A stretch of DNA of 64,000 nt from Parvularia atlantis (lineage: Eukaryota > Opisthokonta > Rotosphaerida): positions 1 to 64,000 of the forward strand of contig CALSCO010001030.1 of assembly GCA_943704415.1 (NCBI GenBank), read 5' to 3'. Each line of letters opens with the position of its first letter. The first letter of the stretch is position 1. The position numbers were made by a program, and so were the translations under genes. Below the pieces are notes generated by a model. That model was not told the DNA's origin. It saw only the letters and a program-made list of their open reading frames with translations, and ran no database searches. Shown here one piece after another: positions 1 to 64,000 of this stretch.

Positions 1-828
1 CACCCAAACCCAAAAAAAAAAAAAAAAACGCCGCTGCGCACCGTCGTCGCCGACGTACTCGTCGTCGTCGTCATCATCGTCCTCATCGTCGTAGAACTGG
101 GTCGCTCTGCGCCCGCCCCATCGCACGTCAGGACGCCACACGCCGCAGCAAGGCTGCGCACTCGTCGTCCGAGTTGTCCTCGTCGTCGTCGTGCTCATGG
201 TCGTGGTCCATGTAGTCGTCAAACTCGTCGTACGGCACCGGCGGCGGTGGCGGCAGGAAGTAGCCCGTCAGGTGCACGACGCTGCGCGGTGCCGCACGCG
301 CGGGCGTCAGTCTGGGCGCACGCACAGCCGGCGCGCGCGCACTTGTTGCCGGTCACGCTAAACACGACCGACTGACCCTCGCTGAAGTGCACCTTGAGCG
401 ACACGTTCTCGAACTTGCCCGGGGTGAGGCTGGTACGTGCACGCGCGCTCAGGCCGGGCAGCACGGGCGGCGCCCGTCGCTCGCGCACCTGGCCAGCACA
501 AACTCGGTCTTCTCGACCGTGGCGACGACGCACGAGCGCTCATGGCCGCTGAGCTGCGTGCCGAAGGTGGCCTGCGCGAAGCCGTGTCAGGCGCACGCGT
601 ACGCGCACGCTCGGCCCGCCGCACGTTGGTGACGCAGAACGGGCTCTCGACCGTCTGCTGGTAGGCCTCGTTCGGCTTGAGCTCGAGGCCTTGGGACGGT
701 CTTAGATCTCGGCGGACGGGCAAGCGGGCGGGGCGGCGCTCACCCCAGAAGCCCTCGAGTGCCATGCCCTCGTCGCTGTCGTCGTCATCGGGGCCGAACC
801 CGTCGGGCGACCCGTACACATCGGTCAT
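1..828 (-). CDS. FKBP-type prolyl isomerase, nucleoplasmin-like N-terminal part (partial)
   Basis: The reading begins at the ATG at 828 with a short acidic leader. It runs into MALEGFWG, LELKPNEAY, a segment with FGTQLSGHERS, then SLKVHFSEGQSVVFSV and VHLTGYFLPPPPP, followed by acidic runs of Asp and Glu. This is the nucleoplasmin-like pentamer domain that precedes the isomerase domain in Fpr3/Fpr4 and FKBP39 proteins, which are nucleolar histone chaperones. At least four introns interrupt it. The FKBP catalytic domain would lie beyond coordinate 1, so the isomerase assignment rests on domain pairing known from the family. An internal Met at 765 (MALEGFWG) could be the true start. The first intron appears to use an AAG acceptor instead of the usual CAG. 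Confidence 0.72.
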
Positions 829-909
829 CGTGCGGGCGAGAGCAGCAGCTTGAGAACGAGGAGAGGAAGTGGCGCGCCACGTGGCTGTGCACGTGTTTGA
901 TGACAGGCA
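829..909. promoter_or_regulatory. Divergent intergenic region, FKBP / PTAR1
   Basis: Eighty-one bases separate the two opposed start codons, so both promoters and 5' leaders must lie here or inside the genes. It contains an E-box-like CACGTG at about 890 and a purine-rich stretch. No TATA box is visible. That it acts as a bidirectional promoter is inference from spacing. Confidence 0.45.
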
Positions 910-2413
910 ATGGCGGCGACGATGCGCGTCCTCGACCGCGCGTTTGACGAACTCGACCTGTGCGCTGCTGCCGCCCGCGTGCGTGGCGGGCTGCTGAAGC
1001 GTGCGCGAACGCAGCGACGAGGTTGGCTTTGCCATGGACGACGCGCCGGGCCCGGGCAGCGAGCCGTACGCGCCGTTCGTCGTGCGCGAGGGCACCAAGC
1101 TCGGCATCCCTTTCGGTGCGGCGAGCGCAACGCGCGCGCGGGACGGCCGGCCGGCTGAGTAGCGCGCAGACCTCGTGGGTGAGCTGTACCCGTACGCACT
1201 CGCGAGGCTACTGGAGGCTGTGCGCGCGGGGACAGTCGACGCCGCGGCGATGAGCCACGCGCGCGCGCTGCTGCTCGTCAACGGCGACCTGCTGGTGGCG
1301 TGGAACGTGCGGTGCGCGTGCGCGTGCAGAGCTGCAGCTGCTTGTCTGATCTGTGTGACATGGAGATAGCAAGCAGCGCCTGCTGGCTGCGGCGACGGAC
1401 GACGACTGGCTGCGCGAGCGCGCGCTCGTCGACCTCGTTTTCACTAAGCACCCGAAGATGCAGGAGGCGTGGAATCACCGGTGCGGGGCGCCCGCGTGCG
1501 CGTCTCGAAACGTTGCTCACGCGTGGTTTGTCCAGACGCCTCGTACTGCAGCGCCTGCTGGCCGGGCGGGCGGCGAGCGGCGACGGTGGGCGGGCAGTGC
1601 TGCAGGTGGCTGCCTGTGTTGTTCGGGCGCGCGCGGCGCTGCTGACCGTGCGCGACCGCCACAGCACGAGCTGCGCGTGTGTGAGCGTGTGTGCGACGTC
1701 TACCCGAAGAACTACATGGCGTGGACGCACCGTCTGCACGTTCTGCACCGCATCGCGGCGGGCGGGCACGACAACGTGCGTGCCGTGCCGAGCGCGTGGG
1801 CTGCGCGGCCGTGCTGACCGCCGCCTGCCAGCTGCTGCTCGGCGAGCTGGCGTTCAGCGAGCGCTGGGTGCCCGGCCACCTGAGCGACCACGCGCTCGTG
1901 CACTACCGCGAGCAGACGCTGCTTATACGCACGCTGGCACTGCTCGGCGCGCGGGCCGCCGCCGACGACCTGCGTAACCCATGGCAAGAGTTGGACGCGC
2001 TCAGCCGCGAGGCACGAGCACCCGCGGCAGACGTGCTGGCCGCCGTGCGAGAGCTGTGGCGCGGCGCCTGGGCGCTGTCGACGCGGGTGCGTTGGCACTG
2101 TGAGCGCGGGCTGCGCCTGACGCGACGCAGACGTTGGAGGACTACCCGGGCCACGAGGCGCAGTGGGCGCACCGTCGCTTCCTGGCGCGGAGCAGCCGCC
2201 TGCTCGCGCGCATCGGGGCCAACCCGCACGAGGCGCCGGGGTGGGCCGGTGGGCGGCTGCTGCTTGCTTCGCATGTGCCGTCGCTGACGATGCTCGGCAG
2301 ACGACGAGGCAGCCTGGCTGCAGGCGCTGCTTGGCGACCCGGCGCACACGGCGTCGTACGCCCAGCAGCGTCGCTGGGCGCTGTCGTACGGGAGTCACTT
2401 GGTTGCACTGTGA
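910..2413 (+). CDS. PTAR1: PTAR1-like protein prenyltransferase alpha-subunit repeat protein
   Basis: Once about seven short introns are removed, the protein carries tandem PFTA repeats with W-x-H-R cores: VAWNVR, EAWNHR, YPKNYMAWTHRL and YPGHEAQWAHRRFL. Between the later repeats lies GHLSDHALVHYREQTLL, which matches the conserved segment of animal PTAR1 (SDH..HYR). PTAR1 is the alpha-type partner of RabGGTase beta in GGTase-3, which adds a geranylgeranyl group to SNAREs such as Ykt6. The order and spacing of repeats fit PTAR1 better than farnesyltransferase or RabGGTase alpha. The start is the first ATG, opening MAATMRVLDRAFDEL. The stop at 2411-2413 lies only 21 nt before the next gene. Confidence 0.82.
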
Positions 2414-2434
2414 AAAGATTTCACCGGACGAAAG

Positions 2435-3000
2435 ATGGGCCGCAGCGTGCAGGCCCCGCGCGACGGCGACGCCACGCAGTCAAAGACGCAGAAGAAGAAG
2501 GCGGCCAAGGCGGCCAAGAAGGCGGCGGCCAAGAAGGCCGCGAAGAAGAGCACGGCGGATGCGGCGGATGCGGCGGATGCGGCTGTGGATGCAGGTGAGG
2601 CCGCGGCGGCCGGGCAGACGCAGCTGGCCTACCTGCGCACGTGGAAGACCGCGCGCGACACGTGGAAGTTCAACAAAAAGGACCAGACGTGGCTGCTCAA
2701 GCACGCACTCGATCAGAGCAAGGCACGTCTGTGCCTGCGACCGCGCAAGCGCTTGACGCGCGGCCACAGGTGCCCGATGACGACTTTGACACGCTGCTCG
2801 AGTACGTCGACAGCCTGCGCGGCTCGTCGCGCAACGTATGTGGGGGGCCGTGCCTGCCGCCGCCGCCGCGTCCTGACTGTGCGGGGATGCAGATAACGCT
2901 CGACCAGGCCCGCATGGCGCTCAACGCTGAGGACGACGATAATGACGCGGCCACGACACGCCGCGCGCGCGCCGCGCAGCTGGTGAAGGTCCTTGAGTGA
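2435..3000 (+). CDS. WKF-domain protein (C7orf50 homologue)
   Basis: A Lys/Ala-rich basic leader (repeated AAKKAA) precedes LRTWKTARDTWKFNKKDQT, then WLLKH and, after an intron, VPDDDFDTLLEYVDSL. This is the WKF (DUF2373) domain of human C7orf50 and its relatives, small basic nucleolar proteins of unsettled function, probably linked to ribosome biogenesis. The last exon is Ala/Asp-rich and ends QLVKVLE. The first intron seems to have a GC donor (AAG followed by GCACGT at about 2720) with a normal CAG acceptor. The second is a usual GT-AG intron at about 2836-2891. Confidence 0.78.
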
Positions 3001-3054
3001 ACGAGCTGCCCACCACGCGCAACAGACGAGACACAGACACGCAGTCGCGCTCGC

Positions 3055-3939
3055 TCATCGCACGGGCGCGCCCACGGCCGCCGGCTGTGCCTGGCCGGCC
3101 GGCGCGCCGCTCTTGAGCTGCGTCTCAAACGCGGCGATGGCGGGCGGCACTGCGGGCGCACGACTGCTGAGCCGGGCCGATGTCAGCGCGCGCGCGCGCC
3201 GGCGCACCGATCGCCTTGAACGACTCGGCCGCCTGCTCGGCGTAGTGGCTGCGGCGCGCAGCCAGGCCCGCCGCGATCTCGACCGTGCAGGCCGTCTGCG
3301 AGACGGCGACGTGCGTGCGATCGGGCCCGCCGGAGCGGAAGACGAGCGTGACGTTGGCCTTGCGCCGGCGGTCCTCTGTACTCCACGCAACGTCAGGCGC
3401 GCGTGCTTGGTTTGTGGCGCACAGACCGCCGAGCAGGTTGACGACGTAGACGAGCTTGCTGTTGGGCACGATCTGGTCGAGGAACACCTGGTACGTGTGC
3501 CGCTGGCCCTCGTGCTGCAGCTGCACGCCGTACAGCGCGCCCGTCTGGCGCGGATGCGCGCGTAAGACCGGCGCGCGGGGGATGCGATGCGGCGCGCGAT
3601 CGCACGGTCTGCGGAGCGCCCGTGTTGAGCGTGCTCGTGGCCGCGCCCGGCCCGAGCAGCTTGCCCACGAGGCACGTCTCGGCGGCCCGCGCAAAGACGG
3701 TCTCGAGCGGCCCGCCGACCGTGCTCTGCGTGCGGCCGGGGTCGTCAGTCGCGGTGCGAATCGCAAGATAGGACTGACCTCGACGGTCGCGTCCGGCACG
3801 CGGATCTCGTACGATGCGCCGCACACGCTGCGGCACACCTGCGCTCGGCGTGCGCGCGCGCGCGACACGTCAAGGGTGCGATGGCAGACCCGGCGGCACG
3901 CACAGGGCACCAGACGATGTCGACGCCCGCGCAGCACAT
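3055..3939 (-). CDS. Unrecognised conserved-looking intron-rich protein
   Basis: I do not recognise the family. Exons joined by the local intron grammar give MCCAGVDIVWCPVRAAG at the N terminus, then SYEIRVPDATVE, a segment with FARAAETCLVGKLLG, then YGVQLQHEGQRHTYQVF, LDQIVPNSKLVYVVNLLG and KANVTLVFRSGGPDRTHVAV. It ends FETQLKSGAPAGQ followed by an Ala/Pro-rich tail. The alternation of hydrophobic and polar residues suggests a beta-rich fold of about 200 residues. There is no obvious signal peptide or membrane span. At least five introns support a real gene. The start codon is 41 nt from the divergent PH-domain gene. Confidence 0.6.
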
Positions 3940-3980
3940 ATCGAGCTTAGCGCAGAAAGCGCAAGCAGTCTGAACATATT
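3940..3980. promoter_or_regulatory. Divergent intergenic region with TCGAGCTTAG box
   Basis: Only 41 bases separate the two opposed start codons. TCGAGCTTAG at 3941-3950 nearly repeats TCGAACTTAG in the next divergent interval (7864-7873). A short A/T-rich stretch (ACATATTATGG) abuts the plus-strand start. Promoter function is inferred from position. Confidence 0.45.
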
Positions 3981-5541
3981 ATGGCAACAACCGCGCGCGC
4001 GAGGTCGTCCGGCTCCGCGACCTTCTTCGTCGCTGCGTCGACCGCGGCAGCGTCGGTGTCGGCGTCGGCAGCCGCAGCGTCACCCGGTGCGGAGCCCGCC
4101 GCGCAGCCGGAGCCGCTCGGGCGGCGCGGGCGCGTGCCGTCGCTGCCGATGCTGGTGCGCGCTCCGACGTCAGGCTTGGAAGGCCGCTGCTGAGGCGCGG
4201 CTGCGCAGGCGGCCGCCGAGCGCGATCTGCTCGTGCACTACGTCGCGAAGGACTACCACCGGCGCCTGCGCGTGGTCAACAACATGCTTGTGGCGGTGCC
4301 GCACGCCCGCGCGCCCCCGCACGGCCCGCCGCAGACTCACGACTCGGCTCGCGCTTGGCCAGGACGCGATCGCGCTGTGCGTGCAGAAGCTCGGCTGCCC
4401 GGACCGCGACTACGACGTGCCCGCGCACGAGCAATACGGCCTGTACGTGCCGTCGACGGTGTGTGTGTGTGTGTGTGTGTGTCGTGGCGTGTGGCGTCGT
4501 GTTGCCACGGTCTGAGCACGCGACGAGCGCAGGGCCAGTGGGTCGACGCGTCGCGCGGCAGCGACCTCTTTGGCGTGACGGACAAGGTGCTGCGCAAAGC
4601 ATGCCGTCACCCAGCTAACGATGGCGGGCCGGCGACGCACAGGAGGAGCTGCAGTTGCACAACCGCGCTGACCCGATCAAGCTGCCGGCAGTGCGCGACA
4701 CTCAGTTGCGCCCGGCACGCAGGCGCTCACCCGCCCGGCAGACGGTGGCAGCGCGCTCGCACTACGCCGAAGGCTGGCTGCACAAGCAGGGCCCGCACTC
4801 GACGGCGTGGCAGCCGCGCTTCTTTGTGCTGATCAACCACACGCTGACCTATTACAAGCGCAAGCCGGTGCGCGAGGCGCTCACGGCGGCCGGCACACGT
4901 GTGCGCACTAACGGTGGCGCTGCCTGACGCAGCGCGACTGCGCCGGCGAGGAGCCGCCCGCGGGCGAGATCGACCTGACGGCCGCGTTCGAGTTTGGTGT
5001 GTCGCCGATGTGCGCGTGCGTGGCCCGTCAGCAGGCATCGGCCAACGTCTCACGCGGCTGGCGAGCGCAGTCAGGAGATGCGCGGGTCCATGGAGGACTT
5101 TGCGTTCCACCTCACAAAGCCGCACCGGATATACTACCTGTGCGCGGCCAACTCGGCGGTGCGCACGCGCAGCTGTCTCGGCTGGGGCGCGGGCGTGACC
5201 CGCACGTATTGCGCGCAGGACCTGTCGCACTGGCTGCGCATCCTGCGCCAGCTGCAGGCCGAGCTGCAGGACATGATCCTGTCGGACGGTACGGACGACG
5301 AGGAGTTCTCGTCCAAGGTGTACGAGCCGCACGGTGCGCCGTCAGCCTTGTCGCGCCGGCCTGCTGAGCGCGTGCATCGCCTCGTAGCCGCGCACCACGC
5401 CGGCCTGCCAGACGGTGATAAGGCCGGGTATCTGCTCAAGCGCGGGCGCGCGACCAACATCTGGAAGGGGCGCTGGTTCGTCCTGAAGGACAAGGTGCTG
5501 CAGTACTACAAGGTCTGTCGCCCACACAGTCGCACGCACCG

Positions 5542-5618
<77 letters not shown>

Positions 5619-6458
5619 GCACACGCTCACGCACCCCAGGGCACGCGCGCCAAGGGCTACATCAACCTCGCAAACGGCCAGATCTTCCACTACGGGCCGG
5701 TGCGGCGCGCGGCACGGGGCGTTGTGGGCTCAAACGGACCCCGCGCGCGCGCTGCAAGACCAACTTGCGGCGCCAGCGCACGTTCAAGATCGTCGCCAGC
5801 CACCGCACCTACTTCCTCAAGGCGTGCGACCAGCACGAGTTTGACGACTGGTGCGTGTTGACGATGACGACTTGCGCGCGCACGGCTGAGACGCGGTGCA
5901 GGTCCAAGGCGTTTGAGTTTGTCGCCGGCATCCCCGTGGCGCTGCGCGACGCCGACGAGGCGCGCGAGGACGGCGACGAGGGCGAGTTCGCGGCGCACCC
6001 GGCAGCCGGGCTAGACGCAAGCACGAGCCACGAGGGGTACGTGATGAAGCAGGGCAACAACGTGATCAACGACTGGCGCCGGCGGTACCTCGTGCTGCGC
6101 GACGCGACGCTGCTCTACCGCAAGTTCCCGGACGTGCGTGCGCGTCTGACCAAGCAGCGCGGGAGGCTGACGCTGCGCTGGCTGGTGACAGAGCAAGGCT
6201 GTGCTCGGGAGCATCCCGCTGAGCGCGTGCACGCTGCACGAGGACGCGAGCGCCAAGGTGCGCGACCTCGTGCCGTCCCACGCCGTGCGATCGCTGACGC
6301 ACAGCGGTGTGCCGCAGACGCGCCGGCCGCACACGTTCGAGCTCGACGTGAGCCACCGTCAGTACTACTTCCAGGCGGCGAGCGAGCACGATCGGCAGAC
6401 CTGGGCGGCCAAGCTGCGGCCCTTTGTCGCGCACAGCGTGGCGCCGCCGCCCTCGTAG
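3981..6458 (+). CDS. Triple pleckstrin-homology domain protein
   Basis: An Ala/Ser-rich leader is followed by a segment with ERDLLVHYVAKDYHRR and, later, YGLYVPST joined across an intron to GQWVDASRGSDLF. That pattern recalls ubiquitin-like or FERM-F0 folds (inference). Three PH domains then follow: one opening HYAEGWLHKQGP with WQPRFFVL, one opening AGYLLKRGRATNIWKGRWF, and one opening HEGYVMKQGNNVINDWRRRY. The last closes with YYFQAASEHDRQTWAAKL. PH domains bind phosphoinositides or proteins, so a membrane adaptor role is likely. Introns split every PH domain, and two contain microsatellites (GT at about 4459, CT at about 5544). The stop is at 6456-6458. Confidence 0.78.
4459..4482 (+). repeat. 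(GT)12 microsatellite at an intron donor
   Basis: Twelve GT units sit exactly where the exon encoding YGLYVPST ends, so the donor site lies at the start of or inside the repeat. The matching acceptor is the GCGCAG before the exon encoding GQWVDASRG. Confidence 0.9.
5544..5616 (+). repeat. (CT)n microsatellite inside an intron
   Basis: About 36 CT units fill the middle of the intron between the exon ending KVLQYYK and the exon opening GTRAKGYINLANG. This makes it one of the longest introns of the window (about 120 nt). It acts as an extended polypyrimidine tract ahead of the CCCCAG acceptor. Confidence 0.95.
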
Positions 6459-6530
6459 CCTCATCGCGCGGGCTTCTTTCTTTGTTTACGGGACTGCTTC
6501 TTGCCAGCCCCCACGCAGCCGCGCGTCGGC

Positions 6531-7858
6531 TCAGAGCAGGAAGGGGATATAGGCGCGGCGGCCGGCCGGGTATTCGCCCTTGAACTTGTCCAGGTACCAC
6601 TTGTGGTTCGAGAGCGCGCGCGGCATGAGGTTGGCAACGGTAAAGACGAAGAACGCGACCTGCACGCGCGCACACGGTTGTCGGCCGGACGGGCGCACAC
6701 CGCGCCGCGTGCGCACCGACGGGAAGGCAAAGTCGGTCGCGATCATGTAGCCCAGCCACTCGACCGTCTCGGCGGTGTAGTTGGCCGCCGTGACGTACTC
6801 AAACAGCCCGCCGCGCGGGATGTGGTAGCCCGTGTCGCCAGGCCTGCGCAGGCCGCGGAGGACTACGAGGCGGGCGGCGAGCGTCAGCGGCGGCGTACCT
6901 GGCGACGGCGCGGCCCTGGCACGCACTGCTGTCGGCCTGGATGTTGGCCAGGAAGCCAAACAGGAACAGCGCCGCGCCGAGCAGGAACTGCGGGTGCGTC
7001 AGCCACGTGTCGTCGTACGTCTTGATGTTGCCGAACCAGCGACCTGGCGCGCAGCGCGTCACACACCCGCTCGCTCGACGTGCACGCGCGCTTACGGACG
7101 GCCGCACCGTGCATGTAGCCGTTGACCGTGCACCACGCAAACGCCATGAAGAACACGAAGAACGGCGTCGGCTTGGCGCCCTTCATCTGCAGCGGGTAGA
7201 TGAGCGCCCTGCGCGGGCACGGCAGTCAGCAGCGCGCACAACAGCAGTAGTAGCGGGCGTGCGCGCGCGTGCCGGTTGGCGTAGTGCAGCAGCAGCATGC
7301 CCAGCAGCACCTGGTTGGCCGCGTGACCGAGCACGGCCGGGTTGGCCGACGTGAACACGAGCGCGCCCGCGACGACGAGCACGGGCACCTCCTGCAGTCT
7401 ACATCGGGCACGGGCTCAGATTACAGCAGCGCGTGGCACAGGCAGGTGGCGCGCACAGCCAGGCGAGGCGGCCGGGCACATCCGGGCCGAAGAGCGACTT
7501 GAGGCCGGTGTGGCGGCCGTACGGCGCCGTCACAAACTGCAGGACTGCAGGCGGGCGGCGTGCAGTGAGCGCGCACGTGCACACGCACAGACGGCAGGGC
7601 AGCGCGGCGCACTCAGCACGATCAGCACCGAGAGGACGAGCGTGCCGTCGGCCAGGCCAAGCATGAAGCCGCGCTCGACCGGGCCGATGGTCGTCGGGTC
7701 GCGGCGGTACTCGGCCCACAGCTGCGCGGCGTAAGCACGATGGGGCGCATGTGGGCGGCGGGGCCGCGCACCGCCGCAAAGTCCGGCACGAGCGCGCCGA
7801 GGCCCTGCGCGCGCACGAGATCGAGGCGCTCCAGGAACCGATCCGCAACGGCCGTCAT
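6531..7858 (-). CDS. 3-oxo-5-alpha-steroid 4-dehydrogenase (SRD5A/DET2 family)
   Basis: This NADPH-dependent reductase of the ER membrane saturates the delta-4 bond of 3-oxo-steroids. Exons give GFMLGLADGTLVLSVLIV, LQFVTAPYGRHTG, PVLVVAGALVFTSANPAVL, PFFVFFMAFAWCTVNGYM, LLGAALFLFGFLANIQADS and GYHIPRGGLFEYVTAANYT. The diagnostic C-terminal half is ETVEWLGYMIATDFAFPS, then NHKWYLDKFKGEYP with the end YIPFLL. The FEYV..ANY..E...W.G motif and the final Y..K..YP.RR are typical of SRD5A1/2 and plant DET2. About six membrane spans and six or more introns are present. The start is the ATG at 7858, just 21 nt from the opposing gene. Confidence 0.88.
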
Positions 7859-7879
7859 CGTTCTCGAACTTAGATAGCG
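7859..7879. promoter_or_regulatory. 21-nt divergent intergenic region with TCGAACTTAG box
   Basis: Only 21 bases lie between two opposed ATGs. Nearly half is TCGAACTTAG (7864-7873), matching TCGAGCTTAG at 3941 in nine of ten positions. The interval is too small for two separate core promoters, so shared or intragenic initiation is likely (inference). Confidence 0.45.
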
Positions 7880-8971
7880 ATGGGCGCGACAAGACGGGCG
7901 TCGTCAGCGCGCGCGCTTGGGTCTGGCGGCGGCGTGGGGCCGGGCGGGTCAGCGACATCGATCGGGCTCGGGAGCAGCGAGCACGGTGAGTCGGCCGCGG
8001 ACACGAGGGACGGCGCAGCGGACGCGGGAGGCGCGCACGAGACCGGCGTCGTAGCGAGCGTTGTGCAGCGCATGACCGGCGTGCTCGAGCGCCTGACGAC
8101 GCTGCCGCCCGTGTGGCTCATGCGCTCGGTGGCGGTGATACAGCTCGTGCGTGCGCACTTCTCGCGCGATGCGGCGGACGAAGGCTGACCGCCATCGGTC
8201 CTGCTGCAGCTCGCGTGCGCCATCCTCAGCCTGTACTGCCTCTTCATCGGCCGGCGGTTCGCGCTCGTCGACTCGGCGACGTACTACATCGCGCTGGCGC
8301 CGCTCGTTGTCGCCGTGATGTACGCCGTGCGCCTGCCCGAGCCGGACGTGAGACGAGTGCGCATTGTGGCACTGGTGCGACCGGGGGCAGCACAGGGGGC
8401 CTCACGGCCGCGCGACTGACGGGCAGGGCGCCCAGTTCATCGCCGTGACGATGCTGACGGGCCTGCTCTCGTCGTTCTTCTTCATGGTCAAGGCGAACGA
8501 GGTCGAGATCCTGCGCCGCGAGTGCTCGCTCACGGTCATGATGCCGCTCGCACGCTACTCGTGTGCGTCAGCACCGCGCGTGAGCGCCGCACCCATCGCA
8601 TCCGCACGCTAACGCGCCACTTCCCGCACAGCGGCCGACTGTGCGCGCATGCTCGCCGACGAGACCGGCTGCGTCGTGCGCAGCGCCATCTTCATCGTTG
8701 TGCAGGCACGCGCACAGCGCGCGGCCGATCGCCGCCGTCCCACCGCCGCCTGACCGCCGCCACCACGGCTGCGCGCGCGCCCGCGCAGATTTGCGGCATC
8801 CACCCGGCCGTGTCGTACCTGATCGAGACGCTGCGACAGCGCGAGCAGCTGCAGGTGCGCCGCGCGCCGCCCCGCAGCACGACCGCGCTCACCCGCACCC
8901 GCCCGGTCCCGCAGCAGTCCCGCAGCAGCAGCACCGGCACCACCACCAGCACAGACAGCGCAAGACAATGA
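7880..8971 (+). CDS. Unrecognised multi-span membrane protein
   Basis: A Gly/Ser/Ala-rich leader precedes VVQRMTGVLERLTTLPPVW and MRSVAVIQLVRAHFS. Three hydrophobic segments follow: QLACAILSLYCLFIGRRF, TYYIALAPLVVAVMYAVRL and QFIAVTMLTGLLSSFFFMV. The C-terminal part has KANEVEILRRECSLTV, ADETGCVVRSAIFIVVQ and GIHPAVSYLIETLRQREQ. It then ends in a Ser/Thr-rich tail after an intron that skips a Pro/Arg-rich stretch. I know no family for this pattern. Four or more introns with the local signals and coherent hydrophobic spans support a real gene. Confidence 0.62.
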
Positions 8972-9018
8972 GACCGCCACTTGTGTGACACAACGCAAAG
9001 GCCACGTGGCGCTGCTCG

Positions 9019-10594
9019 ATGGCCGGCGCAGCGGCGGCGGGCGAGGACGGGCGCATGCTGCGCGTGTCGTTTGTGACGCAGCAGGCCGAGCTGCGCGTGA
9101 CCGACGCGCCTATCGCCGTGCCGGTGCAGCTGCGCCGCTACGGCCTGAGCGAGATCGTCAACCACCTGCTCGGCCGCGCCGACAAGCCCGTCCCGTTCGA
9201 CTTCCTCGTCAATGGCGAGCTCCTGCGCACGACCCTCGCCGGCTACCTCGAGCGGCACCAGCTCGGCACCGAGGCCGTGCTCACGCTCGAGTACATCCAG
9301 TCCGTGCCGCCGCCGCAGCCCCGCCCGGCCTTGTCGCACGACGACTGGGTCGGCGCCGTGCACGCGGGCGAGAGGTGCGCGGCGCGCGCGCTCGTGTCGC
9401 CGCTGCTGCTCAGCCCACCGTTGCCGTGCAGCCTCGTCGTCTCGGCCTCGTACGACAGCCACGTGCGCGTGTGGGACTACGGCGGCACCTGCCGCGCCGT
9501 GCTCGCGGGCCACGCGCGCCCCGTGCGCGCCGTGCGCTGGGTTGGCAAGGCGCACTGTCTAAGCGCCGGCGACGACGACAGCGTCAAGCTGTGGCGGGTG
9601 CGCGGGGCGAATCGGGCGTGCGGGACAGTGTACTGACCGCGCGCGCGGGGTGCGGGCAGACGGGCGACGACGCCGGCATCGCCTGCGACTTTGTCGGCCA
9701 CACGGGCGCCGTGCACTGCCTCGCCGTGAGCCCGCGCGGCGACCAGGTAGCTTCCCCGGCGCGGTGGCGCGTGCACGTGCGCTCACGCCGGCCCGGTGCA
9801 GTTTGTCAGCGGTGGATGGGACAACGCGCTGCGCCTGTGGCCCGCCCTGCCCGCTGTCGCGACGGCCGACGGCGCGAAGGAAGCATCGACCGACAACCGC
9901 CAGAAGGCCGGCCACAAGCGCGCACGCGTCAACACGCCTGTGCGCGCGGTGCCATCGCAGGTGCACGCCCCCCCCCGATAGGTGTTGGCGGGGGCCAACG
10001 GGCGATCGCAGCACGCGCTCGCCGTGTTTGACGGGCACACGGGGCCCGTTGCGGCCGTCGTCTGGCCATTCGAGACGCGCGTCTTCTCCGGCAGCTGGGA
10101 CCACTCGATCCGCGCGTGGGACACGACAAGCGGCCTGGTGCAGACGACGCTCAGCTGCGGACGCGTCGTCACGAGCCTCGCGTTCTCGCAGGCGGCGCAG
10201 CTGCTCGCGTCCGGGCACGACGACCGCAGCGTGCGCCTGTGGGACCCGCGCATGCAGGGTGCGTGCACGGCAGTGCCTGTGCGCTTGCACTTACACGAGG
10301 CTCACGACGCGAGCAGACGGCGTGGCCGTTAAGCTGCGCCTGGCCTCGCACCAGTCGTGGGTCTCGTCTGTCGCCTGGGCGCCCGAGTCGCCGTTCTACC
10401 TCGCCAGCGGCTCGTACGACCACTCGATCAAGCTGTGGGACGTGCGCACGACCACGCCGCTGCACACGATCGCCGCGCACGACAGCAAGGTGCTCTGCGT
10501 CGACTGGTCGCGCAGCGCGATCGTCTCGGGCGGCGCCGACAACCAGCTCAAGCTGCTCGAGCCGCCCGCACAGCTGGCCCAGGCCGCGGCGTGA
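9019..10594 (+). CDS. WDR12: Ribosome biogenesis protein WDR12/Ytm1
   Basis: The N terminus reads VSFVTQQAELRVTDAPIAVP and LSEIVNHLLGRADKPVPFDF, then LVNGELLRTTLAGYLER. This is the NLE ubiquitin-like domain that the AAA ATPase Rea1/Midasin binds. About seven WD40 repeats follow, with blades such as ASYDSHVRVWDYGG, GGWDNALRLWPALP, GSWDHSIRAWDT, GHDDRSVRLWDPR and GSYDHSIKLWDVRTT. The NLE plus seven-blade order defines WDR12/Ytm1, which joins Bop1 and Pes1 (PeBoW) in 60S subunit assembly. The repeats are cut by at least three introns. The final exon ends PPAQLAQAAA. Confidence 0.9.
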
Positions 10595-10638
10595 CTGTGA
10601 TCAGGCTATGAGATTTATGGACACATGCGCCGTGCGCG

Positions 10639-13398
10639 TCACAGGATGCCGCGCTGGCTGTTGTACAGGCTCAGGTTGTAGGCGCGCCCGCGTGCCGGCG
10701 CCGTCCCGGGCGTCCCGCTGCCCGCGGCTGCCGGGCTCTTCATGCTCGGCGGCGGCACGACGCCCACCGAGATCGGCAGGTCGACGGCTGCGGCGCGGCA
10801 GTCAGCACCCTCCCCTGGCAGCGACCACATGGCGCAACGCGCACCGGGCGGGCCCAGGTCAAAGTCGAGGTCGAGGCTGACGCTGGCCTGCTGGCGCGCG
10901 CTCGCCACCGTCGGCGGTGTCGCTGCGCCCGCGATGCTGCACACGGGCGCGTCAAGCGGGCGCTGCGCACACACACACGCGCACGGACACACCTCGGCGA
11001 CGACTTGACTTCCGCTTGCGCTGGCACGGCTGCCGGGCCCGTGAGGCCTGCTTTGCTTGGCTGCCGCACACCAACGCTGCGTCAGCATGGGCGCGCCCCA
11101 TCGCGTGCCTCGCGCACCGACGACGGTGCATCGCGCGGGATGTTGGACACGACAACGCGCCGCCGCTGGAACGGGTTGAACTCGGTGTCCGCCGCGCTCG
11201 CCTTGGTGCCCTGTGAGCACGCGCGCGCGCGGGCGGTCACGACACCGTCCTGCCCGGCTGTGTGTCGGCGGCGCGCGCCTCCTTGTTGGACCAGTCGAGC
11301 TCGATCTGCATCTGCTTCTCGCGGCTGCGACGGTTGAGCTCGGCGAGGTCTGCGAGAGCTGGCGGTCAGCCGTGCTGCGCGTTGCGGCACGCGGGGCGCG
11401 GGGCGCACTAAGAAGGTGCTCGTCGCGCTTGCGCATCTCCTCCGCCGCGAGTTCGTTCAACTCATCCAGCTCGCCTTGCTGTTGCGGCGCATGAGTGCGC
11501 GCGTGCATGCCACCGTGCAGCGCCGCGGGACCGCACCAGCCGCTTAACCTCCTCCGCCTGGTCTTCCTGCACCGCGATCTGGAGCAGCCGCTCGAGCTCG
11601 GCGCGCTCGGTGACCGGGTTGCGCGGCCGGCTGCGGATCTGGGCGGCGGCCACCCGCGCGAATGAGCACGGCAGCGCGCAGGCCAGATGCCCGCACCCGC
11701 GACTTTTCCGCGATCATGAAGCGCTGCTCCTCGGGCGTCATCTCGTGGTCGCGCGCGGCCTTGAGCGTCTCGACCACGGGCTCGAGCGTGCGCGCGTTCG
11801 GAATGCGCTGGTTGCCCGTCTGCAGTGCCTTGATGTACCTGCGCCACGCCCGCGCGTGAGCACGCCGAGCCTGCTGCTGCTGCCGCGAAAAGCGCACGCT
11901 TGCAGCTCGGGCTCGGTGATGGCCATGTTGGACACGAACGACAGCTGGAAGACGCGCTTGGACGCGCCGATGCGCAGCTCGAGCGCGCGCTGCGGCACGA
12001 CGCTCAGCGGTACCCGCGCCACACGCAAAAGACGCAGACACACATCCGTCGGCCGCTTTTCAAACTCGTACGTGCGGTGGTACTTGGTGATGCGCGAGAT
12101 CTGCGCCACGCGGTACGTCTTCTGCTGATTGCTGCCCATGCCGATTTGCACGCTGCAGCGCCGCGTGCGGTCGTCAGCAGCGCCTCTCGCACGCCACGTC
12201 GCTCGCGGCTGCGCACCGCACAAACGCGTCCTTCACAACGTCGCCAAAGTTCGGAAGCCACTGCCACTCGTTCAGCATGATGCGGCTGACTTGAGCCTTG
12301 CGCAGATCCTCCAGCAGCAGCGGCACTGACAGTTGCCGCGTGAGCCCGAGCGGCACAGGCTCGAGCGCCCCATGCACACCTTGTCGCGCCTCATCGGCCG
12401 GCAGCAGCGCCTCCGATGCGTCAACGCTGAACTGGCTGCGCCGTGTCAACCCCTTGTTCTCGTCCTGGCGGCCACCTTCAGGACGCGCGCATGTCTGCAA
12501 GCACGACGCACAATCTCCTTGTCGCGCACCAGCTTCTTGGCCGCGCGCTCGGCCTCCTTGACCTGGCGCTTGGCCTTCTTGTCAATCGACTTTTGCAGCT
12601 GTGCCTTGTGCTCACGCCGCTCGATCTCGCGCGCCTTGCGCTTGAGCGCGAGACTGCAGAACCGTGCGTGAGCGCGGTCGCACGTGGCGCGCCCGTTCCC
12701 CGCCGCACCGCGCCCGCCGCGCCTCGCGCTGCTCGCTGCGCTCGCTCAGGATCTTTTCGCGCTGGATCTCTGTCATGGCCTGCGGCGCGGCGTCGGCCTC
12801 GCTCTGTCCGGCGCCTCGCGCCACTTGCGCCACACCATCAGGTTGGCGCGGTCCTGGGCGTCGCCCATGAGGTCCGGCCCGTAGCCGTCGTTGTCCTCGT
12901 CCTCGTCCTCGTCCTCGTCCGAGCTGCGGCCACGATGCGGTCAATGGGCACGCCCGCGACAGCACGGCGCGGCGCACCTCGCGTCGTTCGACTCCGAGTC
13001 GGACGCGTCGTCGTCGTCGTCGTCGTCGCCCGGCGTGTCCGAGTCTGCGCGCGCATGAGCCTCGTGCGGCAAGCGCACGGACGCACAGCGCCGCACCGGA
13101 CGCGTGGCCCTTGCGCCGCCCGCGCGTCTTCTTCTTGCTGCGGCGCGGCGTCGTGTCTCTATGTCAGCGATCGCCGTGACATACGCGCCACGCCGCACCG
13201 CGCCGACGCCTTTGTGCCGTACTCCTCGTCGTCGTCGTCTGAGTTGCGCGCGGTCTTGCGCGGGCGCTTGCGCGTGATCTTCTTGGCGCTGCACGGCGGC
13301 CGTCCGACGGCGCGTCAGCCGGTGTGCGGCGTGAAGCAGGAGGAGGACGCGCGCCTGTTGAGCACGTCCTCGAGGACGTCGTCGAGGTCGTCGTCCAT
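10639..13398 (-). CDS. RTF1: RTF1, Plus3-domain subunit of the Paf1 complex
   Basis: The start MDDDLDDVLEDVLNRR opens an acidic and Ser-rich region with long Asp runs, as in RTF1. The Plus3 domain follows: RIMLNEWQWLPNFGDVVKDA, then GMGSNQQKTYRVAQISRIT, TYEFEKRPTDV, ELRIGASKRVFQLSFVSN and MAITEPEL. A helical region has TLEPVVETLKAARDHEMTPE, RAELERLLQIAVQEDQAEE, DELNELAAEEMRKRDE and LNRRSREKQMQIELDW. The end is NLSLYNSQRGIL. Plus3 binds phosphorylated Spt5 and single-stranded nucleic acid, and RTF1 promotes H2B ubiquitylation during Pol II elongation. Eight or more introns are present. The 3' end faces the WDR12 stop across 44 nt. Confidence 0.85.
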
Positions 13399-13477
13399 GC
13401 TGCCTCGCCCCACACCACGCTCGGGTGCCGCGACGATTCGTCTGGAAGCGTCTCAAGCTTCCACACCGAGAAGGGCC
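13399..13477. promoter_or_regulatory. Divergent intergenic region with inverted repeat
   Basis: Seventy-nine bases separate RTF1 from the RS-rich gene. At about 13442-13462 an inverted repeat TGGAAGC / GCTTCCA with a 7-nt loop is visible. It could bind a dimeric factor or be chance. No TATA box is seen. Confidence 0.4.
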
Positions 13478-15769
13478 ATGGATGCGCAGCCCGCGCCGCT
13501 CGCGCGCGGCGAGCCCATCAACCTGACGATCCGCACGGCCGCCGCGACGATCCGCGCCGAGACGCCGCTGCTGCACGTGCTGCAGCGCGAGGGGCGGACG
13601 GCCGCGGCCGACGGCGGCACCGCTTCGAGCACGCACAGAGTGGCCGATGTGGCACCTTCACCGGCCAACGACGCATCCTGGCGGCGCCCGCCCGAGCCCG
13701 CCCGGCCCCCGGCGCCTCTGCTTTACTCGCCGCACGACGTCGAGCGCCACTCGGCCGCCGCAGAGCTGCAGAGCATCCATCGCGCTTTCACCGGCGCGGC
13801 CGCGGCCGCCGCACCCGATTTCGCCGCCCAGGGCCATCGCCGCTTCGTGCAGCTGCAGTCGCGCGGTCCGGGGCCCGCCAAGCCCGAGCCGAGGCCGGCC
13901 GCCGCGCCGGGCGGGCCGCGCCCGTTCTCGTTCCAGCGGCCGGTGTACTGGGGCGCCATTGTCAGGCCGCCGACGAGCCCGCTGCCGCCCGTGGTCCCAC
14001 CGCCGCTAGGCAACCGCATCGTCACGGACGTGCGGCGTGCAGCGGACGCTGCCGTGCGCCCGCCGGAGCCGAACGGAGCGTCGCACCCGCCCGCTCGCAG
14101 CCTCGACCGAGACCGCGACCGAGACCGCAGCCGCAGCCGCAGCCGCAGCCGCAGCCTCAGCCGGGGACGCGCCGTGCGGTCGTCCAGCCGCAGCAGCAGG
14201 AGCCCGCTTGGGCAGAGGCGGCGGAGCACGAGCCCGGCCGGCGGCAGCAGCCCGGTCCGCGGCCGCGCGCGCGTCACGCTCCGGGGACGCAGCCACAGCC
14301 GCAGCCCGAGCCGCGGGCGCAGCACCAGCCGCAGCAGGAGCAGGAGTACGAGCCACGGCAGAAGCCGCAGCCGCAGCCGAAGCCGAAGCCGAAGCCGCGG
14401 CCGCGGCCGCACGCACCGGCGCAGCACGAGCTCGGGCAGCCTGAGCCGGCGCAGCTGGAGCAGCCGCAGCCGCAGCTCCAGTCGCAGCCGCAGCCGAAGC
14501 CGCGGCCGACGGAACCGCGGCGGCAGCCGCTCGCCCAGTCGGACACGGACCGCGGCCCCGGAAAAGCCGCCCGCGCCCGCGCCCGCCCCCGCCGCGCCCA
14601 TGATCAGCCCCGCGTTCAAGGCGTCGTTTATGCCAATCTCGCCCGAGGCGCTGATGCCGGCCGCCCTAGTTCCATCGGCCCCGCGAGTCGTCGAAGTTAC
14701 GCGCGGCTTGGACGTGCCGCCACAGCCGCCTTTCATTGTCATACCGCGCCGCGTGAGCTCAAGCTCAAGTGTGCTTCCCGGCGCAACGACTTTGCCCGTG
14801 CCGCTGGCGATGCTTCGGCCACCCGTGCCTCTTGCCATGCTGACGCCGCCTGCGTCGGTGCCGCAGCCCGTGCCGGTGCTGCGGCTGGTGGCGCAGCCGG
14901 GACCGGTGGCGCAGCCGGTGCTGGTGCCGCGCAATGTGTTTGACAGCCCGGATCCGATGGACCTCGGCGAGTCGCTCGTGCTGACGCCCGTGCAGGACAC
15001 CGTCGGGCCACCGCCAACTGCACCGCCGCCGGTCGTCGCACCGCCGAGGCGCGCGCCCGTGCCCGCGATCGTGCTGGACGACGACTTACCGGACAGCGAC
15101 GCGGTGCCGATGGACCTGACCGACACGCCGCCGCCCGCGTCGCCCATGGACAGCGCAGCGATGCCAGAACTGGGGCCGAAGCGCTCGGGCATGTTTGCGC
15201 GGCGCGTCGTCGTCACCAACGGCCGGCGCGAGTCTGTCAGCGAAGCTGCCGAGCGCGCCGCTGCCGACAGTGCCGCCGCTGAGCACCTGACTGAAAGCGC
15301 AGCAGCTGCCGAGCGCACCCTTGCGCCGTCACTTGGCCTGGCAATGGCGACCACGGATGAGGCGCCCGAACCCAGCGCTGCGAAGCCAACGCCGGCCGTC
15401 GAGAGCACCACCACCGCGACAGCCAGCACGATCGCTGCCCCAGGCCCCCCAAGGCCACGCCGGAAGCGTGTCGCGCTCACGGCTCAGCGATGCGCCAACG
15501 ACAGTAACTTTTACGTCGACTTGTTCCGCCAGGCGTTGCACCTGCGCGCGCAGCAGGGCGCGCCGCCGCCCGACGCCGCGCACGTCGTGCTGAGCATCGA
15601 CGGGTACGTCTGGTACGAGTACAACCCGGCAGACCTCCACCGGGCGTTGGAAGAGCGCCTGGACGAGCGCCAGCGCCTAATCGTCCTGGCCAAGCGCGAG
15701 CTCGCGCGGCTAAGGAGCGCCTCGCGGACGGCGAGCGCGGAAGCTAGACCGTCTACTAGCCAATCTTAA
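13478..15769 (+). CDS. Intronless RS-rich low-complexity protein (about 763 aa)
   Basis: Translation from the ATG at 13478 (MDAQPAPLARGEPINLTI) is open to the TAA at 15767-15769 with no intron. Residues 1-200 are Ala/Pro-rich. At about 205-340 there is an Arg-Ser domain (repeats of DRD and RSRSRS) like those of splicing regulators. The middle is Pro/Ala/Val-rich. The last 90 residues are more normal in composition, with ANDSNFYVDLFRQALHLRAQ, AHVVLSIDGYVWYEYNP and a helix RALEERLDERQRLIVLAKRE. I do not recognise this C-terminal module. The RS domain suggests a nuclear or RNA-processing role (inference). Absence of introns is unusual here. Confidence 0.7.
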   Translation: MDAQPAPLARGEPINLTIRTAAATIRAETPLLHVLQREGRTAAADGGTASSTHRVADVAPSPANDASWRRPPEPARPPAPLLYSPHDVERHSAAAELQSIHRAFTGAAAAAAPDFAAQGHRRFVQLQSRGPGPAKPEPRPAAAPGGPRPFSFQRPVYWGAIVRPPTSPLPPVVPPPLGNRIVTDVRRAADAAVRPPEPNGASHPPARSLDRDRDRDRSRSRSRSRSLSRGRAVRSSSRSSRSPLGQRRRSTSPAGGSSPVRGRARVTLRGRSHSRSPSRGRSTSRSRSRSTSHGRSRSRSRSRSRSRGRGRTHRRSTSSGSLSRRSWSSRSRSSSRSRSRSRGRRNRGGSRSPSRTRTAAPEKPPAPAPAPAAPMISPAFKASFMPISPEALMPAALVPSAPRVVEVTRGLDVPPQPPFIVIPRRVSSSSSVLPGATTLPVPLAMLRPPVPLAMLTPPASVPQPVPVLRLVAQPGPVAQPVLVPRNVFDSPDPMDLGESLVLTPVQDTVGPPPTAPPPVVAPPRRAPVPAIVLDDDLPDSDAVPMDLTDTPPPASPMDSAAMPELGPKRSGMFARRVVVTNGRRESVSEAAERAAADSAAAEHLTESAAAAERTLAPSLGLAMATTDEAPEPSAAKPTPAVESTTTATASTIAAPGPPRPRRKRVALTAQRCANDSNFYVDLFRQALHLRAQQGAPPPDAAHVVLSIDGYVWYEYNPADLHRALEERLDERQRLIVLAKRELARLRSASRTASAEARPSTSQS
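14107..14530 (+). repeat. Low-complexity tract coding for the RS domain
   Basis: Short units close to CGCAGC, CAGCCG and GAGCCG recur for about 400 nt. In the gene frame they give Arg-Ser and Arg-Gly repeats, and in the next frame Pro-Gln repeats. Repeat expansion probably built the RS domain. Confidence 0.75.
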
Positions 15770-15834
15770 CGTGATGTACACTTTGTCGCTTGCAAAAGTC
15801 GCGCCTGTCATCAACCTCGTTGAGCCGAAGGCGC

Positions 15835-16873
15835 ATGCGCGTCTTTTCGTGCACCTGGGGCTGCAGCGGTGCGGCCGGCAGCGCGTCGGTCCGGGCCTTC
15901 GCCTGGACCGTCGCGGCCGACCACACCGCCCGCCCCGCTGGCGCCGCAGCGTCCTCCGCCCCGGTGCGCCGCGCGGCGCGAACGGCCCGGCGCGCCCTCA
16001 CACGCCCGGCGCAGCGCGTTGAGGACCTCCGCCGAGCCCGCGCCCCTGCGCGCCCCCACCGCCACCGCGCGGCCAAGCGCTCGCGCTGCGCTCCTGCGCC
16101 GTCCCCGCCGGCCGCGGTATTCCGGTGGGGCACGCGCTTGCTCGGCCGGCAACCAGGCTGACACGCGCTGTCGCAGCCCGGCCGACTTCCCGCCGCTGCC
16201 GTCGCGCGCCGCGCCCACCGCCCCGCGCGCCGCCCCCGCCCCGGCCGCCCCGCCCGCACGGCCCGTCGCCGTCGCGCAGCTCGTCAAGGCCGCGCCGCCA
16301 GCCGACGTCGCACAACGCCCCTACAGCCAGGTCGCCGGCGCCGCCGACTCGCACCGCGCGGCCCTGGCCGCCGCCTCGGCCGCCGCTGCCGCTGCCCGCG
16401 CCCCGCTGCCCGCGACACGCCTCGCGCCGCTCACGCGCAAGCTCGTGCGCGTCATCCGCGACGACCTCGCGTGCGTCCCCGCGCCGCCCGTGCGCCCGTC
16501 GCCCGCGACCGTCTCTGCGCCGGCGGCGGCACCGCTGCCCGCCCGCCCGCGCGCACTGCGTTCGCTCCCGCGCGCTGTCACGCTCTTCCGTGCGCGCCAC
16601 CGTCACGTCGCGTGCGTGCGTCGCCTCGCGCCGAGTGCCTTCCTCTCGCGGCGCCTCATTCAGGTGCGCGCAAGGTTGCATTGCTGTGCGCTCAGCACTC
16701 ATCTGCCGCAGCGCATGGTCCGCGCCACGACGTCCACCGCGCTGCTGCGCCAGTACAACTTGCTGCGCCCGTCGTGGGCGCTCGTCGGTGCGGCGCCTCC
16801 GGCTCTGTGAGCGGCCCGACTGACCGCACACGCGCGCACAGACGGCGGCTGGCGCCCGCAGGCCGCTTGCTGA
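15835..16873 (+). CDS. Hypothetical Ala/Pro/Arg-rich protein
   Basis: No family is recognised. The clearest part is an exon from about 16176 preceded by a textbook acceptor (GGCTGACACGCGCTGTCGCAG). It encodes PADFPPLPSRAAPTAP, VAVAQLVKAAPPADVAQRPY, SQVAGAADS and LTRKLVRVIRDDLA. Two more introns lead to RMVRATTSTALLRQYNLL, RPSWALV and DGGWRPQAAC before the TGA at 16871-16873. The upstream exon from the ATG at 15835 is in phase but compositionally poor, so the start is uncertain and an ATG at 15774 is an alternative. DFPPL-type motifs occur in proteins that bind translation factors, which is only a hint. Confidence 0.42.
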
Positions 16874-16921
16874 GCCTCTCCCTCTCGTGCATCCATTTGC
16901 CTACCCCTGACCTACTCGACC

Positions 16922-19142
16922 ATGCAAGCCCACATCAACCCGTCCCTCGCCGAAGTCACCCGCCGCCTGCTCGACGGCGAGGGCAACATGATCCCCGTCT
17001 TCCGCCAGCTCAACGCCGACCTGCTCACGCCCGTGTCGGTGCGTGCACACAGCCGTCGCTGCCGCTGCGGCAGTGCACTCACCGCCGTCCGTGCCAGGCC
17101 TACCTTAAGATCGCCAAGGGCGCCACGCACTCGTTCCTGCTTGAGTCGATCGCGGGCGGCGAGCGCGTGAGCCGCTACTCGTTCATCGGCGCCAACCCGC
17201 GCAAGATCATCGCCACCGGTCCGAACGAGGCGGTGCAGGGTGCGCCGAGCCACCGTCACGCTGCAAGATGGCGCCGCTCAGACGCGCGTGTGGCGCAGGC
17301 GACCCGCTCGCCGTGCTGGAGCCGCTGCTGCGCGACGTGCGCTACATGCGCGTGCAGGGCCTGCCCGCGTTCACTGGCGGCGCCGTCGGCTACATTTCGT
17401 ACGACTGCGTGCGGCACTTTGAGCCGCGCACGGTACGCCCGCTCAAGGTGCGCAGCGCGCATGTCCCCCCGCGCACCGGTGTGACGCACGCTCGCACGCG
17501 GCGCAGGACGTGCTGCAGATCCCCGAGGCCGTGCTCATGTTCTGCGACACGATCATCGTCTTTGACCACGCGTGGCAGACGATCAAGGTGGGTGCGCACA
17601 GGCTCTGCTGTACTGAAAGGCTTGCTCACGCGCGCCGCGTTCCAGGTCGTCGCGCACGTCTCGCACAACGCCACTGCAGGCACCGACCGCGCTGCCAGCG
17701 AGACCGCCATCGCCGAGGCGTACGCGCAGGCGTCCACAGCGATCGACACGCTGCTGCGCGCACTGCAGGACCCGCACGTGCCGCTGCCACAGCAGGGCAC
17801 CGTAACGTCAAGCCCCGAGGTGGGCGACGACGCGCTGCGACTTGGCTTCACGCTGACTGCGCCGTGCAGCCCGTCTCGAACGTCGGGCAGCAGGGCTACG
17901 AGGACATTGTGCGCAGCCTTAAGCACTTTATCCACGAGGGCGACATTATCCAGGCCGTGCCGTCGCAGCGCCTCGGTGTGCCCTCGCTTGTGCTGCTCAC
18001 GCCGGGCTCATCCGCTCGCGCCGTCAGCACGCCCGACCGAGCTGCACCCGTTCAACCTGTACCGACACCTGCGCTGCGTTAACCCGTCGCCGTACATGTT
18101 CTACGTCGACCTGAAGGACTTCCAGCTGATCGGCGCGTCGCCTGAGGCCATGGTCAAGGTCAGCGCCGACGGCCACTGGCGACGTCGGCGGTCTGACGCG
18201 CCCGGGCCACGCAGGTCACCAACGGCGAGGTCGAGACCCACCCGATCGCGGGCACACGCCGACGCGGCCGCACGCCCGAGGAGGACGTCGCGCTCGAGAA
18301 AGAGCTGCTCGCGGACGAAAAGGTGGCGGCGTGGTGCACCGGCAGCCTCGCTGACGCCGCCACCGTACGCAGGAGCGCGCTGAGCATATCATGCTCGTCG
18401 ACCTCGGCCGCAACGACGTCAACCGCGTCTGCGTGCCGTCTACCGTGCGCGTGGAGGACCTGATGCACGTGCAGCGCTTCTCGCACGTCATGCACATCGT
18501 CAGGTGCGCCTCCGCCCGGCGACACGCGGACGCCGCTCACATCGCGCTGGCGCATGCACGCGCAGTCGCGTGCTCGGCCAACTGCGCGCGGAGTGCACGC
18601 CGTTCGACGCCTTCCGCTCGATCTTCCCGGCCGGGACCGTGTCGGGCGCGCCGAAGGTCAGTCGCGTGCGGCATGCGCCCTCACACAGGAAGCGTTGACC
18701 CGACCGGCCGCAGATCCGCGCGATCGAGCTCATCAGCGAGCACGAGAAGGAGTGCCGCGGGGTCTACGCCGGCGCAGTCGGCTACTTTAGGTGCGCGCAG
18801 CCGCCAGTTCGCGCGATCTGCTCACGCGGTGGGCGCCGGCCCAGCTACTCGGGCGACATCGACACGTGCATCGCCATCCGCACGATCCTGCACAAGAACC
18901 GCACGCTGTACCTGCAGGCCGGTGCGGGCATCGTCTTCGACTCGGACCCGACGGCCGAGTACGAGGAGACGATTGCGAAGCTCAACGCGAACCTGGCTGC
19001 CATTCGCTCGGCAGAGCAGACGTACGCGGCACCGCTCGGTGCGTCGCGCGTGCCTGTGCGTGCGCTGGCACGCTGACGGTGCGCAGAGGGCGAGCAGGAC
19101 GGCTCGTCGGCCAGCAAGCGCCGGAAGCAGTCGCGCAAGTAG
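16922..19142 (+). CDS. trpE: Anthranilate synthase component I (TrpE)
   Basis: TrpE converts chorismate to anthranilate with ammonia supplied by TrpG. Exons in order give [36 protein letters not shown] (carrying the LLES segment of the tryptophan feedback site), [106 protein letters not shown] and [19 protein letters not shown]. All chorismate-binding signatures are present. Ten or so introns interrupt it. The N terminus [17 protein letters not shown] shows no transit peptide, so it is probably cytosolic. The stop TAG at 19140-19142 lies 11 nt before trpG. Confidence 0.93.
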
Positions 19143-19153
19143 ACACGCCCACC

Positions 19154-20014
19154 ATGGCAGCGGTCCACAACGGCGGCAGCAGCGGCGAGCGCGCCGCCCC
19201 GCGCGTGCTGCTGATCGACAACTACGACAGCTTCACGTGGAACGTCTACCAGTACCTCGAACTGGCGGGGGCGCGTGTGACCGTGCACCGCAACGACAAG
19301 GTGCGCGCGGAGTCGCACCCAACGTCGGCTAGCTCATCGTTGTTGCGACAGATTACCGTGCAAGAGTGCGAGGCGCTCCAGCCGACCCACATCGTCATCT
19401 CGCCAGGGCCCGGCCGCCCAGCCGACGCCGCCGTGTCGAACGACGTGATCCGCACGTTCGCGGGGCACGTGCCCATCCTCGGCGTGTGCCTGGGCGAGCA
19501 GTGCATGTACGAGCTGTACGGCGGCGTGGTGCGTGTGCGCGCGGGGGTTCGACGCCCGCCGACATCAACGCGCAGGTGACCTACGCCGGCGAGATCAGGC
19601 ACGGCAAGACCGCGCCCGTGTCGCACGACGGCCGCGGTGTGTTCAAGAACGTGCCGGACAACATCGAGATCATTCGGTACCACTCGCTCGCCGGTGCGCA
19701 TCGCGTGCAAGCGGTGTCGGCGCTCTCGCTGACGTGCGCTGACCGCAGGGGACCCGGCGACGCTGCCTGCCGTGCTGGAGATCACAGCGCGCACGGCCAA
19801 CGGCATCGTCATGGGCGTGCGGCACCGCGAGCTGATCGTCGAAGGCGAGCGCGCACGAGGGCACACGCCGTGTGCGCAGGCTGACGAGACACGCACAGGC
19901 GTGCAGTTCCACCCCGAGTCGATCAAGAGCGAGGGCGGCCTGACAATGTTTAGGAACTTTTTGAGCTGGTCCGGCGGGCGCTGGAAGGATCTGCCGCCAA
20001 GCGCGTCATTCTGA
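19154..20014 (+). CDS. trpG: Anthranilate synthase glutamine amidotransferase (TrpG)
   Basis: TrpG releases ammonia from glutamine for TrpE. The start has a strong Kozak context (CCACCATGG) and is followed by [19 protein letters not shown]. The nucleophile Cys lies in [17 protein letters not shown], the oxyanion-side motif is [12 protein letters not shown], and the catalytic His and Glu lie in [13 protein letters not shown]. Three or four introns are present. The end, [13 protein letters not shown], is where fungal TrpG-TrpC-TrpF proteins continue into the next enzyme. Here a TGA stops translation at 20012-20014, after [10 protein letters not shown]. It is co-directional with trpE and trpC and within tens of nucleotides of both. 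Confidence 0.92.
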
Positions 20015-20016
20015 GC

Positions 20017-20065
20017 GTATGCGCGGGTCCTGCGGTCTGAGCGCTCAAGCTAACCGCGGGCGCAG
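20017..20065 (+). other. Intron-like element between trpG and trpC
   Basis: A 49-nt stretch runs from GTATGC to GGCGCAG, with a near-perfect branch motif GCTAACC 15-20 nt before the acceptor. It starts 2 nt after the trpG stop. Removing it leaves 9 nt between the TGA and the trpC ATG, and the two frames become the same: TGA, then codons for Ala-Arg-Pro, then Met-Ala-Gln-Pro. An intron that lies outside both coding frames suggests one transcript covering both genes, or a trpC 5'-leader intron (inference). Confidence 0.5.
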
Positions 20066-20072
20066 ACGACCG

Positions 20073-21236
20073 ATGGCGCAGCCGACCATTCTCGAGCGCA
20101 TCGTGCAGCAGCGGCGGCTCGACGTGGCCGCTGCCAAAGAGCGCGAGCCGCTCGAGGCGCTACGTGTGCGCGTCACGACGTCGGCTCCGGCGGCAATCGA
20201 CTTTCACGCGCGGGTGCGGCAGCGATTGCGTCGCGATGAGCACCTCGCTCATGCGCAGCCTCTCGCCAGCTTCTGCGCGCCGTGCAGCCGCCAGCGAGCC
20301 ACGTCGCCGTGATTGGCGAGATCAAGCGCGCGTCGCCGTCCAGAGGAGGCACGTCGCGGTGGTGGGCCTCCAGATGCGCAGCCGCGCTCACACACCGCGC
20401 GCCCGCAGACATCGCACCGGGAGCCGATGCGCTGGCCACTGCCCTGACATATGCGCACGCGGGTGCGGCCGCGATCTCGGTCCTCACCGAGCCGACGTGG
20501 TTCAAGGTGCGCTGCGCACGCTGCTGCTGCCGCGCTGCACCGCGACACTCACGGGATGGGCAGGGCCACCTCGAGGACCTGCGGGAGGCGCGCGCGGCTA
20601 TCGAGCGCAAAGTTGGCGCCGACGCGCGCCCGGCGTTCTTGCGGAAGGACTTTATCGTTGACGAGTACCAGGTCGCGTCTTGGGAGCCCCATTTACTCGG
20701 CCCGCTGAGCGTGCGCGCCCAGGTGCTCGAGGCGCGTGTCGCCGGCGCCGACACGGTGCTGCTGATCGTCGCGTGCCTGTCGGACGACGAGCTGCGCGAG
20801 TTGATGCGCACGTCCCGCGCCCTGGGTATGGAGCCGCTGGTGGAGGTAAACAACGCCGACGAGGTGTGTGCATGCGACCTGTGCGGCATAAGCATGCTGA
20901 CGGCCGGACGCAGATGCGGCGCGCGCTGGCGCTGGGCTCGCGCGTGATCGGCGTCAACAACCGCAACTTGCACAGCTTCACGGTTGACATGAACACGACG
21001 TCGTCGCTGGTGCGGTGTCCTGCGGTGCGCCGCGCTCGCGCTGACGCCTGCCCGGCCAGGCCGAAATGATCTCGCGGGACGGCGACGTGGTGCTCGCGGC
21101 GCTGTCGGGCATCACCGGCCGCGCCGACGTGGCCGCGTACGAGGCGCAGGGCGTGCGCGCGGTGCTCGTGGGCGAGGCGCTCATGCTGGCGGCCGACAAG
21201 GCCGCGTTCATCCGCGGTCTGCTCACGGCAACATGA
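20073..21236 (+). CDS. trpC: Indole-3-glycerol phosphate synthase (TrpC)
   Basis: This (beta/alpha)8 enzyme makes indole-3-glycerol phosphate from CdRP. The start [20 protein letters not shown] is the standard N-terminal helix. The catalytic lysines appear in [13 protein letters not shown] and [13 protein letters not shown]. The order then continues with [64 protein letters not shown] and [16 protein letters not shown]. It ends [10 protein letters not shown] at the TGA 21234-21236. Five or six introns occur. The stop overlaps the trpF start as ATGA. Confidence 0.92.
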
Positions 21237-22235
21237 CGTTGGTCAAGATCTGCGGCGTGCGCGGCGAGGACGGTGCACGCCCGCCTGCGCCGCGTGCTGC
21301 CCTGCTGGTCGCTGAACATCTGCGCAGCGGCTGTCACTGCAGCCGACGCCGGCTGTGACCTCATCGGCCTGATCTTCGCCGTCTCCAAGCGGCAGGTGGC
21401 CCTCGCGACGGCGCAGGGCATCGCTGCGCGCGTGCGGTCGCCGAACGAGCGTGGCACGGCGCAGCTCGACGACACATCGTACACCGCAGCGGCGCGCTCG
21501 CTGACCGCCGAGCGGATGCGGCTGGGGCGGCCGCTGCTGGTCGGCATCTTTGCGGACCAGCCCGCGGAGCATATCAACGAAATTGCGGGTGCGCCAGCCG
21601 CGCGCGCCGTCGTGTGTGTGCGTGCGGATGCTGACCGGGCGCCCCGCGCAGAGGCCGTGCCGCTCGACCTGGTGCAGCTGCACGGGCTGCACGAGCCCGT
21701 GGACATGCCGGCAAAGGTGCTCGCGAGGTCTGGTGGGCACGGGCGCTGACGGTGCGCGCGTGCAGATCGTGCGGCCGTGCCTGCGCGCGCTGCACGTGCT
21801 CCCGGACGACACGGCGGCGACGGTGCGAGAGCGGTGCGTTGGCTGGAGCAGGAGGAGGTTGTGCTCGCGCTCATCGGTCACACAGGCTGCGCGCGCACGA
21901 GGGCCACGCCGCGCTAAGCCTGCTGGACACGGGTGTCAAGGGCTCTGCGGTACAGGGCGGGAGCGGCAAGGGTGCGCGCGTGCGATGCCGCTCACTGCTG
22001 CCACCGATCTTTGCCGCGCGCAGAGTTTGACTGGTCAATCGCCGCCGAGCTCGCGCGCGAGGGCTTCCCGTTCCTGCTCGCGGGCGGGCTGACGCCGACG
22101 ACGGTCGCGAGCGCTGTGGTGCAGGTGCGGCCGCTGGGCGTGGACGTGTCGAGCGGGGTCGAGGACGCGGCGACGGGACAGAAGGACCTTGGCAAGATTT
22201 GCGCGTTTGTAGCCGCCGCTGCTGTGTCTCGGTGA
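21233..22235 (+). CDS. trpF: Phosphoribosylanthranilate isomerase (TrpF)
   Basis: TrpF converts PRA to CdRP, the substrate of TrpC. The first codons give [13 protein letters not shown] with the catalytic Cys in KICG. After an intron come [20 protein letters not shown], then [64 protein letters not shown] and [19 protein letters not shown]. All family motifs are present, including the catalytic Asp region and the phosphate-binding GVE. The only sensible start is the ATG at 21233, which shares four bases with the trpC stop, because the conserved KICG follows three codons later. The stop at 22233-22235 lies 15 nt before the hydrolase gene. Confidence 0.92.
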
Positions 22236-22250
22236 TCGATCGCGCACCAC

Positions 22251-23321
22251 ATGCTCGTGCACAGCGCGCGCCTGGTGGTGCCCGAGGGCGCGGCGAGCGC
22301 CGTGCGCCTGGCGGTGCGCGTGGGCGTGCCGAGCGTTCCCGGGCCGCGAGCCGCGACAGCGCTGATCATCGCGCATCCGTGGGGGCGCGTGCCGGCTGCG
22401 CGCTCTGCCTCGTCTCGGCTTCTGACGCGCGATGCGCGCCCCGACAGCCCGCTCGGCGGCAACGCCGACAACAACGTCGTCCAGGCCGTGTTTGGGCACT
22501 TTGGGCAGCTTGGGTACACGGTCGCGTGCTTCGACATGCGGTGCGGCGTGGCGCGTGTGGCGATGCGCGATGATGGCGCGGGCTGATCGACGGCGTGCAG
22601 GGGCGCAGGCGCGTCGACCGGCTCGACGTCGTGGACCGGTGCGGCGGCGCACGCGAGCTGCGTGCCGACGGGTGGCATCGCTCACGCGGACGCGGCGCGC
22701 GCGCAGGCGCAAGCGAGGCCGAGGACGTGCGCGCCATTGTGCGGTACGTGCTGAGCGCGCAGGCCGGCACGGCCACGCCGGTCGAGCGCATCGTGCTCTG
22801 CGTGCGTGCGCCACACGCGCGCGCGGCACTGCACCGCTGAGCGTGCCCGGACGCGCGCACCAGGGCTACTCGTACGGCGCCGCCGTCTCGGGCATGGTCG
22901 TCGACGAGTTCCCGCAGATCGTCGGCTACGTCGCGATCGCGTACCCGTTCAGCGTGCTGTGGTCGGTGCCGCGCACCCCGCGGACGGTCCGCCGCTCACG
23001 CGACGCACCGCGCAGGTTCCTCACCTCGCTCACGCACGGCGCGGTCCTGGCGAGGGCGCGCACAGCCAAGCCCAAGCTGTTTGTCCAGGTGTTGCTGATG
23101 CGCGCTTGCTGGCCGCAGCAGCGACTGAGCCCAGAACGGCGGCCGCGCAGGGCGACTGCGACAACTTCACGGGCCGGTCGAGCTACACGTACTACCTCAA
23201 CTCGTTTGCGCAGCCGCTGCAGGTCGAGTGGATCGACGGCGCCGACCACTTCTTCTGGAGCCGCGAGAAGCAGGTGGTGCGCGCGATCGAGCAGTGGCTG
23301 CAGACGGCGTGTCGCCTGTAA
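22251..23321 (+). CDS. Alpha/beta hydrolase fold protein
   Basis: The fold is visible as MLVHSARLVVPEGAASAVRL, ALIIAHPWGR, NNVVQAVFGHFGQLGYTVAC, CFDMRC, the nucleophile elbow GYSYGAAVSGMVVDEF (G-x-S-x-G), VGYVAIAYPFSVLWSV, an acid strand near GDCDNFTG, and the catalytic His in VEWIDGADHFFWSREKQ, ending IEQWLQTACRL. This resembles the small COG2945-type hydrolases found in bacteria and eukaryotes. Substrate is unknown. It follows trpF by 15 nt on the same strand, so it may share the transcript, but the general crowding of this genome makes that weak evidence for a tryptophan role. Four or five introns are present. Confidence 0.8.
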
Positions 23322-23335
23322 AACAAAGCTGACCC

Positions 23336-25081
23336 TCATGCGGACCCTGCTGCCGGCTGGCACACGAGCTTGTGCCGCGGCCAGTCGTCCTGCTGGCATG
23401 TGCGGCAGCAGTAGGCCGCGCGCTTGCAGCGGCCGCAGTGCGACAGCGGCACGTACTCCTGCGCGCACGCCTGAGCACGCGTGCATGCAGACGCCGCCTC
23501 TGTGCACCGTCCGGCGCGCGTCTGCCATCATCGTGCGCTCGAGCTGCTCGGCCAGGCGTGCGTAGCGCTGCACAACCGCGTCCCGCGCCGGCTTTGTGTC
23601 GGCTGGCGCGACACGAGGCTCAAGACGCTGACCACTGAGTGCCGTGCAACCACGAGCGTACCGCCGTCCGCGATGCCCTCGAGCTCGCGCGCCATCGCCG
23701 GCTCGAGCTCCTGCGTCCAGCGCTGCTTGACTTGCGCGACGATCTGGTGCCGTGCCCATTCAGCGGGCGTGACAGGACGCGAGCACGCAGCACGACCTCT
23801 TTCTTGCGCATGTGGTCCCGCGACGACAGGTGCCGCCCAAACGTCGCGAGCAGTTCGGGCGCGTCAGGCGGCCCGCTCGAGCGCGCGCACTCGGGCCGCT
23901 CGCACAGGACCTCAGGCCGCTCATCCGGCCGAAAGGTCAGCGCCGCCGCTGGGCAGGACGGCGCGCAGTGCTCACCTCTGTGCTGGCGTTGTGGTCGTGG
24001 ATGGGCCACGGGACGCACACCTTGCGTGACAGACCCGGCACGGTTGCGATGAACGGCGCGAGCACGTCACCGTGCCAGAACGGCACCTGCGCGCGCGCAC
24101 GCGTGGGACGCACGCGCACGCCAGCGCCCCGGCTCGCACCAGCACAAAATCTTGGTCGACGAGCGAGTAGAGCGCCGCGACGGGGCAGTCGAGCTCGCCG
24201 CGCAGCCGGAAAACCGTGTGGGTGAACGAGCGCAGCAATGCGGCGTCGTGCCCGGCCGCCTCCCACACGCGCCTGAGTGCGAGCGTCTCGTCACGGATGG
24301 CCGAGGGCAGCGGCGCGTTCGGGTCCCGGCGGTCGTCGTCGTCGTCGTCAGACGGTTCGTCATCCGACGCGTCGTCCTGCGAGCGCGGTGCGCGGCCGCT
24401 GGCGCGCTGGGCCTCGTCCTGCCGGTGTGGCGATCAGCCTCGGGTAGAGTGCCCACGCGCACGTGCCTGTCGCCTTTGCGACTCGACGAAGGCGCGCAGA
24501 CAGTTAAGGCGCACGGCCGCGGCGACGACGAGGGCCGACGCGCTGCGCTCGTACCTGCGCTTGGGTTCAAAGGCGCATTGATGCGCGTGACAGTGGCCCC
24601 CGCACCGCGCGTTAACCAGCGCGAGCGGCACGGCGAGCTGGCGCAGGATGTGCGTGGACATTTTGAACAGGTTCTCGGTCGTGTCGAGGCGCGGCACGGC
24701 GCGGAAGACGACCGCGGGCCAGTGGAAGCGCGCGGTCCGGCCCGTGTCGAGCGCGAGCATCTGCCACGACGTCGGCCGGCCCTCACTGTCTGCGTGCGCG
24801 CACGTCAGACGGCCGTGGTGGCGCGCGATCGGTCCCGACGTGCCTGCCGGCAGGAAGAGCGTCTGCGGGCGCCGCCGCGTCTGCTCGCGCGCCCACTCGG
24901 CGATCTGCCGGCGCTCGTCCACCTCGAGCTTGTAGAAGATTTCCTCAACCTGCCGCAACGCAGCGATCACCGGCGTCAGATGGTGTCAGCAGGCCGCCGT
25001 CGACGGCGCACGCGCCTGGGTCGCGCTAAGGCGGCACTGCGCAATGTCGCGCGGCAGAGTCTTGGGCTCGTCCGCGGGCAT
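23336..25081 (-). CDS. MYND-type zinc finger protein
   Basis: The N terminus MPADEPKTLPRDIAQCRL is followed, after an apparent GC-AG intron, by VEEIFYKLEVDERRQIAEWA, TLFLPAGTSGPIARHHGRL, TGRTARFHWPAVVFRAVPRL, an acidic stretch DDASDDEPSDDDDDD, and ETLALRRVWEAAGHDAALL, RLRGELDCPVAALYSLVDQD and FIATVPGLSRKVCVPWPI. The last exon gives HCGRCKRAAYCCRTCQQDDW and PRHKLVCQPAAG, a Cys/His array of MYND type (C-x2-C ... C-x2-C, then H-x3-C). MYND fingers bind Pro-rich peptides. I see no SET domain or other named domain upstream, so the role is unknown. The convergent hydrolase stop is 14 nt away. Confidence 0.72.
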
Positions 25082-25141
25082 TGGTGCAGCTGATGGCGTG
25101 CAGACTGCAGAGCAGGTAGTTATCGAACAGTAGCTGGCAGG
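25082..25141. promoter_or_regulatory. Divergent intergenic region, MYND / LisH-WD40
   Basis: Sixty bases separate two opposed starts. TCGAACAGTAG at 25123-25133 matches the TCGA[A/G]C-type box of other divergent intervals. The role is inferred from recurrence and position. Confidence 0.42.
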
Positions 25142-27614
25142 ATGGAGGGTGTGCTCGACCCGTCAGACAAGCGCATCAAGGAGGTGCGCGCGCCGTGCCG
25201 GGCGGGCGGGCGAGCGGCGTGCGACGTGTGCGACGCGCGCAGGACATCCTCAAGCTCATCCTGAGCTACCTGCAGGAGGAGGGCTACCAGGCGGCCAAGA
25301 CGACGCTGCAGGTGCGCGCATCGGCCGATGTGCGCGATCCGTCAGCCGAACGCGTGTCGCCGCCACAGGACGAGGCCAACGTCAAGATCGCGGCCGGGCG
25401 CGAGAAGTTTGTGGAGATGAAGGCCGTGCGCAAGGCGATCCGAGGTGCCGTGCCGCACCCGCCGTTTGACCGGCGGCCTGAGCGCCGCGCGCGCCGACAG
25501 ACGGCGAGTGGACCGAGGTCGAGCGGCTTGTGGCCAAGCTCGGGCTCAAGAACAACAAGACGTTCCTGTACGCGGTCTACAAGCAGCAGTACCTCGAGCA
25601 GATCGACAGCGGCGAGTTCCAGAAGGCGCGGCGCCGCACAGCGCGTGCGCGAGCGTGTGCTGACGGCGGCGCCGCGCGCACAGGCATTCACGTACCTCAC
25701 GAAGCGCCTCAAGCCGCTCGAAACGCTGCAGACGACGCCCGACGAGTTCAAGGACCTGTGCTACCTGCTCAGGTATGAGTCCATGCGTGCGCGTGTGGTT
25801 CTGAGACGCGGGGCGCTAGCTGCCGGTCCGTGCAGGAGGCGCCGTCGTTCAAGAACTGGCAGGGCGTGGGCCCGTCGCGGTGCGTGCAGTCGGCGCTGAG
25901 CGTCGCGATAGCACTCAGACTGAGCGTCGTGCTCAGTGAGAAGCTGCTCGAGGACTTCCAGACGATGCTGGACTTTGAGGCGATCGAGAGCGCGGGTGCG
26001 CGACGCCGGCCGGCCCTTGCGCCCGCCGGCTCACCGTGCCTGCCGCACAAAGGGCCCGAGTACGTCTCGCCCGACCGTCTTTTTTCGATGCTGCGCCAGG
26101 CCGTCGCGTACCAGATCAAGTCGTCGCGGTACCACCCCAAGGTGCCGCCAAAGATCACCACGTGCGTCGGGCGCGCGTCCTGCGCGCGAGCGGGTGCCTG
26201 GACTCACAACATGACGCGCCCCAGGCTGCTGGAGGACTACTCGGCCTTTGTGATCCCGAACGCGTGCCGGCACGTGTTCGAGGGGCACACGCAGAACGTC
26301 AAGTGCGCCGAGTTCCTCGGCACCGACGGCCAGCGGCTCGCATCCGGGTCGAGGCAAGCGGCCGTGCACGTGACCCCAAGCAGCGTCTGACGCCTGCGCG
26401 CGGCGCAGCGACGCGACCGTGCGCGTCTGGAACACGGAGAACGGGACGTGCCAGGCGGTGCTGCGCGGGCACACATCGCGCATGTGCGTGCTTGTGCGAG
26501 CCGCAGCAACGATGGCGCACTGACGACGCGCGTGTGGCGCAGCTGGGACCTGTCGTGCAACGCGTCGGGCGCGGTGCTGGCGAGCGCGTCGGCCGACGGG
26601 ACCGTGCGGGTGCGGAAAGACCTCCTCGCGCGGAAGAGACAGACGTGCTCACCTGCCCGCGCGCGGCCAGCTGTGGGACATCAACAAGCTGAGCTTCAAC
26701 GCGACGGCATCGTTTGACCTGCAGTCGGGCGACTTGTACACCGTGCGGTGTGGCGTGCCGCGCTGCCCTGCAGTCGCTGCGCTGCTGATGCGCTCGGGTG
26801 CGCACGCAGCTTCCACCCCGGGCAGAACCACCTTGTTACGGGCGGGTACGACAAGACGCTGCGGCTGGTGGACGCGCGCACGGGCACGGTCGTCAAGGGC
26901 TTCACGGGGCACCGCACGTCGGTCACGTCGACCGTGTTCAACCCGCACGGCAACCTGGTCATCTCTGGCTCGAAAGACCACACGGTGCGGTGACATGCCG
27001 GTGCCGCGTGCGCGCACTTCTCTCACGCTGTCGTACGTGCGCGGCACACGCCCAGGTCAAATTCTGGGACCTGTCGTCGGGCCTGTGCGTCAACACGCTG
27101 TCGGCGCACCTGGGCGAGATCACGTCGGTGGCGGTCAACGCGAGCGGCACGCTGCTCCTGACGGGGTCGAAGGACAACTCGAACCGGCTGTGGGACCTTC
27201 GCATGGCACGCACGCACTCTCAGGAGGAGTCTGTGCTCTGCTGTCTGATCGCTTCGCGACGCACACAGCTTCAGACGAAGCAGCGGCTCAAGGGCCACCA
27301 GAACACGTCCAAGAACTTTATCCGCTGTGGCTTTGGGCACAAGTCGCTCGTGCTGGGCGGCTCAGAGGTGTGTGCACACTGCGCTGCTGCACGGCTGCAC
27401 CGCGGGCGGTGTGGTGACTGCACGGAGCGTGCAGGATGGCGTGGTGCACGTGTGGGACCTCGAGAGCGGGCACGTGTTGCAGCGGCTGCCGGGCCACGTC
27501 GGGACGGCGTACAACGCGACGTGGAACGCGGCACAGCAGCTGCTCGTGAGCTGCGGCGAGGACCGGACGATGCGCACGTGGTGGTTCGACGAGGGGAGGG
27601 ACGCAGAGAGATGA
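25142..27614 (+). CDS. LisH-CTLH WD40-repeat protein
   Basis: MEGVLDPSDKRIKE leads into a LisH motif (LKLILSYLQEEGYQAAKTTL) and a CTLH region with AIRDGEWTEVERLVAKLG, FLYAVYKQQYLEQIDSGEF and LTKRLKPLETLQTTPDEFKD. A helical linker (SPDRLFSMLRQAVAYQIKSS) follows, then seven WD40 blades. These begin NACRHVFEGHTQNVKCAEFL, then SDATVRVWNTENG, GYDKTLRLVDARTG, GSKDNSNRLWDLRM and DGVVHVWDLESGHVLQRL, ending WWFDEGRDAER. This architecture is shared by SMU1, WDR26/GID7 and TOPLESS-type proteins. I cannot choose among them with confidence, though the linker recalls SMU1. About a dozen introns occur. Confidence 0.78.
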
Positions 27615-27663
27615 TGCGGCACAAAGAGGGAAAGTGTGTTTCCGCGGCGTCCAGTTCACCGGC

Positions 27664-27691
27664 GAAGGTTCCAGAACAGCCTGTGACGTCG
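27664..27691 (+). promoter_or_regulatory. Heat-shock-like element and CRE-like site before the bZIP gene
   Basis: GAAGGTTCCAGAA at 27664-27676 is a three-unit nGAAnnTTCnnGAAn array. TGACGTCG at 27684-27691 matches the CRE palindrome TGACGTCA in seven of eight bases. Both lie within 50 nt of the bZIP start at 27711. Function is inferred. Confidence 0.4.
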
Positions 27692-27710
27692 AAGCACGCG
27701 ATTCGCCAGA

Positions 27711-28943
27711 ATGGGTGCGCGCCGTTGCGCGCGCGTCTCTCCGCGCTGACTGCGCCGTGACGCAGACACCACCGCCGCGTCCACTGCCGCTGGCAGCCCG
27801 GGGGCCAAGGCGCCGGCTGCGCGCCCGCAGGCGTTTGTGCCGACCCCGCCCGTGCTGCCGCCCGCCCTCGCCGCGGCGGCTGCGGCCGCTGCCCAGCCGC
27901 CCGCGCCGTCGACACCGACGCATGCAGGGGCGACGCTGCCGCTCTGGCCAAGCCCGCAGAACTTCGCCAGCATGTTGCCGTTCTTCGCTATGAACCTGCT
28001 GCCGGGCGCGGGCGCCGCTGCCGGCAACGTCTCGCCCACGCCCGCGCGCCAGGGCCCGCCGATGATCCGCCCGCGGCCGACCAACGGCAACGGCAGCGCG
28101 AGCGCGTCGCCCGCCGGCCCGCTCACGACGGTCGTGCAGGCCCCGCCGCCGCCGCAGCAGCCCTCGCAGCAGCCCGTGCCGGCACCGCAGCCGCAGCAAT
28201 GGTCGCCCCCGCGCACCGATGCGGCCGCGCCCGCATCTGCGCCCGCACTCGTGCCCGCGCCTGTGCCCGCGCCGGACGCCTCACCGCCGGCCAAGCGGCG
28301 CGCCATCGAGGGCGCTGCACGCAACTCGCCCGCGTCGCGGCGGCCAGGCGAGTTGGCGGCAGACGGCGGCAACGTCTCGGGCGGCGACGGCGCGGCGGGC
28401 GGGGGGACCGGCGGCAGCGCGCCCGCAGGAGCAGGAGCAGCAGCAGCGGCACCAGCGACAACAGCATCGGCAGCGACAGCAGCACCGGCATCCGCACCGC
28501 CAGCAGTGCCCGCGCTGCTGCAGCCGCCGCCGATCTTTGACCCGGTCGCAATGGCCACCGAGCCGATGGCGTCGCTGATGCAGGACCCCAAGTACATGGC
28601 GGCGGCGATGACTGCTGGGGTGCCCGGGCTGACGGAGGCGGCGCTGAAACGCTCGAAGCGGCTGATGCGCAACCGCGAGGCCGCACGCGAGTGCCGGCGC
28701 AAGCGCAAGGAGTACGTGTATGACATCGAGAACCGCGTGCACGAGCTCGAGCGGGCCAACCGGGCGCTCAGCGCCGAGGTGCTGCACCTGCGCAAGCTCA
28801 TGGCCAACAACCCGGCCGGGCTGAGCGAGGCGAGCGCGGCCGGGGCCGAGGCCGCATCAGCGTACGACATGCTCGACTTGGCCACGCGCAGCGCCGCCAA
28901 AATGGAGGCCAACACGTCGAGCGCGAGCGACGCGGACGGCTGA
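27711..28943 (+). CDS. CREB/ATF-type bZIP transcription factor
   Basis: The first coding exon appears to be only four bases (ATG G), followed by a 51-nt intron (27715-27765) and one long exon starting DTTAASTAAGSPGAKAP. Residues 1-250 are Ala/Pro-rich with LWPSPQNFASMLPFFAMN, a disordered activation-type region. The C-terminal bZIP has basic region RLMRNREAARECRRKRKEYV and zipper VHELERANRALSAEVLHL. The basic region is nearly that of animal CREB (RLMKNREAARECRRKKKEYV), which predicts binding to TGACGTCA sites. No kinase-inducible domain is obvious. The last residues are ANTSSASDADG. The reading is open and intact. Confidence 0.85.
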
Positions 28944-28985
28944 GGCACAGGCGTTGTACGCAGATTGTTTCCCGGCCCATTCAAA

Positions 28986-30474
28986 ATGACAGACAAGCTG
29001 GCCACGCTTGTTCGCGAGGCCGCCGCGCTCGAGCGAGCGCTCGCGGCCAAGCTGGACGAATACGAGGCGTGCGCGGCGGCAGAGGGGCGAGCGGGGCCGA
29101 CGCACCCGGTGCGCACCGCGGCGCCGCGCCCGAAACGCGCCGTTTCAGGCCCGTCCCGAGCCCGTGTTTACCGCGGTCCCCGGCGCGGCTCGCGCAGAAG
29201 TACGCGGCGCTCAAGGCCCGGCTGCAGACGCTGCGCGCCGACGGGCAGCTGCTGCGCTACCAGCTGGCGCGCGTCGACCGGGCGGACGTGGCGCCGCAGG
29301 GTGCGCCACAAGAGCGTGGACGCGGTGGTATCGCTGATCGCGCTTCCGCAGAGCCGCCGTCCGCCGCGCGCCTCGTGCTCGCGGAGCGCGCCCTGACGAG
29401 CGTGCCGCCGGCGCTGCTGGCGGGCGCGTCGCTCGTGACGGTGCGCGGCCACCCGTGCGTGCGCGCGGCCTGACACAAGGGGCGCGATGTACAGGACCTG
29501 AGCCTCGCGCGCAACGGCTTGACGGCCGTCCCGGACGCGCTGCTGGCGGACGCGGCGCTCGCGGGCCGGCTGCGACGGCTGGACCTGAGGTGGCGTCGCG
29601 TTTGTGGCAGCCCGCCGCGCGTGCACGGCTGACGACAGAGATGCTGCGACGTTGCGTCACAGCCACAACCAGATCCGCGTCGTTCCGGCCGAGATCGGCC
29701 GCCTCATGCAGCTGTGCTTCCTGAGCCTGCGGTGCGCGCGTGCCCACGCCTGTCGCGCGACGCTCATCGCACGCGGGCGCAGGTCGAACGCCGTCGAGCA
29801 GCTGGAGCCCGGCTGGAGCGCAACGTGGACGCAGCTGGAGACCCTCGATCTCGCGCACAACCGCCTTTCCGACGCGAGCCTGGCAATGAGCGACGAGCTC
29901 GCGCAGTCACGCTCGAACCTGCGCAACCTGTCGCTCTCGGGCAACGAGCTGGGGAGCGTGCCGGCCTTCGTCGCGCTGTGCACGTGCGTCGCGCCGGCGG
30001 GCACCAGCTGTAGTGGTGCGCTGACAACGCCCGCGCAGCAACCTCGTGCGGCTGCACCTCGACCGCAACCGCATAAGTGAGCTGCCTGCCGCGCTCGTTG
30101 GCCTCGCGCGGCTGCAGTGGCTGCAACTGGGCCAAAACCAGCTGACGGCCGTCGCGCCCGGGATCGCCGCGCTGCCCGCGCTCATTGGTGCGTCCGGTTT
30201 CAGCGCCAGCGGCGTGCGCTCACTCGCCCTGTTCAGGGCTCGGCCTAGCGGGCAACCAGATCGTGGCCAAGCCCGAGTTTGCGGCGCACCTGCGCGTGCT
30301 GCGTGCGTGCTTCTTGCGCGGCGCCGAAGAGGCTGCGCTGATCCGCGCTCATCGGTTCTCGCAGACCTCGACGGCAACCCGTTCTGGGATACGCCGGCGT
30401 CGCATACGCCGCCGCTGACGGCACAGGCGACCGACCTTATGGTCCCCGCAGACGCGACGGCACAGGCGGCATGA
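28986..30474 (+). CDS. Leucine-rich repeat protein
   Basis: An N-terminal coiled-coil-like helix (MTDKLATLVREAAALERALA, then AQKYAALKARLQTLRADGQL) precedes LRRs with the L-x2-L-x-L-x2-N pattern. These include VQDLSLARNGLTAVPDALL, HNQIRVVPAEIGRLMQLCFL, WTQLETLDLAHNRLSDASL, NLRNLSLSGNELGSVPAFV, LVRLHLDRNRISELPAALV and LQWLQLGQNQLTAVAPGIAA, and later LGLAGNQIVAKPEF and DLDGNPFWDTPASH. About eight short introns interrupt it. LRR arrays bind proteins. The SDS22/Ras-suppressor type spacing suggests an intracellular scaffold (inference). The stop at 30472-30474 faces the XPG stop across 39 nt. Confidence 0.75.
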
Positions 30475-30513
30475 GCTGCTATTTGCACATGGACAAATTG
30501 GATGGACACGCTC

Positions 30514-33500
30514 TCAGTCGTCCGCCAGCCCGGGCGCGTCGCCGTCGCCGTCGCTGCCAGGGGTTTTGCGCTTGCGCCGAGGCGCGGCACGCTTCTTCTG
30601 CGGGCTGCCGGCCGGGCTACTGCCACCGCTGCTGTCGGGCGCATCGCCGTTGGCCGCTGGCGTCTTGCGCCGCGGCGCTCGCTTCTTCTTTGGGCTGGCG
30701 GCGGCGGCTGGATTCGGCGCCTCCCCATCGGCCGCCGGCGTCTTGCCGAGCAGCGCGTCCACGGCGCGGCGCACGCGCTCGCTCGAGTGCCCCGTGCGTG
30801 AGCGCACGAGCGTCGCCGGGCCGAAAAAGTCCTCGAGCCGCGCTTGCACCTGTGCGCGCCCAGCGCCCGATCAGCGCCCGTCTGCGCACGCTCGAGGCGC
30901 GCACATTTGTCTCCGACAGCTTGCGCATCACCGGCAGGATGTTTTCGTCCGCCTTGGCCTTGTCCCACAGGAAGCGGTCCATCACAAACGCGCGCAGCCG
31001 GTCCAGGTCGGGCAGGACGTGCACAAACTGCTCAGGCGAGTCGTCCACGGTCGGGTGCATGTACGCTGCGGGCGCGTGAGCACGCCCGGGGCGACCGAGA
31101 CGGTCCCCCAGCAGCGCACCGTGCGCCGCGCGCGGGTCGGGGAACTCGGGTCGGATGTACAGCTTCTTCTTGGCGCGCATCTGGTGGGCCGGCCGGCCGG
31201 TCGCGTCAGCCAGAGCAGCGCAAGCAGCCAGGCTGGGCGCGCACAAACTGCTTCTGGAACTCGTTGCGCGCGTGCGACAGGTCCAGGCCGCCCTCGTACA
31301 CACCCCGCCACCAGTTGGCAAAGTGCTTGAGGCCGTCCGGGCCCGGGAACTCCTTAAGAATCTGCTCACGCCGGGGCTCAACGAGGCGCCCGATGCAAAC
31401 AGCAGTACCGCACGCACCTCGATCGCCCACACGCCGCCGACGCCCGCCAGCCCGTCGGTGTAGTCGCTGCCGAGCAGGTATGCGAGCTGGATGAGCTTGT
31501 CGCGGTCGAGCCCCTGCGCACGCGTCCAGCTACGTCAATCGCGCCGGCAAACAGTGCGGCGCGCACCATCTCCTTCTCGATGTCGCTGATGGCGTACATC
31601 TCGACGTGCTTGCCCTGGTTGAACAGGTTGCGGTAAACGGTGCGCGCGCCAAAGAGCAGGGCGTCGGCATCGTCGGTCACCGTGCCGTCGACCAGCTGCG
31701 ACACGGTCAGCTGCGACCACCGCGTCTTTCTCGTGCGCCCGCGCACCTTGAGCCGCTCGAGCTCCGCGCACTGCGCCTCGGCCTCAGTCGGCGCGACGAT
31801 GAACGGCACACCGAAGAGCTGTAGCAGGTGCTGCGTGTCGGCCACCATCTCGTCCGTAACCGTGGCCATGTTGCGGCTGTCCTTGCGCAGCTGCTCGCGC
31901 AGGTCCGCGCGCTCTGTCTCGAGCTCGCGCTGCAGCCGGCCGACGTCGACGTCGCTCCTGATGCGCGTCAGCACAACGAGAGCGCACGCACCAGGCCCAC
32001 GCACTGGTTGATCGTCTTGAGGAACGCACGCAGGTCGGCGTCGACGTCGAAAGGCTGCTCGGTCGCAGGCAATGCCTGCGCTGGCGCTGAAGCTGGCACC
32101 TGGGCTGGTGCTGGCGCAGTTGAACCGCCGAGCGACATTGCAATGGCCATCGCTAGCTGCTGCTCCTCGTCCAGCTCGGAAGCGTCCCTTGAGCCGTGCG
32201 ACGACGCGAGCGACTCGGCGATCGCGGCCGCCAGCTGCTGCTGCTCTGCGTTGCGCTCGTCGGCCGCAGACGCGCTTGGCGACGGCGAGGGCGGTGGTGT
32301 CGGCGAGGGCGTGCGCAGACGGGTGATGCGTCGGCGCGGTGCCAGCTCGGGTGCCGGCTCGGATACCGGCTCGGGTGCCGGCTTGGGTGCGGGTGCAGGC
32401 GTTGGCTCGGGTGCGGGTGCAGGTGTTGGCGACCGTTCTGCTTCCCGCACCGACTCGGCTATCCGCATCGGATCGGCTGCCCGCGCCGGCTCAGCGACCA
32501 GCACCGGTTCGGCTGCGGGCACGGCTGCGGGCACGGCTGCGGGCACGGGAACAGCGACAGTCTCAAACTTCTCGTTGTCGACGTCGTCCTCGTCGTCGTT
32601 GCCTTTGCAGTCGCTGTCGTTGCCGCCAGCGGCCAGGAGCGCTGTCACGTCATCATGCTCAGCAACACGGCACCGTGGGCACGCAGCGACACACCCTCGA
32701 TGCAGTCCTGCAACAGCACCATCGCCAGCCGCCCGTCCTCGTCTTCGGCCAGCTCGAAGCTGCACAAGCAAATGTCGTCAGCACGGCTCGCCACCGTCCA
32801 TGCCCTTGCGCACCGCCGCTTGCGCTCGAGTGTCGCGGCGAGGCGCGCGCGCAGTGCCATGCCCGCGTCCGCTGCCGCGGCCTTTAGCAGCTCGTCCATG
32901 TCCCTGGCCAGCATCGGCACCGCGCGGGTGAACGACGGCGCGATCTGCCGCTTGAACTGCGCCGTGGTGGTCGTGCTCAGCAGCAACCGCGGTGTCTCGG
33001 TGCGCGCGCCCGCACCAGCCCGATGGTCTCGCGCTGGGCAGCCGTGCCGAGCGCGGTGTGCGCCTTGCTGTCGCTGTCGTCGCCGAGCACGATCGGTCCC
33101 GCCTCGTCCTCGTCCTCCTCGTCCTCCTCGTCCTCCTCCTGCGTCTCGTCATCCAGCAGCGACACGACCGCCTCGTCGTCGTCGTACAGCTGTTCGGGCC
33201 GCTGCGGCGTCTGCGCGCACTGTGCGATCAGTCGCGGCTGCGCACCGTTCAGCCACTCTCGCACCTCCGTCTTGCGCGCCCCGCCCTCGGACAGCAGCGC
33301 GCTCGCCGCTGCGCCCGCGCCCTGCAGCGTCGAGAACATGCCGCGCGGCGGGAACATGTACACGTCGTCGTCGGTGATCGAGGACTCGTGCGCGAGCGCA
33401 GGGGCAGCGGCAGCGGCAGGCGATGCAGTCGCCAGCGCGTCCTGCTCGTCCGGGTCGAGCAGCGCGCCTGCACCACCGCCTGAGCCGCCGCGAGGACGGC

Positions 33501-34998
33501 GAGCGCGTGTCACGCACGGGCCTGCGCGGCCGCCTCGGCCGCGGCGCGCTGGCTGCGCAGGTGCGACATGAGGCCGGCCGCCTTGCCGTCCTTGGCCAAG
33601 ATGTACTCCTTCGCGTCCTCGGACACGATGCGGTTTGACTCGGTGCCGCTGAACAGGCGTGCACGTGTGAGCACGGCCGCGCCCGGGGCGGCGCCGGCAA
33701 CGCACGCAACGCAGTTCTCCTTGCGCAGCACGTCGCGCACCTCGTCCATCTTGCTCCACAGGTTCGAGCGATGCACCGTGTTGCGTATCTGCGCGCCCGG
33801 CGTCAGGGCCTGAGCGAGGCGCGGTTCCACAATGCCACCGCGCCTGCAGCAGCGAAAAATCGGCCGCCGTCGATGTGTTCTCCATGTGCGATCGCAGGCG
33901 CTTCCACGACGTCTCGCGGCTGCGCACGGTCAGCTCGGCGACGATCTCGTGCTGCGCCGCCGCCGCCTCGTGTCAGCGCGCCGTGCGCTCGAACGGGCAG
34001 CGGCACGACTCGCCTGGATCATCGGCGGCAGCGTCGCAAACTCGTCCGAGTGGATGTCGATCGACGTGCCCTCCTCGTCGATGATGAAGCGGAACTCACC
34101 CTTATAGTCGTCGTTGAAGCGCGAGCGCAGCGAGAACGACGGGCTGCGCGGCACATGACGCTCAGCCAGTTTGCGCACACGCGCCGCGCTCCGAGCTCAA
34201 AGCGCACAAGCGCTCCTCGTCCGACTCGGCGCCCTCGACGGCCGGCGGCACCTCAAACTCGTCGCGCTTGCGCTTGCCTGCGCGCGCACATAGGCGGCGT
34301 CACCAACACAAAGGCAAGCAAAGTCCACCGCCCACCATTGCCGGCGCGGCGCACGGCCAGGGCGCCGACATCCGCGTCGGCGTCGGCATTGGCAGTGCCG
34401 CCCGCGTCGTCGTCCGCCGTCGCCTTGGCCTTGCCCTTGCGCGTGCTGAGCCGTGCATGGACGCGTGAGCCGTCGGACGAGCGGCTGCAATCGCCAACGC
34501 AGCGCACCGCGCGGCCGCCAGCGCCTGCGCGCGCAGCTGGTTCGACAGGAGCTTCTCGGCGGTTTTGCGGAAGCTCGTGGCGGTGCGGTCCTGGCGCTTG
34601 CGGCGCTCGCTCTGGCGCGGCGCGGGGGAGGCGGTGAACGCGCAGCCGATCGGGCCAGCAGTTCGCCACGAGCGCACGAGGGTCTTCTGCTTGAGCATCG
34701 GCGCGGCGCCGTCAAAGACAAAGACCGGCCGGACCTTGTAGAACAGGAGCTTGCAGACGCGTCGGAAGAAGCCAAGCAGGTGCGCGTTGCGCAGCAGGTT
34801 GCCCTCGCCGTCACGCATCGCCTTCAAGAACTGGTTGAGCCAGATGCTCGCGTCTGGACGGCGACCGGCTGAGCGCAGCGGACCGATGACGGGCGCGCAC
34901 GCGCGCGCACCGACGGCCAGGCGTTTGCCCGCGAGCGACTCGAGCCGCACGGGGCGCCCCACCGGCTGCAGCAGCGGCCACAGGCCCTGCACGCCCAT
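30514..34998 (-). CDS. XPG/Rad2-family structure-specific endonuclease
   Basis: The N domain starts [20 protein letters not shown], with [17 protein letters not shown] and [18 protein letters not shown] carrying metal-binding Asp residues. A very long spacer follows, with acidic tracts, [20 protein letters not shown] and [16 protein letters not shown]. The I domain reads [56 protein letters not shown] and [21 protein letters not shown] basic tail has repeated PKKKRA-like stretches. The large spacer marks the XPG/Rad2 group of nucleotide excision repair, which makes the 3' incision, as opposed to FEN1 or EXO1. More than ten introns are present. Motif II reads TDDAD where human XPG has TDDSD. 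Confidence 0.88.
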
Positions 34999-35036
34999 CG
35001 CGGTGGCGCTACCGTTCGAAGCTGCGCTCGAATGTT
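34999..35036. promoter_or_regulatory. 38-nt divergent intergenic region, XPG / F-box
   Basis: The opposed starts are 38 nt apart. Two TCGAA boxes occur, TTCGAAGC at 35015-35022 and CTCGAATG at 35027-35034, just before the plus-strand ATG. A shared promoter is inferred. Confidence 0.42.
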
Positions 35037-36610
35037 ATGGCGTCGGCGCGTGTCACCGAGCTCGTCGCGGCCTTTGCGGCGCTGCCGCCGGCTGAGCAGC
35101 GGCGCTTGTGGGTCGCCGCGGTGCGCACATGGTCCGTGCTGAGGGCGCCGCGGCGCGCGCAGCCTGCAGACCGTGCCACCGATTTGGCGCGACGACGCGC
35201 GCACCGCCGCCGCGGTCCTCGCCGACGCGCAGGCCGCGTACGACGCGCGCACGTTCGACGTCGTCGCGCGGCTCCCGCTCGAGCTCGCCGTCGCCGTCTA
35301 CGCGCTGCTCGACACCGCGGCGATGCTCGCCTTCGCGCACGTGTGGTGCCGAGGCGCAGCGCCAAGGCGCGGTGCTGACGGGCTGCGCGCCGCAGGTCAG
35401 CACCGCGTACCGCTGCGTCGCGCACAGCGAGCCTGCGACGCGCCTGCTGCGCGAGCGCCTCCGGGGCCCGCCGCGCCTGGGTGACGGCGAGCTCACGCCG
35501 CGCGAGGCCCAGCGCCTGCTGCACCGCGAGCTGCTGTGGCAGACCGCCGCGTTCCGCTTCACCAACCAGTGGAACCACGACGGGCACACGATCGTGCGCT
35601 GCCGCGACGGGCGGCTGCTCAACACGGCGTTCAGCCGCGACTTTGACAACGCTGCGCTGGTGCTCTACGACCTGACGCGGGCCGACGTGCCGCGGGTGGC
35701 GAGCTTCGTCGACGGCGAGCACTTGCAGATGTCGCTCGTGGATCTGTCGGTGCCGGTCGGCGTCGTCGCGGCCGCGCACTTTCTGCGGTGCGGACCTGCG
35801 CGCGTGTGCGTGGCCGTGCTTGTGGCGCTGACCGAGCACGTGAGAACAGGTGTATGGTCACGCTGTGGCCGCTCAAGATCGGCGACGCCGCGGCGCGGCC
35901 GACGCACCGCTTCGTCGCCCACGCCGACCGCATCACGGCCATCGCGCTCAGCCAGGACCCGGCGCGACCGTGGCTGGCGACCGCGTGCAGCAGCGGCAGT
36001 GTGAGCGTGTGGGACGTGCACACGGCCGAACGCCTGTGCACAATCACGCTCGACGAGCGCGACACGCCCATGTCGCTGCACTGGCGGCCCGCGGCCGCGC
36101 TTGCTGCGGGCGCCGAGCTCGTCGTCGTGCACCACAGCCCGGTCATGCTCAGCGTGCTGCAGGTCGACGCCGGCAGGTGCGAGATTGTGCGCGTCCTGCA
36201 CGAGGGGCCCGTGGCCCTGACCAGGTGCGCTCGCCCGAGGCAAGTCTTCGCTGAAGCGTGGCAGCACACGCAGCCCGCGCGCGCGCACGATTATGGACGC
36301 GCTGCCGGACGGCGAGTACGTGTGCATCAAGGAGAAGCTGGGCACGGCAGCGCTGCTCGGGCGCAGGCGCGCGAGCATCTGGCGATACACGACCGGGCTC
36401 ATGCGGCTCGCCTACTTTGCGGTCGACGGCACGACGCCGCAGCTCAAAACGGAGCTGGAGGTGCCGCGGCAAGGCAGTACGGTCCTGGCCGACCTGCAGT
36501 GCGACGAGACGCGCCTTGTGCTCGTGCGGCACGGCCGTGTTCCCGCGGACAACAGCGTCGTGGTAGTGTACAAGCCGCGCGAGAACACAGCCGTGCCAGC
36601 GGCCGTCTGA
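35037..36610 (+). CDS. F-box-like protein with WD40-like C-terminal half
   Basis: After ARVTELVAAFAALPPAEQRR and an intron, VARLPLELAVAVYALLDTAA plus MLAFAHVWC resembles an F-box (L-P-x-E-L ... L). Next come HRELLWQTAAFRFTNQWN, GHTIVRCRDGRLLNTAFSRD and HLQMSLVDLSVPVGVVAAAH. A blade-like segment follows: THRFVAHADRITAIALSQD, LATACSSGSVSVWDVHTAER. The end is MRLAYFAVDGTTPQ, RQGSTVLADLQCDETRLVL and VVVYKPRENTAVPAAV. F-box proteins recruit substrates to SCF ubiquitin ligases, but the F-box call rests on a weak motif. Only one WD blade is clear. Five introns are present. Confidence 0.6.
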
Positions 36611-36688
36611 CTGTGTGCGTTTGTGCATGCACTCTCTTTTCGCCGCGCGCGTTTGTATAGGACATGGCTATGGTCGCGGGTCGCGGCC

Positions 36689-39600
36689 TCAGCGCACGTC
36701 GCGAACGAAGAGCACCAGCGAGACGAGGCCGATGAGCAGCCAGCCGCCCTGTGGTGCGGCGTGCGCGGGTCAGGCGTCATCGTCGTGGGTCGCGGCGCGC
36801 ACGCGCACGCACGAGCATCGCGCTGAGCGCGTAGAGGTCGATTGTGTAGGCCCAGTTGGGCTTGAACGCAAAGAGGGTGAGCACAGAGCGGCCGGGGACG
36901 TATTCGGGCTGCGCGCGCCGTCAGTCGGTGGACGTGCCGCGCGCGCGCCTCGAGCGGTCACGCACGTCCTCGAGGCCGTACGGGTCAAAGTAGATCCAGA
37001 GGTTGTCAAACTCGTTGACCATGATCGAGTTGAGCGCAAAGCGGAACGGCGACAGGTACGTGATCCACGACACGTACGGCGACATGGCGTCTGTGCGTGG
37101 GCCGGTGAGACACGCCCGTGGCGCGCAGTACGCAGCGAGCGAGCGCACCGATGTTGACCAGCGCATTCTGGAAGAGCATGAAGAACAGCAGCGTGATGAT
37201 CGCGACGAGGTTGGCCAACGACACGTTGCGGATGACGGTTGAGATGCACAAGCAGATGAGGGCCTGGCGGTCCAAGCGCGCGGCCGGGTGAGCACGCGCG
37301 CGCTCGGGCGGCAGGGTCCGCACCGTGACCGAGTTGAACAGGATGAGCACGAGCAGGAAGTGGCCCATCAGCGCCACGTCGCTCTGCAGGCCCGTCATGA
37401 AGTAGACGATCAGGCCGAGCACGCACGCCGGGATGATGCGCAGCGGGACCAGGTCAAACAGGACCTGCCGCACACACTGTCAGCCGCATGCACCGCCCGT
37501 CGCTTCATCCGCCCGCGCGCGCGCGCGCCTTCACGGCGTAGTACGCCGACGGGCGGTAGTAGCCCGACGCACGCTCCTGTGTGAACTGATCGCGCTCGCG
37601 GTTCATAAACTGCGCACACACGCGCACGTGCGGGATGAGCTCGTGCAGCGAGGGACGTGTCGCACGCGGTGCGCGCGTACCCCGATGCTGCTCATGCTGC
37701 CAAAGGCGAGCACGATCAGGATGAACAGCAGCATGCCGATGCGGTTCTGCGTCCCTGCAAAGTCCAGCGTGAGGTTGAAGAAGATGAGCCCGATGAGCAC
37801 TGCAACAGGGTGCACGGGCGTGAGCATCGCGGCACGGCACCGGCCGCAACGCGGCCAACGCACCGCCGCTGATGACGGCAAACAGCAGGTGCATCTGCAG
37901 CAGCAGCGGGTAGCGGTACATGTCGGCGAACGAGCGGCCTAGCGGCGGCGCGCGGCTTGAGCGTGTGGGCGCGCACAAGCAGGCACGCGCGGGCGACGCA
38001 CCCGACAGCACGACCACCTGCGTGAACCACGACGTCGCGTACGTGTCCTTGTACCCGTCGGCGAGCACGGGGCGGTTGCCGAGCAGCGGCTCGGAATCCC
38101 TGCCGGCGGCACGTGAGCAGGCTGGCGCGCGGGAGGGCCGCTCGCTTGTGCACGCACGTCGTGCTCGTCTCGGGCGCCTGCTCGTGCTGCGCAACGCTCT
38201 CGTGCTCCGGCGCGCTCAGGCTCCCATATGCCGGTGGCACCGTCGACCGGTTGACGGAGCCGTACTTTGTGCTGGCCACGACCGAGAACGTGTTTGAGTG
38301 CACGCTGTCGGCAGCGGTCAGGCACTGCAGCACGCGCCACACACAGCCGTCACGCACCTCCGCACACCGCTCGAGTACAGCTTGCTCTCGCGCAAGTACT
38401 TCTGGTACGCGGGCGACTCGACAAAGCGCTGGTGCAGCATGAGCAGCTTGTCCTGCTCCGACACGGTCACGTCGACTGTCGCGCGTCGTGCGTGCGCACG
38501 TCAGCCACGCCACCCGCGTGAGACTGCCGCGCACGCACGGATGAAGTCGGCCGGGTTGAAGTCGTCCGGACACCGGTAGCCGAGCTGCTCAAAGTACTCC
38601 TTCGCGCTGCTCGTCTCGCCGTGGTATATCTGGCGACATGTGCCGCGGGTGCGCCGCATGAGCCGCGCTGCGGACGTGAGCGCGAGCCTGAGTCCGAGCG
38701 CACCGTGTAGCCATTGCCGAGCACGAGCAGGCGGTCGAACGAGAAAAAGATGTCGGAGCGCGGCTGGTGGATCGACATGATGATCGTGCGCTGCTTCTTG
38801 GCCGCGTACGACTTGAGGAAGCGGCAGACCGTGAGTGCGTTGAACGCATCGAGGCCCGAGGTCGGCTGCGGGGCGGTGTCAGCGCGCGCGTGCCGCCAGA
38901 GCGACGTGCGCGCACTTCGTCCAGGAACACGATCGACGGGCCGGTCACGAGCTGGCACGCGATCTGCACGCGGCGCTTCTCGCCGCCCGAGATGCCGCGG
39001 TTGCCTACGCCCACGGTGAGCGCGCAGGCGCAGCACGGTGAACGCCTCACTTGCGCACCAGTCTCGCCGTAGCGGCGGTCGAGGATGTGCTCGATGCCGA
39101 GCTCGAACGCGAGCGACTGGATCCGCTTCTTCTTCTCGTCGGTCTTGACGATCTGCGAGCACAGCAGCGTCAGCGGCGCGCGTGAGCGTGTCTTGTGCGT
39201 GCACACCTCGGGCAGGCGCAGCTGGGCCGCGGCCATGAGCATCTCGCGCACGCTGAGCGTGCCGAGCGCGGCGGGCTCCTGGTCGACGTAGGAGGTGATG
39301 CGGATGAACGAGCTGTCGATGGGCGAGCTGTTGATGGTGACCGTGCCGGTAACGGTGCCGCGCTTGACGCGCTGGGCGAGGATGTCGAGCAGGGTCGTCT
39401 TGCCCGCGCCCGACGCGCCAATGATCGCGAGCACCTGGCCGGGCATGGCGAGGCCGTCAACGCTGTTGACGAGGATCTTGCCGTCTGCGCGCAGGCGCGT
39501 CAGTGCGAGGTGCACACGCGTGCACCCAGGTCGCACCGAGCGTGTAGCTGATGTTCTCAAACAGCAGTGTGTCGTTCGAGAACTGCAGCCCGTTGTCGGC

Positions 39601-41049
39601 CAGCTCGAGGAACTGGATGTCCTTGCCGTCGAGGCCCTTGAACGAGAAGTACTTCTGCTGGTGCCGGCGGTAGATGTACATGCTCAAGAGAAGCGTGCCG
39701 ATGAGCACGACCGAGGCCAGCGCGGCAAAGATAATGCCGCGATAGTTGACCACTTGCTGCAGCACGCGAGAGGCGCCATCAGACGCGCGCACGCGACGCA
39801 CAGCCGGCCGCGCACCTCCACGATCGGCCGCGGCTCGCTCAGGCACTCGCCCGAAATGCACTTCATGCGCAGCGTGTCCGTGATCGACTCGAAGCCGACC
39901 TGCAGGCGAGTGTGAGCCGGCCGAGCTGCGCAGCGGCAACGGCGCACGCGCACCGAGTACAGCTCGCACTCCATCTCGCCGTCGCTGCGCACGCTCGAGC
40001 AGCCAAACTCCGTCAGGCCGACGAGCCCTGCCCGGCCGCGCCTGCAGTGAGCCCGACCGCGCCAGCCTCGTGTCGCGGCGCGCGCACCCTCCTCGACAAA
40101 CTTGATCCAGCGCTGGTCCCAGTACAGATGGCCCGTGAAGTAGCACTTGGTGTCGGCGCACGAGTACATGTAGTAGGCCTCGTCGCCTGCGCCCGCGGGC
40201 TTCAGCACCCGCGCTGATCACCGTGCATTGAGGGGCGCGCGCACCGATCGCCGAGCAGTTGGACACGTCGCAGTAGAAAATCTCGCGCAGCTCGTAGCGC
40301 ACCGGGTTCGTGTTGGCCAGCTCGACGTTGTTCCACAGCTGGAAGTGCCCGACGGCCTGCGAGATGTTCAGGTCCTTGCGGTATATCTCGGCGCGGATGG
40401 ACGTGTTCAGGTAGGCCAGCTCGTCACTCAATTCTGTCGAGCGCGCGCGAACGCGCGTGAGTGTCTCGGCGCGCTGGCACGGGGCAAGGCGCGCGCGCAC
40501 CATGCATGTAGCAGTCAAAGACCTTGTAGTTGACGACGACGGGCGTGATGTCGCACAGCGGGTCCTCGGTCTCGGGCGGGTAGAGCGGCCGGCACGAGTC
40601 GACGGAGCGGCACACTGTGCGCGCCGCTCGCTCGTCAGCACGCGCCGCGTTTGTGGCGGCGGCCCCCTCCGCGCACGGTCGCAGTTGCGGCCGGCCCACT
40701 GCGGCGGGCACCAGCACGCGTGGATCAGGCCCGAGCGGTCCGTCTCGTTGGCGTTCATCATGTAGCCGCCGTTGAGGCAGGCGAGACAGTCGCACGTCTC
40801 GGCCGTGACCCAGCCGCACGTCGTCGAATCGTAGCCGTTCGTGCACACGCACGTGCCTGCGCGGCGCGTCCGTGAGCACGCGCCGCGCGCGCCTTGGCGA
40901 GGCGCACCGTTCTGGCACTGGCCGCCGTGCTGACACGGCTCGGTCGCCTGGTCCGACAGCGGCGAGCAGTCCTGCGCCGCGGCCGGGCCGAGCATCGCGG
41001 CCGGCACGAGCACCAGCAGCAGCAGCACGAGCGGCAGCGACCGCCGCAT
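36689..41049 (-). CDS. ABCG-type transporter with EGF-like ectodomain (Adp1-like)
   Basis: A signal peptide (RRSLPLVLLLLVLVPAAMLG) leads to two Cys-rich EGF-like modules (CQHGGQCQNGA, GTCVCTNGYDSTTC, then CLACLNGG, CWCPPQWAGRNC). A luminal region follows, and then a span (GIIFAALASVVLIGTLLLS). The nucleotide-binding domain has Walker A GASGAGKTT, signature GISGGEKRR, Walker B IVFLDE and PTSGLDAFNAL. The C-terminal ABC2 membrane domain includes RIGMLLFILIVLAFGSM, VLGLIVYFMTGLQ, LVAIITLLFFMLFQNALVN and PYVSWITYLSPFRFALNSIM. It ends LVSLVLFVRDVR. ATPase-first half-transporters with an EGF-bearing N terminus are known as yeast Adp1 and relatives. Substrate is unknown. About twenty introns are present. 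Confidence 0.87.
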
Positions 41050-41128
41050 GGTGTGTCTGCCAGCGTGCGCACCGTCAATAAATACCACGGCCGAGCCCGC
41101 CTCAGCGCGTGGCGCCGTCTCTCTCTGT

Positions 41129-41165
<37 letters not shown>

Positions 41166-41293
41166 GCGCCCGCCCGCTCCGCACCCACGGCCACGCGGCC
41201 ACGCGGCGCGACTAGCTGCGTGTGCAGACAGCAAACAGCCCCTGTCGCGCGAAGCAGGAACCGCTGACCCATTGTGGGCGAATTTCGACTAGC
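41050..41293. promoter_or_regulatory. Largest divergent intergenic region (ABCG / Dbp5)
   Basis: At 244 nt this is the widest intergenic gap of the window. It holds a GT microsatellite (41132-41162), an A/T-rich AATAAATACC near 41078-41087 that could serve the minus-strand gene, and TCGACTAG at 41285-41292 directly before the helicase ATG. Confidence 0.45.
41132..41162 (+). repeat. (GT)15 microsatellite
   Basis: About fifteen TG/GT units, preceded by CTCTCTCTGTCTC, lie in the divergent interval between the transporter and helicase genes. Confidence 0.95.
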
Positions 41294-43750
41294 ATGGGCG
41301 ACGACAGCAACGCGTGTCCTGTCTGCGGCGAGCAGCTCGGCAGCGCGGCGGGGCTCAAGCTCCACCTGCGCCGCGTGCGTCTTGCCGCGCGGGTCGCAGC
41401 GCCTGCGGCGTGCGCGCTGAACCGTGCGGCGCAGCAACACCCGGACGCCGCCGCGACGCCGCCCAAGGCCGCGCCAGTGGCGCCAACCTCGCCGCCCGCG
41501 CCTGCGCCTGCGCCCGCACCGGCACCGGCACCGGCACCGGCACCGGCACCGGCTCCGGCACGCGCGCCGGCGAGCGCGACCGCGACGACCGAGCGCGTGA
41601 CGGCGCAGCTGCAGGACATGCGCACGGACGACGCGGACGGTGCGCGTTGCGGGCCTGTGGCGTCAAGGCTGACAGGCGCACACTCACGGCACAGAGCAGA
41701 CCAAGAACAAGCTCATGGACAGCCTGGTCGAGTCGCTCACGCAGGTCGAGGTCAAGTTGGCCGACATCCAGGCCGACGTCAACTCGCCGCTGTACTCAAC
41801 GTCCAAGTTCGAGGAGCTGCCGGGCATGTGCGGGACGCGCTGGCGCCACCCCCCACCCAACCCACACGCGCGCGCACAGCACGCCCGAGCTGCTCAAGGG
41901 CTTGTACGCGATGAACTTCAACCGCCCGTCCAAGATCCAGGAGAAGGCCCTGCCGCTGCTGACGCGCCCAGACAACTCGCTCACGTGCGGTGCACTTCTC
42001 GCGCGCGCGCTCGCGGACTGCTGACTGCGCCGACCGAACGCAGCCCGGCACGGCCACGTGACCTCATCGCGCAGTCGCAGTCGGGTACGGGCAAGACGGC
42101 CGCATTCACGCTGGCCATGCTCAGCCGGATCTCGCCCGAACACTCGGTCGTGCAGGTGCGCGCTCACTGCCAGCAAGCGCGGGCCAGGGACGCTGACCAC
42201 GCCGGCGCCGGCGGCAGGCCATCTGCGTCGCACCGTCGCGCGAGCTCGCGCGCCAGATTGGCGAAGTGATCACGCGCATGGCCCAATTCACCAAGATCCG
42301 CGTGTGCTACGCCATCCGCGAGGAGATGCCCGGTGCGTGCGCCGTGTCTGCGCGTGGGCGATGTGTCTTGACGCGGCATGCAGGCGAGTCGCGCGCGCCG
42401 ATCACCGACCACATCGTCGTCGGCACGCCCGGGACCATCCTCAAGTATATGAACGGGCGGCGCTTCGAGCGCAGCTACGTGCGCATGATCGTCATCGACG
42501 AGGTGTGCGCTCGCCGCCCCGCACGCAGCGCTCCTGACCGCGCGCACACGACGCCAGGCCGAGCTCATCCTCGACAACCGCGACATGGTCGACCAGGTGA
42601 TGAAGATTGTCAAGTGCGTCTGCGCGCGGCACGAAGCGCCGACGCAGCTCACGCCGCCGACGCACCAGGGCCCTGCCGGAGCAGACGCAGAAGGCCATGT
42701 TCTCGGCCACGTACAAGGAGGAGGTGCGGCGCATGGCCCAGGCGGCGCTGCGGGACCCCAACATCCTCACGCTCAAAGTGCGAAGCGGCGGCCACGCGCG
42801 CGCTCGTCGCGGGCTCTCACAGACACTCTCGTGCGCGTGCGCTGCAGAAAGAGGAGCTGACGGTCGACGGCATCCGCCAATTCTACATCAACGTGCCCGT
42901 CGCTGCCGCGCGCGAGACCGAGGTGTGGAACGCCAAGGCTGACATGGTCCGCAAGCTCTTCGGCCTGCTTACGGTCGGGAGCTCGGTCATCTTCTGCAAC
43001 GTGCGCGGTTGTCCGTGTGTGCGGTGCGGCGCGCTGCGAGCCTGATGCCGCGTGCGCCGCGCTCAGAAACGCGCCGCCGCCGAGTATCTCACGAGCGCGC
43101 TTAAGAGCGACTCGCACACGGTTTCGATGCTCACGGGCGAGATGCTGCCGACGCAGCGCGACCAGGTGCGCTGCCGCGCGCGTGTGCACACGTGCCGCTG
43201 CTGACTGCGGCCATCGGGAGGACAGGTCATGGAGGAGTTCCGACGCGGGACGACCAAGGTGCTCGTGTCGACCAACGTGCTTGCGCGCGGGATCGATGTG
43301 CTGCAGGTGCGCGGGCCGCGTCGCCGGCCCCGCGCCCGTGACACGCCGCCCGGCCCCGTCCCGCCACGGCAGATCTCGCTGGTGATCAACTTTGACCTAC
43401 CGATCGACTTCGACAAGTCGACGCAGACGCGCCGCCCCTGCCCGGACTTTGAGACGTACCTGCACCGCATCGGCCGGACGGGGCGGTTCGGTGCGGGCGT
43501 GCCCGCGCCGCGCAGCCACGGGCCGGAAGGCTGATGCTGCGCGCCAGGCCGCATCGGCAGCGCGATCAACTTCGTGCACGACCGCGAGAGCGAGCAGCTC
43601 CTGCGCGAGATCGAGGGCTACTTCCGCAAGCCGATCGAGCAGCTGCCGTCGGTGCGTCAGCGCGTGCTACGCCCGCGTGCATCGCTGACCGCGCCGTTCG
43701 CGCAGAACGACCGCGACCTCGAGAAGCTGCTGCAGAAGCTCGAGCAGTGA
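41294..43750 (+). CDS. Dbp5/DDX19-type RNA helicase with N-terminal C2H2 finger
   Basis: The N terminus [20 protein letters not shown] continues across an intron to RRQHPDAAA, giving C-x2-C-x12-H-x4-H, a classical C2H2 finger. A Pro-Ala repeat follows. The helicase core has [41 protein letters not shown] (Q motif), [15 protein letters not shown] (I), APSRELARQ (Ia), [16 protein letters not shown] then AELILDN (II), [12 protein letters not shown] (III), [13 protein letters not shown] (V) and [11 protein letters not shown] (VI). [12 protein letters not shown] with [10 protein letters not shown] is typical of Dbp5/DDX19, the mRNA-export helicase at the nuclear pore. Motif II reads DEAE in the splice model. 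Around a dozen introns occur. Confidence 0.87.
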
Positions 43751-43810
43751 GCGGGGCGTGCGCCGTGAACAGTCACGGCGGAGGCTAGCGCGTTTACTAC
43801 ATGGGCAGGG

Positions 43811-45164
43811 CTACAAAAAGTACTCGGGCACCTCCTGCGCACGCACAACGCGAGCGTGAGGACGTGGCGCCGAGGACGCACGGCATGAGCGCACCTTGTT
43901 GACGTCGACGACGGTGTCGTCCGCCAGCACCGAGCGCGACGACTCCTGGAACATGTTGAAGTGCCTCTCGAGCGTCTCGCTGATCTGCGTGCGCGCGCGC
44001 ATGTGTGAGGTCGGCGTCGTGGTCGGCCGGCGCCGGCGCACCTCGAGGATCGACGCCTTGTTGCCGCAGCGGTAGCAGTAGTTGGGCGCGCTCCACACGG
44101 TCGAGAGCTTGTCGTCAAAGAGCACCTGGTAGCCCTCCTCGCACAGCTGGTGCGCGCGCAGCACGTGTGTCATGCCGTTGGTCTGCAGGAACTTGTTGAC
44201 GACGGTGCGCCCAAACGTGAACCCGGCGCCGCGCGGCGACACGGTGTAGTCCTCCTTCTCGGCGTCGGGGTCGGACCACATGAGGTCGGCCAGCGGCCCG
44301 TCGTGCGGGATCTCTGCGCACGCACGGGTGCGGGCGCGCGTCAGGCCGGGCAGTGCACGCGCGCGGCACGCCACGCACCCTGGAAGCGGTCGATGACGCG
44401 GATCTGGTCGAGCGTCTGCAGTGCGGGCGACAGGCCTGCAGCGCGGTCGATCAGCCGCCGCGACGCGCCGGCAGGCCCGCCGCACCGCCGTGAACGCAGA
44501 AGATGCTGTTGTCGATCACGACCGAGATCGTGAGGAAGTCGAACATGTCGGTGAAGTACTTCCACACGCTCGCGTTGCCGTACTTGCGCATGCACTCGGT
44601 GTAGAAGCCGTAAATCTGCGCGCGGATGCGGCGGCGGCGGCGGCGGCGGTCGGCAACAAGGGCGACGGATGACCGCGGCGCCAGCGCCACACCTGCGATA
44701 TCTCGCGCGTCTCGTGGTTGCCGCGCAGCAGCGTCACGCGCGTCGGGTACCGCAGCTTGAGGCACGTCAGCAGCGAGATCGTCTCAACGCCGTGGTGGCC
44801 CCGGTCGACAAAGTCGCCCAGGAAGAGGTAGTTGGTGTCGGGCACGAAGCCGCCGACCTTGAACAGCTCGAGCACGTCGTAGAACTGGCCGTGCACCTGC
44901 ACGCCGCGCGCGTGTGCGTTGGCCTGGCTGCAGGGCGTGGCGGCTGCGGCAAACGCACGTCGCCCACAACCGTCACAGGCGCTGGGATGTGGTGCACGTT
45001 GCTCTCGTTCAGCAGCACGTCCTTCAGCCGCTCGCACAGGTCGTGCACGAGCTCCTCGCCCTGCCGCCGACCCCCCCTCCCCGCGTCACGCGCCTCGACG
45101 CCCCCGTGCGCCGTGCGCCGCGCACAAGCAGCTCGAGGCACTCGTCCAGGTCGATTGCCGGCAT
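43811..45164 (-). CDS. Ppg1-like PP2A-family serine/threonine phosphatase
   Basis: [13 protein letters not shown] is followed by [167 protein letters not shown] and [12 protein letters not shown]. The end EVPEYFL carries the PP2A-type YFL carboxyl terminus. All metal-binding residues are present. Wording such as [16 protein letters not shown] and [19 protein letters not shown] fits fungal Ppg1 better than PP4 or PP6. In fungi Ppg1 is the catalytic subunit of a STRIPAK/FAR-related complex. GNHET replaces the usual GNHES. Confidence 0.88.
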
Positions 45165-45210
45165 GGCCGCGCTCGAGTGTTCAACGTGTTAATTAGTGCA
45201 GCCGCTGCAC
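45165..45210. promoter_or_regulatory. 46-nt divergent intergenic region, Ppg1 / M1 aminopeptidase
   Basis: Opposed starts are 46 nt apart. CTCGAGTG at 45172-45179 and GTTAATTAG at about 45187-45195 are the visible motifs. The second is unusually A/T-rich for this window. Confidence 0.42.
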
Positions 45211-48200
45211 ATGATCGAGCTTGACGACAGCGGGGGCGCGATCGCGCCGGGGCGGGCCGCGGGGCGGCCGGGCGGCCGCGTGCCGTCGTCCGACATCAGC
45301 GAGCTGTCGCTCGAGGTGCTGGGTGCGTGAGCAGGCGCCGGCGCACCGCGCGCGCCCCCGAAGCGGGTGTGAAGCGCCGCGCGTTCACCGCGACACACAC
45401 GCGGGGTGGGTCGGTGACAAGGCACCAGCGAGACGATCGACACGCGCCGGTGGCGCTGGCTCAATTGGGGTGTGACGGCGCTCGTGCTGCTCGCCGTCGC
45501 GGCCTCGTTCCTGTACTACGTCTCGCGCCGTGCGACGCCGCCCGCCCGCGCCGCGCGCCGCTCACGCCACCCGCCCGCACTAGCGACCGCCGGCGACGCC
45601 GCGCCCCTGCCCTGGAGCGAGACGCGCCTGCCGACGACGGCCGCGCCCGCGCACTACTGGCTGTTCCTGCGCACGGATCTCGCCACGGGCACCTACAACG
45701 GCGCCGTGACCATCGCCGTCAACGTGCGCGCGCGAGAGAGTGCACGCGTGACCAGCGCGTCGCCTGACGTTGGCGCGCTGGCGCAGGTCGCGAGCGCCGC
45801 GCCGTGGCTCGTGCTGCATGCGGTCGACCTCGACATCGGCGCGGTCATGCTCACGCGGCAGGACGGCGGCGAGCGCGCGCCGAAGCGGTGCACCACGCGT
45901 GCTCGCGCGTGTGCCGCATCGCGCTCATGTTGCGCGGCCCGCCAGCGTCCTGGTCAACGCGACGACCGAGCAGCTGCTGCTCGACTTTACCGACGCGCCG
46001 CTGGCACCCGGCCTGGTGTGTACACGCGCGGTCGCGAGCGGTCGAGCGCGACGCAGCGGGCTCACGCGGCGCGCGCGTCTAGTACAACCTCACCATTGCC
46101 TTTGGCGCCGCGCTGCGCTCCGACCTGAGCGGGTACTACACGAGCGTGTTCAACGGTGCGTGCGCGCGTGATCGCACTTGCGCTGGTGCTGATGCACGAC
46201 CGCGCGTGGCGCGCGCAGACGACCTAGGCGGGCGGCACACGATCGCAACCACGCAATTCGAGGCGACGAGCGCGCGCCGCGCCTTCCCGTGCTTTGACGA
46301 GCCTGCGCTCAAGGCCGTCTTTAGCCTGAAGCTGGTGCGCTGCGCTGTGTGGCACTGCAGACCGCAGCTGAGCCGTGCACCAGGCCGCGCACCCGTCGCT
46401 TGAGGTGCTCAGCAACACGGCGGTCGCGCGCGTCGAGCTGAGCCCGGATGGCTTCTACGCCGTGTGTGCTCTCGCGCGGGCTGCTGCGCCGATGCTCAGC
46501 GACCGCGTGCAGAACACGACGTTTGCCGACTCGCCCGTGATGAGCACGTACCTGCTTGCGTTCATGGTGCTGGAGGACTTCAACTGCGTCGAGGGCGGGT
46601 CGGCGCGCGGTGCGTGTGCAGCGGCAGCCGCACGAGGTGGCGCCTGACAGCATGGCAGGCGTTGTCGTCTTCGCGTGTGCGCCGTCCATCTACGCGGGCT
46701 CGCTCGAGTACCCGCTGAGCGTGGGCCTCAAAGTGGTCGACTTTATCGCGAACCTGTATGGCCTGCCGTACCCGCTGCACAAGATGCACCTCGTGGCCAT
46801 CCCGGACTTTGCCGCGGGCGCGATGGTGAGGCGGCCAGCGCACCGTGCCCACCGGGGTGGCTGACGGGCGGCGTACGAAGGAAAACTTGGGGCTGATCAC
46901 GTTTGCGCCGCTGTACATGCTCGTGGACCCGCTGCGGTCGTCCGCGTCGAACGTGTACCGCGCTGCGACGACGGTGCGCGCGCTGCCGCGGTTTGCGCCG
47001 TTCCTGAGCGTGTTGGCAGGTCGCGCACGAGATCGCGCACCAGTGGCACGGCAACCTGGTGACGATGGCGTGGTGGTGCGTGCGCGGTCGCAGCGGTCGG
47101 ACGCGCGCCGCTGACGAGTGTGCTGCCACGCCAGGAACGACTTGTGGCTGAATGAGGCTTTTGCGACGTTCCACGAGTACATCTCGACCGTCGCGGCCGA
47201 GCCGGACTGGGAGCTGCAGTGGGTGCGTCTGTGCTTCTGTGCTTCCGGCGTGAGCGCGCCGCTGAGCGGCCACATGCAGGCGCAGATGTACGCGATCGAC
47301 GCAAACGACGCCATGGCGGCCGACGCGCTCGCCTCGAGCCGCCGAATTGTGCCGCCGCTCGCGTCGATCGGTGGGGTGCCTGGCGGTTCGACGCCGACGG
47401 GGCTGCTGACGTGCTCTGGGGGCGCGGCCGCAGTGTCGCCGGGCGAGATCGACGAGATGTTTGACGCGATCACATACAGCAAGGGCGGCTGCGTCCTGCG
47501 CATGCTGCAGGCCTACGCCGACTCGCTGCACACAGAGCGCCGTACGCAGCAGACGCGCCGCTGAACGCCTGTGCGACGCCTCATTACCGGCGCGCAGCCT
47601 CGTACTTTGCCGACCGGGTCAGCTTCTATCTGGAACGCCACAAGTACGCGAGCGCGACCACGGCCAACCTGGTCAGTGCACTAGACGACAGCGGACGGTC
47701 GCGCTTTCCGGTGCGGCCCGGCGCGCCAGCTTGCCGTGGACGTGCATGTGAGCCGCCGCGCGCACCCACAGACGGCCGACATGGTGGCCTCGTGGACGAG
47801 CCAGGCCGGCTTCCCGCTGCTCACGGTGACGGTCACCGCGTCAGGCATCACCGTGCGCCAGCAGCGCTACCTGTCCGACCCGGGCGGTGCGTGCGTGCAC
47901 GACGGGCGGTGGCCGGGCGAGGCACCAACTCGTGCGCCCGACAGCCGCGAGTGGCGAGGCGCAGGCGTGGATGATCCCGCTGTCGGTGACGGTGGAGGGC
48001 GCCGCGCCCGTGACGACGCTGCTGCCGGCCGTGGCCGAGAGCAGTGTGCCGCTGTCGATCCCGCCGGGGCAATGGTGCGCGACCGTTGGAAACTCGGCGG
48101 GTGCCGTCGCCTCACGCCGCTCGCCGCCAGGGTCAAGGTCAACGTCGGCCAGACGGTGCTCGCGCGCGTGCGCTACAGCGCCGCCAATCTGCTCGCGATC

Positions 48201-49605
48201 GCCGCGGCGCTGCAAAGCCGGCCGAGCCTGCTTGAACGTACGCGGCCGCCGTGTGCGCCCCTAAGTGCTGTGCAACCGAGTGACACGGCGCGCCGCAGCC
48301 ATCGACCGGGCGGGGCTGCTGGGCGACGCCGTGCAGCTAATGCGCTCGGGCCACGTCAACGTCTCTGCGGCGCTGCAGTACACGCATGTGCTGCAGGTGC
48401 GTGCACGCACAAGACCGTGCAGCCCACGCTGTTCTGACCGCCGCGCGCCGGCAGGGCGAGACGGACGCGACGGTGTGGGCCGTGGCCAAGCAGCATCTGC
48501 TCGCGGTCTCGCGGATCCTGAGCGGTGCGCGGCTCGCACAACCTCGGTGCCTCACTGACCGCGCGGAAACGCCAGGCGCGCGCGCTCCGACGTCGGGCCA
48601 GTTTGACCAGTACATCGGCCAGCAGATGGCGCCGCGCCTGGCAGGCCTCGCCTTGACGGGGCGCGGGACGTTGCTGAGCGACAGCTTGCGCGCGTCGCTG
48701 CTTGCGATGGCGATCACGCTGCGGGTCGAGGTGCGTGGAGGCGGAGCGGTGCACTGACGACGGCACAGCCTGACGCGACCTCCGCCCAGCCGACGCTCAG
48801 CGAGGCCGTGGCCATGTTCCAGACGTTCCGCGAGGTCGCGTCGCCTGCGTTGAGCACTTGCCCGTGCGTGGCTAACACGGAGGGCGTAGAGCGGTTCCTG
48901 GGCGAGCGTGTACACGCGGCTTGCACCGGACGTCGTCGCGCTGTGCACGCTCGCGGCGGTGCAGGAGGGTGGCATGGCCGAATGGACGTGGGCGGCCGAG
49001 CGGTGGCGTGCTTCGTGAGGCGTGCGCTGCCTTGCTGACAGCGAGCGTGCGCAGGCGGGCGGCGACGACCTCGGCCGACGAGCGCGAGTGGCTGCTGCTG
49101 GCCATGGCGGCGTCGCGCAACGAGGCAGTCGTGGCCGAGACACTCAACTCCGCGCTGACATGTGCGCTGGTCGCCGCGTGCGTACGTACGCCTCTCGCCT
49201 GCTGACACGCGTCGCAGCCGACCAGCTGAGGCCCCAGGACCGTCCGCGCCTTGTGGCGTCGGTGGCGCGCAACCCGTTCGGCGTCGTGCCAGCCTGGGCG
49301 CTGCTCAAGGCGCAGTGGGCCGCGCTCGACCCGGCGCAGACGGACAGCTTTGTGCTGGCCTCGGTCGTGCGCGTGATCGTGTCGTCGCTGCCCGCGATGC
49401 AGGCGTTCTACAACGACGCTAAAGTGCGCTGCCCTTCGCCGGTTGATTTCGACTGATCGTCGGGTCGCAGGCGTTCTTCGCGAGCGCCCCCGTCATCCCG
49501 GGCTCGTCGCAGGCCGTCGAGGCTGGGCTGGCGCAGCTGCAGGCCAACGCCAACTGGCTCGCGACGCACGGCAACGAGCTCGCCGCGTTCCTCTCATCTC
49601 AGTGA
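45211..49605 (+). CDS. Type II membrane M1 zinc aminopeptidase
   Basis: A short cytosolic segment ([14 protein letters not shown]) precedes a single span ([20 protein letters not shown]), then a Pro-rich stalk and [20 protein letters not shown]. The catalytic parts are [23 protein letters not shown] joined across an intron to [12 protein letters not shown] (the GAMEN exopeptidase motif), [16 protein letters not shown] joined to [15 protein letters not shown] (HEXXH-x18-E zinc site) and [16 protein letters not shown] with the conserved Tyr. An ERAP1-like helical domain closes the protein, ending [15 protein letters not shown]. It removes N-terminal residues from peptides outside the cell or in the lumen. 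About twenty introns are present. The length fits aminopeptidase N/ERAP. Confidence 0.9.
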
Positions 49606-49629
49606 TCCTTGTTTTGTTAGACGCGCGTG

Positions 49630-50362
49630 ATGAGCAAGCGCGACAAGGAGCTGCTGCTCGAGCTCGGGCTGTCGCTGCGGTGCGGCACGACGTGGCGCGG
49701 ACGCCCACGGCGCAGGCGCGGGCGCGTGCTGACGCATGGCCTCCAAGCGAGCGCGGCCACGTGGCGACACCACCTGAGGAGGAGGCGATGCGGACGGCGG
49801 TCGCGCGCGCCGAGTTTGCGACCTACTCGCTAATGGGCACGGTGGTGCCGCTGATGGTCGCGGCGTGGCTGGTGCCCGTGCGCGAGGTCTTCAGCTGGCA
49901 GACGCGGCCCGGGAACATCTGGCGGCCGCTGCTACGGTGCGGCGCGATGCCCGCCGTTGGCCGTGCTGAGGCGCGCATGCATCGCGAGCAGCGGCACGCG
50001 CAACTCGGTTGGCGTGATGGTTGTGGGCGTGCTGTACAGGTGCGTCGCCCGCACGCCGTGCACCGGCGGGTGACGCCGGCCGCAGCCATGTCGTCCGCAT
50101 GTACATCGACCGCTCGCTGCTACACGAGCTCGTCAGCAACGGCTCGCCCGCGATGCAGGAGACGATTGCCAGCCTGTGCGTTGCCTCTGGCCTTTCTGCT
50201 CCGACGCGCCTGACGGATGCGTGCGGCAGCGTGCAGACCAAGTACCCGCATCGCGAGGGGCTGATCAAGAAGATGCCGGCCAAGAGCGAGAAGGTCGACG
50301 TCATGACGGAAGAGTTTGTGAGCGACGCCGGCGGCGGCGATCGCGGCAGCGAGGCCAGCTAA
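49630..50362 (+). CDS. Small membrane protein, unknown
   Basis: MSKRDKELLLELGLSLR is followed, after an intron, by a segment with PEEEAMRTAVARAEFATYSL, then a span MGTVVPLMVAAWLVPVREVF. Later exons give GVMVVGVLYR, SHVVRMYIDRSLLHELVSNG, SPAMQETIASLC and KYPHREGLIKKMPAKSEKVD, ending SDAGGGDRGSEAS. I do not recognise it. One clear and one possible membrane segment plus a charged tail suggest an organelle membrane protein (inference). Four introns match the local grammar. It lies 24 nt after the aminopeptidase stop. Confidence 0.58.
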
Positions 50363-50427
50363 AGAGATTGCACCACGCGGCAGCGTACAGCAAAGCAGCG
50401 CACGAGCAGGCGCGAGGTGGCTGCCGA

Positions 50428-51393
50428 TCACTTGCGCAGGCGCTGCGCCAGGTCGACGAAGGTGGCCATGTGGCGCGTGAGCAGGTCGCGCACAAACGCG
50501 TCCTTGAGCTCGTGGCGCTCGTCAAACTTCTCGCTCGCAGCGCCGAGCGTGACCTCGGGCTGCATCACGGGCGTCATGCTGCGCGCATGCGTGAGCGCGT
50601 CTGTGCGTGCCAAGACGCCGCATGCACGGGGGCGTACTTGAGGAAGATGAACGTCGCGCGCCACGCGAGCTGCGAGCGGATTGTCGCCGACGTGCCGATG
50701 TTCTTGCCGTCGTTGCAGCTGAAGCCCGCCGTGAGCCGTGCGCGACCAGTGGCGCGGCTCGCACGTGCACGCACCCCATGAGCGACACGGCCTTGCCGCT
50801 GAACGGGCTGGTGCCGTACGGGCGGCTGAGGTAGTCGACCGTGTTCCTGCGGCGCGTGCGAGCCGCACGTCAGCCGCCTTTGTTGCACCGCGCGACGTGC
50901 CCGGTGAACGCACTTGAGCCCGCCGGGCAGGCTGAAGTTGTACTGCGAGCGGGGCGGTCAGGCAGTGTGCGGACCACGGGGCGCGCGCGCGCGCACCTCG
51001 GGCGTGACGATCATGACACCGTCGGCCGTCTTGACGTAGTCCTGCCGTGCCGCGCGTGCGCGCGCGTCATGTCAGGTTCGCGTCCGAGTTGCCCCGGCGT
51101 CGCCCTGGTGCCGCGCGCGCGCGCGCCTTGATCTCCTGCGCGGCGGGCGAGTAGTTCTTGTACTCGTCGTCCTCGTTGAACACGGGGATCTTGCCCCACT
51201 CCATGACCTGCTCGCGCGCGCGGGCCCGCGGGCCGTCAGCATAACGTGGGGCTCGTTTGTGCGCTGTGGTGCGGCGCGCCTTGATCTCGGTGCCCGTCGG
51301 CGCGAGCTTGACGGCCGCGTTCATGAGCTTGCGGTTGAGGCTATCCTTGCGCAGCGAGCCGCAGAACGCGGCGATCTTGACCGGGCGCGACAT
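50428..51393 (-). CDS. NADPH-dependent FMN reductase (flavodoxin-like)
   Basis: MSRPVKIAAFCGSLRKDSLN has the phosphate-binding loop GS-R..S.N of the FMN_red family. Then come RKLMNAAVKLAPTGTEIK, VMEWGKIPVFNEDDEYK, VKTADGVMIVTPE joined to YNFSLPGGLK (the P-E-Y-N motif), YLSRPYGTSPFSGKAVSLMG and a C-terminal helix VRDLLTRHMATFVDLAQRLR. The family reduces FMN, quinones or azo dyes with NAD(P)H in the cytosol. Five introns are present. The start at 51393 is followed upstream by a 123-nt divergent interval shared with the kinase gene. Confidence 0.86.
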
Positions 51394-51516
51394 CGCGGGC
51401 ACAAATCTGCTTACAAGCGTGACGGATCGATCAGCTCGCAGATCGGACCAATCACAAGAAGGCTGAGCTCCCTCCAGAAGCTTCCAGCTGCGCTCGCGGC
51501 GGCGCGCCAAACAGGC
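51394..51516. promoter_or_regulatory. Divergent intergenic region, FMN reductase / CRIB-NDR kinase
   Basis: This 123-nt interval contains a CCAAT box (GACCAATCAC at about 51447-51456) and CCAGAAGCTTCCAG at 51474-51487, a near-palindrome with GAAnnTTC geometry. A bidirectional promoter is inferred. Confidence 0.45.
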
Positions 51517-54632
<3,116 letters not shown>

Positions 54633-54670
54633 TTTCGAGAGCAGCCACACTGTAACGCGCCGCTTGCGGA

Positions 54671-57600
54671 TGCCACCGACGGTGATGGCGGCGAAGAGCC
54701 GTGCGGCATCCTCGCGCACGGTCGTCTCACGCGCCTGCCGTCGCGGCTGCTGCTCGCAGGCCAAGCGGCGCCGCAGCACATCCAACGCGGCCATGCCGGC
54801 CACATCGATGATGGTGGCGCCCGTCGCGACGCCGCCGCCGCCCGCGCCGCAGCCGGCCGAGCCGATGGCGACCGAGGGCGCGACGGACGGCGAGCGTGTG
54901 CCGCCCGAGCGTGCGCTGCCTTGGGCCCCGCGTGCGAGGGCGTGCGGCGGCTGATGCGGCGCGGTGGCGCACAGGAGCGCTGATCGCGTCGCTCGCGCGG
55001 CTGCTGGAGGCGCTCGGCAGCACGCTCGAGGTGCGCCGCCGCCGCCCCGATGCACGCTCGCGAGCTGACAGGTGATACGCAGGACCCGCTGGCGGACGAG
55101 GCCGTGCCGATCCCGGCGGTCGACGCCGCGGTGCGCAGTGTGATCGGCCGTGACAGCAGTCGGATGACCATCGATGCGGTGCAGCTCGTGCGCTTTGTCG
55201 ACGACTGCGATGTGGCGCTGCACGACAACACGCCCGGCGTCGTCGCGCTTATGGCGGAGCACGTCCAGACCCTAAGCGGTGCGCGCACCGGACCGAACTG
55301 CGTCGGCACGGTTGACCGGACGCGCGCAGCACTCGAGGCCGGCGTGCGCGCGCGCCAGCTCGCCGTGCTGCTGCGCCTCGTGCGCGTGCTGCAGCGGCGC
55401 TTCGGCGAGGGTGCGGTCAGCCTCGAGCCGCTGCTGTCGACCGTGCGTCAGCCGGCACGAGCCCGATGCGGCTCATTTGTGGCGCGCGCAGGGTATCCCG
55501 CTGCTCGCGAGCGAGGACCCTTGGCCATTCATGCTCCTGTGCCGCATTATCACGGCCCTGCTGCGCAGCTGCAGCGTGCGCACACGCAGGCACGCACACA
55601 CACTGGCCGTGCTGCTGCTGATCGTCTGTTACGCAGTGAGGTGTTTGCCAACTTTGTGCGGACCTCGGCCGACCTGCCCGCGCGCATCGCGTGGCCGCAG
55701 GCGCAGCTGCTGCAGGCCACCGCGGCGACTCTCGTTGACCTCGTGGACGGCCTGGACCCGGTGCTGCCGATTGTGGTGATCGCGGGGCAGGTGCGCGTCG
55801 ACTGCGGCCCTCGTGCAATCGCCCACATGCACGTGCGACACAGCTCCAGGCCATCGAGGGCAGCTGGGCGCTGCAGCCGCTCAGAGACGCCGTAGCCGCG
55901 CGCCACGCAGCCGTGGGCCGGCTCGTGAACGTGCTCGGTGCAACGCCGAGCCGAATGCTGCGGCGCTGCTCACCGCGCGCGCGCCACGGCGGCAGCGCTC
56001 GACAAGATGTGCATGTTCACCGTCAACTCGACCGCGACGTGGGAGATTGTGGCGTCTCTGGGCGACCGCGTGCGTGCTTGGCCTTCCTCTCGCATTGCTG
56101 CGCGCCTAAATGTGAGCGCTCCAGGAGCAGCTGCACAACTTTCGCCTCGCGTGCTGTCTCGGCGTCGTACTGCAGAACGCGTCCGACCTTGCCAGCCGCC
56201 GCCTGCAGCTGGCCGCGGCTACCGACAGCACCGGGCCCGGCCAGGTGCTGATGCGCTGGCTCCACGCCGCACCCGGCGCGCTCACGTGCTCGTTGCAGGT
56301 GCCGCCCAAGCACACGCAGCCCGCGGTCGCCTCGGCCGAGTACGCGCGCATGTTTGTGCTCGAGCTGTCGTGGCGGCACAAGCGCGGGCAGCGTGCGTCA
56401 CGTGCTGTGCGCACGACTGTGGCAGCGCTGGGCCATGACTCGCGGCTGCACAGAGCAAGGAGTGCCTTACAACCCGCTGGACGACCCGATCATGCTCCTG
56501 CGCTGGAACCAGGCCGCCGAGCTGCTACTGATGAGCGTGCAGGCGCCGTGCGTTTCTGCCGCGTGCAAGCCACAACACGCACATGACTCGCGGTGCGCCG
56601 GCGCAGCCTTCTCGGGCAGGCGAACGCAATGGACGTGCGGGCGCTGGTGCAGTACCAGCACTTTCTGCAGACGATCGCCGAGCTGGCCAAGCAGCACGGT
56701 GCGCAAGCGGCAGGGCGCGCGTGCCACACCGGCTTGCTCACGACAGCGATGTGCCCAGGCGCGGTCGACAGCGTCCGGCTGATGCTGCTGTGGCTGCTTT
56801 TGCAGGTGCTCGAGTACTTTGTCAGGCTGGTGCGCCCTGCGGCTCGTGTGCGCGCTGGCTTGCTCACGTGGCGAGCCAGGTGTCTGTGGCCAACAACGCT
56901 GAGCTGAACGCGCTGATCATGGCGGCCGTGAACGCGGTCGTCGTCGACACGCGCAGCACAGGGCCTGCCGCGCCGGTCGACCCAGAGCACACCTCGCTGC
57001 TGCACGTGGGCGGCGTCTTTCTGGTACGCCTGCGTCTGCCGTCGGCGGACGCTTGCCCCCAGTCTGAACCGCGCGGCAGAGCGACATGGTGCAGCCGGTC
57101 GAGCTCATCCGCAGCGCGCTGGCCGACAAGGTCATGATCATTGAGTCGCAGCGCCCGCTTGAACGGCGCATGACCGAGGCCTACCGCGCCATGGTGGCCG
57201 GGCTGAAGGGTGCGTGCACGTGTGCGTGCACAGAGGCGCAGCGTGACAGCAATGCGCACGTGCAGGCTCAAGCGCGCTGCTGGCCCAGCACGGGCTGGAG
57301 CAGCACATGCGTGCGCTGTGGATGCACTCGATGACGTCTGCCGGCCGAGAGGTGCGCCGCTGCCGCTGCACGTCGTTACCTGCGCGCAAGCCGAACGTCG
57401 ACGCGCCGCGCAGACCGTGCCGGTGATGTTGCAGATCGTCGTCTTTGGCGCCGGGGCGGTGCGACCACCTGCTTCGACGCACGCGAGAGTCACCTGACAC
57501 GCCTTGCTGCAGGGCGACGAGGTGACCACCCTGCCAAACACGACGCTCAAGTGCCGCCGTGTCGCTGCCCTTGATCCGTCGCTGTACATGCACCTGCAGA

Positions 57601-60600
57601 TCAGCGTCAGGCTGCAGTGCGTGACGGCCGAGAGCTTTGGGCTGCGCGCGCTAGACGCACGTCACGCCTGCAGGCTCATCGGGCAGATTGTCGAGCTCAT
57701 CTCCAAGGGCGCTTCGGGTCTGAGTGGCGCCGACGGAGCAGGCGCGGGTGCGGTCGACGTGAGCAGCCCGACCACGTTGGACCACATCGCGACCGTCTGC
57801 CACTCGCTGCAGATGTTGTGCGTGCGGGTGGCGTAGTCGTGGCCGTGCACTCGTGCTGACACGCAGTCGCGCGCAGCTACACCACGCCTCTGCAGAAGAT
57901 CATCACATCTAAGATGCTCACCTTTGCCGCGATCATCTCGGAGCGCCCGGACGGCGCGGCCGCCCCCGCCCCGGCCATCTCCGCCACCGATCACGCGCAC
58001 GCTTCGCGCGCCTTGCAGACTTTCGTTGAGCTGGTGCTTTACCGGCTCGTCACGCTCGCCAGGTGTGCACTTGCAGAAGCTGCACGCGGTGCTCAGTGCC
58101 GCGCGCGCCCCTCGATTAGCGCGCCCGCAAGCTCGCTGGCCGTCACGATCCTCAGCAACTTGCTCCCGACCCTGCTCAAGATCCGCCGGTGGCAGCTCTT
58201 TCTGAGTAGCGAGCTCCTGGGCGTGACGATCCTGCAGCTGCCGCTCGATGCGATGGCCATTCTCAAGATCTTCCCGAAGCAGGTGCGCGCCGAATGCGTC
58301 GCGTGCCCGCGCTCAAGTCTGCGCTGCAGGAGGCGCGCGAGGCCGGTGCGCCGCCGACGACGCAAGGCGAGATTGTCAAAGCGATCGCGACGCTGCTCGG
58401 CCCGTCGCTGTGGATCCGCCGCAGCTACGTTGTGGCGCTGGCTCGCATGCTCAGCCTGCGGTGCGCTTGCGCTGCCGACGGCAAACGCGAGCGCGCCTGA
58501 CACATGTGTGCGTGCGGGTGCAGCGGGCCGGGCGACGCTGTTGAGGAGCGCATTGTCGCACTGCTCGACGCCATCCACGCGCTCGACGTCCCCGACGCAC
58601 TCACGTGGAGCCCGCAAGCGCGCGAGTACTTCCCGCCACTGCTGCGCCGGTAGGGCCTGCCGCCGCCGCGGTGCAGCGCGTCCTGATGCTCGTCTGCGTG
58701 CTCGCAGGTACTACGATGCGCGCGACAACACGCTGCGCCAGCACGCGATCGACCAGCAGATCACGAGCTTCATCGCCACAGACCTGCACAACCCGCTCAT
58801 CCTCAACGCGCCGTCGGCGCCGGCGATCGACCCGCTGCCCAAGGTGCGCGTGCTCGCCCCGTGCGTGCGCTGCAGCGATTGAGGGCAACACGCACCTTCG
58901 TGTGCCGCCGCAGCTCATCCAGCACTACATGCTCCCGGACTACAAGCGCTTCTTCTTGTGCGTGATCTGGAGCTTCATGACGTATGAGGAGGGACACATC
59001 GACCTCGACTTCAAGAGTGCGGCGCGGGGCTGCAAGGCTCTGAACTTCCTGACGTGCGTGACCGTGCGCCAGACGTCGGCAAGGTCATGCTGGCGATCGG
59101 GACGGACCAGCGCGCTGCGTGCACGTGGTTCTTGCTGGACTACATCGTGCAGAAGCACGAGAATAAGGGCACGGTGCGTGCGAGGACGCGTGTGCACGCA
59201 CGTCGCTGCTGAGCACAGACTGCGTGTAGGTCCAAAAGCTGCGGCTGGACGCGCTCGAGGACATGATCTTCATGCACCGCCTGCTCTCGCTCGAACACGT
59301 CCTGGCCGGCCTGAGCCGCGGCCATCTCGAGCGCACGGAGGTGACGTTCCGCATCCTGCGGTGCGTGCGCGTGTGCGGCCGGCCGCCGTGACGCTGCACT
59401 GATGCGAGGTCGACGCGACGTGCAGCTTCCTCTTGCTGCAGTCTACCCAGTGGACACGGCGCTTGAATACCTTCCTGGAGGCTGGCCTGAACCCGGCGCG
59501 CTGGCGCGAGCGCGACCACCTGAGCAAGCTGCGCGCCTACTACCAGGCGTGCGTGCACACGGGCGCGAGATGCGCGGGCAGACTGCTCACGGCCCCGCCG
59601 CGCAGCTTCCCCGAGACCTTTGAGCCCGAGCAGATCGGTGGTCTGCTGAACCCGTGCGCGCACCCGCATGCTTGTCGTTGCGCCGAGCGCCAACGCATCT
59701 GCCCGCCCGCTCGCGCGCAGGCTCACCGATCTGACGGCGCACCTGCAGCACAATCTGCCGGTGTACTACGGCGTGCTGCCCGTGCGGTGTGTGCCGAGCG
59801 GCGTTGCACGCGCGGCCTGCCTCACGCGCGTGGCAGCGTCCTCCCGGCGCTCGCGTGGGTCATCCACCGATGCCTCGAGCACGACGAGGAGGCGCTGCTG
59901 CTGGACCTGCTGCCGTCGTGCGCACTTCGATGCGCCGCACACGGTCCGCCGCACTAATCGGCGCGCTGCCCAGGCTGCGCCCGCTCTACGCGTACCATTC
60001 CACGCCGGTGCTCTTCTTGCATGAGCTCTTCTCCGTCTACGCCGCCTGCCCGCTCCTGAAGCGCAGTGCGGCCGCGCGCCGTGGGCTCCTGCTGCTTCTG
60101 CCCGGTCTGTGGCGCACACATGTCGCGCTCGCGGGACATTCTCTGAGCCGCGCGGCAGACAACGTGGCGGTTGAGCTGTCGGCCGAGACGCGCAGCTTCT
60201 GCGCCGACGTGCGCGCCGGTCCGCCGTACGGCTCGCCCGAGCACTTCTGGCGCTTTGTTGAGCGCCTCGCGGACGGTGCGCGTCGTGTGTGCGCCCACCT
60301 CGCAGCGTTTTGACGAAGCCGGCGCAGTGACCACGAGCACGATGCCGTACGAGGGCGAGATGAACACCGACAGCCTGCACGACCGGCAGCACATGGAGCT
60401 GCGCAGCCCGAGCGCGCGCGTGCTGCGGCTGGCGAGCATCGAGGGTACGCTGCATGTAGCGTTACGGATCAGCTCACACCTTCCTGCACAGTTTTGGCCT
60501 GCCCCAGCTTTGCGCCGCAGCACGCTGCGGAGCTGCTGGCGTGGAGCATGCACAGACCCGCGCGCACGACCGTCGCGCACATGGTCGCGCTGGCGCAGCT

Positions 60601-61617
60601 CGTTCTTGCGCTTCCGTCGCCGTATACGCACGCCTTTACGGACGCGGCCCAGGCGCTCGTGCGTGACATGGACTGGGGACCGTCGCGCGCACCGCCCGCC
60701 GAGGGTCTCGTGCGTGATCCTTGCGGGGCCGTCTGCTGCTGCTCGAGAGCTGACACTGCACCTCGCAACGCCAGCCCGTGTCTGCCGGGCTCTTGTTCAA
60801 CCAGCTGGCGTGGTACGAGATGGACACGGCGTTTGACGGCAGCGAGGTGCGCGCGCTGGAACGACAAATTGGCGCCGCTTATGCCGCCGCGCAGGCGCTG
60901 GCGTGCGGCACGTCGCTGTTCCTGGAGCCGCTGGCGGACGAGAGCGACGCGCGCCGCGGGCTCAACAATGTAGCGCATCGCCTGCTCGTGTTCATGCAAG
61001 GCCGTGCGTGGCGTGCGCGCGCGTGCTCGCGTGCTCACGGCGACGCCTCCCAGTGCTGCGCTTCGGTGGCGGCGACGTCCTGCGCCGGTTGTCGGCGGTG
61101 TTGCGCGAGGCCGGCGGGACAGAGCACTTTGAGTTTGTGGTGCGCGTCGTGGCGCCGACGCTGCACCGCCTGCGCGACAGCCGTGTGCAAGACGCGCTGT
61201 TCACGACAGTGCGCGCGCGCGTGGCCTGCCTCCCTCGCTCCGTTGACTCTTGTGCCGTGCCAGGTGATCGTGGACCTGCTGCTGCTGTTTTCGCCCGTGG
61301 TTCAGCGCGCAACCACCGCGGGCAAGCTTGCGTGCTCGCTAACTGTGCAAACGACACTCGACCTCGTGTACGCGTGCGCTGCGCGTGCTGCGCATGAGCG
61401 AGCGGCGGCTTACCACCCATCGACACGCACAGTGACCTGCTCAAGCGCGACGCCGGGCTACCGGCCGACGCGATCGCCCGGCTGAGTACAGCGTTTGCCC
61501 CGTGTGACGCCAGGCACGTGCGCGGTCCTCGCGCCCGCTCGCAAGCTGACCCGGTCGCCCAGGGTGCGAGCAAGGCTCGAGCGCTGGTGGACGCCAGCGA
61601 CCGCGGCTGCAAAGTGA
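54671..61617 (+). CDS. MED23: Mediator complex subunit 23 (MED23)
   Basis: This is the longest gene, with over thirty short introns and an all-helical product. The C-terminal half aligns with MED23 in order: YMLPDYKRFFLCVIWSFM (human LFLCLLWKML), ALEDMIFMHRLLSLEHVLAG, TRRLNTFLEAGLNPARWRER, NLPVYYGVLP and LAWVIHRCLEHDEEALLLDL (human LPIYFGN ... VIHRFLE), VLFLHELFSVYAACPLL, HFWRFVERLAD and LAQLVLALPSPYTHAF. It ends RARLERWWTPATAAAK. MED23 is a Mediator tail subunit linking activators to Pol II. The Ala/Arg-rich N terminus is not conserved, so the start is uncertain between the ATGs at 54671 and 54794. Confidence 0.82.
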
Positions 61618-61652
61618 TCGCTTGAACATGTAAGGAAAACGTGCTTTAGACC

Positions 61653-63917
61653 TCACTCTTCGATCGCGCGCGCGGCGCTGGCAGACCCGGAGCTGTCGTC
61701 GGCCAGGACGTCGCGACGTGCAGGCGCCATCGCTACGCCCTCGGGTGGTGTGTCTTGCTGCGCCGGCGCCGCCGCGAGGTCGGGCTTGGCTGCTGCCGCC
61801 GCTGGTGCGTCAGCACTCTGGCTGCCGTGCTGCTCGACTGGCCCGTCCGCTCGTGCAGGCAGCGTGGTGGCGGCTGCAGGCGGGGGCTGCTTGTCCGCTG
61901 GCCCGTGCTCAAGCAGCACGTCCGGCGGTGGTGGCACGGTTGCGCGCACGGGCGCGGCGGTCACGGTCGGCAGCGGCCCATTCAGCCCTGTCGCGACCTC
62001 GGCCAGCGGCTTGTCGTCTGCCGTGACGCTCGATCTGCGCGCACGCACAACGCACGCGATCGGTGATCCCTAGTCGGTTTGCCCAGGCACACGCACATCA
62101 TCAAGCTCGTGGTGCAGCTGAGGGCCAGGAATCCGGCAATCAGCAGCGCGGCCTGCGCGTAGCGGCGGCGCTGGTCGTTCTTGTTGTACACCCGGAGGAA
62201 GAACAGCGACGGCAGGATGTAGGCCACTGTGAAGCCCGCGGTTGCGCCCGTCATCGACACAACCTGGCCGCCGCGCGTAAGGCCGGGCGGCGCCACAGCA
62301 GCACACGGCGCCGCGCGCGCACCGTCTCGACCGACGGCACCATCACGCACGTGTAGCCCGCCAGCGCGAGCACAAACAGGCTCTCGACCGCGTGCCGTGC
62401 CCACTGCCGCGGCCTCAGCGTGCGCGGCTCACCTGTCCCAGCGCGGCTGCGCACCGGCGTCTTCATCACGCTGCTGTCGTGCAGACCGACGGCGCTGCGG
62501 CGCACGTACAGGAACGAGTCGAGCGACTGCCCCGCGAGGCGTGCGTACGTAAGCGAGGGCCGCCAAACCCAGCCAGCGGCGCGCACCTGGCAGCACGGCA
62601 GGAGCGCGAGCGGGAAGAGGAGGATGGTTGAGCACGCAAAGGCGATCTGGATCAGCGCGGTGAGGAGCGGCATGGCCGCAGCGAGCGTTGGCCAGATCGG
62701 GTAGATGACCTGCGCGCCGAGCACGAAAAAGCCCGCAAAGCCAAACTGCGCGCACCCGTCTAAGCGCTCCACTCGCACGCACGCGCGCGCGCGCGGAGTC
62801 GGGCGCACCAGGCTGTACATGATCGACGCGAGGTTGACGGAGCGGTACATTGTGTCCATGGTGTTGTGCAGGTTGGGCACGTCCACGCTAAGGTCAAACA
62901 TGTCGCTGCGCCACACGCATCAGCCAGCGGGGGCACGCGCGGTACCGCGCACGCACAACTGGCAGGTGTACGCCTGGCAGACGATCGGCACAGCCTTCAT
63001 GACGTGGCGGAAGTCGAGGTGCGCAAACGTGAATGCCGTGCCAAACGTCAGCGCGGCCGGGTCGAGCTCGTTTGGCGGCTACGCAGGCCGCCCGAGCGTG
63101 AGGCAGCGGCGACACGAGCGGGCGCGGACGCACCTCGGCGATCAGCTTGCGCTGCCCGAGCCACACGCTGAACGAGTATGACAGCAGCGCCATGAACATG
63201 AGCACGACGAGGCCGACGTCGACGATCACGGCAGCCTCGCACGCGCGCTGCGCGAGGGGGCCGGTGAGGGCAGCTCGCACGCGCAAAGTGGCACGCACCT
63301 GCAGCTGGCGCGTGTCGCGCAGGAGCGCGAGCGGCACCAGCCCGACGATGACCGCGCCGTTGACAAGCCGGCTGAGCGGGCTGTCGGCGCCCCCGAGGTA
63401 GAGCTGCTCAAAGGCGACGAGCACCTCCTGCAGGATGAGCAAGTAGGCTGTGCGCCGGTTGAGCGTGCAGGCCCCGGCCGGCGCGGGCGCACGCACTGAC
63501 AGACGTGCCAAACTGCAGCACGGCGCTCCCGAGCTCCACGGCCATCGAGCCCGGGTAGCCGAAGAGGTAGAAGCCGAGCATCTCATAGCTGCGCGTGCCG
63601 CACTCCCTGCTCGCGAACTGGAGCATCTCGAGCGAGAACTTGGTGCCCTGCGCACGCGCACGTCACCAGCGCCGCTCGCCAACGGCCGCCCAAACGCGAC
63701 CTGGTGCGCGAGCCAGGTGCACGCGAGCCCGAGCAGCAGGCCCGTCTTGCCGTAAAAATACACGATCGACAGCAGGCTCGAGCCGACCATCGCCGCCGTC
63801 ACGAGTGCGACGCCCTGGCGCTCGAGCTGGGCGCGCACACACCAGGCGGAGCGTGAAGAGGCGCGACACGGCCTCGCGGGCATCACGCACGCTGCGCTGG
63901 TCCCGCGCGAGGTCCAT
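61653..63917 (-). CDS. Amino-acid permease, SLC38/AAAP-like
   Basis: About ten membrane segments are seen across eight or more exons. They include ALVTAAMVGSSLLSIVYFYG, MLGFYLFGYPGSMAVELGSA, AYLLILQEVLVAFEQLYLGG, NGAVIVGLVPLALLRDTRQ, VDVGLVVLMFMALLSYSFSV, AALTFGTAFTFAHLDFRHVM, FGFAGFFVLGAQVIYPIWPT, RHAVESLFVLALAGYTCVMV and SMTGATAGFTVAYILPSLFF. The S-x-T-G-A-T-x(6-8)-I-L-P-x-L-F-F-L-R pattern near the end resembles the SLC38/Avt family, which moves amino acids with H+ or Na+. A final intron leads to a Pro/Ala-rich cytosolic tail ending AARAIEE. The start is the ATG at 63917. Confidence 0.72.
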
Positions 63918-63949
63918 GGCCGCGGGCGGGTCACACAATCGAGCGTCGA
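63918..63949. promoter_or_regulatory. 32-nt divergent intergenic region
   Basis: Opposed starts lie 32 nt apart. Two TCGA boxes (TCGAGCG at 63939 and TCGAA at 63946, the last touching the plus-strand ATG) match the recurrent motif. Confidence 0.4.
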
Positions 63950-64000
63950 ATGGGCACGCGTCTCCTGCTGCGCGGGCCGGACGCGGCGGCGTGGGTGGCG
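63950..64000 (+). CDS. Start of an unidentified gene (partial)
   Basis: An ATG at 63950 opens MGTRLLLRGPDAAAWVA, in frame to the window edge. The divergent placement a few dozen bases from the permease start is the pattern of this region. Seventeen codons are too few to name a family. Confidence 0.4.
   Translation, partial: MGTRLLLRGPDAAAWVA

Follow-up and report, generated by a model that had tools for sequence, protein, structure and literature searches.

A trpE-trpG-trpC-trpF cluster in the nucleariid Parvularia atlantis: a probable captured bacterial operon that may be expressed as a polycistron

Introduction

Four trp genes stand side by side on one strand, in the order trpE, trpG, trpC and trpF, in an intron-rich genome of Parvularia atlantis, and the locus raises two questions: where such a cluster came from, and how a eukaryotic cell would express it. 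Parvularia is a nucleariid, and nucleariids are the sister group of Fungi, in which a trifunctional TrpG-TrpC-TrpF protein occurs. As is generally known, that protein joins these enzymes in the order G-C-F, likewise with no D between G and C; in the window, by which we mean the whole 64,000-nt stretch analysed (contig CALSCO010001030.1, positions 1 to 64,000), the three are encoded by separate ORFs, with trpE directly upstream.

Bacterial operons have likewise entered other opisthokonts, the enterobactin and thiamine operons of Wickerhamiella and Starmerella being examples cited in PMC13376923. The genes of these captured operons became individually expressed units (PMC11952965), whereas the window keeps a stop-start overlap and has dense introns. 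According to the same 2025 paper, operon structure was kept in no reported bacterium-to-eukaryote operon transfer (PMC11952965). Within the literature searched, which left most subscription journals out of scope, we found no report of the E-G-C-F cluster or its donor.

Results

Gene content and coordinates

A gene finder was built from codon usage and splice sites of the window itself, and the trp models were then corrected by homology. The results showed four complete, separate ORFs on the plus strand, with 27 introns in total. The first, trpE (anthranilate synthase component I; 16922–19142), is a spliced ORF of 518 aa with 12 introns (17039–17097, 17240–17298, 17448–17506, 17588–17645, 17820–17869, 17976–18027, 18159–18214, 18323–18372, 18504–18565, 18657–18713, 18791–18844 and 19039–19086). 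Its TAG stop is followed by an 11-nt spacer, ACACGCCCACC (19143–19153), and then by trpG (anthranilate synthase glutamine amidotransferase; 19154–20014; 217 aa), which starts in the context CCACCATGG and has four introns (19301–19351, 19529–19575, 19694–19748 and 19845–19898). The trpG stop, TGA at 20012–20014, lies 58 nt before trpC (indole-3-glycerol phosphate synthase; 20073–21236; 279 aa; introns 20214–20269, 20349–20408, 20507–20563, 20672–20722, 20864–20913 and 21010–21059). The last gene, trpF (phosphoribosylanthranilate isomerase; 21233–22235; 243 aa; introns 21273–21327, 21589–21651, 21717–21765, 21834–21885 and 21972–22023), overlaps the trpC stop by 4 nt (−4 nt spacing), with the sequence ATGA at 21233–21236, a junction as in bacterial operons. 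The sequence-only reading had given the same order on one strand at these coordinates, with which the spliced ORFs and Pfam agreed; its distances of 11 nt (E/G) and 58 nt (G/C) and its 4-nt C/F overlap could be read from the sequence, and its several spliceosomal introns per gene were found as 12, 4, 6 and 5, with host-type signals.

The Pfam matches were Anth_synt_I_N (PF04715) and Chorismate_bind (PF00425) for the trpE product (6.6e-93), GATase for trpG (1.6e-52), IGPS for trpC (1.4e-87) and PRAI for trpF (2e-36), and TrpE scored 564 bits against TIGR00564, exceeding the cut-off. None of the four spliced ORFs contained an internal stop. By eye we found KICG in TrpF, IKRASPS and LRKDF in TrpC, and GVCLGEQ and FHPES in TrpG, motifs that we take to hold the residues known as catalytic in the Trp families. 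Because these residues are present, none of the four genes looks like a pseudogene. The trp introns fit the pattern of the ~300 introns in the window (mostly GTGCG donors, CTNAC branch sites and CAG acceptors; median 57 nt), and the two that escape the GT-AG rule, GC-AG introns at 19845–19898 in trpG and 20349–20408 in trpC, are supported by homology. Just upstream of trpE, a long low-complexity gene model with S/R and P/Q repeats (13478–16808) is of uncertain frame; downstream, an alpha/beta hydrolase gene matching Pfam Abhydrolase families (22251–23321, plus strand) starts 15 nt after trpF.

A compact, intron-dense host genome

At 70% G+C, the window carries ~4.9 introns per kb, which average 58 bp. 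The published P. atlantis genome has ~4 introns per kb with a mean of 60.67 bp, a density more than twice that of any other genome examined (PMC9492541), and the window matches it in both density and mean length. The cluster thus sits in a eukaryotic setting, with 27 introns of the window's signature and eukaryotic neighbour genes, and bacterial contamination was ruled out on these two grounds.

It had been proposed that the small gaps argue for an operon. This did not hold up, since non-trp gaps in the window are similarly short: start codons of divergent pairs are only 38 nt (34998–35037) and 46 nt (45164–45211) apart, convergent pairs lie 35–78 nt from stop to stop, and tandem pairs are separated by ~20–42 nt. 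The trp gaps are the smallest here, and out of the ordinary among them is only the C/F overlap. Short gaps alone fail to show an operon because the whole genome is equally compact, and they are weak operon evidence in this genome. The features of the cluster that stand out are the C/F overlap and the functional link between the genes.

Several other loci in the window were recorded. In each of the two divergent pairs, two promoters must fit in the gap or lie inside the genes. At 910–3000, only ~20 nt separate a RabGGTase-alpha-like gene from the WKF-domain gene (PF10180) behind it, a very tight tandem pair that the gene finder merges, and at 49605–49630 there are 24 nt between an aminopeptidase-N-like gene and the next gene, whose 169-aa product has no Pfam match. 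A protein encoded at 128–828 has a nucleoplasmin-like domain (PF17800) and lacks the FKBP domain usual in its fungal relatives, and an ABCG-type transporter (36689–41049) has N-terminal EGF-like repeats and resembles fungal Adp1.

Bacterial relatives of the four enzymes

A search of prokaryotic genomes with a G-C query returned a bacterial TrpC at 55% (L002), with TrpD, TrpF, TrpB and TrpA as neighbours. The TrpF of L002 starts MTLVKICG, like that of the window, to which it is 44% identical. Within a sample of genomes from the same phylum, identity to G147 was 60% for TrpE, 61% for TrpG and 61% for TrpC, and all four window proteins agree with a single type of bacterial operon; the TrpC matches listed besides G147 and L002's own genome reached ~40–52%. 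The class of G147 includes ~16 genomes with TrpE at 57–60% identity. The G147/L081–L095 clade belongs to the phylum of "Bacterium isolate SCN18_30_10_14", which we take to be probably Chloroflexota. Plasmid-borne relatives came from other phyla and reached at most 45% for TrpE, 46% for TrpC and 39% for TrpF; yeast TRP1 was not found in PLSDB constructs. The viral contigs searched yielded one distant TrpC and no TrpE. Among solved structures, TrpF homologues were only bacterial and archaeal, and no fungal G-C homologue was seen as far as chain names show.

In single-gene trees, the window was placed with the G147-type bacterial clade at an SH-aLRT support of 99 for E, 98 for G and 99 for C. In the concatenation of E, G, C and F, with further members of the class for comparison, the window joined this clade at 100/100, and the TrpF tree alone, with weak support, joined it to another subgroup of the same phylum. 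A topology test did not distinguish a window nested in the clade from a window as its sister (p-AU 0.38).

Operon layout and gene junctions

We fetched 13 operons of the G147-type clade with all their genes. Their order is E, then 1.5–2.3 kb of other genes, then G-D-C-F. In all 11 clade genomes with F directly after C, the two genes overlap by 4 nt (ATGA in nine, GTGA in two), and the window has the same junction in the form ATGA. The window TrpG has the GGxW tail seen in most of the 13 operons, its C-terminus resembling the NFLxxxGGxW of the clade, and an insert before LLVGIF in the window TrpF is also present in the bacterial clade. The ends of the window C and F ORFs coincide with the natural termini of the bacterial homologues, with no C-F linker left. 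Because L097 and Cytobacillus also have a 4-nt C/F overlap, this overlap would mark a bacterial origin in general, not the G147-type clade alone. Between trpE and trpG of one bacterial operon (L081, 3161–4760) we noted NUDIX/carboxymuconolactone-decarboxylase-like and small ORFs; bacterial intervals with such ORFs span 1.5–2.3 kb.

The window cluster resembles the operons of the G147/L081–L095 clade in its E-G-C-F order, ATGA overlap, TrpG tail and TrpF insert, and its E, G and C products are ~60% identical to theirs. It differs from them in having no D, B or A and none of the genes that separate E from G, in its 27 introns and in its location in a eukaryotic contig. A broken fusion ought to have left a linker and would have had to form the ATGA junction anew; the simplest reading is a captured operon that lacks D. 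These comparisons indicate that the cluster very probably originated as a captured bacterial trp operon that was intronised and lost trpD; trees, order and the shared stop-start overlap sharpen the earlier description of an operon-like cluster to one of descent from a bacterial operon.

A candidate intron between trpG and trpC

Most of the 58-nt gap between trpG and trpC, ~49 nt, looks like an intron (20017–20065, plus strand; GTATGC...CTAAC...CAG), located between the trpG stop and the trpC start. Among introns of the window it ranks at the 20th percentile with a score of 5.8, a value that ~2% of non-donor GTs reach, and the chance of such a score anywhere in the gap is very roughly 5–10%, that is, moderately unlikely. 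On the plus strand, 5/6 CTAAC sites lie inside gene-finder introns, a count that includes the gene finder's own intron at this junction. The gap thus probably holds a 49-nt intron, whose removal would leave a 9-nt spacer in the mRNA and bring G and C into one frame, interrupted only by the TGA (TGA GCA CGA CCG ATG). Splicing of an intron in this position, with a stop before it and a start after it, would require one pre-mRNA over both ORFs.

Expression of the cluster

The candidate G/C intron and the C/F overlap favour one polycistronic mRNA translated by termination-reinitiation, a reading towards which we lean slightly. Spacers of 11, 9 and −4 nt would fall in the range best for reinitiation, which short spacers favour (PMC11291117), and a 9-bp fungal-derived spacer functions by this route (PMC10352335). 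Polycistrons of Agaricomycetes (PMC4503453), green algae (PMC11291117) and Glarea IGG1/IGG6 (PMC10352335) also consist of separate same-strand ORFs with short spacers, and differ in not being captured trp operons. Glarea IGG6, a shortened derivative of IGG1, works by reinitiation (PMC10352335). In green algae, leaky scanning passes a short, ATG-poor first ORF (PMC11291117), whereas the first ORF of the trp cluster is the 518-codon TrpE.

The non-coding sequence upstream of trpE is AT-richer (42% AT) than the sequence before G, C and F (30–33%), a weak signal; such a stretch is seen before most other genes and, among the trp genes, only before trpE. Equally weakly, ACAAA/TTTGT words, which are enriched after the stops of other genes, follow none of the four trp genes and are present after the hydrolase that comes next to trpF. 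This hydrolase, for which no match was found in bacterial trp loci, may be a fifth cistron, one not of bacterial-operon descent. Counting against a polycistron, reinitiation after an ORF of 518 codons is normally inefficient in eukaryotes.

Other routes of translation were considered. No short, ATG-depleted first ORF of the green-algal type is present: trpE contains nine ATGs, or 0.58 per 100 nt, within the range of other genes (0.85 ± 0.29). Leaky scanning is unlikely because TrpE is long and has these nine ATGs. A −1 ribosomal frameshift at C/F was rejected, as a slippery heptamer was not seen. For a spliced-leader operon of the nematode type, which would need trans-splice acceptors ahead of its downstream ORFs and an SL RNA, no positive sign was seen: Rfam gave no match within the window, and the E/G (11 nt) and C/F (−4 nt) distances are too small for the usual intergenic trans-splice acceptor.

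The captured operon may instead now give separate monocistronic mRNAs, from small promoters inside the upstream genes and with overlapping transcripts. With divergent start codons 38 and 46 nt apart, promoters in this genome evidently take up hardly any space between genes, and given this compactness internal promoters within coding sequence are quite possible; such an outcome would also agree with the 2025 statement that no reported transfer kept operon structure (PMC11952965). We nevertheless consider it unlikely, since the unaltered ATGA and the candidate G/C intron, which follows one stop and precedes the next start, are easier to explain with a shared G-C-F transcript, and no AT-rich non-coding signal precedes G, C or F.

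Alternative origins

The sequence-only reading had also suggested a fusion protein that broke apart, that is, a fungal-type G-C-F fusion split by a stop codon and a frameshift through real fission or sequencing errors. G and C do stand in frame, one TGA apart, once the candidate intron is removed, and use of a weak alternative donor at 20005 (GTCATT) would join the two in frame; this donor scores ~4 log units below GTATGC. A continuous G-C-F frame is absent, with the TGA after G and a −1 frame at C/F, and no intron was seen at the junction that would mend the C/F frame while keeping KICG. A C-F fusion through a 126-nt intron, as modelled by the gene finder, was rejected, as it would delete this catalytic motif. 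Two lesions would have had to hit both domain borders exactly and recreate a bacterial ATGA, the C and F termini are the natural bacterial ones with no linker, and trpE adjoins too, as in an operon. A broken fusion is therefore improbable.

Metabolic gene clusters are generally known to occur in fungi, and four independent eukaryotic genes might likewise have been clustered by chance or selection, but the gene order, the ATGA overlap and the donor clade that E, G and C have in common all point to the bacterial operon, leaving this explanation very improbable.

Discussion

Taken as a whole, the locus is best explained as a captured operon kept as E-G-C-F and expressed as a polycistron with reinitiation, a reading to which we assign a probability of roughly 0.6. 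The trp operon of a bacterium would have been taken up, probably by a nucleariid or by an ancestor shared with Fungi. After capture, the cluster would have lost trpD as well as the genes separating E from G and gained at least 27 spliceosomal introns, with E-G-C-F kept as separate ORFs. One promoter upstream of trpE would now give one pre-mRNA over the cluster, splicing would also remove the candidate G/C intron, and ribosomes would move from E through G and C to F, terminating and reinitiating across spacers of 11, 9 and −4 nt.

The locus appears to keep operon structure, including an overlapping stop/start codon, unlike the transfers summarised in PMC11952965. Captured yeast operons are already known (cited in PMC13376923), and the new element appears to be a variant of horizontal operon transfer that keeps operon structure.

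The cluster may also bear on the origin of the fungal fusion protein. We added provisional S. cerevisiae Trp2 and Trp3 sequences to the trees; window and yeast grouped together inside the bacterial clade (support 99 for E, 96 for G and 76 for C), a result that serves as a lead only. The fungal G-C-F fusion may have an arrangement like that of the window as its ancestor; the G-C fusion would then have arisen by loss of one in-frame TGA and the C-F fusion by a one-base frame change. Tentatively, and at lower confidence than the capture itself, a living relative of Fungi may still carry the captured trp operon as a working polycistron with C/F coupling, the intermediate to the G-C-F fusion in the nucleariid-Fungi ancestor.

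If the yeast grouping holds with real sequences, the transfer would be older than the nucleariid-Fungi split. If the proposed descent is true, the fungal G-C-F fusion would be the fused descendant of a captured operon arrangement. One organism could make it testable how eukaryotic ribosomes handle a captured polycistron, and the same locus could make it testable whether multi-enzyme fusion proteins arise from operons via such intermediates.
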